Below are positions 1 through 64,000 of a DNA stretch of 64,000 nucleotides, one piece after another. The notes under the pieces were generated by a model that saw only the letters and a list, made by a program, of their open reading frames with translations, was not told the origin of the DNA and made no database searches. The stretch is from NCBI RefSeq assembly GCF_029168945.1, contig NC_083601.1, positions 21,480,160-21,544,159 on the forward strand, in the 5' to 3' direction. This stretch comes from Cannabis sativa (taxonomy: Eukaryota; Streptophyta; Magnoliopsida; Rosales; Cannabaceae). The translations under genes and the position numbers were made by a program. Each line of letters opens with the position of its first letter. The first letter of the stretch is position 1.

Positions 1-1224
1 ATATATATATTTTTTTTGAAACAATAATATTTATTATTAGAACAATACAATGATACAATTTTCTCATTATGTAAGTATAAAAGTACGTGTATTTATTAGA
101 CTTTTGTTTTTTAAAAAATTATTTTTCTCAAATGTATAGTTAAGAACCTTCATATATATAAATATATATATTTTATTTAAATAATTTTCTCAAATCATCC
201 TTAATAATTTATTGAGGTGCACATTTGTTAAGAAAAAAGAATATATAATGTAAAACGAAATATAATAAACATGTAGAATATTTTTAATTTGATGTATATG
301 TATGTGTCATCTATACCCAAATTATATATATACATATATTTTAGTCTCTTTATTATTGTACATATAATAAATTATATATATAAGTACACCTCCCTTTATT
401 ATATAGTATTATTATACATATATTTTTTTTTTATTCTTATTAAAAAAAAAAAAAGAAACTAATCCCTAAATTTGAAGTGTGGAGATGTCGACACACCCTC
501 TCCTACTCTTTTTATTTTCTATTTTAAAAGTGACCCCATGGATTAACTTATTAAGTGAGCTAATCAATCAATGTTTGATTGGGTTATTCTATAATTTCTC
601 ACTAGGTCCCATTCACCTCTACCCCAATTATTCCCCATTAAATATAATTTTATTTTCTTAATATATATCCTTTTGTTATGATTTAACTTTAATTGGTGTT
701 TGCCCATAATAATTAGACGTGGTTCATAATACCCCACAGATGAGATATATATAATATAGTTTTTATTTTTGAAAATTAATTTACCATTGATAGTAATTTT
801 CAAAATGCAATCATATGCTATAAATTAAACCTAAGCAAAATGAGATTAACGTATGAGTGAAACTTTTCTTCTTTTTACACAGCTTTTAAAATAATCACCT
901 ACATTAATGAAGTTTGTTTTCTTTATAAAACTAACCCACCATTTGTATGTACTTATCAATAAAATAGTAAATTTTTGTTTCTTTTCTTTTTTTGTCATTG
1001 GAGGAAATAAGTAACTTAAAGAATGTAGATATTTTGTTTCAAAAAAAAAAAATGTAGATATTTTTCGTTTTTAAAATAATAATTGGAAGGAAATTAAAAA
1101 AAAAAATCTAAAGAAACAGTATTATACATTGTTCCTATACATATTCATAAGATATTTTAATTGTTTAAATTTATTGGTACATTTATTTCGTATTTAATTT
1201 ATGGATTTATAGTCATACATTTGT
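1..1224. other. AT-rich intergenic DNA
   Basis: Long A/T runs and short ATATAT tracts. No coding stretch, tRNA or transposon end could be supported. The short open frames here have no recognisable domain. Confidence 0.6.
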
Positions 1225-1580
1225 TTGGTTTTTTTTAATAAATTATGAAATTTTATTAATGGCAATTAAGATAAAGAATATATTCTGTTTTATCTACTAC
1301 TCAGAAAATATAACAGTAGAAAGTGTTACATGTTCATTTAACCTTGTAGCTTCAGCAACCAACTATTGTCTAAGATACAAAATTACACTAACAATCCTTT
1401 CAATTGCAGAGAACTTATTATTACTGACTACTAAAAATAATTTGATGGTGAGACATTGAACAATAATTAAAAAAACCAACAACAAAACAAACCACTAAAA
1501 CACTCAAAATTATGTTACAGAGACAAGACTAAAATACTCAAAATCATATAATGGAGACAAGACTAATTGCAGTAGCTAAA
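1225..1580. repeat. Dispersed repeat, copy 1
   Basis: This stretch matches 6945-7470 in the same orientation with many substitutions and indels. Shared landmarks, in order, are an ATGAAATTTTATTAAT block, a CAACAATC/TTTCA block and an ACACTCAAAATTATGT block. Read on the minus strand it ends in AATAAAATTTCAT followed by A-runs, which resembles the 3' tail of a retroposed sequence. The source is not recognised. Confidence 0.5.
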
Positions 1581-3603
1581 ATAAAGAATTTAGTAAAATT
1601 ACACCTTCAACAAATGAGGTAAATAGTGAGCTAAAATAACTCATAGCTATTTCTTTAGCTATATGTAGCTTAATAAATAGTGGTGAGCTAAAAATATTAT
1701 ATATTATTTTATCTTTCTCTCTCATTTTTTTTTTTAATTATTTCACTATTTTTTTTGTCTTTTTTTTTAATTTAATTGATAAAATATATGTAAAATATAA
1801 TATTTAAATAACAGAAAAAAAAAATTATAAAGAAATTGATGTATGGTGTAATGTAAATTTGTAAATCTTGTGAGACAAAATAAAAATAAAATAAAATTTT
1901 AGTAATGTATTTTAAAAAGTAAAGTAGAAATGTTATCGACAACTTTTTAAACAATTTATGCAGTATGTATTTTTTTTTTTTTTTTGATGAATGTGTAGGA
2001 GTAAGTTTCGCGAACGAATATAATACCACCCTGAGAATTCACTATTAGCCAATTACTGTCTTTATTGTAATTTTAGAAGAAAGGCCCCAAATAAAAACTC
2101 CCAAGAAATAGGCTTAAAGGAAAAGGATGAGAAGTTTTATTGATCAACAAGCTCATTGAGAAAGATGAATACAATGTGATACTTTGACTACTATATTTTG
2201 TTAATAACTTTCCATAAGGACTATTTATTTATTTAACCAAAAGATGAGTCACCATATAGTTGATTTAGAACAATAAATAAACTAGCGCAATAAAAAGTTG
2301 AAAAATTATGTCTAAAATAAAATTATGTTTTAACATTATGTGTAAAATTATTTATTCATTTATAATTTGGAATTTAAATTTATTCTCACGCACTTTTTTA
2401 GCTTTTATATGTCATTTTTTTTTGTAAGGATGTATATTTCACATTTAATAGAATTCAAATGTAATTATTTTCCCATTCACAAAAATTTCTCATATTCTCC
2501 TACTCCCTTTTTATTTTCATCGAACACTAATATTATTGATTAAAACTCCAATTTAATAAACTCTCGAATTTCCAAGTATAATTATTTTTTCTCCCTTTCC
2601 ATATTTTTTTTGTTATTTTTTCTGAATATTTATATAAAGTTCTCTTTTAAAATTTATATATATATATTTTAAAAGGGATTAAAATTTATAGTTCTATAGA
2701 GGAAAAAGTCCCTTTAAAATCATCAGATTAGCCACTCTTATGTCTTATTGTCATACAATTAAGAATTCATATATTATATAGAGAAATTCAGGAGGACCAC
2801 TCTATTGATCACTACAACTAACATCACAATCAACCATAATCATACAAAACAATATAATTTTATATTTTCTTATTATAACATCTTTTTATACGTAATACAC
2901 TGTACCTTATTAAATAAATGTTTAAATTTCAACCAACCACTCTATGTTCAACAATTGTTGCTTTCCACATTAAAATAACAAGTGTTGCTTTTGAAATAAC
3001 CCTACTTAATTTTTCTTCCTTTCTTTCTACAGAGATATTAAAATAGAATTGCCTTTCGTCTATGTAATGAAATAATTGACTTTTTCTTTATTAATTTATT
3101 TTATTTATTTTTATTCATTGATTTAAAAATTAACAATATATAGAAAGACATGATGAATAAGTAGCTCTTAATATTTTATCTAATATATATTAAATGCAAT
3201 ATTGTTGAAAAACTCAAATCAAATCCATATTTTTATACTAATGTATATGTCTACTTCTATACTTAGCAAATTTATTATTATGTTGAGATTGATTGATATA
3301 GACAAATATTATAAATTTATAAGGAAAATTTTGAGTTGAGTTGGTGTGGGATAGCTAACTAAACTTAATAAAACACTTGAGACCATCTTCGAATTCATTG
3401 AGATGGTAGGCCAAGCGCACATTATTGACAAAGAAAAGTATTTTTAAGTACTTGTAACTTATATAGGGTGTGTTGTGTACAAAATTATTTTTGAATATTT
3501 TTTAAATATAGAAATTGAAATATATTTTTTTTTTTACAAAAATTAAAATCTATTTTGCTTTAGGCAAAAAATAAAAATATGTTTTTTTTTTTTTATTATT
3601 TTA
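1581..3603. other. AT-rich intergenic DNA
   Basis: No gene or bounded transposon seen. Around 1630-1700 the word GAGCTAAAA and its near-complement recur, perhaps a decayed MITE, but no TSD could be found. Confidence 0.5.
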
Positions 3604-3809
3604 CATCGTAGCAGGGGCGGAAACACTTTAAAGGGTGAGATGGTCCTCGCCCCTCCAAAATTTTTGAAGATAATGAATTTATAATATATATATATGTATA
3701 GTTATTTTTTAATTAACTATTATAAACATATATATATATTTGGATATATAATAAAATGAGATTATATATCTATTCTATATAAAGTGTGCCTATATAACCG
3801 AATTCTTGG

Positions 3810-3990
3810 TTTATGAGAAATTCGTGGGAGACTTTTTATTTATATTAAAAATAAAATGATTTATTATTAAAAATAAAATAATTTATGAGAAATTCATGTG
3901 TCACTTTTTATTTATATTAAAAATAAAATAATTTATTATTAAAAATAAAATAGTTTATGAGAAATTCATGGATCACTTTTTATTTATATA
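3810..3990. repeat. 72-bp tandem repeat, about 2.5 copies
   Basis: Units begin TTTATGAGAAATTC at 3810, 3882 and 3954, an exact 72-bp period; the third is partial. Each unit holds a repeated TTATT...AAAAATAAAAT motif. It lies just inside the Helitron 5' end. Confidence 0.85.
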
Positions 3991-4658
3991 TAATAAAATA
4001 AATAAAATAAATCCCATTAAATCTAAAAAAAATACAATTGAGTTTTTGTTGTTGTACATTTATGATTTTTCTCTTCTTCTTCTCTTCTTCTCTTCTAGAA
4101 TTACCATTTTCCTATAAAAACACTCACTAAAAGAAAAAGTTATATTTTAGCACATACAGTATAACTAAGAAGTCATAAAATTTATAATTTTGTCTTCTGT
4201 TAAATAAAAATAATAGCAACTTGAAGCATTATTATAATTATGCTGCTTTGTACATGCTGCGACAAAAAGGAATGTCAATCTTATTAATTTTTCCATGTTC
4301 TAGCTATTAATGCAAACCAGAAAAAGAAAAACATTTACTAAAACCCACCAAAACTTATCATAATTAAACTTGAGGCATTAGATGCAAAAAAAAAAAAAAA
4401 CAAATCAGAGAGTACATTACAACACTGTTTTTGATCACGTGCTCATAAATTAGAAGCACAATTAAATATATTAGCGAAATAGTGACTAACATCCAAATTT
4501 CAGAGTTGATGTAGAACTTTAGAAGCACAATTAAAGTTTTATATTTACTTTATAAAACTTTTGTTTTAATATCTTACTATTATTAACACCATTTAATTTG
4601 GATGTAGAAAAAATATTTTTGGATTGAGGCGGCAATAAAAATAATTGATACTGTCCAG

Positions 4659-5250
4659 AGTTTTTATACATGTTATGTGACGCATGTCATAAAAAAATAG
4701 ATTTATACAATCGCAATGAAAAAATTATATATGACAAGCCATCATGCAGCCAGGATGGATTTCTTACACCACGGTATATTACAAAAAACATATGATGTTA
4801 TTGAAATTAAGTTAAAATAATAATAAGAAAAAGATACTAACAATCTTATTATGCATATTTTACAGTGCTATAGCATATGTTGAACTTGATGACAATACAA
4901 AGAGCCTATCTGCTGTCATGTTCGCAGATATTGTGGAAAAAATATTTTCGTGTACTGCTGCCCAACTAATGAAATATACCGCAAAGGTGTAATTTTAAAA
5001 AAAATAAAATAGTTTTACATCCCTTTCATAAATTGATTTTTTTAATTAAATAAGCTATGCACACCATGTCTAATCATTTTAAATGAAAATACATCACGAT
5101 TTGTAGGAACACCGCCGCTTTGTCGACACTACCATATTTAATTTATCAATGAAAAAATGGACAATCCAGATATATGCGGACCCGGCTAGAATGAAAAGTG
5201 CAAAATACAAAAATTACACTATTGTCTCTATCGAAGCAAATGAAGATTGA
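4659..5250 (+). pseudogene. RPA1-like C-terminal exons carried by the Helitron
   Basis: Three exons join in phase with consensus splice sites: 4659-4773 (donor GTATAT), 4866-4986 (acceptor TTTTACAG, donor GTGTAA) and 5107-5250 (acceptor TTTGTAG), ending at a TGA. Exon 1 encodes a Cys-x2-Cys knuckle (CDACHKK) and a further Cys, as in the zinc ribbon of the replication protein A large-subunit C-terminal OB fold. Exon 2 (ELDD...FADIVEKIF...AQLM) and exon 3 fit the rest of that fold. In Helitrons RPA1-like proteins are thought to bind single-stranded DNA during rolling-circle transposition. The N-terminal two thirds are missing, so it is a fragment, but the retained exons have no stops. Family assignment is from motif recognition only. 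Confidence 0.6.
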
Positions 5251-5627
5251 AATCCACCAATGACTATTATTAGTTTTCTTATCTACAATTTTTAGACAAA
5301 ATGCTATCTTCAATTATCAACAATTTAGAGATTGATTTTTAATTTTCTTTATATCTTACACCCATTTAAGTAATGTTTCTTTAAGTATTAGAACATCACC
5401 CTTTAATTTATTTTTGGATTAACTTAAGAACATATTTAAATCATCAAGTTTTCTTAAACACTAAATATATTACATTCGGTATTCACTTTTAATTGACAAC
5501 ATTATAAACTATAATATTTAAATACACATAATAATAATCTCACCTAATAACTAATAATATTTTTTCTTTAATTTTTAATTGTATCATTTTCAAATAACAT
5601 TAAAAAAAACTAGCATAAAATTTAGTA

Positions 5628-5655
5628 TACGTGCCTCGCACGTAATTTTTGCTAG
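5628..5655 (+). terminator. Helitron 3' hairpin and CTAG end
   Basis: A perfect 7-bp stem (TACGTGC/GCACGTA, 3-nt loop) sits 7 nt before the terminal CTAG. This matches the Helitron 3' termination signal, where rolling-circle transposition stops. Confidence 0.7.
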
Positions 5656-6333
5656 TATACAAATACACACGTATATTTAGCAACTTAGTTACTACCTTTG
5701 AATGTGATGAAAGTATATTTATGGAAATATAAGATAAATACTAGTGTTTCTTTATTTAAATATAATTACAAAATAACTTTTTTCATTTTTTTTATAATTA
5801 TGGACATTGTACATATTTAAAACCACTTGTAAATTTTTAAAAAAATCTTAAATATTCTACAATACTAAAAATAAAGTTTAAACAACTCATGATTACCACA
5901 CATATAAGAGAAAAAAATATGAGTACAACAAAATATTTTAATCTTTTTTTATCCAAATTATTTTCATGATTACGTAGGTTGTATTTATTTAGAGTCATCT
6001 ATAAACTCTTACAACAATTTGAATTGTTTACAGTGCTAAAAATAAGGTTAAAAAAATTTGTTGCACGCATGATTATTTTTTTTTTAATTTGTTTGGTAAA
6101 TAATTGTTTGAATTTTATTTTTTGGCACTATAAATTATTCAGAATTTTTTAAAAAATTACAAGTAATACGAGAAAACTACAAAGTACGCGATCATGAAAA
6201 AAAATAGACTAAAAAACTTTCTTAGATGTCAAAACGAATTTTTTAGCTAGAGGTGTACTATAAATTTTTTCAAATAAAAATTAATAGTTGGCCCCCATAG
6301 TAATTAGGTCCTGGCTCCGCCCCTGCATCGGAG

Positions 6334-6944
6334 CACCATCACTATAGATAAGAATAGAAAGTATGGATGGTGAAGTTAGAAGAGAAAAAAAATAGTATAA
6401 TGGGTATGAATAAAAATTATGCCTATTTTTTTTTTTTAATTTCAGTACGCTTGCGTTCAAAAAATTAATATACACCAAATATATACATATAGATTCAAAT
6501 TTCCTATTTACAACACTACTTTTATCTCGTAGTTGTATGTATGTCTTTTAAATTTTTATACCTATTTCATTTTAGCATATGTATTGGTTCTTTTCATGGG
6601 GTATATTGAGAAATACCTCTTTTATTTATCAATTAACCAAAACTACCTCTAATTTTATATTTAATTGAAACATACCTCTTTTTATATGTATTGTACCTAA
6701 AATACCCTGATATAAGGGAGTCACATGGAGAGTATATTGATGTGACATGGGTAAAATCGGTAAAGTGTTTAGAAAAAGAGGTAAAAAATGATAGGTTTTA
6801 AAAAAGAGGGTAAAAATAAAAGAGAATAATATAAAAAAAGTATAGAGTATAATTTCATCTCTTTTCATTTGGTATTTGCACAACAAAGTCTTTAAATCAG
6901 CCCATTTCAGTATAAAAAGAAGTCTTTGTTTTTAGTTTTTCTAT
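6334..6944. other. AT-rich intergenic DNA
   Basis: No gene or bounded element seen. Confidence 0.5.
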
Positions 6945-7470
6945 CTTGTTTTAATAAATGATGAAATTTTATTAATAGCAATTAATTAAAAAAAAATAGT
7001 CTCAATTCAATTTGGACATCTTCTCCGTTGGAAACATGATCATGAGGATTATAATTAAAAAAAAAAAAACTAATTAATTAACCGTCTAATTCTCAGATCG
7101 TTTGACAAAAAAACTAAAAATAAAATCAAATTAAAAAGATTACAACATCACAGTTAAATTCAAGAACACATAATATATTCAGTTTCATCTACCACTTAGA
7201 AGACACAATATTAGAAACTGTTGTAGTAGATTCATTCAACCTCGCAACTTGAGCATTCAATACTATTGTGCAAGGTACATAACTGTACTACTAACAATTC
7301 TTTCAGTCGCAAAGAAATTATTAATCTCAACCACTTACAGTAATTTGATAACGAGTCATCGAAGAACAAAGAATATCACAAACTAAACAATACCATGTCA
7401 TAAAGACAATACTAAAACACTCAAAATTATGTCACAAGGACAAGACTAATCGTAGTAGTGAAAATTGAAT
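6945..7470. repeat. Dispersed repeat, copy 2
   Basis: Diverged partner of 1225-1580, same orientation. On the minus strand the segment near 7180-7260 has a short open stretch ending in a stop, but it matches no protein I recognise. Confidence 0.5.
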
Positions 7471-7879
7471 CGCAATATTAAAACACCCAAGCTGCACCTA
7501 TGCCTATGAAAGGCTAGCGGGCCTGGCCGAAAAAAAAAAATAATAACCTCATATAGCTATAAATTTAGGAACAAGAAACCCTAATTTTTTAAAGGTTTTT
7601 TTATTTTATTTTTACACTTCAAAACAATTTTTTTTTTTCATTTTTACGAAAAAATTACATAGCAATCAACAGAGCAACATAAATCCCAAACAAAATCAAC
7701 ATTGCAATGTACATAAAAACCACAGAGCAACCCAAACTGTAATTTTGGCAAAAAAAAAAAAATTAAAAATAGTATATAGGATAATTCTCCCATTTTCAAT
7801 TAGCCTATTTTAAACTGCTTTTAGTTATCCAAAATTAAAAAAAAAATTACCAGTATTAAGAAACGAGATTTCATATTGG

Positions 7880-9470
7880 GATTTTTTCAAAAAAATGGGA
7901 AAATATAGTAGAGTTTTACTTTTTTATGACATAAATAAATAATACACAAAAATATAGGATTAAAAATAATTAAAGTTTAAAATATGGGGAAAAAATAATA
8001 AATGAATTTGATAAAACTTGTAATAATAAGGTTCGCTGGAAAAGTCATTGGGAAAATCACCAGCGGTGGAAAACTTGTTGGTGTCAGAAAAGATACCGGA
8101 AAAGTTAGTGTCACAGGAAAAGTTATCGGAAAAGTCACTAAAAAAGTCACTATCGCCAGAAAAGTCATCGTCGCCGAAAAAAGTCACTGAAAAAATCACC
8201 AGAAGTAAATATCTTAGATATAAACAAAAATAATACTGGTTCTATAACAAAATAAATAAAAATAAATAATTTAAATCGGTTATAACATAATTATAACTAG
8301 TTTTGTAACATAATGAATAAAAACAAATAACACAAAATAACTCAAATCAGTTATAATTAAAATAGAACCGGTTCTATAACAGTGTTATAATGAATAAAAA
8401 TAAATAACACGAAATAACTCAAGGCGGTTATAACTAAAATAAAACTGATTATATAGCATAATGAATACAAACAAGTAACACGCAATAACTCAAACCGATT
8501 ACAATTAAAAAATAAAGAATAAATTAGTTCCTAAAATACGGAAACATAAATAAAAAACAAAACTAGTTCTATAACAAAATACCTCATAAAACCGATTATA
8601 ATTTCTTTTAAAAAATAGGAATCAATTCTAAAAAACATTGAGGCATAAATATGAAAAGAACCAGTTCCATAACAAAATAAATAAACACAAATAATAACAC
8701 ACAATAACCCAAATATAATATAAAGAAACTGGTTATATTTATCAAATATTTAAAAATTTGAGACAAAAAAATTAATTCCGTAAAGCAACTAATATAAAAA
8801 TTCACACACAAAAACCAGTTAAATAAAATAACTTAAACAAAAACATTCATTCAACATGCTCCAACCCACCAAATAATTACACCCATACCATATCTACACA
8901 AAAAATACTCATTCATTATGTTATATAACCGTAACTATTTTAGTTATAACTGGTTTGAGTTATTTCGTATTATTTGTTTTTATTCATTATAATAGTGTTA
9001 TAGAACTGATTCTATTTTAATTATAACTGGTTTGAGTTATTTTAAGTTATTTGTTTTTATTCATTATGTGATAGACCGATTATATTTCAATTATAGTTGG
9101 TTTGAATTATTTTGTATTATTTATTTTTATTCGTTATGTTATAGAACCGGTTCTATTTTTATTTATATCTGAGATATCTATTTCTGATGACTTTTCTAGC
9201 GACACTAACTGTTTCAACGACTTTTCCGGCACTAGTGACTTTTTCAGCACCGGTAACTTTTTTGGCGTTTTTTTCGGCGCCAGTAACTTTTCTGACAAAA
9301 CTTATTATTGTTTTAAAAATAAAGGATTTCCATTTTTTTTACAAAAATATGCATAAAAAATCCCATACAAATATATAAAAAAAAAAAACCATAATCTCAT
9401 TGTATTATTGATCTGTGCCATAAAAAAAAGTAAACTTTTATAATTTTCTCCTAATTTATACTTTCATATT
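7880..9470. mobile_element. Foldback (long inverted-repeat) element, MULE-like
   Basis: Two long arms face each other. Left (about 7890-8600) runs from GAGTTTTACTTTTTTATG through repeats of the type GGAAAAGTCA to AT-rich repeats containing GGTTATAA and GAACCGGTTCTATAAC. Right (about 8930-9460) carries the same blocks in reverse order and complement, ending in AGTAAACTTTTATAATTTTC. Within each arm a unit of roughly 85 bp containing ATAATGAATAAAAA and ATAACTCAAA is repeated. The long arms suggest a non-autonomous Mutator-like element, but no 9-bp TSD was found, so the ends are approximate. Short open frames in the arms are by-products of the GGAAAAGTCA repeats. Confidence 0.55.
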
Positions 9471-9792
9471 TGCATCAAATTATGAGAGTTGAATCTGTGA
9501 TTGCAGCCCACTTGATAAAAAAACAGGTGGGCCATATGTAAATGTTTGAATAAAGCCAATACGCTGTTTGAAAATTTTACAATACACGTACGGAACAAGA
9601 ATAAAAAATAAGAAACATTGTTGCTCAAATTTCAGTAGATTTTTCCTTTCAAAAAAGAAAATTCAGTAGTTTTTTTTTTTTTTTTTTCTTCTAAGGACAA
9701 ATAGAAGAGAATTAAACATCAGAAAATAAAAATGAAGCAAGTTGAACATTGTCCCCAGTCACATCCTTGTCTACCACTCTCTCAGAGAAAAC

Positions 9793-10541
9793 TAGGGGTG
9801 TTCATCCGATCCAATCCGCACTTTTTTAGTCAAACAACATCCAATCCGCACTAAGTGCGGATTTTATATTTTGGATCCAATCCGATCCGCATAAGAGTTT
9901 AAATCCAATCCAATCCAATCCGCAATAGTGCGGATTGGATCGGTTACTTTAGATATCAATTATTTTTTTAATAATAAATTAATTAATATTTCATAAAAAA
10001 AAAATTAAATAAAGACTATTGTTTCTTAATCTCCAATAATAATCTATTTCCATCTTTATATATACAAATTAAACCAATATACATATATATATCAATATAT
10101 ATATACTTATCTTTAGATTTACACTAAAATATATATGTATATAATTACTAAAATAAATAAGCTATTATATATATATTTAAACTTTTGTGTGTACGTGTTT
10201 ATGTGAATAAGAATTATTTTTCTTGTATTTTTTATTACAAAATAAATAAAATGCACCAACTCAATATATTACTAAAAAAGATTAAGAAATTAGAAATTTG
10301 TGTCTTTTTTTAATTAATATATATTACATATTATAATTTTTTAAAAATATATATAATTAAGTGCGGATTGGATTGGATCGGTTACTTTTTGAGGTCAAAC
10401 AACATCCAATCCGCACAAGTGCGGATTTTAGATTTTTCAATCCAATCCAATCCGCACAAGTGCGGATATCCGCATTTTGCGGATTGGATTGGATTGGATC
10501 GTGCGGATTGGATTGGATCGGATACTTTGTGAACACCCCTA
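9793..10541. mobile_element. hAT-type MITE with a perfect 8-bp TSD
   Basis: The ends are TAGGGGTGTTCA at 9793 and its exact complement finishing at 10541. The flanks are perfect duplications GAGAAAAC (9785-9792 and 10542-10549). Sub-terminal regions are packed with the word ATCCAATCCGCAC and its complement GTGCGGATTGGAT, making near-palindromic arms around an AT-rich core. It has no transposase and would depend on hAT transposase in trans. Confidence 0.88.
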
Positions 10542-10549
10542 GAGAAAAC

Positions 10550-11236
10550 CAATCACATTGTGAGTCATTAGAACCCATTTAACCAAATTATGGGCAGGTG
10601 TCCAATTTTAGTAGTTAAATGGGCTACATATATGTCTTGAGGCCCATTATCGACTTAGTGGTATTGGACAACTGGACTTTCTCAAACCTTAAAAATACAA
10701 TAAATCTTATAAAAACTTAAAAATATGATAGCAGTTTGTAACAATTTTGTAACCACTTGTAATAATTGGTTATTTATAATGTATGATTTGTAAACATCAA
10801 TTATAAAAAAGAATCATTATTACAAATTTGTAAAATATTTACACATAAATTCTGTATTTATAATTCTACCCTTATATATATTTATAATCTTTCCAAATTT
10901 CATATTTTTATTTTATTTTCTTCAAAATATTAGACATTTTAAAAAATGATCCTTTATCTAAGTAGTAGTCCTTGCCTTTTAGATTACTATTATTCTTTCA
11001 ATTAATTCATATCACTTTCACAATGAAACACGAGCCATGAAGTATAAAGATTTTTATTTTAAAAAGAAAGAAAGGGAAAAGATCAGTCCAAACTTACCCT
11101 ATAGCTAGTGTATTGTTATTTAAATTAAATGAGTAATAAAATGGAAAAGAAATTTATGAAACAATGGGAATCATTATTTATATTAAGGTGAATAGTGACA
11201 TATATATCTAAAGTTTTGAGTTGATAAGTTGTATAT
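10550..11236. other. AT-rich intergenic DNA
   Basis: No coding potential or bounded repeat seen. The last five bases (TATAT, 11232-11236) are the 5' copy of the Ath1 TSD. Confidence 0.6.
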
Positions 11237-12427
11237 TGTTAGGCTATTTTTAGCCTATGTTATGGATCCGATTTATGTGCATTCTTAGCTGTGTTGGGAC
11301 GGAATTACGCTTGTTTTCTATGTTTTCAGGTTCTTTGGAGTAAAAGAGGTCTCGGGTGCATAAATTCACTGAAAAACGTGCTGAGCCGAAGAAAAACTTC
11401 ATTTTATGAGTTTTTGCATATCTGGCCGCGGCGATGAAGAGTCTCGCCGCGGCGAGATACGAGAAACAGAAAGTGCCTAATTTTGGCACATTCTCGCCGC
11501 GGCGAGAGGAAGTGTCGCCGCGGCGAGATCCCGTACGGACCGGGGGTAATTTCGTCCATCGAACCCTAAATTTCAAGTATAAATAGAAAACTGCGATTGG
11601 AAGTCAGAGAGAGCGATTTGGAACCCTAAAACACAGCTGAGAGCGGCAGGAAGAGCGTAGAGATTCAAGTGAAGATCCAGAATTCACCCTTAACAGTTCT
11701 TTTCTTTATTCCTCTTTAATTTATTAATGTTGAATATTGCTATAGAAATGGTTATGGATTTGTTTCTGAACTAAATTTCCCATTTAGGGAGGATGATGAT
11801 TGTTGTTTAATGTTTTCCTAGTTAATGTTTAATTACCATTCCTCAATTCTTGTGTGTGTGAAATTATCTTAATTTGTGTTTAATTTCATGTTTAAGATTG
11901 ATCACCTTGTGCATGCTCTATGATCTCAATTCAAAATCTGAAAAGTGAGAATTGAGAATGCTAAAATTAAGATAATCGATGTTCTATGTGAAACGAAAGT
12001 ATTTACATGACTTATGTGACGAGTAGATTATTGCTTAATCTTTGATTTCATGTTAGTTTAATTAAGGAATTAATTAGATAACATGTGATTTAGAATCTAG
12101 AAGATCTGAAAGGAGCTAGGTTATTTTATAATCTGTCATTCACCCCAAGAATAGGATAGTAATTAATCATTAACAATTTGGGTAAACAACAACAGGATTC
12201 TCCTCCCTATTGTCTCATCTTGCTCAACTTTAAACTGTGTTATTAAGTTTTCTGAATTTCTTCCAAATTTTACTGTTTTTAAACCATAATTACTTTTGAT
12301 TTACCGAATAGAATCATAAGTATAATTTAGTGGTACTTAATCCAATTCCTGTGGGATCGACCTCACACGTGTGAGATTTTACTACTTGATTGCGTATACT
12401 TGCGTAGCGTTTAAAAATATAGCAACA
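11237..12427 (+). repeat. Ath1 5' LTR
   Basis: Begins TGTTAGGCTATTTTTAGCC (itself an inverted repeat) and ends AGCAACA. It holds the palindrome array at 11421-11526 and a TATA box at 11578-11585, so transcription should start near 11610. The R-U5 part (from about 11880) is clearly related to the LTR of element D. A minus-strand open frame of about 108 codons (11250-11576, repeated in the 3' LTR) is judged a by-product. Confidence 0.95.
11421..11585 (+). promoter_or_regulatory. Ath1 LTR promoter: four spaced CpG palindromes plus TATA box
   Basis: CCGCGG-centred palindromes have centres at 11428.5, 11449.5, 11499.5 and 11520.5, giving spacings of 21, 50 and 21 bp. The second and third are perfect 14-mers (CTCGCCGCGGCGAG); the fourth is a perfect 12-mer; the first is degenerate on one side. 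TATAAATA follows at 11578-11585. The same array lies at +10035 in the 3' LTR. Position just upstream of TATA suggests protein-binding sites in U3 (inference). Confidence 0.75.
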
Positions 12428-12433
12428 AGTTTT

Positions 12434-12451
12434 TGGCGCCGTTGCCGGGGA
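12434..12451 (+). other. Ath1 primer binding site
   Basis: TGGCGCCGTTGCCGGGGA begins 7 bases after the LTR end. The TGG start fits pairing to a tRNA 3' CCA. The sequence is that typical of Athila elements, usually assigned to tRNA-Asp; the tRNA identity was not checked. Confidence 0.85.
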
Positions 12452-12699
12452 ATTGTTTAAAGATTAATATTACATAAAATTATACTAACTTCTACTTTGG
12501 TATATTTTCTCTTGCTGATTTTTCTAACCTTTTTCTTGCAATATTTTCTTTATTTATCTCAGGAATCCTAAGTGCATGCGCCGTCAAGGACAATCAGTCA
12601 TATTACCAGTTGATCCTGAAATTGAGAAAACCTGCAGGAAGAATCGAAAGAACAAGAGGCAAGAAAGAGTTTCAAAGAATCGCCGAAACATCGTAAATC

Positions 12700-13734
12700 A
12701 TGGCCGCCAATGTGAACAATAATGTTGGGAACAATGGGCGTAATAATGGTAATAATGGAGGCGTCGTGGAAGATCAAGCTAATGGCCGAAGCTTGAGAGA
12801 TTACATTCTCCCTACTCGACGGGAGTGCGGTCATGTATTAGGCCACGGCAAAGGTGGATGCAAACAACTTCGAGATCAAACTCTCGCCATCCTTCAAATG
12901 GTGCGGTCTTCGGTTCGGTTGGTGGTCTCCCTTCGAAGATCCTAATTTGCATCTCTCTAACTTCATGGAACTTTGTGAAACTTTTAAAGTTAATGGAGTT
13001 AGCGACGATGCCATTAGATTGAGGTTGTTTCCATTCTCTCTCGAGAGAACGAGCCAAGAGTTGGTTGAATTCTTTGCCACCGAATTCTATTGCTACATGG
13101 AATGATCTCGGCAACAAAATTCTTGTCAAAGTTCTTTCCTCCAGCGAAGTCTGCAAAGCTGAGAGGAGAAATTAATAATTTCTGCCAACAAGATAATGAA
13201 TCTCTCCATGAGGCCTGGGAGAGGTTTAAAGATCTGATCAGGAAGTGTCCCCATCATGGTATAGAGAAGTGGATGCTGGTTCACAACTTCTACAACGGGT
13301 TGGTTGGTAATACTAGAACTCTAATAGATGCAGCAGCTGGCGGAGCTTTTATGAGAAAGAGTGCTAATGAGGCATATGATCTATTGGAGGAGATGGCTCT
13401 AAACAACCAGCAGTGGCCAACTGAAAGGAGTCAATCCAAGAAAGTAGCTGGTGTGTTAGAAGTCGATGCCATCACAAAGTTAACAGCTCAGGTTGAGGCA
13501 TTGACTAAAATCATTGCAGGGCAAGCTAAGCAAGCCCAAATTGTTTGTGAGTTATGTGGAGGAAGTCATCACTTTTCGGAGTGCCAAGCAGATGTGGATG
13601 ATTTGCCAATGGATGAAGCTAAGGCCATTGGGAATTTTTCACGTAACAACAACAACAACAATTATGGGTTCAACCGAATAACAACCGAAGAAATAGTGGG
13701 TTCTATCAACAAAGAAATCGAACCAACGGTTTAA
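12700..13734 (+). pseudogene. gag: Ath1 gag, frameshifted
   Basis: Gag would form the virus-like particle in the cytoplasm. The first ATG is at 12700, followed by an Asn/Gly-rich start and a RSLRDYILPT motif typical of Athila gag. The conserved capsid part is spread over three frames: from 12854 (ANNFEIK, then DPNLHLSNFMELC and DAIRLRLFPFSL) and from 13090 (KFLSKFFPPAKSAKL, ESLHEAWERFKDL, FYNGL). A CxxC...H...C knuckle-like motif (CELCGGSHHFSEC) follows near 13550. Frame changes fall at about 12820-12855, 12885-12925 and 13045-13100, with another before pol (about 13680-13790). Clustered single-base shifts in an otherwise young element are odd and may be sequencing errors. Confidence 0.85.
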
Positions 13735-13779
13735 TCGGCAACAATCCTGCGGTGGAAGTTCTAGTTTGCGGACAGATTC

Positions 13780-16700
13780 TTGCTCCAATTCATGACCGAA
13801 ACTAGATCTTCAATTAAAGACACACGGACTCGGATGGGCCGCCTAGCAACTCGGGTAGCAACCCGCCCTCAAGGAAATTTGCCTAGCACCACTGAAGTTA
13901 ATCCTAAAGAAAACTGCAAGGCAATTACCCTGAGGAGCGGTAAGAAGTATAATGGGCCTGAGTTACCACAACCAGTTGAGGTAGATGTAGAAATAAATGC
14001 TCAACCAGTGCCAACACCAACACCGACAGCAGAGAAGGCTACTGATAGCCCAACACCACCACAACAGTCTCCACCGATTAGTATTGATCATCATGTAAAG
14101 ATGCCATATCCTCAGAGGCTGAGAAAGTCAAGCTTAGACAAGCAGTTCACCAAGTTTCTAGAAGTCTTCAAAAGACTTCACATTAACATTCCTTTTGCTG
14201 AAGCTCTAGAGCAGATGCCAAGTTATGTGAAGTTTATGAAGGAAATTTTGTCAAAGAAGAGGAAGATGGAAGACTATGAGACAGTGGCTCTAACTGAAGA
14301 GTGTAGCGCTATTCTACAGAAGAAACTCCCTCCAAAACTCAGAGATCCAGGGAGTTTCACTATTCCTTGTACTATTGGTAAAATTGAAGGGATAAATGCA
14401 CTATGTGATTTGGGAGCCAGTATTAACTTAATGCCCTTGTCAGTGTTCAAAAGATTGCAGCTAGGTGAAGCAAAGCCAACTACTGTAACTCTTCAATTGG
14501 CAGATCGATCGCTAGCTCACCCTAGAGGAGTCATTGAGGATGTGTTAGTAAAGGTGGACAAGTTCATCTTCCCAGCTGATTTCATTGTTCTGGATATGGA
14601 AGAAGACAGTAATGTTCCTATCATTCTGGGGAGACCTTTCTTGGCAACAGGGAAAGCACTAATTGATGTTCAGAAAGGAGAGTTAAAGCTAAGGGTACAA
14701 GGAGATGAAGTTGTATTTAATGTACTCAAAGCAATGACCTATCCTACAGCTAGTGACAACTGTTTTGCAATTGATGTGGTGGATCAGTTGGTGGAGACAA
14801 AGACACATGCTGAAGATCCTCTTAATCTGACTTTGGTACAAGAAGAGGTGGTAGAACAAGATGGTAAGGAAGCTTTTGAATATGCTATGTGGCTCGATTC
14901 TTATGGACCGCTGAATAGAAAGTATTACGAAGAGTTAGGAGTCATACCAACAAAGCCTACCCCATCTACTGAAAAGCCTCCTCAACTAGAGTTAAAAGTC
15001 CTACCAGAGCATCTCAGGTATGAATATTTGGGTGAAAATAAGACACTTCCTGTTATTGTGGCTTCTTCCCTATCTTCTGTAGAGACAGATAAGCTATTAC
15101 GGGTTTTAAGGAAGCATTCAAAAGCCATTGGATGGACTCTAGCAGATATTAAAGGGATCAGCCCTTCAACTGTAATGCATAGAATCTTAATGGAGGAAGG
15201 AGTGAAACCAACCATTGATGCACAACGTAGATTGAATCCACCAATGAAGGAGGTTGTCAGAAAAGAAGTTTTGAAGTGGTTAGATGCCGGGGTAGCGTAT
15301 CCTATTTCAGACAGTAAATGGGTGAGTCCAGTTCAAGTTGTTCCAAAGAAAGGAGGGATGACGGTGGTGAAGAATGAGAAGAATGAACTCATCCCAACTA
15401 GAACTGTCACGGGATGGAGAATTTGCATTGACTACCGAAAACTCAACAAGGCCACAAGAAAAGATCACTTTCCACTCCCATTCATTGATCAGATGTTAGA
15501 CAAGTTGGCAGGACAAGAGTACTATTGTTTCCTTGATGGATACTCAGGGTATCACCAAATAGCTATAGCACCGGAGGATCAAGAGAAAACAACATTCACA
15601 TGTCCATATGGTACTTTTGCTTTTCGACGAATGCCATTTGGGCTATGTAATGCTCCAGCAACATTTCAGAGGTGTATGATGGCTATATTTTCAGATTTAA
15701 TAGAAAAGTGCATCGAGGTGTTCATGGATGATTTTTCAGTGTTTGGCTCATCGTTTGACCAATGTCTGAGTAACTTGGAGTTGGTTTTAGCAAGATGTGA
15801 AGACTCTAATTTGGTGCTGAACTGGGAAAAGTGCCATTTCATGGTTACAGAAGGAATAGTGCTGGGACATAAAATCTCAAAAGAAGGTATTGAGGTTGAC
15901 AGAGCCAAAGTATCTACAATTGAGAACTTGCCTCCTCCAATTTCAGTGAAGGGAGTTCGAAGCTTTTTAGGTCATGCCGGGTTTTATAGAAGATTTATCA
16001 AAGATTTCTCCAAAGTGGCCAAACCGCTATCCAATCTTCTTGCTAGTGGAGTTCCTTTTGAATTTGGGAAAGATTGTCTTGAAGCATTCCAAATTCTCAA
16101 GGAGAAGTTAATCTCAGCACCGATTGTGACTACACCAAACTGGGAACTACCTTTTGAAATCATGTGCGATGCAAGTGATTATGCTATTGGAGCAGTCTTG
16201 GGACAACGGGTTGACAAGGTATTCAGAACCATTTATTATGCAAGCAAAACCTTGAATGATGCCCAACTAAACTACGCTACTACAGAAAAAGAGATGCTGG
16301 CCATAGTATTTGCTTGTGACAAATTTCGACCCTACTTAATTGGTAATAAAGTGATAGTGTATACAGATCATTCAGCAATCAAATACTTGATGACTAAGAA
16401 GGATGCCAAACCACGACTGATTCGATGGGTTCTTCTTTTGCAAGAATTTGATCTAGATATAAAAGACAAGAAGGGTACTGAGAACTTGGTGGCAGATCAC
16501 TTGTCAAGACTAGAGCTGGAAGAAAGTCAGAATACAAAAGAGGTACAAATAAATGAACAATTTCCCGATGAACAACTCTTTAGTGTGAGGGAAAGTCTGA
16601 TGGTACCATGGTATGCTGATTATGTTAACTTCTTGGCTGCCAATATCACTCCTCCTGAGCTATCTCGTCAACAACTAAAGAAGTTCTTTTCTGAGGTGAA

Positions 16701-17889
16701 ACATTATTATTGGGAAGAGCCAATCCTCTACAAGCACCGTGCGTATCGGATAATAAGAAGGTGTGTGCCCGAAGAGGAGATGTATTCTATTCTTAATCAC
16801 TGTCATGCTTTACCATGTGGGGGACACTTCAGTGGAACTAGAACAGCTGCCAAGGTGTTGCAAAGTGGATTCTTTTGGCCAACACTTTTCAAGGACGCTA
16901 GTACTTTTGTGAAGGCATGTGATCGTTGTCAGCGTACAGGAAACATCTCAAGGAGAAACGAAATGCCTTTGACAGGAATCTTGGAAGTTGAATTGTTTGA
17001 TGTATGGGGGATAGATTTTATGGGTCCTTTTCCTTCATCGTTTAGCAATTTATACATCCTATTAGCTGTGGATTATGTGTCAAAATGGGTGGAAGCTGCA
17101 GCCACACCAGCTAATGATGGTAAAACAGTCCTTCGGTTCCTTCAAAAGAACATATTCACTCGGTTTGGAACTCCCCGAGCAATCATAAGCGATGAAGGGA
17201 GTCACTTTTGCAACAAACAATTCGAAGCACTCCTTTCGAGATATGGTGTTCGTCATAGAACAGCTCTACCTTATCATCCGCAAAGTAATGGCCAAGCTGA
17301 GATTTCTAACCGGGAAATAAAGATGATTCTGGAGAAAACGGTGCAGAGATCAAGGAAAGATTGGTCAAGAAAGTTGGATGACGCATTGTGGGCTTATAGA
17401 ACAGCGTTCAAGACACCAATCGGGATGTCACCATATCGGTTGGTGTTTGGAAAGGCTTGTCATCTACCGGTAGAGCTAGAACACAAAGCTTATTGGGCAA
17501 TGAGAACTCTAAACATGGACTTAAAAGCTGCTGGGCAGAAAAGACTACTACAGTTGGATGAGTTGGAAGAATTTCGAAATGAAGCATATGAGAACGCCAA
17601 GATTTACAAGGAAAGAACTAAGAGATGGCATGACAGAAATCTAGTCAGAAAAGAGTTTCAACCTGGTCAACAAGTTCTACTCTTTAACTCAAGGCTAAAG
17701 TTGTTTCCTGGTAAATTAAAATCAAGGTGGTCAGGGCCATTTACGGTGATCAAAGTGTTTCCCTACGGAGCAGTGGAACTAAAAGGTGAAAGTCCTAATA
17801 CTTTCAAAGTAAATGGACAACGATTAAAGCTCTACTTGGGAGGTCAATTTGATCAAACCAAGTCCGCCATGATTCTGGCGCCACTTTGA
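13780..17889 (+). CDS. pol: Ath1 pol: protease, RT, RNase H, integrase
   Basis: Open for 1369 codons; the first ATG is at 13792, and the frame is probably continuous with gag in intact relatives. Order by residue: gag tail and linker (1-190); aspartic protease with DLGAS near 210; RT (about 500-700) with [11 protein letters not shown] and the catalytic FMDD near 648-651; RNase H (about 788-910) with CDASD, EKEML and YTDHS; integrase zinc finger of HHCC type (about 1006-1055); integrase core with catalytic Asp near 1077 (GIDF), Asp near 1137 (SDEGSHF) and Glu near 1173, a D,D-35-E arrangement. It copies the RNA genome and inserts the cDNA. All catalytic residues look present. The integrase C-terminus is followed by noncoding DNA. 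Confidence 0.96.
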
Positions 17890-18826
17890 AGATCTCGATC
17901 AACGTCTAGCTGAGTGACGATAAAGTTAGCGCTAATTGGGAGGCAACCCAAGTTTTCTTTTGATTTAGTTGAACTCTCTTTTTAAGTTTACTTTTATTTT
18001 TCTTGATGTTCATTCTGTTTCGTTACTGAAAAAAAAAAATAAAAATACAAAAAAAAATTTTTTGGTTTTTGGTCAGTGGCCGCGGCCATGAAATGTCTGG
18101 CCGCGGCCAGAATTGTTGGACAGAAAGGAGCATATTTTCGACATTTCTCGCCGCGGCGAGGGGACATGCCGCCGCGGCGAGAATGGACTTACAGAACCAC
18201 CCAGTTTTTCACGAATTCTCGCCGCGGCGAGGGTATAGGCCGCCGCGGCGAGATTGCCAGATTTCCCTTTTTAAATCCCAAAAACCCTAACATTTCAAAA
18301 TCACACCTCATTCAAACACTTTCTTCTCCCAGCCGAAAACCACCTCTTTTCACCCTAATTTCTTCATCTAATCCCATTCAAACCAATTTTCCTCAAAATC
18401 ACCCATAAACTTTCATCCCAAATCATCATAATCTCTTATTTCTCTCATCTAACACTCTTTTCCTCTAAAAATCCATTCCAAAATCCCTAAACCTCACCCA
18501 AATTTCAGAAAAATCACTATTCATCTTCTTCTTCCCTAAAGCTTCAAGGTTCTCATCAATGGAGGTTGACTAAAGAGTGATTTTCATTGAGGTATTGATT
18601 CTAAGACTTCCATTCCAATTTTTATTGAAAAATTTCTGAATTTGTTGGATAGTTTTGAATTATTTGGTGGATATTTGGGATTTTTGCTATATACATTGTT
18701 GAAATTGATTGTGTGAATAGAATTGGGTTAAATTGAAAGGGATTTTAATCCCGGGAAGTCAATTTTTAAGGGGAAGTGCTGTCAAAATTTTGAAAAATCT
18801 TGAAAGTTAGAAAAAATTTGGGAGTT
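17890..18826 (+). promoter_or_regulatory. Ath1 pol-to-ORF spacer with six-palindrome array
   Basis: Contains a hairpin TTGGGAGGCAACCCAA (17936-17951). Then come six CCGCGG-centred palindromes with centres at 18082.5, 18103.5, 18153.5, 18174.5, 18224.5 and 18245.5, i.e. spacings 21, 50, 21, 50, 21 bp, the geometry of the LTR array. A TATA-like TTTTAAAT lies at 18269-18276, about 23 bp past the last palindrome. A CT- and A-rich leader of about 550 bp runs to the next ATG. The layout looks like an internal promoter for the downstream ORF (inference). Confidence 0.6.
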
Positions 18827-19999
18827 ATGGGTCCAAAGAGGTCAAGGGTTAATGAAGAGGGAGCTTCATCATCCAACCCATCTAGGGGACGCCCTAACCT
18901 TGATAGAGTTAGGTTTGCCAACGTGGAGGCTCAAGAGAGGTTTTTAAAATTGAAAGATAGGGCGTTCATTGAAGATAGAGGGATAGACATAGTCAACCTA
19001 AGCCAAACTGCCAATATTCCCCCTGCTTTTGCATCTATTAGGGATCAAATCCTACAGAGGCAGTGGACTAAGTTCGTCGATGTCACTGAGCGTGGTAATC
19101 AAACTCTAGCTTTGGAGTTTTTAGCCAACTGGCCTGAAAGAGAGGAGGGAAAAGTTAGAGTTAGGGGGGTTAGAGTGCCTGCTACCGTAGACGCTATTCA
19201 TGCCCTTTATGAGCTCCGAACTTTCACTTATGAAGAACAACAATTGAAACAACAATTCTATAATAGAAGTACGAATTATGTGGATATGGCTGAGACTCTA
19301 GGGTATCCTGGCCTTAGGTTCCATGAGCTTAGTGGAGTACCATACCAATTATACCGATGTGAACTCAATCCAGTGGCCAAGGCTTGGCTATACTTTGTTA
19401 GTGCAAGGCTGCTCCCCAACAAGCATTTTTCTGATGCTCAAATGGACAGACTTAAATGGGTTTACGGTATTATGAAAGGGTATAATCTGAATGTGGGGGA
19501 TATTGTTCGAACAACCTTTGATATTATGGTTGAGGGATCTTCCGGTGGAGGACTGGGGTTGGCTGGAATAATCACTGACCTCTGTGAGAAACATGGAGTA
19601 CCACAGTACTCATATGATACAAAGGTACCGCCCCAGCGTCCTATTACTTTGGCGACTGTTCTGCGCTTCAAACCTCCTCACCCTCATGGTCAACCGCCAG
19701 TTCAAGGAGGTCCTCCGGCAAGAGAAGAAGAGGAACGTGAGGACATCGAACCACCACGTCTTGTCGGGCCTCTTGACCCTGCCATGCAGTACACTCACAA
19801 TCAGCTGAATTATCTGATTCAGCAGAACATTCATATGCAGAATTACATGGCCCAGAGGAGTATCTTCGATGAGCAGCAGGTGGCTCAATTGAACACCCTT
19901 GTCACGAGGATGAACATCGGTGTGGATGATCCAAACTATTTTCCCATGCCACCCCGTTTCAACCCGTATGACCAGCCACCGCCGCCGAACCCCTTTTAA
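18827..19999 (+). CDS. Ath1 ORF downstream of pol (Athila ORF-1 / 'env-like' position)
   Basis: About 390 residues from the first ATG at 18827 (MGPKRSRV); upstream in-frame codons lack an ATG. The start is basic and Ser-rich. The middle (FLANWPERE, RVPATVDAIHALYEL, ARLLPNKHFSDAQMDRLKWVYGI) matches the ATHILA ORF-1 / putative plant transposon protein families by recognition. The end is Pro-rich (QPPPPNPF). I see no convincing signal peptide or transmembrane segment, so an envelope role is not supported by this sequence; function is unknown. Stop TAA is immediately followed by CAG|GTAAGT. A related domain occurs in element B at 42099-42617. Confidence 0.85.
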   Translation: MGPKRSRVNEEGASSSNPSRGRPNLDRVRFANVEAQERFLKLKDRAFIEDRGIDIVNLSQTANIPPAFASIRDQILQRQWTKFVDVTERGNQTLALEFLANWPEREEGKVRVRGVRVPATVDAIHALYELRTFTYEEQQLKQQFYNRSTNYVDMAETLGYPGLRFHELSGVPYQLYRCELNPVAKAWLYFVSARLLPNKHFSDAQMDRLKWVYGIMKGYNLNVGDIVRTTFDIMVEGSSGGGLGLAGIITDLCEKHGVPQYSYDTKVPPQRPITLATVLRFKPPHPHGQPPVQGGPPAREEEEREDIEPPRLVGPLDPAMQYTHNQLNYLIQQNIHMQNYMAQRSIFDEQQVAQLNTLVTRMNIGVDDPNYFPMPPRFNPYDQPPPPNPF

Positions 20000-21271
20000 G
20001 GGGCTCAGGTAAGTTTCTCTCCTCCTGGTTTATTTTCACACATTGGGGACAATGTGCATTTTAGTTTGGGGGGGGGAACTTAATCTATTTTTTCGCGTTT
20101 ATTTGTTTTAGTTTAGTTTGTTTTAGTTTTTTTTTAGTCTTGCGTGATAGCTAAATTGAAAAATGGATTGAATTGTTGTTATTCACTTGTGCAATGGATT
20201 GAAACATAACTGTGTGCTTGACTTGCAACTGTTTGAATTAAATTGGATGTGTGCTAGGAAGTGATTCATGTAGGTTTAAAACATTTGCTATTCTCACATA
20301 TCACTTGTGTTCTATTTGGATTGTGGAATGATTGATTGAACATGGAATAGAATTTGTTTGACATACTCTCTTGAAGCGAAATCCTTGATGATTTTTGTTT
20401 GGAAAATGATTTAGGCAAATTTTCTTTGGATCGATTGAGCCTTTCAAGCCTACCTGAAAAAAATTTTCCTTAGTATACCCAAAGTTGAGCCTTAGCCTGT
20501 TTTAAAATTTTTCACCACTTCACGGAGCTGAATTCGTTATTCTAAACTCTTTTTCACCCTGAACATATTTTGTTATGCCATAAGCCTTGAAACAAGTTTG
20601 GGGGGGGAATAAGTGCTGTAAGTGAAAAAAAAAAAATATATAAAGTGTAGGAATGAGAGATTGAAAAAAAAAATAATAAGAATATTGTGTGTTGTGCCTA
20701 TGAAAAAAAAAAAAGAATAAAAATGTGTCTTCTTGAAAAAAGTTAAGAAAATTATGAGGTGCACACACAAGAAAAAAATTGCAATCTCTTATTTCTGTTT
20801 TTGGGATATATGGAAAGAAAGCAAAATAAATGTCTAGGCTTGCTTGGTTAATAGTGCTTATGGTATAGTATAGCCTAAATGACTTCTCATCTACCCATGT
20901 ACCTAAGCCATGTGATTTTAACCGAAAAAGACCTATTGATTCCAGGTAGAAATTTGTCAACATTAGTGGAGAGAGGTATGTCATTCAAACTTATTGATCA
21001 TGTGTTAGTGGGATGTTGGAAAGTTAGAACAGTTGTGATATTGATGGGAATTGCGATGCTTTATGTTTGTATGAATTACTTACTTGTAAACTGCACATTC
21101 AACTTAGTTCTTAGAGTTGGCAAGTTGAAATTCTGGTTATTGAAGGATTGAAGTTGTGCAGGTGGTGGTAACAATTTAATTGTTGGAAAGTTCAGCTATC
21201 ATTTTTAGTTTTTTTTTTTAGTTTAGTCTTAGTCTACTCGGGGACGAGTAAAGAGTCAGTTTGGGGGAGTT
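20000..21271 (+). other. Ath1 3' noncoding region with conserved signals
   Basis: Landmarks shared with element D: splice-donor-like CAG|GTAAGT (20006-20014); a 7-bp stem hairpin CACATTGGGGACAATGTG with loop GGGA (20039-20056); AGTTTG plus a G-run (20063-20076); a second AGTTTGGGGG tract (20595-20607); an identical 23-nt block (20956-20978) ending in a GGTATG donor-like site; a hairpin TACTCGGGGACGAGTA, loop GGGA (21235-21250); and the polypurine tract just before the LTR (about 21261-21271). Open frames here (20520-20984 minus, 20879-21151 plus) are low-complexity or unmatched and are not annotated as genes. Confidence 0.7.
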
Positions 21272-22462
21272 TGTTAGGCTATTTTTAGCCTATGTTATGG
21301 ATCCGATTTATGTGCATTCTTAGCTGTGTTGGGACGGAATTACGCTTGTTTTCTATGTTTTCAGGTTCTTTGGAGTAAAAGAGGTCTCGGGTGCATAAAT
21401 TCACTGAAAAACGTGCTGAGCCGAAGAAAAACTTCATTTTATGAGTTTTTGCATATCTGGCCGCGGCGATGAAGAGTCTCGCCGCGGCGAGATACGAGAA
21501 ACAGAAAGTGCCTAATTTTGGCACATTCTCGCCGCGGCGAGAGGAAGTGTCGCCGCGGCGAGATCCCGTACGGACCGGGGGTAATTTCGTCCATCGAACC
21601 CTAAATTTCAAGTATAAATAGAAAACTGCGATTGGAAGTCAGAGAGAGCGATTTGGAACCCTAAAACACAGCTGAGAGCGGCAGGAAGAGCGTAGAGATT
21701 CAAGTGAAGATCCAGAATTCACCCTTAACAGTTCTTTTCTTTATTCCTCTTTAATTTATTAATGTTGAATATTGCTATAGAAATGGTTATGGATTTGTTT
21801 CTGAACTAAATTTCCCATTTAGGGAGGATGATGATTGTTGTTTAATGTTTTCCTAGTTAATGTTTAATTACCATTCCTCAATTCTTGTGTGTGTGAAATT
21901 ATCTTAATTTGTGTTTAATTTCATGTTTAAGATTGATCACCTTGTGCATGCTCTATGATCTCAATTCAAAATCTGAAAAGTGAGAATTGAGAATGCTAAA
22001 ATTAAGATAATCGATGTTCTATGTGAAACGAAAGTATTTACATGACTTATGTGACGAGTAGATTATTGCTTAATGCTGATTTCATGTTAGTTTAATTAAG
22101 GAATTAATTAGATAACATGTGATTTAGAATCTAGAAGATCTGAAAGGAGCTAGGTTATTTTATAATCTGTCATTCACCCCAAGAATAGGATAGTAATTAA
22201 TCATTAACAATTTGGGTAAACAACAACAGGATTCTCCTCCCTATTGTCTCATCTTGCTCAACTTTAAACTGTGTTATTAAGTTTTCTGAATTTCTTCCAA
22301 ATTTTACTGTTTTTAAACCATAATTACTTTTGATTTACCGAATAGAATCATAAGTATAATTTAGTGGTACTTAATCCAATTCCCTGTGGGATCGACCTCA
22401 CCTGTGTGAGATTTTACTACTTGATTGCGTATACTTGCGTAGCGTTTAAAAATATAGCAACA
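21272..22462 (+). repeat. Ath1 3' LTR
   Basis: 1191 bp, nearly identical to the 5' LTR, with the palindromes at 21463-21561 and TATA box at 21613-21620. Followed by the TSD TATAT (22463-22467). Confidence 0.95.
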
Positions 22463-22467
22463 TATAT

Positions 22468-23610
22468 AGTTAATAATTTTTTTTTGACAACATAATTACT
22501 CAATATTAATAAAATTAATTTTTGTTCAGTTTTGTGAGTAAAAACTTAATTAATGTGTTAAACAACACACATTGATAGCAATTTTATCCAAAATCTCATT
22601 AACCCATATGGATAGGGTATTATCCATTGAATTAGGATTCAAAGTAAGGTAAGAGTATGAAAACATGTACCTAATGTGGGTATAAGGTAGGGTACGTATA
22701 TAGACAGGGGTGAAGATAGGATTATTAGGGCTGGTCTTAAGCTATTTGGTGTTTAGTGTTAATAGATACTACATAATGAGTATGTATTATCAATAATAAT
22801 CAACAACAAATTATGCTCATATAATTTTAGAGCATTAAGATAATAATAAACATATCTCCAATCTTGACTTTAATCTCTAATTATCATGTTGATTACACTT
22901 CTTTGATCTACACATATAAAAGAGAGCTTGTGATGAACACTACTCTTCCATTCTCTCTACACTATAGCCACAATTATCCCACCTTAAAAACCAACAAAGA
23001 GCACAACCCTCTTTATAAGAAATTATGGACCAATTAGGCCTATATGCCCAATGTGAGAGAATTAGTTGTCTTAGCCTAATAGGCTAACCAAAGACATTAA
23101 TTTAAAGCATGTCTACTACTTTATGTCCATCCTATTATGGCCTAATAGTAATACTATACATTACTGATTATATAGTTATCATTATATGATAATACTAGTC
23201 ACCAACACTTAATTATATTAGTCCATATAAAATATTATAATATTTAGGTCTTAATAGGTTCTTTTGGGCATTTAGACTAATAGTTTTATAGTCAAATAAC
23301 ATTATTTAAATTTGTTTGGTGTAGTGGTAATTTATTTTTAAAAAAATTTAAGGAAGTCACAAGTTCAACACAACACATTTTAAATTTTTTTTGTTCTTTT
23401 TTTTTTTTTTAAAAAAAAATAAACTAAAATAATATTTTTGTGATTTAAACTACTTAGTAACAATGTGTAAGGCGAAAATATAAAATTTTATTCTATAAAG
23501 ATCACTTTAACCTAATTAAATATATTTTATATCTAATACTATAATTCTTATTAAAATTTGAAGTGTTGACATGATATAAATATGTAATTGCTCCACTTTA
23601 ATTTTATTTC
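22468..23610. other. AT-rich intergenic DNA with a possible SINE head
   Basis: Mostly featureless. At 23317-23327 TGGTGTAGTGG matches the RNA polymerase III A box. A degenerate B box (AGTTCAACAC) follows at 23362-23371 and a T-rich tail after it. This resembles the tRNA-derived head of a SINE or a decayed tRNA; no TSD was found. Confidence 0.35.
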
Positions 23611-24138
23611 CACTACAACAGTTTTTTATATTACCGACGGAGGCATCCGCCGGTATTAATAGGCCAGACGCCGGTAATAATTAATACCGGCAGAATCCGC
23701 TGGTAATAATCCGCTGGGATTAATTGGTCGCTATTAGTGGTTATTAGCAACGAAAATGGTATTCCGCCGGTAATAATATTAATACCGGCGGATTAATAGC
23801 GGTGGGATCCGCTGGTATTAATGTCTGCACTTTTACGCGCAGATGCATTAATACCGGCGGACCCCAATCATTGTTCCGCCAATATTAATATTTTTAAATA
23901 TTAAAAAAAAGCCATTATTCTAATTATTTAATATAATTAAATTAATTATAATAATTATTTTATACATAATAATTATTTCATAAATATATTATTAATTAGA
24001 AATAAAACATTAAAATTAAGAAATTAAGCATTAAAATTAATTTGTCCATTACAATATAAAGTATATTATCTTAAATAAAATTAAGAAATTGTCTTTAAAT
24101 AAACTTTAAAACATAAAAATTGACATAATTAAAAAAAC

Positions 24139-24363
24139 CTAATTATCATTATTCAAATCGGTATACTCTAAAAATTCATCTGCATTCGAGCTAAGTCTTG
24201 AACCATCAAGATTATCACGGGATTGAGCAGGCGGGGTAGGGTAATAAGGTTGTCCAGTCTGCGGTGTTGGTAAGATCTCCACATATTGTCGAGGCTGCGG
24301 ACGAACCAAAATTGGTTGTTGCTGTTGTTGCTGACTCTGCGCACTGAAAAACTGACCATACAT
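24139..24363 (-). pseudogene. Gln/Pro-rich C-terminal remnant of a CACTA protein
   Basis: A 74-codon open stretch with a run of six Gln, Pro-rich middle and acidic end (EFLEYTDLNNDN). Upstream on the minus strand an acceptor-like TTTTAG lies near 24430, but frames are interrupted before the Gln-rich part. It looks like the last exon of a CACTA-encoded protein left after internal deletion. Assignment rests on position inside the element and composition, not on a clear domain. Confidence 0.4.
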
Positions 24364-24650
24364 AGGCTGTTGTGGAGATCCTCTAAAATTTCACAATGTC
24401 GTCCAAGACTTGTCGATTGTCATCTAAAATTTTATAAAGGCATATAAGATTTCATGTTATGACACAATTTTAAAATATTTTATATCATTTTATGAAATAA
24501 ATTATTCATCATTTAAGAGTTATTATATTATTAATTAATTATATTTTATTTTATTTTTAAGTTATTATTACTTTAATTTTTTTATATTTATTTATTATAA
24601 AAAATTAATTAAATAATTATTTTAAAAATATTACTTTAATAATTTATTAA

Positions 24651-24651
<1 letters not shown>

Positions 24652-24694
<43 letters not shown>
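24652..24694. repeat. (ATT)n microsatellite
   Basis: About fourteen TTA/ATT units inside the AT-rich core of the CACTA element. Confidence 0.9.
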
Positions 24695-24696
<2 letters not shown>

Positions 24697-26405
24697 TTAC
24701 TTCAAATTTATGACATATTAAATTTTCAGTATTTTTTTAAAAAATAAATTATTATTTTTAATAATTTAAAAATTATTTTACTATTAATTAATTAAATTAA
24801 TTTTTCATATTTATATTTCTAAGTAAGTATTACTTTATATATATATTACATTTTTTTATTTAAAAAATTTATAACTAATTTAATTTATTTTTATTTTATT
24901 TTTAAAAATTTATTCTTTCAAATTTTTTATATTTATTATTCATGATTTTTTATATTACTCTACTTAATTATATTTTTGTATATTTATTTTTCAAAGCACT
25001 TTTAATTTATAATTTTCTTCATGTTAAATCTTTATTATCTATATACTACAATATTACATAATTATTTTAAAATATTATTTTTATTATAATTAACTTTTTA
25101 AGTAATTAATATATTCTTATTCTAATTTTTTTAAAAAAAATTAAAAAACATTACATAATTAATTATTTAACAAGCTTATAATTTTGTAACTATTCAAAAT
25201 TCTAAATATTAAACAAAAATACACATTTATTATTATAAAATACATTTATTACTATATAAACTTAAAATCTAAAATTTTACAAATTTACACATTTAAAACT
25301 TTTAAACAATATATAATATATATTATATTTATTATTATATAAAAATTTACATATTTATAATTTTTAACAATATATTATATATACATATAATATAATATAT
25401 ACACTGTTTAAAAATTATATATGTATATATATACATATAATATATTGTTTAAGAATTATGCATTTGTATATAACACATATATCATACATACAAAAAATTA
25501 TATATTTACACATACACAAAAAAATTACTAAACATTTGCATAAAAACTACAAACATAAAATTATATATTTACAGATACATTTGCATAAAAATTTACACAT
25601 ACACAGATATATAAATGTAATATACCAATTACTAAACATTCAAAGATTGAAAAAAAAAAAAAAACAAACCTGTAAATTTTTCTGCCAAGCTTTTACTCCT
25701 CCCGCGTTTTCAGTTTCCGTTACTGTTTCGAGCAAAATATCTCCTCCAAAACTTCAAGCATGAAGAAAAAATTAATAACTATCAAAGAAAAATAAAAATA
25801 AAATGGAAAAATAAAAAAACCATAGTGAAAAACACATTACCTGTAAAAAAAATGATGTTGCAATGGCGCTTCACGGTGGCAAACAAGCGGACTATGGCGG
25901 AGGAGGACGACTCGGAGGAGGGAACTATGGCAGAGGAGGGTCGGGCTTAGGGAGGAGGAGGAGAAGGGTCGGAGTGGGGTGGTGTGAAATGGAAGGGAAA
26001 TGGAAAATATTTTCTGAGTTATGGGGGGGATTATATAGACATTTATTACCGGCGGGGGGATTATATAGACATTTATTACCGGCGGGACCCGCCGGTATTA
26101 ATAAAACGGTCAGAATCCCCTGACTTATACCGGCGGAACCCGTCGGCAATAATCCGCCGGTATTAGTCTTTTCAAAATTTGGGCGGTAAAAATCCCGCCC
26201 AAACTATTAGAGGTAAATTTTCTGCCGGTAATACTAAAGTTCCGCCGGGAATACTAAATTTAAATAAATATTTACTTAATTTTTAATTATTCAAAATTAA
26301 TACCGGCGGAATGCCTTTTCTGCCGGTAATAACCCCTTTAAGACTGTCGGTTTGGCTCCGCCGGTATTACTTCCGCCGGTACTGAGTAAAAATGTTATGG
26401 TGTTC

Positions 26406-27193
26406 TAACTTCGTCCATATATATATAAATAGTATGAAAAATATATAAAAACATGATTATATAATACTTTATTATTATTATTTTAATTTAGTAATTATAC
26501 TTTTTTGACTAATTTTATATAGAATAAATACTTATATATATAAGTGTTTTTTAATGTCATTATTATTATTTTTTTTTTTATTTCTTAAAATTTATTAGGG
26601 TAGGATTTACTCGTAGGTACCCTACTCGTAAAAAATAATAGGGGTAATGAGATAGGGTATGAGAAGAATTTTTTTTAAAGGTAAGGTCATGAAATAAATA
26701 TACCCTGCCAATATCTTGCCCATTATCATCCTTAGACATATATAAGACCTAAATTTTAAATAATTGTAACTCATAAAAATATGTAATATCAGTTATTTAT
26801 ACATTTTTCTTTAATAAATTATCTCTCACGAAATTAAAAGAAAAATAAAATTTTACAAATATTAAGAACTAATAATACTAAAAAATTATAAGATTTATAT
26901 TAGTAATAAGCTCAAAATTTTAGATATTTATGTCACAATTAACTCTACTGACTAAGGATTGTTTACTGGAATGAGAATTATAATAATATTATTGTGTTTA
27001 ATTCATTGGGAGACCTAATTGAAAAGCTTACTTGACCTAATTATCCTGTTAATTAAGTGTGAAGTGAACTCATTAATTAGAAACTGCTCCCAAGAATTAA
27101 AAAAAGAAAAAAAAATAGGAAAGGGAGCCAACTCATTAATACAACTTAATCTGAATAAAGCTTAATCAAAAAATCTGATTAAAGTTTTATACT
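26406..27193. other. AT-rich intergenic DNA
   Basis: No gene seen. A stretch near 26590-26670 with GGTACCCTA-type words resembles decayed hAT ends; no TSD found. Confidence 0.5.
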
Positions 27194-27208
27194 TAATATC
27201 TTCTTTGC

Positions 27209-28670
27209 TACACGACTCCTGAAGGCTCGGTATTTTCTTACTGGCTCTTTTCTTACAGCGGAGATTGGTTCTAATCCGAGTTTCGTCTGGCGTAGTATTT
27301 TTGAAGCTCGAGATTTGGTAGCGGCAGGGGTGCGTAAGAGTGTTGGTGCGGGTCTCTCGGTTAGCATTTTGTCAGATCCTTGCCTTGCTGAGATGGATCA
27401 TCATTTTATTGAGTCCACACACCCGGGGTTAATTGGAAAAACAGTTTCTAGCCTTATGAGGATCGATGAGCGAGCTTGGGATGTTGAGATTCTTGAAGAT
27501 TTTTTCGAGACGCGTGATAGGTTGGCTATTCTCTCTATTCCCCTCAGTTCTTCCATTCATGAAGATGCATGGTATTGGAGCTTTGAAAAGTCGGGGCTGT
27601 ACACTGTAAAGAGTGCCTATCGGTACTTGGATGATTTAAAAAATGGCTTTTCTACCGACAACTCTGCTGGTTTTTGGAAGAAAATCTGGGCTCTAAACAT
27701 TCCGCCGAAGGTGAGAAATTTTATTTGGAGAGCTGCTTCTAATGTGTTGCCTACGTGTGCTCAGTTGGTTACAAGACATGTCCCGATTAGTGGCATCTGT
27801 CAGTTGTGTAACAGCAGCAATGAAACAATTTTTCATGCTCTTGTTGGTTGCTCTTTTGCTCGCTCTTGTTGGCACCGGTCTTGTGTGGATATTGGTAGCT
27901 GGTTGGAGATGGCCTTCTCGGCCTGGTGGTCTAATTTGTCACACAGGGTCAGTGAGCATATGTTGGAAGAGGCAGCTATGGTTGCTTGGGGCATTTGGCG
28001 AGCTAGAAACGATGTAGTTTGGAACCAGAAATCTTCAAACGCTGCTGGTGTTGTTCTCTCGGCTAGGCGTACTCTTGATCAATATCAAATTGCTCAATCT
28101 TCGAAAAATGATTGTTTATTATTTTTTCGTGGTGATGAAACAGTTGTTGAGCATTGGAAACCTCCTAATTTTAACCAGATCAAGGTCAAAGTCGATGGTG
28201 CAATTTTTGAGTAGTGGGGGCGTTATGGTGTTGGGTGTACAGCCCGTGATCATGAAGGTAAAATTGTGGCTGCTTTCAACAAATCTTTTAAAGGTCGGGT
28301 ACAACCCGAGATGGTTGAAATCATTGGCATCAAAGAGGCTCTTAGTTGGATTGATAGTTTTTCTTAGGGTGATGTTGTTCTTGAGACAGATAGTTTAGTT
28401 TGTGTTCAAGCTATTTTAAGTTCTCTTTCTACGCCTTCTCAATTTGGACTTATTGTTTCTGATTGTAAGTTTTTGCTTACTCGTTTGTCTTTTGTTTCTG
28501 TGTGTTTTGTTAAACGATCTTCAAACAGAGCCGCTCATTATATGGTGCGAGCTTCTTGTTTCTCCACAGGTCGTACTATCCAGGAGGGTTTTCTATCTCC
28601 TGAGTTAGTTGCCATTGCTTTGGCTGATTTCTCAGTTTAATGAATACTGAAATTTTTATTCAAAAAAAAA
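27209..28670 (+). mobile_element. 5'-truncated L1-type LINE insertion
   Basis: Flanked by the direct repeat AATATCTTCTTTGCT (27194-27208 and 28669-28683, overlapping the A-tail by two bases), ending in an A-tail (28662-28670). A target duplication of this length plus an A-tail and missing 5' end is the signature of target-primed reverse transcription. Confidence 0.9.
27219..28640 (+). pseudogene. LINE ORF2 3' part: zf-RVT and RNase H, with nonsense codons
   Basis: In one frame from about 27219 (LKARYF...PSFVWRSIFEARDL) the RT C-terminal region leads into a zinc-binding zf-RVT domain (KIWALNIPPKVRNFIWR, then CQLC and H...C) and an RNase H-like domain (VKVDGAIF, ETDSLVCVQA, NRAAHYMVR). In-frame TAG stops lie at 28212-28214 and at about 28366, the first just after the start of RNase H. 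The longest uninterrupted part is 27315-28214. Endonuclease and RT core were never copied, so it is dead on arrival and further mutated. Confidence 0.85.
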
Positions 28671-28683
28671 TATCTTCTTTGCT

Positions 28684-31474
28684 GAATCATTAAAGTCTTA
28701 ATTAGTTCAATTGTAATAACAACTTAACATGAACTATTATAAGTTGGACCTTGAAGTGAGAAAGTCAAATATTATACACAGCATATTTGATTTAGAAAAT
28801 ATATATCTATACTAATTAAAGCTAACAGTACTGTAATAATAAAATTAAGCTCTGTACGTATTGCTCAAATTCTCTGTTCTCGTGGTCCTGCAGTACTACT
28901 CTATTTCAATAAAATCAAACAAAGCTATAATTCTGGCTTTGCTGTCGTTGTTGTACCCGTTTGGGGGCCTATTCATTTTTCGCCGCCGACCTCAGGCACG
29001 AGCCAAACCAAATCAGTTTATAAACCTCAGCCAAATATTGTCGTTTATATATATATATATTATATTAATTAGTAATTACCTACTACTTCACGTATTTGAT
29101 GTTTTGTCATGCTTTATGGTCAAATTACTGCAACTTTAATGAGAGTATCAAATTAAACGTTTAAATTACATATTGTACATACTTACTTGTTGTACTGAAA
29201 ATGTTAATACAAAGACGGAACTTAAAATTGGTCGGAGATTTAAAGATAGGCCCAAATAAATGGTGAAAAGCGAAATGCCGGTGGCAGGAGATTTAGTTAT
29301 CAATGTCATTTTAAGTTTGGATTAGAGGACGGTACGGTGTACACTAGAAGAAAAAGAAAGTCTGTGAATAAATAAATAGGATGAGTGATTTGTTTTAAGC
29401 CGTTGGAATGGGAGGTAGAGATGTTTTGACGTGACGAGTTACCTGCCACGTGGACAATGATGCATGAGACGAGTGGCTCAAATTAATCAATCAAATTGTG
29501 TCCTAAACTTGGTGTATATTCTCCCACAAAAAAAACTTGGTGTATATTATTATATATTTCCGTTCTAGTTTGACATTTGTAACTGATCAGTTTTGATTCT
29601 AACCAAAATAAAATTTAAGGTTATAAAGAATAAAAATATAAGAATAATAAAAGGAATGAATATAGAAATAGGAATAATAATGAAATTAAATAAAATGTAT
29701 AAAAAAATTAATAATATTTTTTTATTTTATATTGAAATTACTATTTTTTTTAGATAAAATAATTATTCTATCAAAATATATAATGGAAATTCAATTGTTT
29801 AATATATAACTAAATAAAAATGTGGAATATCGTCTCCCATTGTCTTGCGGCCCTCAATGCTCTGGACAAGAAGAAACTCCCAAATTGGAGGCTGGCTCCG
29901 ATTCTTTGATATTTTGAATTATCTTGCTCTGTTTCAAGGATTTAAGTGTTGTTTTTGCAAAAGAGATAATTTAAAGTTTGTTAATGATTTGGCTGTCCAA
30001 GCCACAGTGGTGAGATCAAGGATCTTCGTTGTATTGGGGAGGAATCGTCTCTTTCTTTTTCTAGAGTTATGAACTATTTTATTACTTTTAACTAAACATC
30101 ACTTAAGTTAGGACACAATTTTAAACAACAAATTTCAGTTCGTGAGAACTCATTGTACCTAACACCCTTATCGTATAATATTATTATTGATGTAATTTAA
30201 TATTGAGTCTTTAGTATACTTATTATGGAAAATAGTACCTCATTATTGTATTAGACACTTTTTGCAATACTCTCCATGGTATAGACTTAAGAGTGCCCAT
30301 CAACAGACCCAATCATAGGCATAGGCGCGCTAGGCTTGTGCTTAGGGCTCAATTTTTTTCCTTTATTAAAATTATATATTTCTTTTATTAATTTTGAAAA
30401 ACACAACAATTTTTTAAATAAGGAACTAAAAATATCATCAGTTAAGGTTACATTCGATTACTACTTAGCTATTAAAGGGCTAGCTATTGTTGGTTTTTTT
30501 TATTTTTTTTAATTTGTGAAATCACGATGATAAATTTTAGAATTGTTTAACATTGGAGATGACCTTAGAGTACATGAAACACCGAGTCCAACCAATATTT
30601 CTTTAAGAGGAAAATGTGAGGTGATGAAGAGGTGGCGATTTAGGTCACGACACGCGAGTTTGACGCGAAGACAAGTTGAGATTTACGGGTACTACACGAT
30701 ATAAAAATTATATGGGTCGTGTTCATGTTTGTGTTTTATCAGTCTTTCGTGTTGCAAGTCATATTCATGTTAGTCATTTAAAATAAATTTAAGAACACAC
30801 GACATGATGACACTAAAAATAACAATTTAGCTTACAATCCACCAACACGATATGAGATTATGTGGGTTCGACATGACACAAAATTTATTCAAGTCCTGAA
30901 GGTCCAATAAATTGAAATGTCGGATTGCAAATATTTAATTGTGATCCATCTAATTAAAAAAAAATTAAAAATTAACCCAATTATGATTTTATTGGTTTAG
31001 TCGAGTTAACTCGTTCAAATCGATTTTTATTATTATTGTTAGTTTTGTGTTCAATAATTAAATTTTAACAAAATAAATATATGTTATAGTGTAAATTAAT
31101 AAAGATTGTAGTATTAATAAGCGGTTTGCAAATTTGTTTGAACACCTACTTTCTGACAAAAATTCTTTTTTGACACAACGGTTGGTGATAGGTACCTTTA
31201 TGGGCGATGTTATGCTGACAAAATGCGGTGCCAGTTAAAGCCTTTCTGCAGATTGAATATGAATATTTTGACTATTTTTGAAGAATCGGAAAAGAAGAAT
31301 GGAACTGAATTTGAACTTTATTAATTAATTGTAAAATAAATGGAAAATGGGCAAAGCTTTATTAAATTGAAGAGGTACCTTCCTTTCCTTAATTCTTCTA
31401 CTTGACTATCTATGGTGAGTATGAATGATAACATGGTCCGCTAAGCTGACTGTAAATGCCATATTTGAGTACTA
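28684..31474. other. Intergenic DNA with transposon relics
   Basis: Holds a G-box CCACGTGG near 29447 with TGACGTGA close by, no gene attached. At about 29930-30020 a short frame (AKRDNLKFVNDLAVQA) resembles the C-terminus of a LINE RNase H. At about 30640-31050 words such as GTCGTGTTCATG and CACGACA recall a common hAT MITE family. None has a clear boundary. Confidence 0.4.
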
Positions 31475-31478
31475 TTAA

Positions 31479-32200
31479 GGGTCAGTTTGGTACAGCTGTG
31501 TTGTAGAAAAAAGCAGCTGTAGCTGTACTGTGAGGAAAATCAACTGTAGCAGAATTGTGGAAAAAAGTTGAACTGAGTGTTTGGTAAATTATAATTTTTA
31601 AAGTGCTGCGACTTGTTAAGATTCTATTATAATAATAATAATATTTTAATCTAGTTCATTATAATCACAAATATATATAAAAAAAAAATCTATGTTATAT
31701 AAAATTTTTATTTTTTATATATTTTTAATTAATTTTTTTATAGTATAAATTTATATGCATTTGATAAAAATAATTTTTAATATCTTTAAATTATATTTTT
31801 ATCACTTGTAAAAGATAAAATTGTAATTTATAAGAAACATAAATTGATATTGTTTGTTAATACTAAAAATATAAATATAAAATATTTTTTAAAATAAAAT
31901 AAAAAATTAGAAATTTAAATATTAATTATTTATAAATATTTTTTCATTTAAAAATATTTTTATTTTTTATAATATATAATAAATAATTAAATAAATTTTT
32001 AGCAAAAATAATTTATTATAGTGTCTTTTGATCAAAACAGCTTTTTCTAAAAGTTGGGTTGTACCAACTTTAGCTTTTAACTGTAGCTTTTTCATAAATT
32101 TTTCAATAAGTTGTTTTTTAACTGTTTACTAAACACTTTTTTGTCACAGCTTGTTTGAAAAACAGCTTTTAACTTTTCCAAAAATTATGCGAAAAGAGCC
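31479..32200. mobile_element. MITE flanked by TTAA
   Basis: Ends GGGTCAGTTTGG (31479) and, on the other strand, GGCTCTTTTCGC (32200) form an imperfect TIR. TTAA lies on both sides (31475-31478, 32201-32204). Sub-terminal AGCTGTAGCTGTA and AACAGCTTTT words are inverted between arms. PIF/Harbinger (TTA duplication plus one base) is the likelier class; the core is AT-rich and noncoding. Confidence 0.6.
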
Positions 32201-32204
32201 TTAA

Positions 32205-32839
32205 GTTGGTAGATTCAATTAGCTTTTACAAATCACACAACAGTCTATGACCAACTTGTAATTAAATTAAAAGTCACTTATTTTAATAACATAATGGGTC
32301 CTGTGTTAGTACTATTATTTTTGCACGTGTTTAATTTTCTAGAATAAATTGTATAACATATCATATCATTGAAGGGTCCACACATTGTGCAAATGGGATT
32401 GTGTTTTTATTTTATTTTTTCTGAAAAGTGTGTCCATCCAAATTAAATGAATCTAATCCTTATCTGTTTATGCGGGTCCAAACTGATTTATAGAAAATTG
32501 CACATTAGAGTTCAATAATAATACTTGCTACAAAATTACAAAATGTATAATAATGTCTTTACATTTTGATTACAAAAAATAATTGCTATTAAAAAAAAAC
32601 CAAACGCACACAATTTATATGAAATTGTGGAAGATGATACTATTGACTGAAGGATGTTCCGTACTAAAATTGGTCCACCCAAACCCGAATTTAAATTACT
32701 CCGGGTGAAATAACAAGTCAATGAGATTCGGAAAAAATCTAAAACATGATCCGAATACTGACCCGTAAAAAAATTAGATAGTATCTAGAGTATTTCTTTT
32801 CTTTTCCTTTGTTTTTTTTTTATAATTATGTATATTTTT
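32205..32839. other. Region downstream of the ERF gene
   Basis: No second gene seen. T-runs near 32810 on the plus strand give an A-rich 3' untranslated region on the gene's strand. Confidence 0.5.
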
Positions 32840-33460
32840 TCAGAAATTCCAGAGATATGAATCCTGAACTAGAACGCCATCGAAGGAATTATCTTCATAA
32901 TCGATAGTTGGCATCGGCGGTGCGTAAAAATCGCCAGTCAGATCATCAAAACCCGGAAACAACCCGTAATCCGTAGCGTAATTACCCGAACCCATATTCG
33001 AGAACAAATCCATATACGACACGTCAGTCGCCACGTCACTGTCGAAGTGAGCCATTCCACTTCCATCCGACACTGATGGCGATGGTGACTCCATCTGTAT
33101 CAGCTCCGGCACGGTTCGATCCGAATGGTGGTGGCTGTTCGAAGCCTCCGAGTTCGCGAACCTCGCCGCCTCAGCCTGGATCTCGGTCGGCGTGAGAGAC
33201 CTGCCGCCGGCAATCTCCGGCGGATTGTCGGGGAAGTTGAACTTGGCTGACCTGCCACGCAAGCAAAAAAGAGCAGCGTCGAATGCACGCGCCGCCTTCT
33301 CGGCGGTGTCGTAAGATCCCAACCAAATCCTCTCACGGCTGTTTGGTAGTCTGATTTCAGAGACCCATTTCCCCCACTTCCTCTTCCTTACGCCCTTGTA
33401 CCTTAAATCATTTCTCTCTGATTCGGGCTGATTCTTCTCAATAGTGTTTTGTTTCACCAT
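32840..33460 (-). CDS. AP2/ERF transcription factor, ERF017/ERF018-like
   Basis: A 206-residue protein from an intron-less frame, starting MVKQ. One AP2 domain (about residues 20-79): [49 protein letters not shown]; it binds GCC-box or DRE-type DNA in the nucleus. The MVK start, [20 protein letters not shown]...AARFAN and C-terminal LWNF are shared with Arabidopsis ERF016-018 (a DREB-side subgroup including ORA47). The rest is acidic and Ser-rich, a likely activation region. Length is normal. GC content is well above the surroundings, as expected for a conserved exon. It is intact, and the only confident host gene here; the role in stress or jasmonate responses is by family analogy. Confidence 0.95.
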
Positions 33461-33932
33461 TTTTTCGTTTTTCTTTTGTTTGATTTAGTAAAGTTGTTGT
33501 TTGTATTGGTTAAAAGTAACAAATAATAATAATAATAATAATATAATGAATAAATCCCGTGATGATGAGATAATTGTGATTTAGAACAGAAGAGTGGCTC
33601 GTGTGTGGGGAAACAAAAGAATTTGTTATGATCAGTATTGTGTTTGGTTTGGTGGTGTTATGAATTGAAGTTTTTGCGGCTCGGGAATATTTATACGTGA
33701 GGGTTATTTTAGAGCGTGTTTTTAGTGTGCTGGGACTGAGAGCTTTCAATTTTGAAAATGTTGACTGATGGGTCAACTCTTAATAGGCGCGTTGGGACAA
33801 GAAGCAGCAGCCGTAAAGCATCAGAAATAGGCTATTTAACAAAATTAAAATACAAGCAAACACGTGTAAAGGACTGAGATACTGTGACGTGGCTTACGCG
33901 GGGTGGGGGAGCCTTTGATCCACGTGTGACTT
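33461..33932 (-). promoter_or_regulatory. ERF gene promoter and 5' leader
   Basis: On the minus strand TATAAATA lies at 33688-33695, predicting a start near 33655-33665 and a leader of about 200 nt with an (ATT)n tract (33522-33542). Upstream ACGT-core sites (CACGTGT near 33860, TGACGTGG near 33886, CCACGTGTG near 33920) are typical bZIP/bHLH sites linked to abscisic-acid or stress control. The leader also holds an 88-codon open frame, thought to be chance. Confidence 0.6.
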
Positions 33933-33959
33933 TGTTTTTTCTTTCTTATACCCTTTCGA

Positions 33960-35598
33960 TCTTATTTCATCAGTAAATTTTACACTCTCCTTTTTGTAAA
34001 ATCTGCTAAAATATTAATAGTAAAATTTACAAAATAATTTAAATTTATTTTATGCAATATAAATTTAGGATCGTTTTGAGATAGAATAATTGTTTATGGT
34101 CTTACACTGCAATTTATAACTATTTTTACGAGCAGTTATTTTTGCTAATAATAAATGTTTTTATAAAATCTATTTTTAACTCTTCCTATTTTTGATAAGT
34201 ATAAATATTAAACTATTTTTTTTTTGATAAACAAAATGATTATATTGTTATAAATCATGTATGTGAATGTAGTGTAGTAGACGTAGTACAGATGCTTTTA
34301 TTGATATCTTTTTTTTGTTTGGGTCAATGGTTCAAATACACCGTAACTCTTCATGAGAGGGATTATATTGACACATGATTCTCAGAATTGTCTAAGCTAT
34401 CAAAGGAATGAGGAAAGAATTTGCGCCACGTAATTCCCTTTTTGTTAAGTAAAAAAAAAAACTTGTAAGTGTTCTTTTTTATCCACCCCCTTACAACATA
34501 AACCAATCAACCACCATTAGCCACTTTAGAACAACCTATCAAACTAAATTCAATCATTTCTGTGAACTCTCGCCTCTGCTTATGACAATATATTTTACAA
34601 ATTTGACTAAAGAATGCACAGTTTGCATCTACTTGTCCTAAAAACCTTTCTTCGTTATTCAAAGTGGACTTCACTCAGGCATTGAAGACCAAAATGTATA
34701 TTTCTTTCCTCAACATGCTTTTTTTGCTTCTTCTAATAATCAAGTTCTGCACACTTTTATACTTGTTCTTTTAAGTTCCAACCCCTACCCAATGTAGATA
34801 TTGCACTTACTTGGATATTTCCTTGATTAGTCTGCCATTACTGTCTTCAAAACTAGCTAGGTTAAAAATATTTTCTAGCAATAATAAAAAGGTTAAAATT
34901 AAAACATACATTATACAATTTATAATTTAAATCAAATTTATGCATTATGATGATATAATTTTTAAATAATTATATAGTGCGTATCAATATAAATGTTTGA
35001 CATATATAAGGGTATGTATATAAATAATATATATTGGTAATTAATTGAGAGAAATAGATGATATTTTAAATTTGTTAACGAATTAATAGTTTAGAGAGAT
35101 TTATATTGTCAAAATTTAAGCTTAAAGAATTAAAGAATTAAATGTAAGTGAGATTAGTCACTCTATTTTTGTTGAAAAGCGAAGTTCCACTTTCAATAAT
35201 AGCATGCAATTGGATGTTATTCATGATTTTATTTTATTTTTTTTTTTTACAAAAAAGGTTAATCACTTATTTATGTTTTAATTAAGGTTATCAATTAATT
35301 TACCTTACATAGAATCTTACCATTTGTCTTTTATTTTTATATAAGAAATTAAGTAACTAAAAACCTATAAAACTTGAATTATAACAATTTATGAATATGT
35401 TAAATATCGTTTGACTATAATAGTTTTATTTTTAGAGAAAATGCTTAAAAGTATTAGTGGTGCTTAGTACCTTTTTATGTGTCTATATTGCTATTGGTTT
35501 AAATAAGTATCGGACTCTATATAGTTTAATATAATAATTTTTTAGGAAGAATCACTAGCCAATCACTAAGCGACAATCTAGAGGTGCTAGACACTACT
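33960..35598. other. AT-rich intergenic DNA
   Basis: No gene or bounded element recognised. Confidence 0.5.
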
Positions 35599-35601
35599 AA
35601 T

Positions 35602-35913
35602 CACTACAAAAAATCTTATTTTTAGTCACAACAAAATTTGTGGCTAAAAGTAAAATAGTTGCGACTAATTACAAATCATCACTCTTATGTTGTGACTAAA
35701 AAGTCTGTGGCTAAAAGTATTAGTCACAAAAATCACAAATTGTTGTGACTAAATGTGTTTTTAGTTACAATACTTGTTGTAACTAAAACTAAATTAGTGA
35801 CAACTTGTATCTAAATACTATTTGTTGTGACTAATTAAAGTCATATTTAGTCACACAAAATTTATATTGTGACTAAAAAATTGTCACTAAAAGTAGTTAT
35901 TTTTTTTGTAGTG
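35602..35913. mobile_element. CACTA-type MITE
   Basis: 312 bp with a perfect 12-bp TIR, CACTACAAAAAA and its complement, and a perfect 3-bp duplication AAT (35599-35601, 35914-35916). The inside is a near-continuous run of TTGTGACTAA/TTAGTCACAA words in both directions, the sub-terminal repeats of a CACTA family. Confidence 0.88.
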
Positions 35914-35916
35914 AAT

Positions 35917-37539
35917 GTCTAATAACAATGTTCAGAGACGCATTCTAAGCCAATTGAAAATTAGAATCTTGGCAAATATTACGGTCGAGCTTCTTTTGTT
36001 ACAATATTTTTTTGGAGTTAATTTTAAAATTAAAATCAGTATAACAAAATGGTGAATCGGTGATTAATTAGTTTTGTCTTGAGGTGGCCTATAAATTAAA
36101 GCATTATTAGAGTTCTTCCAAATGTTTGTCTACTTTATTCTTAAAAAGTATCACTAAATTTTATATATTTTATTTTAAACTTTTACATTAAGAAACATTA
36201 ATTTTTTTTTGGAATTTTATGTTATTTAAATATTTATTTATTTATTAAATTAATGTATGTTTATATTACACATATATCTTTTTTAATATATATTATCAAA
36301 TTAACTTAATTTATATAAATAATTATGTTTTATTATATATTATTGCGGGGGGGGGGCTTTATGGGATATCTCATCCCTAGTAAATTAAATATAAATATGT
36401 GAAATCTAATATTTATTTAGACCATTAATATTATGATTATGATGCTCTTTAATCTCTTTTTATAAATTTAAATGGCCTTTGAGGTTGTTAAAATTCTTTG
36501 GAAAATTAAATATAGATTGTTTTTATTGGATTTATTAGTGGAAATTTTATTTCTTATATATATATTTTAATTTATCCATAACTCAATAATGAAATGAATT
36601 ATGGTATATTCACTGGAATTGATACTATATATCTTAATAACCTTAAAAACACAAAATACCTCATAGTTACCTACCCAAAACAAAAACAGAAATAACCCTT
36701 TACAATCTTAAACTTTGTAAGGAGAACATAGTATTTATTAAAATAATGATCAACTAGAATATTAATAGTATAATTTATCGCCTAAACAATACATGTCATA
36801 GTCAATTATACTATCTAAAAAAGTTTCAATATTTTATTTTTATTTTCCTACAAAGAATGGAATAAAAAAAGAAGTTTAGAACTAATTAAATAAAGTTATA
36901 GTTTAATATACCACGTTTCAAAGGGGTGAAATTAATAAAATAAAGGGCATGAAAAGTGTTTTAGATAGTAGCAAATGGCAATTAACTAGAGTGTTTGAAG
37001 GTACTAAGTTGCTTCTTCTATAGAAAAAAAATAGAAAAATAAAATAGATAATAATGAAAAAATAAAAAAGTCTTCTCACAAAAGGCCAACAGAGATTATG
37101 TCACCACACACATAAGCATCATAAAAAAGGGTCAAGTTCGTCATCAACAAAGTTTCATGGGTCATTTTCACACGTGTCATATCAAATGTCAAACCAGAAG
37201 AAAAGACTGAACGACATTCAAAACTAAGTAACGACTAACGCGTGGAGCTTGGTGGTTAGAGCCTTTAACCGCGGGGACTCATGCGACGCCGTTTTATATT
37301 GCTCCGACGACGTTACTTTCTCTTGCCCACCGTTTCATATTTTTATTTTATACGAGACAACTTATTTTTTTGTACTTGTACATTTTTTTGCTTATAAAAT
37401 TTGTATTTCACTTTTCCTATACGATATTCACAATCAAAATAAAATAATGTAATAATATAATAGAATAAATAGAAAATAGTCAAAATTAATATTTATAATA
37501 TGTTGTTATCCTTTTAAGTTAAGCTATAGTATATGATAA
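35917..37539. other. Intergenic DNA
   Basis: AT-rich, with a run of ten G at 36347-36356. A more GC-rich patch (37230-37330) has a G-box-like CACGTGT nearby but no supportable gene. Confidence 0.45.
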
Positions 37540-38770
37540 TTATTTTGTAAGATATATTTCAGTGTGAATAATTTCTAATAAAGATAGATTACGATTGATA
37601 GTCTTCTTTCTTATTTTAGTCAATTTTCCACGAGTGCAATTAACACAAGTAACACAACCATAATTATCAAGAGGAGGAAAAATTTTAGCTCGAAGTAATC
37701 GATCAATTCTTTGTTTGAAAATATAACGCCATCTATTATATATGTCATAATAATAAATATGTTTTCTTAATATAAGAGGACATGCTAAGGGAGTCAATAA
37801 CAATTTGTAAAGACCATCAGAATAAAAAAATTTAATAATTTTCAGTCAAACATAATGTCAACAATGTGATTGGCAAAAAATAAAAGAATATTTTTGTTTA
37901 ACTAAAAGCGGAAACGAAACTAAATTTCTATTAAAAGTAGGAACATAGAAGGTATATTATTCAAGACAATCTTAACTCTAAACTGTAATTGAAGAATAAA
38001 TTTGCCAACATAGTGAATATCAAGTCCAACATAAGTGCTCACTTTAAGTTTTGACTCCCTCTCACTTGACTTCCTAAGATCCCTTAGCCCCTGTTGTGCT
38101 TGCTTCTTTTATAATTTTTCTTATCCTTTGTTGGGCTTGAGTTGAGAAACATAGTGTTTTCCTCGGCTACATACTGAAAAATAAGATCACTGACACTTCA
38201 TGTGTTATTATATTATAAGTATGTTGTATGTTGTCTTGATAAGGCTAAAAGAGACAGAAAATGCATGAAGAGCACGATAAATAATGTAAGAGTCACAAAG
38301 ATGAATATTATGATCTTTCAACTTGGACTGAACATTCATAATTTTCAAAATAAAATCGCTCACTCCTTTTGATTCATCATACTTAATGGTTGTCATTTCA
38401 TCCATAAGATATCTAAGTTAGACATTTTCACTAATGTCATATAGTTATTTTTTTATAGCATTGAAAAACTATTTCGCATTTGTTGTGTCTGGAAAGTCAC
38501 TAAATAACTGTTAAGAAATAGAACTTTTCATAGCAATGCACTAAGACGATTTGACTTTTCTCATTGTGTATGGATAGTATTCTAGGCAACAGTGTTGATA
38601 TCAGTAAAATCAACAGTTTTTTCTTCTCGCAGGCATAAGTCCAAATTTATTATGCCAAAAGTAATTTTCACATCTTGTTTCTATGCCTTAAAGTTGGACA
38701 CATTTCGATTTCAGATGGAAGCATTATTGTTGTTCACGGAAAGAAGACCAAAAATTCAAAAACTTAAAAC
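37540..38770 (-). pseudogene. Decayed Ty1/copia gag-integrase fragment
   Basis: On the minus strand, 38208-38405 reads like copia gag (MTTIKYDESKG, VQSKLKDHNIHLCDS) and 37540-37803 like the gag-pre-integrase zinc region (RIDRLLRAKIFPPLDN, CVNCTRGKLTK, LLEIIHTEI). Between and upstream (to about 38770) are only broken pieces. No LTRs adjoin it. Confidence 0.7.
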
Positions 38771-39683
38771 TTGATCAAGTTATATGAGAAATGCAATTAG
38801 AAAATATTGTAGAGTCAATCAGTCATTATAAACTCCCCTTTGGGGTGAGAATATAACACACACATGACCTACCTTCATAAAATTAACAATAAAGAAAAAA
38901 TACATATCAATTAAGAATTTATTACATTTGGACAAATAAATTGTTGGGTTTTGTGCCCTAAATAAAACTCATTTCAATATAATCAAATTTACTTATTAAT
39001 AAAGATCAGAAATAACATTTTATGTTGCATGGTTCACATGATTTATTTCATGATTATATTTAATGTATAAATTCTATTAAGTCCAGAACATATGTATTTG
39101 TTAATGATTATAGTGTTGTCAGCACAGTGAAATATAATCATGATAATATGTTTGAAAGTTTCATCCCTGATTTGTCAGTTCACTGGATTTAGACTGGCAT
39201 GATAATCAGCGATAGGTATGCTTAGACCTTGGATAAGTGTTATGTCCTTCCCAGGGTATTGACAAAGTTTACCAGTATCGGATGTATGGAGTATACATCG
39301 GAAGGGACCGATATTGAACTTTGATTAGATATTGTAAGTGTCATGTCTTTGTGTGGCAAATTATGTAAATACTTTTGGTTTAGTATTTCTGCTTCAGTAT
39401 TGTATGTATTCCATGTGGTAATTTTCCAATTTTTAGTTCCCATTCGTTTCTTTTCGTATTGTCTATCTCGGGTTTGGGCTGTTGTGTTTTTACTATTGTT
39501 AATGGACTTGGACTTCATGAAATATAGCTCTAAGGGTGTTTTTCGTCTTTTTCACTAATTGGTAATAAATATCTTTTTACCATACTTTGATTTCACCCAC
39601 CTTGTCAATCAAACTATTCATCTTCCTAAGCCAAGGTCATCTTCTTCGTGGATCCCTCTGTGTATTGTGCTTACTGTGAAACA

Positions 39684-42600
39684 ATGGGCAAAAAGGCTGG
39701 GCGTCTTGTCAAAATGTCTGCATTGTCTGGTGATGGTTCGTCGTCCCCCTCGCCAACAGTGGAACCTCGCTTGTCTCCCACTAGGTCTGAATCGCCTCCA
39801 TGCACACCAAACCTAGGTAAGACTTCTTCTTCTGTAAGTCTTCCAAGACGTTTTACATGCTCCATGTCCATTCCTTTTGGGTCGCCTAAAGACCATCCTC
39901 CCCCATCTACCACGTTACCCAACCCTCTCCCTGAGTCTGACTCGTCTCAGCCCCCCTGTCGAAGCCAAAACCGAAAAGGAAAACTGTTTCCTCTGATGTT
40001 ACTCCTTCGTCAGTGTCTAAGAAAATGAAAACTCCTCAACCTAGTGTGTCTGAGCCAAACATAACTAATGCACCGTTTTACTCCAATGATAAGTTGCTTA
40101 GATTTCAAGAAAATGTTTGTCGTCGTCCACTGTGGCCTGAATATCGAGTTAAACTCAAGTACTTGTTAGGTTTTATGCCCTAAATAAAACTCCATTTCAA
40201 TGTAATCTATTTTATTCAACATCAATAAAGAAATAGAAGTATTTTTCATTCATTTGTGTATGTTTTGGTTCACTTTATCAATTGCTTGTCTATTTGATTT
40301 ATAAATTCATCTTAAACCCTTTTCACATACTTGATCATGTTTATTGTGCTGTCATCACATTGGAAAGTAAACATGACTATGTGAATAAAGTTTCCTAGAT
40401 TTATCAGACACAGGGTTTTACTGATATGATAATCTACAACAAGAGTTTACTTGTATTTGGAGAAATACTATGTTCTTTCCAAAACATTGGTTAAAGTAAA
40501 GCGCAGGTTGGATGCATGGAGTATGCATCGGAAGGGACCGATATTGAACTTTGACTTAGATTTAATTAAACTTACCGTAAAATCTATTCAAGTCAATATC
40601 GCCAAGTTGATCCTAGATCAAATGTTCTTAATCCTGTTATGATTAGGCTCAATCTTGAAAGGCTATTCGTGTTCTGTGATTTGTTAGTTAAGCCTACTTT
40701 TAGGTCAGGGTGATACGTACATTTTGGGAACACGGTAGTGCAATTGAGTGGGAGCGCTAGCATAAACATGGAATCTATAGCTTCTATCTGGCGAATAGTA
40801 AGCAAAGGATGATCTCCTTCGAGCTTGACCAAACGAACATAAATGGTGGAGTACTCATTTCACAAAAGCTGAAATATCATTTATACGGGGTCAAGTGTTT
40901 TAAGGATAAAATACATAGTAGGGTGTTACGGTAATCTAATCCCTTTACAGTGTAGATCATTCATATAGAGGATCATTGATCACATTAGGATTATAACAAT
41001 GGATAACTAATGATGCGTCTATATGGTGGAACATATAGAGCATTCTATATACTGAGAGTGCAATTCTAAGTTCTATGCGTGGATTCAACGAAGAATTAAT
41101 AAGTTAGTGAATTTTAGTGCTAAATTCTTGATCTACTTATTGGAAGCTCGGTTATATAGACCCATGGTCCCCGCACTAGTTGAGATAATATTGTTTGTAA
41201 GACTCATGTAATTGGTTTTAATTAATCAATTATAATTCACAAATTAGACTATGTCTATTTGTGAAATTTTCACTAAGTAAGGGCGAAATTGTAAAGAAAG
41301 AGTTAATAGGGGCATATTTGTTAATTATGATACTTTGTATGGTTCAATTAATAAATATGATAAATGACAATATTATTTAATAATTATTTATAGTTATTAA
41401 ATAGTTAGAATTGGCATTTAAATGGTTGAATTAGAAAATTGGCATTTTTGAGAAAATCAAATACAAAAGTGTTAAAATTGCAAAATTGCAAAAAGCAAGG
41501 CCCAAATCCACCAAGCCATGGCCGGCCACTTTTGTAGGAATTTTAAACTGATATTTTCATTATTTTAATGCCAAATAATTCAAACCTAACCCTAGTGGAA
41601 TGCTATAAATAGATAGTGAAGGCTTCAGGAAAATTACACTTCTGAATCAGAAAAACCTGAGCCTTCTCTTTCTTCCTTGGCCGCCACCCTCTCTCTCTCT
41701 TCTTCCTTTGAATTTCGAAATTACCTTAGTGATTAGAGTAGTGCCCACACACAGCAAGCAATACCTCAATCATAGTGAGGAAGATCGTGAAGAAAGATCA
41801 TCAGCAAAGGAGTTTCAGCATCAAGGATTCAGAGAAAGAGATCCAGGTTTAGATCTTGATAATACTCTGCTATAGAAAGGATACAGGGGTTAGAGATCTG
41901 AACGGAAGGAGTCATTTAATTCCGCTGCACCCAATGTAAGGTTTCTTAAACTTTATACGTGTTTATTTCATCGTTTTAGAAAGTTCTTATTTAGGATATT
42001 AATAAACATACTTGTGAGTAGATCTAAGATCCTGGTAAAATAAATTCCAACAGTACTTTCCTAGGATTAAGGAGTTAATTGAAAAACGTGGGTGGTCCTT
42101 GTCTGTTACTCATCTCCAACCCCCAAATGAGAACCTGGTCAGGGAGTTTTATGCCAACTTAGATGAGAGCATTCTAAATAAGAAAAGTCAGTTCCTCTAT
42201 CTTGCTGATATTAGAGGTAACAGGTTTCGGTTTGCCCCCTCAACAATTAGTTGTGTCCTGAAAATCAAAACCATCACCCATCCCACATTTAATGATGAGT
42301 ATAAGCCTGAGGTTAAGGATGTAGGTGCTGAAATTACTGGCAATCCCAACTTTGTTTGGAATGGAAAAGAGTTACCTGTCACAGTTCTCTCAGAGTTTTA
42401 CAGGGTCCTTCATAAAATTTCTATGTCCAACTGGTGGGCAAATTCACATATTTCCACGATCAACTACAACACAGCTAGATTTCTGTATGCCTTAGGCACT
42501 GGTGTGAGCATTGATCTTCCAACTCTCATGTATGATCGTATTATGAGTTCTGCCTCTGCCAAGAGTATCAAGCGTACCCTGCCTTATCCCAGCTTGATTA

Positions 42601-42902
42601 ACAGAGTTGTTAAATGAGGCTCTCCAGTTGTTTATGAGCAAGACAAATTGCTACCAGTACCAACCATTGGTAAGTCGTTTACTCTTGTGCATAGCAAACC
42701 ACTTCCACTGTCAGTCATGGATGTACCTGCTGCTTCCACTTCCTGGCAATCTCAGTTGATCACCTCAGTTACTGATCTGGCCACTTCCTATGCTCGTGAT
42801 CAACTCAGGCAACGTCGCTTTGAAAAATCAGTCATTGATGTTCTCACTGCTATGGCAAATGTCCTAAAGGAATCTGAAGCTTCTCCAGCTATTCATTCTT
42901 AG
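39684..42902 (+). pseudogene. Element B 3' ORF (plant transposon protein domain), broken and split by solo LTR C
   Basis: The frame opens with MGKKAGRL (39684), then a Ser/Pro-rich region, shifts frame in the C-run near 39955, and is interrupted at 40159-40163 by the solo LTR. The same frame resumes after 42057 (KELIEKRGWSLS) and runs to a TGA at 42615-42617, then on in frame to a TAG at 42900. The 42099-42617 part (FYANLDES, FRFAPSTIS, NWWANSHIS, ARFLYAL) belongs to the 'putative plant transposon protein' type and is distantly like the Ath1 downstream ORF. Several stops look like C-to-T changes. Function unknown. Confidence 0.7.
40164..42052 (+). mobile_element. Solo LTR C (same family as A), inside element B
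   Basis: 1889 bp, TGTTAGGTTTTATGCCC to ATTCCAACA, with a perfect TSD GTACT (40159-40163, 42053-42057). Collinear with the three pieces of A, including the block around GGAAGGGACCGATATTG and the 3' part with GCTGCACCCAATGTAAGG. Removing it and one TSD copy leaves the host ORF in frame, which shows the insertion hit a then-open reading frame. Confidence 0.92.
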
Positions 42903-43466
42903 GGGATTGTGTCTAGCTCCTCTGCTGATGGGTCTGACTAGAATAAGGCCTCTCCTGGCCTCTCTCCATCTCATGCAGCAATAGATCCATCTGCTGAATA
43001 AAGCCATCCACAGACTTCTGCAGACCTTCAAGTACCTTTATCTACTGATATTCAAGGTGCTCAGGTTGTATCTCCATCAGCTGGTCTTGAAAGGGAGATT
43101 GATTCATGGTTTGTGCAGGGTGCGAATATTGAGGCTGGTATCCAGGGGGAGACTTCGCATACTGCTATTGTCCAGGGGGAGCCTTCAAATGTGGCAGCTG
43201 TTCAGGGGGAGATTTCCACTGTGGCTTAGTCATCTGCTCCTGATGGTGGTGACTCGAGGATTCTTGGTTCCTGTGCTCCTCTGGTCTCTTATTCCAGCAG
43301 TGATTGATTATGGTCATCGAGGGGAAGTTATTTTACCTTTTGATAAACTTTGTACACAGAGTTAATATTTTGGGTGTGCTGTGTGTTTTTGTATGTTTGT
43401 GTATGTCTAAACATTTGTTTGTCTTTAAGTGTTTTGTCGTTGATCATAATTTGCCAAGGGGGAGAT
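42903..43466 (+). other. Element B 3' tail with CAGGGGGAG repeats and polypurine tract
   Basis: At about 43139-43215 three copies of a CAGGGGGAG-containing unit (about 36 bp) occur. Then a T-rich stretch leads to the true tract AAGGGGGAGA at 43456-43465. No intact gene. Confidence 0.6.
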
Positions 43467-44225
43467 TGTAAGTGTCATGTCTTTGTGTGGCAAATTAGGT
43501 AAATACTTTTGGTTTAGTATTTCTGCTTCAGTATTGTTTGTCTAACATCTTTTCTGTAGTTAGTTGCATCTGATTTCACTAAGTTCATTTTAGTGCCATG
43601 TCAGCTTTCTGCGTGTTTGTTAGTTTGTGCCAGCTGTAATTTGCTGGTTGGTTAGTTAGTCAGTTTTTATTATCTTTAGGATATAAATTCTGTTATATCT
43701 ATTGTTCTAACTAACTCTCTTTGGTTAGAATCATTTTCTTGATTCTTGCTCTACTAGGGCACAATATCTCTTTGTTTTGTTCTGTTGATTGCAGAGAGAG
43801 AATCCAGAGATCTTCCTGAGGTTGAAGATGGAGTTCGAATCTGCTTGATCTGAAGGGAGTTCAGATTACTATGCTGAAGGTGGTTCAGCTGTGTGTATGC
43901 TAAGTGTTCTTATGTACAGAGATCTTAATGAGTTTAGATCTCAAAGCTTGAGGTTGTTCAAGTGTTAGGTAACTTTGTATAAAAGTCAAATTAGATTACA
44001 TTGTTTGATTTGATGAATCAGAACTGGAATTTGTAATTGAATTGATTTTATAGTGGAAGTTACTGTACCCGGTTCAAGGGAACCCAAGCACTACTCGGTT
44101 GGAATGTGTTTCCAATCCAGAGGAAGCTTGTAAATTCTGTGTTCTTTGATTTTAAATTCTGTTCATAACATAGAATCAATCTGTAGAGAATTATCAAATA
44201 GATCTCGTAGTAATTAGGACTTTCG
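43467..44225 (+). repeat. Element B 3' LTR
   Basis: 759 bp from TGTAAGTGTC; the first 72 bases match 39333-39404 with about one difference (GGTAAATAC versus TGTAAATAC). A TATA-like GATATAAAT lies near 43679. Confidence 0.75.
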
Positions 44226-45530
44226 GATATGTTAAAATTTACCGTAATATCTATTCAATTCAATATCACCTAGTTGATCCTAAATCAAATGATCTTAATC
44301 TTGATATGTTTAGGTTCGATCTCAAGAGTATTATTCATGTTCTTTGATTTGTTAGTTAAGCCTACTTTTAGGTCAGGGTGATACGTACATTTTGGGAACA
44401 TGATAGTATAATTGAGTGGGAGCGCCAAACATAGATATGTTATCTATAACTTCTATAGGTATTTAGAAGTGAAACGTTTCTTTTGAGCTTGGCTAAACAG
44501 AGATAAATGGTTGAGTACTCATTTCACTTCGCTGAAATATCATTTATACGGAGCTAAGTGTTTTAAGGATAAAATACATTGAAAGGGTGTAACTGTAATT
44601 TAGTCCCTATACAATGTAGATCATCCATTAGAGGATCATTGATCAAATTAGGATTATAACAATGGATAATTAATAACGTATCTATATCGTGGAACATATA
44701 GAGCGTTCTATATGACTGAGAGTGCAATTCTAAGTTCTATGCGTGGATTCAACAAGGAATTAATAAGTTAGTGGATTTACTTGGTAAATTCTTGATCTGC
44801 TTATTGGAAACTTGGTTATATAGGCCCATGGTCCCCATACTAGTTGAGACCATACTGCTTGTAAGACTCAGTTAATTAATTTTAATTAATCAATTATAAT
44901 TCTAAAATTAGACTATGTCTAGTTTATGAATTTTCACTAAGCAAGGGAAAAATTGTAAGAAAAGAGATTCTAGGTTTTATTTGTTAATTAAGAGACTTTA
45001 TATGTCTAATTAATAAATATATTAAATGACAATATTATTTAATAATTAATTTTTAGTTATTAGATAATTGGAATTGGCATGTAAGTGGTTAAATTAGAAA
45101 ATAGGCGTTTTTGAGAAAATGGGATGGAAAAATGACAAAATGGCAAAATTGCAAAGTGGGCCCAATCCACTATCCATGGCCACCACACTTAGTGTATTTT
45201 ACCATTTATTTTTCTATTATTTTAATGCCAAATAAATCTAACCTAAACCTAGGTGGTTACCTATAAATAGGTAGTGATGGCTTCAAGAAAAAGATGATGC
45301 ATCTCATTCCTTCAGAGAAAATTCTAAGCTTTCTTTCCTATACCCTAGCCACCACTTTCCTTCTCTTTTCTTCTTCAATTTTCGAACCTTGAGTGAATGA
45401 GTGAGTGCCCACACACATCAAGTGGTATCTCAATCATAGTGTGGAATATTGTGAAGAATCCAATCAACAAGAACGAGAATCAGACTAAAGAAGGAGAGAA
45501 AGAGATCCAGGTTCAGATCTTAGTGATGCT

Positions 45531-46734
45531 TGTTGCGAAAATTATTAATTACTACGCAAGTGCACGCAATCAAGTAGTATACTCACGCAAGTGAGGTCGA
45601 ACCACAGAGAATTGGATTAATTACTAAACTATACTTATAATTCTATTTGGCAAATCAAAAGTATTTATGATTGAAAAAGGAAGAAAGAAATTCAAGAAAA
45701 TTAAAGAAACAAGTGAATATTAATCAAGATGAGAGATTAGGGAGGAGAATCCTGTTGTTAGTTTACCACAATTGTTAATGCCTAATTGCTATCCTTTTCT
45801 TGAAGTGAATGACAAATTATAAATTAACCTAACTCTTTTCAAATCTTTTAGGTTCTAAATCACATGTTCTTTAATTAATCTCTTAATTAAACTAACATGA
45901 AATCAGCATTAAGCAATAATCTAAATGTCACATAGGCTATGCAAATACTTTCGTTTCACATCAAAACCTAGATTATCTAATTTTAGCATTCTCAATTCTC
46001 ACTTTTCAGATTTTGAATTGAGATCATAAAACATGTAGAAGGTGATCAAGCTTACACATGGAATTAAGCACAAATATAGATAATTTCACAAATCAAGATT
46101 GAAGGAATGTCAATTAATCATTAACTAGGCAAAACTTAAAACAACATTCATCATCCTCCCTAAATAGGAGTTTAGTTCAAAACATCCATAATCAAATCCA
46201 TAATTAACATTGAAACAGAAAATAGCATAGAAAAATTAAAGAGAAGAGAAAGAACTAGTTGAAGCAATTGATCCGGGTCGCCACAAGCCGCTTTTCTAGC
46301 CTCCTTCTTTGTTTCTAGGGCTCCCAATCTGAATTATCCCTAATTTTCACGAGCTCTCTCTATTTAAACCAAGTCTTATCTTTAAAATTCGTGAAATTAC
46401 GAAACTGCCCAAAAATCTCGTCACTGGGGTCCCCGTCGCGACTGGCAATGCCCCCGTCGCGACGGGGTTAAACTTTGAAACTTCGAGATTTTCTCTGCCA
46501 GTTCCCGTCGCGACTAGCATGTTCCCTGTCGCGACTGGAACAGGCAGCGACACAATTTTTGGTTTTTCTTCTCGATTCTTTCACCACTTGTCCTCAATTC
46601 TTGTTCATACTTTTTTTAAACACTCGAGGACCTGAAACAAAAGAATCAACCATAAAATAGCCCTAAAACTAAAAACAAAGAGTGAAAACTAACCGAAAAT
46701 ATGACCCAAAACTTAGACTAATTTTAGCTTAACA
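45531..46734 (-). repeat. Element D 3' LTR
   Basis: Plus-strand reading TGTTGCGAAAATTATT to AGCTTAACA. All four GTCGCGAC palindromes are intact here. Confidence 0.92.
46361..46535 (-). promoter_or_regulatory. Element D LTR promoter: four spaced GTCGCGAC palindromes plus TATA-like box
   Basis: GTCGCGAC has centres at 46438.5, 46459.5, 46510.5 and 46531.5: spacings 21, 51, 21 bp. On the minus strand TTTAAATA (46361-46368) follows about 70 bp downstream. The 5' LTR copy is at 61641-61741 with the same spacing, but there two sites have decayed to GTCGTGAC and ATCGTGAC. Confidence 0.75.
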
Positions 46735-47539
46735 AATTCCCCCAAACTAGATTCTTACTCGCCCTCGAGTAAGATAAAAAAATAAATACAACTAACTACT
46801 AATTTACTAACTACGCTATGAGATAATCATAATACTACTGCCTCATGTGCTGTTCTCTTTCATTGCTCAAACTAGAATTTCAATTCTACCAACTCTAACA
46901 ATTAATTTAGATGCTCAATTTGTCACATACTGCACAAACACAAGATGACTTCACAATCGAAACAATGTTAAAATGGTTTTACTATTTCCAGCCATTCCAC
47001 TACCCGATAACTCATATGCTTGCATGCTTACCTCTCTCCACTAATGTTGACAACATCCTTTCGGAATCAATAGGGCTTTTTGAGGTTTAGAAAGTATGGC
47101 TTAGATATTTGGAAAATGAAAAATAATTTTGGCTAAAGATATCATAAGCACAAAAATAACTCACAAGCTTCTTCTAATTTCAAATTTCCCAAAGTGTTCC
47201 CATAACTAACCACGATTGAGAAATTTTTTTTTTCTTTTTTGTTTTCAACATCACTGAATTTTATTATTTTTCTTGAATCATGTTTTTTTTTTTCAGTGAT
47301 ATTGATCTTACCACATATCTCTTTTTTCTCAATCTTGCAAGTTTCTTTTTTTTTTCTTTTTTTTTTTCTATCTTCTCACGCACACCATGTATTTTGCTAC
47401 CCCAAACTAATTATATAGCTTATGATATCATTGATAAAATAGTGAGGACAAAATTAACAGTGTAGATACATATTTCGGTTCAACAGGTGAAGAACAAAAC
47501 AAGTTTAGGCTCAAGAGGGTTAACTAAGGATAATCATTT
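46735..47539 (-). other. Element D 3' noncoding region
   Basis: Minus-strand signals shared with Ath1: polypurine tract AGTTTGGGGGAATT (46735-46748); 7-bp stem hairpin TTACTCGAGGGCGAGTAA (46755-46772); the identical 23-nt block (47029-47051) running into GGTAAGC; and an internal AGTTTGGGG tract (47399-47408). Poly-T/poly-A runs at 47220-47370. No gene. Confidence 0.7.
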
Positions 47540-47544
47540 CATGG

Positions 47545-48413
47545 TGTTATAGTGAGATTTCTCTCACCTAGAAACTCGAGACCAGACCCCTCTTTGAAGG
47601 ACATGTGTATCCAGACTTCCAGTGAAGGCTGAAATGTCCAGGAGAGGCTTCTCGAAGTTTAGACCTCGCCCAGGATAAAACCAGCGAGGTATCGCGGATG
47701 CGACTTAATTCATACCGCATAACCGTAATCCTCATCATACAGGGTAGACCCAACTCGCATATGTCAGAACATGTGCGACTGCCTCCCTCTATACCTCCGC
47801 GGCAAGTATAGAGGCCAATGCCCTATGATGCAATTTTGGTCCCAATGACCCAATAGCCCTAACGGACCAATGTAAGTTCGCATGTCCAGATGTTACCAAT
47901 TTCAGCATGCGACGTCTGTAACGAGCGATCATCTAAGGACGCAGACGTTCCAAACGTACGTGCGACCCTACGAACTCAACAGACGGAACACGAACGGTCA
48001 ACTCGCAGATGCGGAGGACGCATACGTTGATGAGTTCAGTAACTGTCATATACTTATTAATGTTAACGTTGTCTGAGTTTAATCATGACAATTTAATGTG
48101 TAAATAATGGATTAACAATAAATGTGATCCTCATGTAACCGATTGGGCACCTGCTTTGTATATAAAGGGGTGATCCACCGTGAAAATGCAGCTACGAATC
48201 CCTTGCTACAGTGGACTAAGCAGAACAAAATCTGACTGAACCACTATATTTCATTGTCTTCTGTATATTTTCCAGCTCTATTGTCTGTTATCGCATTCCT
48301 ATTGGAGTACTCGCTGTTTTAGGTTGAATACTCGCATTTATCATCTCTCTAACAATTCTATCTTTTACCAGCTAAATTACACTTCTTGGTGTTGTGAAAT
48401 TCTAGTAACAACA
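47545..48413 (+). repeat. Element E 5' LTR
   Basis: TGTTATAGTGAG to AGTAACAACA. TATATAAA at 48159-48166 predicts a start near 48190. A 9-bp stem hairpin (47786-47814, CCTCTATAC/GTATAGAGG) lies upstream in U3. Confidence 0.95.
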
Positions 48414-48415
48414 TT

Positions 48416-48433
48416 TGGCGCCGTCTGTGGGAA
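48416..48433 (+). other. Element E primer binding site
   Basis: TGGCGCCGTCTGTGGGAA, two bases after the LTR end. This form is usual in Tat/Ogre elements, which are generally assigned tRNA-Arg as primer; not checked here. Confidence 0.8.
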
Positions 48434-48478
48434 ACTCTGATTGTAAGAGTTTATTTACCTCAAAGAACATCACTCAAC

Positions 48479-51037
48479 ATGGCTGGAAATCACGCTAACA
48501 GAGCTAACAATGAATCCATCAACATTGGAACAATGAACGTACCATTGCCTGGAACCGGAGTGCCGCCTGTAGACGTCATCAACGGCGGGGTAGGGAGGAG
48601 CAACATCAGACCACTCAACCTGTTTCCAGAAACAACTGGTCCTCAAGCTGGAGGCACGTCCACACCGCCGGCAACCATGCACTTTCCCCCTGTCACCCCG
48701 GCGGTCGTGTCCGAAGGAATGGTCCAGCTCACGACTGATCAATACGCTGCAATCCAGGATCAGCTGCGAGCACTACAAGCCGAGGTAGACGGACAGAGTC
48801 GCGCTCGACACCCTCCTCGGGTCCCTGCCGTTCATAATGAAAACCCTCAGGTAACAGTTTCTCGACGTCAAACTAACCGTGTACGCAGGGAGCGAAGAAC
48901 TGATCCTGAAATCTTGGATTTGAATCACCCGACGTCGAGAGACCAATATGCAAGGTTGCCTAACCAGAGCACGCGAACCGACGAGGATCCCGAGCGCCGC
49001 AACCCTCGCAGTCGTCATCTTCGAGATAACGACGCAGAATCAGCCTCTTCATCCTCGCATAACCGCACTCCAAGCAGATATACGAGGTCTGGCTCTGTGC
49101 AAACACAGCAGGGAGGACGCTACCGTGTACACCGAGGTGATCTGCGTGATCATCTCAATGCAGTCTTTAGGGCGCGCTCCCGCGGCCCGCGCAACACGGA
49201 GACACTCCATGATCCCCATATGGGCGAACAGGGTGTCAACGCAGTTGCCAACCCGCCTACCGCGCCGATCGCGACCACAGGGATTAACATCCCTTCAAAC
49301 CTTGCCGCAGTGGCTGCGAGCCCCACTGTTGTAGCGACTCCACCTCCTGCGACAGGAGGAATCGATCAAAGTATGCTTCTGCAAGCTTTGAAAATGCTCG
49401 AACAGCAGCGTAAGCCCGTATACAAGCTGCACGGCACCTCGCCGTTTACCGCAGAAGTGCGACAGGCCCAACTTCCAAAGGGATTCCGTTTATCTGAATC
49501 CCTCAAGTATAAAGGTACATCTAACCCGTTAGACTACCTAGAGAAATTTAACACCATAATGGAAGTGGACCAGGTGCCGCAACTCGCGAAGTGTCGCATT
49601 CTCGCGGCTACGCTTGAAGAGAATGCCCATGATTGGTTCACCCAATTGCCAGAGGCATCGATATCGACATGGGAGAACTTCGTCGATCTATTTCTCACAC
49701 ACTTCCAGGCCACGATGACGTATAGGCCACCCTATACGACTTTGGCGAACATCAAGCAAGAATCTGGTGAGTCTTTGCAGAATTATTTCAAGCGTTTTAA
49801 CGCTGAGGTAACAAAAGTTGAGAAGGCTCCCGAGTCTTCGCTTGTTTGCATGTTAATAACAGGTGTCCTGCCAAGAACCGACTTCTGGAAAGAGCTGCAG
49901 GCCCGAAGGCCAGAATCCTTGGTAGAATTCTTCGCCATGGCCGAACCTCATAAGAGAATCGAGAACTCCCTGGCGGAATTGGAAAAGGGCAAGAACAAGA
50001 GGCGATCACCCATACCGCGGTCGCGATCCCGCAGTCCGCGAGGAAAGAATTCCAGGGGCCGAAGCCCCAGAAGACGCAGTCCACGCAAACCGCGGAGCCC
50101 GAAGTTGGCCAAGTCGCCTCCTAAAAAGGAGTCCTCGCCCAAAAGAAAAGGAGGACCTCGCTTCGTCAACTATACTGAACTCGCCGTCCCTCGAGACCAC
50201 ATCTATGCGGTTGAGGAAAGGAACGGCGTCTTCAAGAAGCCGCCCCCCATCAGGGGAAATCGCGACCGAAGAGACCCCAAGAAGTTCTGTAAGTACCACA
50301 AGGATATCGGTCACACTACCCTTGAATGTTGGGTCTTGCAGGACGAGATTGAAGAATTAATCAGACGGGGAAAATTCGATAAGTATAGAAGAAACGAGGA
50401 AAGTCATCCCCGAGCGGATGACAAAGGAGAAAATCAGAATGCGAGTGGCTCTAGAGCACCTCGCAATATCTTGACTATAATCGGAGGACCACACATCGCG
50501 GGCGACTCTCGCAAATCCCAAGAACGGTATGCCAGAGAAGCCAAGGAAAAGCCGCTTACCAATGTGAACAATCTTGGTGAACGGCCAGAGAAGCTCTTCA
50601 AGAGAGACTGCGAGGACATTGTCTTCATGGAGAGCGATGCGAGATGGGTCCACCACCCGCATTCTGACGCACTTGTGATAATTGCCAATATAGGTGGAGA
50701 TAACGTCCATCGCATATTGGTCGACAATGGAAGCTCGGTAAATTTACTGAACTTCCAAGCTTTCAAACAAATGGGGCTACAAGAAAAAGATTTGCGGCCC
50801 ATGACATCGAGCATCTATGGCTTCACGGGAGATGTCATAGCTATAAGAGGGATGATCAAACTCCCAATCACTTTGGGAACTGCCCCTATAACTGCCAAGT
50901 CGATGGCCGACTTCGCAGTAATTGATCAATATTCGGCATACAACGCCGTGATTGGACGGCCGATTCTAAAGGAGATGAAGATCGTAACTTCGATCTATCA
51001 TCTAACAATGAAGGTCCCCACTCCTTCCTCGGAGTAG
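48479..51037 (+). CDS. gag: Element E gag and protease
   Basis: 852 codons from MAGNHANRANN, 46 bases after the PBS. N-terminal part is low-complexity and Arg/Ser-rich; the retrotransposon gag domain spans about 335-490 (GFRLSES, WFTQLPEASISTWENF, ESLQNYFKRFNAEV). An SR-type basic stretch (about 507-560; RSRSRSPRGK, SPRRRSPRKP) suggests RNA binding. A zinc motif of C-x2-H...H-x4-C form lies near 603-616 (CKYHKDIGHTTLEC). The aspartic protease has DNGSS near 747. The frame stops at 51035-51037 where relatives would run on into RT, so the protease-RT link is broken by a frameshift. Gag forms the particle; the protease cuts the polyprotein. Confidence 0.92.
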   Translation: MAGNHANRANNESINIGTMNVPLPGTGVPPVDVINGGVGRSNIRPLNLFPETTGPQAGGTSTPPATMHFPPVTPAVVSEGMVQLTTDQYAAIQDQLRALQAEVDGQSRARHPPRVPAVHNENPQVTVSRRQTNRVRRERRTDPEILDLNHPTSRDQYARLPNQSTRTDEDPERRNPRSRHLRDNDAESASSSSHNRTPSRYTRSGSVQTQQGGRYRVHRGDLRDHLNAVFRARSRGPRNTETLHDPHMGEQGVNAVANPPTAPIATTGINIPSNLAAVAASPTVVATPPPATGGIDQSMLLQALKMLEQQRKPVYKLHGTSPFTAEVRQAQLPKGFRLSESLKYKGTSNPLDYLEKFNTIMEVDQVPQLAKCRILAATLEENAHDWFTQLPEASISTWENFVDLFLTHFQATMTYRPPYTTLANIKQESGESLQNYFKRFNAEVTKVEKAPESSLVCMLITGVLPRTDFWKELQARRPESLVEFFAMAEPHKRIENSLAELEKGKNKRRSPIPRSRSRSPRGKNSRGRSPRRRSPRKPRSPKLAKSPPKKESSPKRKGGPRFVNYTELAVPRDHIYAVEERNGVFKKPPPIRGNRDRRDPKKFCKYHKDIGHTTLECWVLQDEIEELIRRGKFDKYRRNEESHPRADDKGENQNASGSRAPRNILTIIGGPHIAGDSRKSQERYAREAKEKPLTNVNNLGERPEKLFKRDCEDIVFMESDARWVHHPHSDALVIIANIGGDNVHRILVDNGSSVNLLNFQAFKQMGLQEKDLRPMTSSIYGFTGDVIAIRGMIKLPITLGTAPITAKSMADFAVIDQYSAYNAVIGRPILKEMKIVTSIYHLTMKVPTPSSE

Positions 51038-51039
51038 GA

Positions 51040-52288
51040 TCGGTGAGGGGAGTCCAATCGACTCTCGAGAATGTTACAACGCAGTACTCGTAAAGCTCGC
51101 AGAAAAAAGGACGGTGAACGTTATCCACCTTTTGGACACACCACCACCTCGCCAGGAGATCCTTCGGATCGAAGAGGTACCGCATATAGACAAACCAGAC
51201 TTGGATCCGAGAATCCTTGATCACACGGCCGCAGCCCAAGCCGCGGAAGATACAATCGAGGTACCTATAGATCCTATAGACAATAACAAGGTTTTGAAAA
51301 TTGGTTCTAGATTAAATAAACAATTGCGAGAACAATTAACGACTTTTCTAAAACAAAATCTTGATATTTTTGCTGGAAACATTCGTATATGGTCGGGATA
51401 TCTCCACGGGTCATGTGTCATCGCTTGAACATTGACCCCGAAGTGCGAGGTGTCCGACAAAAGCGCCGCAAAATGGACCCCGCGAGGTACCTAGCGGCGA
51501 AAGAAGAAGTTGACCGCCTCCTTGCTCGCGGCTTTATACGGGAGTCATTTTACCCCGATCGGTTAGCCAATCCGGTACTTGTGCCAAAGCCCAATGGCTC
51601 ATGGCGTACTGCGTTGACTTTACTGATTTAAACAAAGCTCGTCCCAAAGACGGCTTTCCTCTTCCTAGCATTGACCGGCTTGTCGATGCCACCGCAAAGC
51701 CACGCACTTTTAAGCTTCATGGATGCATACTCGGGATATAATCAAATCCCGATGTACGAACCAGACCAAGAACATACCTCGTTCATTACTGATCGAGGAC
51801 TATACTGTTATAAGGTAATGCCCTTTGGTTTAATAAACGCAGGTGCGACTTATCAAAGGCTAGTAAATATGATGTTCGCAGACCTCATTGGAAAGACAAT
51901 GGAGGTATATGTTGACGATATGCTCGTAAAATCGCAACATGCGAAGGACCATGTCACGCACCTACAAGCCATGTTCGGCATATTGCGAAGATATAAGATG
52001 CGTCTAAACCCTTTAAAATGCGTCTTTGGAGTGGGATCCGGAAAGTTCCTCGGTTTCATGGTAAATCAACGAGGAATAGAAGCCAATCCTGCGAAGATTA
52101 AAGCGTTGGTAGAAATGCCATCACCGACTAAGCCAAAGGAGGTTCAGAGCCTCACAGGCAAAGTCGCGGCTCTAAACCGCTTCATATCCAGATCCTCTGA
52201 CAAGTGTAAAGAGTTTTTTCAGATCTTGAAGGGTAACAAGAGGTTCCAATGGGATGAGAAGTGCGAGCGAGTGCTTTTCAGGCGTTAA
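51040..52288 (+). pseudogene. pol: Element E reverse transcriptase, multiply frameshifted
   Basis: RT signatures are all present but in changing frames: the pre-RT linker (51114-51428), DPARYLAAKEEVDRLL and PVLVPKPNGSWR (51389-51631), VDFTDLNKARPKDGFPLP in another frame, then 51671-52288 with FMDAYSGYNQI, MPFGLINAGATYQRL and catalytic YVDD. Frame changes lie near 51025-51040, 51066-51075, 51385-51390, 51607-51612, 51690-51705 and 52255-52270. As read, no RT could be made from this copy. Whether the shifts are biological or sequencing artefacts cannot be told here. Confidence 0.85.
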
Positions 52289-54480
52289 AGACGCATCTGG
52301 GGCAACCTCCAATTCTATCAAAACCGTTGCCCGGCGAGGTCTTGTCAATTTATTTAGCCGTCTCCGAGTATGCGGTCAGTTCGGTACTTGTCCGCGAGGA
52401 CCAAGGACATCAACACCCTGTGTACTACGTCAGTAAGCGATTACTAGACGCCGAGACACGTTACCCTCAGATGGAGAAACTAGCCTTTGCCTTAATAATA
52501 TCGTCAAGAAAATTGCGACCTTATTTCCAGGCTCACAGCATTGAAGTTCTGACAAACTTCCCCTTAAGGCAAGTTTTAGCGAAGCCAGAGGCATCGGGGA
52601 GAATATTAAAGTGGGCCGTGGAATTGAGTCAGTTCGATATCAGGTATAAACCAAGAACTGCGATCAAGGGGCAAGCCCTCGCGGATTTTATACTTGAGCT
52701 ACCGAGAACAGAGATAGCGGTTGTAGACGGTGGAAATGACGTCGTCATGACAGGCAAAGACATATGGACGTTGTATGTCGATGGGGCCTCAAATAATGAG
52801 GGTTCTGGTAGTGGGATATTGTTAATCAGTCCCAACAATTTCAAGGTACACGCTGCTCTACGTTTCGGATTCTCTGCATCTAACAATGAGGCCGAGTATG
52901 AGGCTTTAATCGCAGGTCTGAAATTGGCCCTCGAGATGAAAGTCGAATACCTACAAGCATTTAGCGACTCTCAAATCGTGGTATGTCAAGTAAGTGGAGA
53001 ATACTTAGCGAGAGGCGGAAGATTGGTTAAATACTTAGCCATCGTCCGTGAAATCATGCAGAAATTCAAACATGTAGTTATATCTCGAGTACCACGTACT
53101 CAAAATGCCCATGCAGACGCCCTGGCCCGACTGGCCTCCACCAGAGAAGCCGAGTTACTCGACGTAATTCCGGTAGACGTATTGTCACATCCAACCATAG
53201 ATCGAGAAACAGTCATGGAGATCGATGACGCTCAGGAAATTACCTGGATGAGTCCTATCGTCGCATACCTCGACAAGGGGGTCTTACCTAATGATAAAAT
53301 AGAAGCAAGGAAATTGCGACAACGAGCAGCCCGCTATGTGATATATGACCAGAGCTTGTATCGCAGAAGTTTTAGTCAACCACTTCTCAAGTGTATCAGT
53401 GGTGAAGACTGCGGTTATATACTGCGAGAAGTACATGAGGGAATTTGTGGCAATCATACTGGAGGCAATTCCCTTGCCTTAAAGATCATGCGGCAAGGGT
53501 ATTACTGGCCAACATTGCGACAAGATGCCCTCACATTTGCAAAAAGGTGTGATAGATGTCAGCGAATAGCCACCTACACGCACCAGCCTCCGAGTAACCT
53601 CCATTCTATCACGAGTCCCTGGCCCTTTGCAATATGGGGAATTGATTTAATTGGCGAGTTACCCAAGGGAAAAGGCGGAGTCAAATACGCTGTAGTCGCA
53701 GTTGACTATTTCACAAAGTGGGCTGAAGCAAAAGCACTCGCGACTATCACCGCAGTGAAGTTGCGCGAGTTCGTCTACACTTCCATCATCTGCCGTTTCG
53801 GCATCCCGCACACGCTCATTTCAGATAATGGAAAACAGTTCGACTGTAAAGAAATGCGGCAGCTATGCGATGATTTGGGGATTAAAAAAGCCTTTTCCGC
53901 AGTCGCTTACCCGCAGAGTAATGGACAGACTGAAGCAGTCAACAAAATAATTAAGCACACCCTAAAGGGAAAACTAGAAGATCGCAAAGGGGCATGGCCG
54001 GATGAATTACCGCAGGTCTTATGGTCCTACAACACGACCCCTCGATCTACAACTGGCGAAACACCCTTCTCACTTTCTTATGGGTGCGAGGCCATGTTGC
54101 CAGTAGAGGTTGGGGCTGGATCCTTGCGCAGAGACGCTTTGGACGTCTCGCAGAACAACGAGAATCAGTTACTTTACCTTGATTTTTTAGAAGAAAAACG
54201 TGATAAAGCGCAACTACAAAACGCGGCTTATCAACAACGAACAGCAAGGTACTTTAACTCGAAAGTTAAGATAAAACCTCTGCGAGTAGGGGACCTGGTC
54301 CTAAGAAAAGTAATGCCAAACACCAAAGTCCAATCCCACGGAGTCTTCGGAGACAATTGGGAAGGACCGTACATGATCGCAGATCAAATTGGTGATGCCA
54401 CTTATCGACTCGCAACACTCGATGGGACCGCGATCCCACGAGCATGGAATAGCGAGAGCTTGAAATTCTATTATCAGTAA
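52261..54480 (+). CDS. pol: Element E RNase H, second RNase H (aRNH) and integrase
   Basis: 739 codons, no natural ATG at the start, so it is the continuation of the RT frame. The first RNase H (about 30-150: PVYYVSKRLLDAETRY, EKLAFALI, TNFPL in place of a TDH-type motif) lacks clear acidic residues at that site. A second RNase H follows (about 170-290): LYVDGASNNEGSGSGI, NNEAEYEALIAGL, SDSQIVVCQ, HADALARLAS, with D, E, D, D present. This active-looking extra RNase H marks the Tat lineage. Integrase: zinc finger HEGICGNH...CDRCQR (about 395-440), core with D near 461 (GIDLIGE), D near 521 (SDNGKQF) and E near 557 (QTEAVNK), 35 residues between the last two. Confidence 0.93.
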   Translation: MRASAFQALKTHLGQPPILSKPLPGEVLSIYLAVSEYAVSSVLVREDQGHQHPVYYVSKRLLDAETRYPQMEKLAFALIISSRKLRPYFQAHSIEVLTNFPLRQVLAKPEASGRILKWAVELSQFDIRYKPRTAIKGQALADFILELPRTEIAVVDGGNDVVMTGKDIWTLYVDGASNNEGSGSGILLISPNNFKVHAALRFGFSASNNEAEYEALIAGLKLALEMKVEYLQAFSDSQIVVCQVSGEYLARGGRLVKYLAIVREIMQKFKHVVISRVPRTQNAHADALARLASTREAELLDVIPVDVLSHPTIDRETVMEIDDAQEITWMSPIVAYLDKGVLPNDKIEARKLRQRAARYVIYDQSLYRRSFSQPLLKCISGEDCGYILREVHEGICGNHTGGNSLALKIMRQGYYWPTLRQDALTFAKRCDRCQRIATYTHQPPSNLHSITSPWPFAIWGIDLIGELPKGKGGVKYAVVAVDYFTKWAEAKALATITAVKLREFVYTSIICRFGIPHTLISDNGKQFDCKEMRQLCDDLGIKKAFSAVAYPQSNGQTEAVNKIIKHTLKGKLEDRKGAWPDELPQVLWSYNTTPRSTTGETPFSLSYGCEAMLPVEVGAGSLRRDALDVSQNNENQLLYLDFLEEKRDKAQLQNAAYQQRTARYFNSKVKIKPLRVGDLVLRKVMPNTKVQSHGVFGDNWEGPYMIADQIGDATYRLATLDGTAIPRAWNSESLKFYYQ

Positions 54481-54869
54481 TATTCGCGTCCTTTGATTCG
54501 AGTACTTATACTTAGACATTTATTATTCCGCATAATTCCTAAGTATAGGGGCATGTATACCCGCATGTATTACTGATTGTTTTAATAAAAGTGCCTGTTA
54601 AGTTTTTTCTACTTTGTTACACCAATTTGTAATTAAAGTCGCATATATATATATATCGCGGTCACACCAAGTTGTGGTCAAAGTTGAAAAAAAAATCGCA
54701 AGTACCCATGTACTGCGTAAATATTAAAATGCATACTATCCCCGCGAGGATAGAAATTTGTCCAAAAAGCAAGAGGAAATTCTTTAAGTACAAAAGTGCG
54801 AATACCCGTGTACCGCATATATAAAAAAAAAAAAAAGCAAAAAAAGAGTGAAACTAAGATAGAAAATAA
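54481..54869. other. Element E spacer between pol and the antisense gene
   Basis: Noncoding; words such as GTACCGCATA/GTACTGCGTA recur about three times (54660-54830). It would hold the 3' ends of both convergent transcripts. Confidence 0.5.
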
Positions 54870-56048
54870 TCAAGCAGCGGGAGTAGTCTCATCAGGAGCA
54901 GCCTCATCCACGATCTTGCTCACAACTTCATTCTCGACCTCCTCAGCCTGCACTCCCTCGGTTTCATCTGGAAGGTTGCCTTGAGTCCGGGTAGGAGACA
55001 TCGAGCGAAAAGCTTCAGCCATTTCAGCAGCTTCATCCCCAAGCAGCGAGAAGTCGAAGTCAGGGACCTTAGAGAGAGTAGTATAAATGTAATCAGACAC
55101 AGCCTGATCATACTGTTTTTTCCCACTCTCTTTCTCAGCCTCCAGGTCGCGAGCCATCTCAGCGATTGTGTCCTGCGACTTCTTGAGCTCGAGCTCTAAC
55201 TGTTCTTTGGCCCGGTTGACTTCCTCGAGCTCCTTGTGAAGTTCCTCCATCCTGGCCACCTCCTGCTTCAGCCTCTTTATGTTTTCCTGAAAATGGGCGT
55301 TCTGCCTCTTCAGCGAGTCAGTTTCCTTCGAAGGCGTGGCCACGGCTTTCATAAACAAAGCCACAGATTGTGCGGCCAGTTCAGTTGATCGAGAAACAAG
55401 TTCCTCATAAGGAATCTCGGCCAGTAATTTTTCCTGCATAGCCAGGAAGTCGCGAGGGCGAACCGGAGAATCAATGACAACCTTCTTCCCCTTATCCTGA
55501 GTGGTCTTGGCCAACTTCTTGGAGGAATCTGCAGCGAGCGTAGTCATCACATCGCTCTTCCTCTTCTGGGCGACGACTGGTGAAGATGCCGGTGTCCCAC
55601 CCTTTTGCTTGATCTTCAGGACAGGGGCAGACTTCAGGAAAGTCATGTCTACAAGCATAAAAGACGGATAAGTAAAAATCACGACTCTACCTATCACGTT
55701 ATAGCAAAAGGACGAGTTACCTGAAGTTTCTCGAGGAGTTTGCTTGGAAAGCCGTTTATCTATCCGCTCCTGCTGTCTCTCAGATGGTTCTTTATATACT
55801 GGCTCCCGTTGAAGACTCGCGTTCTCGGGGATCAGTTTGTGTTCTCGCAATTTGGCAGTCGTACACAGCAATCGCCAGTCGCGATCTTGTACCGGAAGAC
55901 TCCCAAGAATTTCAGCTACCCCCTTCTTATGAGCGTTAAGCGTTGGTCGAGCTGGTCTATCTGCGATGACAACAAAAGAACGAGTTAGCAAAAGATCTCG
56001 AAAAACAGAGTAACAAACTTCATCTAAGTCAACAAATATGCAACATAC
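54870..56048 (-). CDS. Element E antisense gene, 3' exons (coiled coil)
   Basis: The minus-strand frame is open over 56144-54870, but two stretches inside look like introns: 56048-55961 (88 bp; donor GTATGT, acceptor TCATCGCAG) and 55720-55649 (72 bp; donor GTAACT, acceptor CTTGTAG). Removing the first brings the upstream exon frame into the same frame as RPARPTLNAHKKG. The protein has a basic middle (AQKRKSD, KDKGKKVVIDSP-like), a long Leu/Glu/Lys coiled coil (LKRQNAHFQENIKRLKQEV, ELEEVNRAKEQLELELKK) and an acidic end. Antisense ORFs of this sort, with Transposase_28-type starts and coiled-coil ends, accompany Tat elements; the function is unknown. Confidence 0.75.
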   Translation of the reverse strand, partial: VCCIFVDLDEVCYSVFRDLLLTRSFVVIADRPARPTLNAHKKGVAEILGSLPVQDRDWRLLCTTAKLREHKLIPENASLQREPVYKEPSERQQERIDKRLSKQTPRETSGNSSFCYNVIGRVVIFTYPSFMLVDMTFLKSAPVLKIKQKGGTPASSPVVAQKRKSDVMTTLAADSSKKLAKTTQDKGKKVVIDSPVRPRDFLAMQEKLLAEIPYEELVSRSTELAAQSVALFMKAVATPSKETDSLKRQNAHFQENIKRLKQEVARMEELHKELEEVNRAKEQLELELKKSQDTIAEMARDLEAEKESGKKQYDQAVSDYIYTTLSKVPDFDFSLLGDEAAEMAEAFRSMSPTRTQGNLPDETEGVQAEEVENEVVSKIVDEAAPDETTPAA

Positions 56049-56948
56049 TGGGTCTGCGATTAAAGTCGGTTCTGATCCCAGGAACCTTAAAAACGTAAAA
56101 CCATTTTGACTTCCAGTCACCCATGTTCGAAACCATCCCCTCAACCCCGTTGATTTCAGAAGTCGCCCATTTACTAAAGCAAAAGAAGCCGTTATGAAGG
56201 CCCACGCTCTTTATGTCATAAAAATAACTAAATTCCTCATCGACGGAGCTCTATGGGCGTACTCCATGTACATCGCATAGAAGGCTAGAACAGTGCGATA
56301 ACTGTTGGGTGTTAGCTGAAAAGGCGATACGTCATAGCGTCTAAGAATGGCTGCGACGAAAGGATGAAATGGGACTGATACACCACATCGAAGAATAGGT
56401 ATTGAGATGACCACGTCCTCTGTGGGGATGATCGCGGGGTTGGTGAACGGAAGATGCGCTCTCTGGGAGGGTTTGGGACTTTGAAACGCAAGCCGCAACA
56501 AATTTAACCTCACGAAAGTGGTGAAGTCAGATTTGACGACTCTCGAGACTAGGTCTTCGCATGAGAAAGGCTCGTTCAGTTGGGAGTCGTCAACCGAGTC
56601 CGTCCCGCTCCCTTCCGCTTCCTCTTCTTCCCCACCTGACTCACGGGCTGGAGTAGTCCATCCCTCCTCCACCTCTTCGACCTCGATGTCAGGAGCCTGC
56701 CTCGTATGGATGAGGTAGTCGCGTGCTGACACTGTGGATTCGCTATCTCGGATATCGATTGCCCCAGGTTCAGTAAGCTCCCGTACCATCTTCTCGATCT
56801 CCACAGAAGACATAGGACCTAACTCTATCTCCGCAGCCTCCATTTCGGAGATGTCCGTAGGGAGAAAACTGTCCCTCTCCTGGTCCGATTCCCCGTCAAA
56901 GGCGCGACCTCCTGATCCGAGCTGCTGGCTATCCGATAGATCGCTCAT
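56049..56948 (-). CDS. Element E antisense gene, 5' exon ('putative gypsy type transposon' domain)
   Basis: Starts MSDLSDSQQLGSG at 56948 directly after an acceptor-like TTTCAG, then a long acidic stretch (GGEEEEAEGSGTDS). The end (VSVPFHPFVAAILRRYDVSPFQLTPNSYR split here: VPFHPFVAAIL, YDVSPFQLTPNS) is the Transposase_28 / putative gypsy-type transposon domain. The open frame stops at 56211. A one-base shift near 56245 would let it run on (FSYFYDIKSVG, GFFCFSKW) to the intron donor at 56048, so this copy seems frameshifted. Probably nuclear and DNA- or chromatin-related, but no activity can be named. Confidence 0.72.
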
Positions 56949-58189
56949 CTGAAAGATACAAGATCTTTTCAGCGTGATGAATGTGTGAAAAGATAAAGAT
57001 AAGTGATCTCACCCGCAGTAAACTATAAAAGTCGCATTCAACAAGAAAGTCAGACTCTGTGCGAAAACTGACCCTTCTATCGATATGCGAGAAGAAACGT
57101 AACTATCTTTGGGCGAGTAATTCACGCATCTTCAGTTGTGCGGTTTTCCTCCAGAAACGGCTGGGCGTTTCCCAGTGACTCAAGAAGTATGCATTTTCGA
57201 GCATAACCCTGAAGTTACTGGGAGACACCCACCGTTTCGAGACAACCTACCAACCAAAAAGTACGATCATTCGAGCATTAACGCACGTCAACAAATGGCT
57301 GGGCGTATCACAGTATCTCAAGGGACATATAATCGCGTATATGGCCATTAGAATACTGTGACACACCCACCATTTGAAAAGGCAGTTAATACTCTTACCA
57401 CTCAGCCCGCGACACGAAAAGATCCTAAAAGGTCTAATCAACAGTTAAACAGAAATAAGTTTGGAAACATGCGATTATTCAAGTTGTTCGACCGAACCCT
57501 CGCGAGTATTCAAATTGTTCATCCGAATATCCGCGAGCATTCGAAGACGTGAATCAGTAGTGATCAGTTTTTTGCGATTATGTCAATTTACAGGCCCTAC
57601 ACTATGAGTATTACCCAGTATCATTTACCAAAACACATAAATACCCACTAGCATACCTTCCTAAAAAGAGTTTTCCATGAACACCCAAAACCAGAAACAC
57701 ATTTTCTTCAAAAAACAGAAAACGAAAATGCAGGGATTTAGAAGCTAACCTTTAGTTTCGATTCCTGCGGTTGTTCTCGATCACTTCTGAGAATGAAAAT
57801 GCTGTGGGAAATGACAGAAAAGTTGGAATGAATTTCTTTTTTCTGGGGTGTATATACTGGGGAGAAGTTAAGAGAAAGGAGGGAAAATTGGGATATTTGA
57901 TTCGTATCAAAGCGTTTAAATACCCCTATCCCTTATTTATTGGGATTGTGACACGTGGCAACCAGAATGCCTAAGGTCGCCCAATCTAACGGCCAGCTAT
58001 GGCCACGCCTACACGAAAACCGAAGAGTTTCGTGACGTGGCATCCTAGAGATAATGAAAATTAATCATTACAGCCGTCATTTTTCGAAACCCTCGATGGG
58101 ACAACCAAAAGGTCACCTCCTCGTGACAACCTTTCACCTGTCTCTCGAGCAGTAGTTTCCCTCAGTGACCGCTCAAGTCACATCGCGAA
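56949..58189 (-). promoter_or_regulatory. Element E antisense promoter and 5' leader
   Basis: On the minus strand a TATATAC box lies at 57850-57856, giving a start near 57820. A donor-like AAAG|GTTAGC near 57749 and an acceptor TTTCAG at 56949-56954 suggest a 5' leader intron of about 0.8 kb. Three or four related GTCTCGAAACGGTGGGT-like words recur at 57140-57370. No further ORF is supported. Confidence 0.5.
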
Positions 58190-58201
58190 ACTAGGGGCAT
58201 G
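58190..58201 (+). other. Element E polypurine tract
   Basis: ACTAGGGGCATG directly before the 3' LTR; short and interrupted compared with the Athila tracts, but in the right place for plus-strand priming. Confidence 0.6.
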
Positions 58202-59070
58202 TGTTATAGTGAGATTTCTCTCACCTAGAAACTCGAGACCAGACCCCTCTTTGAAGGACATGTGTATCCAGACTTCCAGTGAAGGCTGAAATGTCCAGGA
58301 GAGGCTTCTCGAAGTTTAGACCTCGCCCAGGATAAAACCAGCGAGGTATCGCGGATGCGACTTAATTCATACCGCATAACCGTAATCCTCATCATACAGG
58401 GTAGACCCAACTCGCATATGTCAGAACATGTGCGACTGCCTCCCTCTATACCTCCGCGGCAAGTATAGAGGCCAATGCCCTATGATGCAATTTTGGTCCC
58501 AATGACCCAATAGCCCTAACGGACCAATGTAAGTTCGCATGTCCAGATGTTACCAACTTCAGCATGCGACGTCTGTAACGAGCGATCATCTAAGGACGCA
58601 GACGTTCCAAACGTACGTGCGACCCTACGAACTCAACAGACGGAACACGAACGGTCAACTCGCAGATGCGGAGGACGCATACGTTGATGAGTTCAGTAAC
58701 TGTCATATACTTATTAATGTTAACGTTGTCTGAGTTTAATCATGACAATTTAATGTGTAAATAATGGATTAACAATAAATGTGATCCTCATGTAACCGAT
58801 TGGGCACCTGCTTTGTATATAAAGGGGTGATCCACCGTGAAAATGCAGCTACGAATCCCTTGCTACAGTGGACTAAGCAGAACAAAATCTGACTGAACCA
58901 CTATATTTCATTGTCTTCTGTATATTTTCCAGCTCTATTGTCTGTTATCGCATTCCTATTGGAGTACTCGCTGTTTTAGGTTGAATACTCGCATTTATCA
59001 TCTCTCTAACAATTCTATCTTTTACCAGCTAAATTACACTTCTTGGTGTTGTGAAATTCTAGTAACAACA
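58202..59070 (+). repeat. Element E 3' LTR
   Basis: 869 bp, essentially identical to 47545-48413; TATA box at 58816-58823. Confidence 0.95.
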
Positions 59071-59075
59071 CATGG

Positions 59076-59508
59076 TAGGCTTGAAAGGCTCAAACTATCC
59101 AACAAATGCCTAAATCATATTCCTATTGAATGTTGTCAAGGATTTCGCCTCAAAAGAATAAGACAGGCAAGTTCTAAGCTATCCAGTCAATCTTACCACA
59201 AACCATAGTAAAATAATTAAAACATATTTCACAGATCATCAAATTGCATTCTTACACATGTTATACAAGCATCCAAACTAATCCAAAGAGTTAACATAAT
59301 TAAGCACACAGTTATTTTGCAATTTCAGAGCACATTACAATAAACAGCAGCACACAATTATCCTCTAGCTTTTTGCCCATTCCTAACTAAAAACAGAAAA
59401 TTAAAGCAGAATATTAAAAATGCAGAAAATAAACTTTTTAAATCCCTCCCCCCAAACTAAAGATTCACATTGTCCCCAATGTGACATTGAAGAAAAAGGA
59501 AAGGAAAC
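59076..59508 (-). other. Element D noncoding module next to its ORF
   Basis: Minus strand: donor-like CAG|GTAAGT (59515-59507) overlapping the ORF stop, the hairpin CACATTGGGGACAATGTG (59466-59483) and AGTTTGGGGGGAGGG (about 59445-59459). These match Ath1 20000-20076 in order and spacing. Confidence 0.7.
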
Positions 59509-60451
59509 TTACCTGAGCGCCACATCAACAAGCGGTTGACGCCCGTAATAAGCGTCATGCAAGACAACTTGAAAATTGTTGTTGTACTTGCCTTCAAGCT
59601 TGGCAAGTGATGAGTTTGAACTAAAATCAGTACCAACAACATAAGACTTTGGATGATGTGCTTGGGGAGAAGCCTTTCGTAGCTCGTAGAGGATATAATA
59701 TGATGTAGATGAAATATATGGATTCATTGGTGGTTTATCAGTCAATATCATTGATGAAGTCGAATCAATGATGCTATGTTCTTCTTCATCCTCCAATGTC
59801 ACAGTTTCTACACTTTCATCTAACAACTCTTCTCCTTGTTGCTCACTCTCTACTTGGCTATCCATACCCTCACTTGTGATTTCATATTCAATGATTTCCT
59901 CTTCACAAGGATCTTGATCTTCAATTGTAGGCTCATTATCTTCCTTGTATTCAAATAATGACCCTTCTTCATTGTACCAACAACTCTCATAACTTTCATC
60001 ATTGGAGCTGTTACATTCTGAATCATGAGTCATTGAATTATCACATAAGGATCTCACCATGTCAGTTAAGCGATTAATCTCTCCTGGAAGTGATTGTAGA
60101 AGTGCTAGAAGTTGCTCCTCTTTTTCAGTTTGTTGGGATGAATTTGGGCAATAAGGTGGGTATTGGTGACTCCAACCCTGATGGATCCCAATGCCAATCG
60201 TAATCAAAATCTGCCGTATAATTCAACAGATTTATTACATCATAGCCTCTTATTAATAGAGGTGCTCCAGTTGCCTCTGCTCCATAATCAACCCAGATTC
60301 TTGTTTCATCGTTAAGTCCATTATAAAAGAGCCATGTAAAACATCCACTTGAGAAAGTGGGATAACATCTCTCTCCAAGCTCTTTAAATCTCCTCCAAGC
60401 ATAATAGAATGGTTCATTGTGTTGTTGGACAAAATCCTTAAGATATAGCAT
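59509..60451 (-). pseudogene. Element D gag-derived acidic ORF, one frameshift
   Basis: Frame one (60451-60125) begins MLYLKDFVQQHNEPFYYAWRR and keeps the second half of an Athila capsid (RFKELGERC, LFYNGLNDETRI, GYDVINLL). Frame two (60207-59509) continues with SSQQTEKEEQLLALLQS and a long Glu/Asp/Ser-rich part ending VDVALR. A single-base shift near 60175 separates them; otherwise both are open. It lacks the gag N-terminus, protease and pol. It may make a particle-associated protein or only be a remnant; the retained open frames leave this undecided. Confidence 0.7.
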
Positions 60452-60710
60452 CTGGATTTATCTTGCAGGTCAAACTCATAAGTACAACATTAGTAAAATT
60501 AAAAAAAAAAAACTAAATTAGTAATTAAAAGATAAAAATTTGAAACAACAAAATTAATACTAAAACTAAAAAGAAAAACCAAATTAGAACAAAATTTAAT
60601 TTTAAATAATATTACAAAATTTAATTTAAAAGAAACAGATTAGAAATAAGAAAAAAAAATTAACCAAAGTAGAAGTTAGTATAATTTTATGTAATATCAA
60701 TCTTTATACA

Positions 60711-60730
60711 ATTCCCCGGCAACGACGCCA
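60711..60730 (-). other. Element D primer binding site
   Basis: On the minus strand TGGCGTCGTTGCCGGGGAAT, one base different from the Ath1 site (T for C at position 6), 6 bases from the LTR. Confidence 0.8.
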
Positions 60731-60736
60731 AAAACT

Positions 60737-61940
60737 TGTTGCGAAAATTATTAATTACTACGCAAGTGCACGCAATCAAGTAGTATACTCACGCAAGTGA
60801 GGTCGAACCACAGGAAATTGGATTAATTACTAAGCTATACTTATAATTCTATTTGGCAAATCAAAAGTATTTATGATTGAAAAAGGAAGAAAGAAATTCA
60901 AGAAAATTAAAGAAACAAGTGAATATTAATCAAGATGAGAGATTAGGGAGGAGAATCCTGCTGTTAGTTTACCACAATTGTTAATGCCTAATTGCTATCC
61001 TTTTCTTGAAGTGAATGACAAATTATAAATTAACCTAACTCTTTTCAAATCTTTTAGGTTCTAAATCACATGTTCTTTAATTAATCTCTTAATTAAACTA
61101 ACTTGAAATCAACATTAAGCAATAATCTAAATGTCACATAGGCTATGCAAATACTTTCGTTTCACATCAAAACCTAGATTATCCAATTTGAGCATTCTCA
61201 ATTCTCACTTTTCAGATTTTGAATTGAGATCATAAAACATGTAGAAGGTGATCAAGCTTACACATGGAATTAAGCACAAATATAGATATTTTCACAAATC
61301 AAGACTGGAGGAATGTCAATTAATCATTAACTAGGCAAAACTTAAAACAACATTCATCATCCTCCCTAAATAGGAGTTTAGTTCAAAACATCCATAATCA
61401 AATCCATAATTAACATTGAAACAGAAAATAGCATAGAAAAATTAAAGAGAAGAGAAAGAACTAGTTGAAGCAATTGATCCGGGTCGCCACAAGCCGCTCT
61501 TCTAGCCTCCTTCTTTGTTTCTAGGGCTCCCAATCTGAATCATCCCTAATTTTCACGAGCTCTCTCTATTTAAACCAAGTCTTATCTTTAAAATTCGTGA
61601 AATTACGAAACTGCCCAAAAATCCCGTCACTGGGGTCCCCATCGTGACTGGTAATGCCCCCGTCGTGACGGGGTTAAACTTTGAAACTTCGAGATTTTCT
61701 CTGCCAGTTCCCGTCGCGACTGGCATGTTCCCTGTCGCGACTGGAACAGGCAGCGACACAATTTTTGGTTTTTCTTCTCGATTCTTTCACCACTTGTCCT
61801 CAATTCTTGTTCATACTTTTTTTAAACACCCGAGGACCTGAAACAAAAGAATCAAGCATAAAATAGCCCTAAAACTAGAAACAAAGAGTGAAAATTAACC
61901 AAAAATATGACCCAAAACTTAGACTAATTTTAGCCTAACA
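60737..61940 (-). repeat. Element D 5' LTR
   Basis: 1204 bp, about 2% different from 45531-46734. Two of its four palindromes have lost CpG. Confidence 0.92.
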
Positions 61941-62137
61941 ATGCTCTGCTATAGAAAGGAATCAAGGGCTAGCTAGAGATCTGAACGGAAGGAGTCATTA
62001 TGTTCCGCTGCACCCAATGTAAGGTTTCCTAAACTTTATATGTGTTTATTTCATTGTTTTAGAATTCATATTAGGATGTTAATGAAACATACTTGTTAGT
62101 AAATCTAGATCCTGGTAAAATATTTCCAACATAAATT

Positions 62138-64000
62138 TCATAAACAATATATATTAAATCAAGCTAATAATAATAAGTATATATTTAAATTATTACCTTA
62201 GGTTAATAATTAAAATATACACATTTAATGTTAACTCACTTCATGGAATATGAACTAATATATATATATATATATATATAATTCTACTAACTTTGGGCAA
62301 GTATTAATACCTACAATCACCAAAATATATAATATTTTTGACAGCATATAAAATTTTCTGATAAAATAATCATTGAAAATTAATAATTTTCTGACAAATT
62401 TCTAAAAAGATATATATAAATTGCTTGTAATATATTTATAATCAAAATATTAAATGTCTACCATAATATATTATTTTTCCATCAAACAATCAAGTTTTAT
62501 AATTTTACAATAACAAATAATAAAAAGATGTGAAAGTAAGAATATTGGTAGAGATTACATAGTCAAGATAAATCAAAATAAGAGAGTGATTGTCAAACGG
62601 AACAAGAAGAACCCCAAAAAAATTTCTATGATTTACGAATTTTGAAAAATCATCCAAAATTATTTGTAATAATTTTTTAACTGCATAATTATAATTAAAT
62701 TAATAATAGTTATTAAAATAAGTCAAAAATTAATTAAAAATCATCAAAAATTAGAAATTAAATTCTAATAATGCTGGAAAAAAATTGTCAAAAACGGAGT
62801 CACAAAACTACCTCACTCTCTCTCACTCTCCAGCAACCGCAAGTGGGCTTCGTCCCAGGTAGGTTGTCTTCAGCCTCCAACTGCTCCAAAATAGGTCAAA
62901 CAACCCGGGTAAGACCCAGCGTGTCCGATGGAGGTTTTCTAACCAAAAAACATCACGAAAACAGTGGGAAATTGAGGGATTTTGCTCGATTTTCTCAATC
63001 TAATCTATGGATTCAATTTCGAGTATAAATGATGGGCAATATGATAAATGTGATTGTGTAATCCAAAAGTTTCAAAACAAAGAATTTAACATAAATACTA
63101 TTGATTTTTCAACTAAATAGGAAATTGAAATATGAAGAAATAGTGGAGAATCGATTATTCATAATCAATTTCAGTTTATAATCAATAGAATTAAAAAATT
63201 TAAAATTAATTTTATAATAAAATTATATAAACAATACAACTTTAAATATGAAATTCTCATAAATATCAAACAAAATTTAGCATGCAATATATTAATATAA
63301 AGATAATTTCATGAGAAATAAAAGCCCTAACATTATAGGATCAAAACATAAAAATTTCAACATAAAATAATAACAAAATTAATATGTAATTGAAGAAAAT
63401 TAACATATGCATATCAATTGCTACATAAATTATAGTGCCTAAACTATATAAGTAAGCAATTTTATACCAAATGTTAGAAAACTACTAAACTCAAGATATA
63501 AAATTGTAAACAATATAAAACACTACAATATATATAATAATTAATTAGATATATATGTATCTGATTGATCCATATCAATTATTGTAATTTGATAGGTACT
63601 ATCAACTAAGTCCTTTCTCCCTATATCTCTAAATCAGAAGTTTTTTTATTTATCTGATTATCAAAAGAGTCTATAATCATGATGAGACAATATGTATTTA
63701 TAGAGTTAAGGAGAATTATATAACTTTAATTAAACTGGGTCTGCTCATTAAAGATTTCAGTTAACTAGAAAACTTCATACTTCTACTTCAACTAAATTTT
63801 ATACACACAGATGCTAAGTCATTAACTATTAATCACCAACAATATGGACTAATTGTCAGGGTTTATAAAACAATTAAGAAATATATAAATCACAGATCTA
63901 AACATATTCATAAAGTGCTTTAATATAGAAAACCCTAAATCATAAATCTATAAAGCCTTTGCTAAATTAAAGAAGAAGATGATGATAAAAGATCAGCGGA
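62138..64000. other. AT-rich intergenic DNA with one GC-richer patch
   Basis: (TA)12 at 62258-62281. At 62790-62960 a GC-richer patch holds an 85-codon plus-strand frame (62771-63028; VGFVPGRLSS, TTRVRPSVSDGG) with no family I recognise. The rest shows no gene. Confidence 0.45.

Follow-up and report, generated by a model that had tools for sequence, protein, structure and literature searches.

It is proposed that the CpG-rich palindromes of Ath1, an Athila-type retrotransposon of Cannabis sativa, form a cis-regulatory module that is probably read by one dimeric factor at two promoters, that of the LTR and a putative second one inside the element. The palindromes stand in spaced arrays both in U3 and between pol and the env-like ORF (Table 1). 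The window, that is, the whole 64,000-nt stretch of DNA that was analysed, corresponds to C1:21480160-21544159 of a 770.7-Mb assembly of C. sativa.

Ath1 has the domain order of Ty3/gypsy elements, with Retrotrans_gag followed by RVT_1, RNase H and, last in pol, integrase; the protease match in pol falls slightly under the Pfam cut-off. Several C. sativa proteins are identical to the pol product over the aligned part (63% of the queried region), and its RT-integrase portion shows 74-77% identity to many plant proteins among the 120 matches listed. The element combines its Ty3/gypsy pol with a PF20167 3' ORF, a feature of the Athila lineage, to which it appears to belong as judged from the name given in the initial annotation and from the link to PF20167 in the available part of PMC11728184. 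A match to the Rfam family snoR71 (RF00097; 56.1 bits, cut-off 40) lies at 13156-13262 on the minus strand, antisense to the gag ORF; it may be a snoRNA-like piece inside gag, or the Rfam family may have been built from retrotransposon sequence.

Table 1. Retrotransposon features and palindrome arrays in the window (positions are those of the window).
Feature	Positions	Strand	Description
Ath1 element	11237-22462	+	5-bp target duplication TATAT at 11232-11236 and 22463-22467
Ath1 5' LTR	11237-12427	+	TGTT...AACA ends; 99.5% identity with the 3' LTR
Ath1 5' LTR array	11425-11524	+	Four CCGCGG-core palindromes, centres 21/50/21 bp apart
Ath1 LTR TATA box (TATAAATA)	11578-11585	+	About 58 bp past the last palindrome centre
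Ath1 gag ORF	13069-13734	+	PF03732
Ath1 pol ORF	13765-17889	+	RT, RNase H, integrase
Ath1 internal array	18079-18249	+	Six CCGCGG-core palindromes, centres 21/50/21/50/21 bp apart
Proposed first exon of env-like mRNA	18261-18546	+	C-rich, nearly G-free
TATA-like box (TTTAAAT)	18270-18276	+	About 24 bp past the last internal palindrome centre
Leader remainder	18591-18826	+	T-rich, C-poor; 0 ATG against 6.6 expected
Ath1 env-like ORF	18827-19999	+	PF20167 (Transposase_32); basic N-terminus MGPKRSR
Ath1 3' LTR	21272-22462	+	99.5% identity with the 5' LTR; followed by target duplication
Ath1 3' LTR array	21460-21559	+	Same array, centres 21463.5-21555.5
Element D	45531-61940	-	Target duplication ATGCT at 45526-45530 and 61941-61945
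D LTR array	46435-46535	-	Four GTCGCGAC palindromes, 21/51/21 bp
D other-LTR array	61641-61741	-	Two of four palindromes intact (61716.5, 61737.5)

The palindromic repeats of the Ath1 LTR cluster upstream of the TATA box, as is the case for the RMs of Sireviruses. Their positions and spacing in the 5' LTR (centres 11428.5, 11449.5, 11499.5 and 11520.5) are as the initial annotation had reported them, and the array is repeated in the 3' LTR. That annotation also had the palindromes acting in U3, which is too narrow a placement: the same module stands inside Ath1 in an array that had been overlooked, between the pol stop (17889) and the PF20167 ATG (18827), ahead of the env-like ORF. The internal and LTR arrays are 76% identical over 129 bp. 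Their 11-nt spacers agree at 9 of 11 positions in pair 1 and at 7 of 11 in pair 2, and the spacers overall at 42 of 68 (shuffle mean 18.5; reached by 0 of 2000 shuffles), indicating that the two arrays are homologous pair by pair.

With a TATA-like box and an unusual leader behind it, the internal array resembles the upstream part of a promoter. The segment 18261-18480 contains 2 G and 74 C, and is the sole C-rich one among the 12 most G-poor 220-nt stretches of the window that were listed. The leader is nearly G-free over about 250 nt, and between 18300 and the ORF (527 nt) there is a single ATG where 7.6 would be expected. The Ath1 family and a second one, P0002, both retain this arrangement before the 3' ORF, a TATA-like box followed by a G-poor leader with 3-4 G in 250 nt. 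The C-poor, T-rich stretch 18590-18826 is preceded by AGGT at 18590 and has a similar counterpart in the P0002 family; this stretch may represent an intron in the 5' UTR of the env-like mRNA. A sigma-70 promoter scan was set aside as meaningless for a plant.

The arrays are far beyond chance. A count of 8-bp palindromes with two or more CpG gives 31 in the window, whereas 100 dinucleotide shuffles averaged 7.6 and never exceeded 14; the largest cluster of the window has five in 120 bp (one of them CCGTACGG, beside the Ath1 array) against at most two in the shuffles. When shuffled locally, 3 of 2000 sequences reached the observed count for the Ath1 U3, none for the internal array, and 0 and 14 for the two copies in element D. 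All 31 pairs of identical 8-bp CpG palindromes less than 130 bp apart fall within the arrays, and these pairs occur only at distances of 21, 50/51, 71/72, 92/93 and 121 bp. Rfam at the gathering threshold had no hit over the Ath1 arrays.

From the centre outward, the half-sites follow the pattern G-C-Y-G-N-Y, positions 1, 2 and 4 being invariant in 28 half-sites. Position 3 is C in all 20 Ath1 half-sites (8 in the LTR, 12 internal) and T in all 8 of the intact D LTR, so that the family-wise concerted difference in sequence noted earlier between the Ath1 and D LTRs (C in 8/8 against T in 8/8) holds. The second site of Ath1 pair 1 shows a symmetric change, on both arms, at position 5 when the LTR and internal arrays are compared. 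In the first Ath1 LTR site perfect symmetry is confined to the central 8 bp, the flanks being TGGCCG on the left and TCGCCG on the right; this site looks like a half-changed intermediate.

A nested element at 47544-59070 interrupts element D. The interior of D matches part of gag only, for which reason D is probably non-autonomous; there is no match to the Ath1 env-like protein and no palindrome array in the interior of this incomplete element. The earlier claim of GTCGCGAC arrays in both D LTRs stands for 46435-46535 (centres 46438.5, 46459.5, 46510.5 and 46531.5), whereas at 61641-61741 only two of the four sites are intact and the remaining two have been altered by CpG-type transitions. Five differences separate the arrays of the two D LTRs, of which three alter a CpG. 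D matches the Ath1 LTR array at 27 of 72 positions, which is not above chance (reached by 230 of 2000 shuffles), and resembles the second and third internal Ath1 pairs (32 of 72; 14 of 2000). The nested element, of Ty3/gypsy type, has an additional RNase H match and long ORFs in antisense at 54870-56210 and 56211-57008, and resembles Tat/Retand types. D itself lies within one of the two copies of a repeated segment (40568-42063 versus 44235-45521 plus 61940-62142, 81-86% identity), and this segment is the same repeat that flanks a 21-bp pair at another locus, L153.

The P0002 family, with an env-like protein that shares 54% identity with that of Ath1, is the most informative for what has been kept. 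Its LTR carries six GTCGCGAC palindromes at 22/52/12/19/22 bp in locus order and its internal array six GTCGCGAC at 22/48-51/12/19/22 bp. All six palindromes are identical between LTR and internal array, but the spacers share 30 of 83 positions, a value that 188 of 2000 shuffles attain (mean 24.6). Both the palindromes and their distances have been retained, and the sequence between them has diverged to chance level. Internally the order is array, TATAAA at 21 bp, G-poor leader, two ATGs and a C-poor stretch; the two ATGs, 270-370 nt past the array, count against the explanation proposed here. Compared with the window element, the P0002 LTR spacers match at 32 of 68 positions (7 of 2000 shuffles) and the internal ones at 23 of 66, which is chance (1102 of 2000), and short pieces of the leader still match between the two families. 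Because similarity is retained in the LTR spacers, in the likeness of D to the internal array and in these leader pieces, the families share descent; shared descent explains part of the common layout, and the two families are therefore not independent. The order that they share thus reflects conservation, not independent origin.

The survey of other loci covered 25 fetched stretches (20 + 5), all picked by their palindromes; two families, together with a P0001-like subfamily and element D, were read in depth. Clusters of at least three intact palindromes with at least two CpG occur in 14 of the first 20 stretches, the neighbouring CCGTACGG being counted in several, and the other six have fewer or decayed sites. 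A PF20167 match is present in 7 of the 25, and palindromes lie about 550-640 bp upstream of it in 7/7, a single intact pair in L164 and L166. Six of the seven also contain an LTR in the same orientation (L164, whose LTR is inverted, was left out), and in these six and the window element the LTR and internal cores agree in 7/7, being of CCGCGG type in the window, L162, L163, L165 and L166 and of TCGCGA type in L143 and L157; both counts of 7/7 are biased upward, since the loci were picked by palindromes, and they come from two sets of closely related elements.

In the whole genome, 1310 copies of CTCGCCGCGGCGAG were counted against a single one of the reversed control, and two YCGCGR sites with centres 14-44 bp apart 12440 times against 3296. 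Spacing was sampled from 58 listed forward-strand pairs, which all come from the initial 2.6 Mb of contig C1 and include many related copies: the distance is 22 bp in 17 of these, 21 in 16, 19 in 9, 31 (12 + 19) in 8, 20 in 2 and other values in 6. One fixed spacing, as the initial annotation supposed, is not what the families exhibit. Although 21-22 bp is the commonest distance among the pairs listed (33/58), other families have, in sense order, 22/19/12/52/22, 22/19/50/21 or 20/50, and pair spacings of 12, 19, 20, 38, 59 and 68 bp also occur. A further array type, ATGCCGCGGCAT/GGGCCGCGGCAT at 21/46/22 bp with one site imperfect, was seen at L156 (1171-1260), where a C-rich, G-poor stretch follows and an inserted LTR lies about 1 kb away.

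Similar pairs occur outside the close kin of Athila. L149 and L153 are related repeats (76.6% identity over 623 bp) with one 21-bp pair each, consisting of two GTCGCGAC sites in L149 (near 3098) and of one GCCGCGGC and one mixed site in L153 (near 3022); the two repeats are dissimilar to Athila LTRs yet show the same two sequence options. Near L149 lies a gypsy pol fragment with just 39.5% identity to Ath1 pol. In L150, a pair of intact sites at 21 bp stands some 1.7 kb upstream of a gag whose identity is no higher than 30-37%. In viral contigs the GCCGCGGC 21-bp pair was found in at least 120 stretches, the fetched loci having no third site at 70-72 bp, and no Athila relative was confirmed there. 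Bacterial genome contigs included three plant-like ones (L001, L002 and L003), in which, incomplete and non-host as they are, there were no clustered CpG palindromes or array and no PF20167 match. L001 (NZ_QPKJ02000021.1) and L002 (NZ_JABGCL010000066.1) are similar 9-kb contigs from an Athila relative with 66% amino acid identity in pol; these plant-like contigs in bacterial records are probably contamination.

From the arrays and their locations, the agreement of LTR and internal sites in the elements read, the leader anatomy and the chance-level spacers of one family, we infer protein binding, pairing of dimers, promoter activity and co-regulation. Each palindrome would be recognised by a protein that binds specific DNA sequences as a dimer, and a pair at 21-22 bp, or two helical turns, would put both dimers on the same face of the helix. 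Elements bearing env would carry one copy of the module in U3 before the LTR TATA box and a second between pol and the PF20167 ORF, where it would precede an internal sense promoter made up of array, TATA-like box, nearly G-free leader and ORF. One factor could in this way switch on, or keep open, the genomic and the accessory-gene transcripts together. Since the palindrome sequence is family-specific at both places, any change of sequence must occur at both sets. The earlier idea of paired sites for a dimeric protein is thereby retained as far as the sites go, which do look like such pairs, and dropped in its restriction to U3. The spacing variation between families exceeds a strict helical rule and counts against the model.

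The binder could be encoded by the host or by the element. In the second case the element's own PF20167 protein would bind the palindromes at both promoters as a VANC-like autoregulator or anti-silencer, co-evolving with its sites by family. In the elements read, the palindrome sequence of both arrays does track the env family, and the ORF opens with a basic stretch; the PF20167 ORF of a sunflower Athila is predicted to be nuclear in the available part of PMC11728184, and VANC motifs shift together by family according to the available text of PMC5735166. Against this, the CGCG pairs of L149/L153 and L150 belong to repeats outside the close kin of Athila, an LTR array is present in D although its interior lacks a match to the Ath1 env-like protein, and the low-confidence structure model of the protein (pLDDT 65) yielded no fold match of any weight. 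We regard this reading as unlikely, and give the same rating to its fullest form, an Athila-type two-promoter regulon in which a nuclear PF20167 protein, misnamed envelope, would bind its own palindromes at the LTR and internal promoters and each family would re-code the protein and all of its at least ten sites together, giving private, self-controlled expression. A host factor is more likely than an element protein because similar 21-bp pairs exist in repeats that are not close Athila kin, and the pairs of L149, L153 and L150 speak for one that is tolerant at position 3.

The palindromes might instead pair as RNA in the genomic and internal transcripts, feeding small-RNA silencing or some other RNA step, a role that has been suggested for the LTRs of maize Sireviruses. 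The initial annotation discounted an RNA role on the ground that the array lies upstream of TATA, an argument that fails: each genomic RNA includes U3 in its 3' end, and the internal array lies within the transcribed body and so in genomic RNA as well. The arrays can be folded as long RNA stems (raw folding energy -79.0 kcal/mol for 135 nt of the Ath1 U3), and palindrome regions of maize Sireviruses are small-RNA mapping hotspots in the available parts of PMC5311732 and PMC10760457. Hairpins, however, need neither two-turn spacing nor a fixed dyad sequence, any palindrome being sufficient, and the position of the internal array upstream of its TATA-like box is that of a promoter element; an RNA role seems to us quite unlikely.

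Equally to be considered are dense CpG/CHG clusters that set the methylation state in the manner of a CpG island-like platform, with no dimer sites involved. CpG observed/expected is 1.36-1.63 in the arrays and 0.47-0.81 in the remaining LTR and interior, two to three times the rest, and the CpG-altering share of the differences between the D LTRs fits such a platform; but density requires neither palindromes nor a 21-22 bp mode, and we hold this explanation to be very unlikely. Tandem duplication of a 71-bp unit with common descent and no function, the geometry being simply inherited, is highly improbable: internal pairs 2 and 3 do match at a 71-bp shift (75.6% over 86 bp) and the Ath1 LTR and internal spacers are homologous, but this alternative, which the initial annotation had named as a refutation, is insufficient for P0002 arrays that share palindromes and geometry, not spacers, and for the symmetric two-arm change in the second palindrome of Ath1 pair 1.

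The closest described architecture, contrary to the initial annotation, which knew of no matching system, is that of the Sireviruses, whose palindromic repeats sit at the same two places: in the available text of PMC2829016, the RMs of these Ty1/copia elements are family-specific CpG-rich palindromes upstream of the LTR TATA box, and env-bearing Sireviruses have further palindromes just upstream of ENV, where an internal promoter was suggested and not conclusively identified. The likeness, palindromes before the LTR TATA box and before ENV, extends to the window and to 7/7 PF20167 stretches, all palindrome-chosen. The systems differ in backbone (Ty1/copia there, Ty3/gypsy pol here) and in core (CGG-CCG there, CCG-CGG or TCG-CGA here); no fixed pair spacing is reported in the available text of PMC2829016, and a TATA-like box and leader accompany the hemp array. 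The hemp arrays may thus be viewed as the Ty3/gypsy counterpart of a known architecture, not a Sirevirus RM system but one that would work like it.

Other systems share single features. A promoter for the ENV ORF is named in Athila6A of Arabidopsis, an internal promoter for the 3' ORF of an Athila element, and no palindrome array is mentioned in the available text (PMC4977677). The VANDAL DNA transposons, with VANC as a known motif-binding protein (PMC5735166; PMC10398659), have short non-coding motif arrays that diverge together by family (PMC5735166); as described in the available parts of these papers, the motifs are not palindromes at fixed spacing, and the hemp binder is only putative. 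Among the titles and abstract openings listed by searches of open-licence papers, we found no description of an array of this kind in Athila. Spumaviruses (foamy viruses) possess an internal second sense promoter upstream of their accessory genes; the comparison, a second sense promoter in a retroelement, is by analogy only, as the sequences are unrelated and the hemp promoter is putative. New here are the occurrence in gypsy elements, the pair spacing, the concordance of LTR and internal sites despite spacers at chance level, and the box and leader that follow the internal array.

Splicing, suppression of a stop codon and an internal promoter have each been invoked for the expression of plant retroelement genes downstream of pol (PMC2829016, available text), and a 2020 review has env-like genes transcribed from the 5' LTR (PMC7264820, available text). 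With the module at both places and a TATA-like box and leader behind the internal copy, the idea of an internal promoter becomes directly testable. Copia and gypsy elements would also be seen to share one palindrome solution, whether by separate origin or by retention, and families that differ at a dozen sites at once would be natural experiments on how a regulatory code can change without loss of function.
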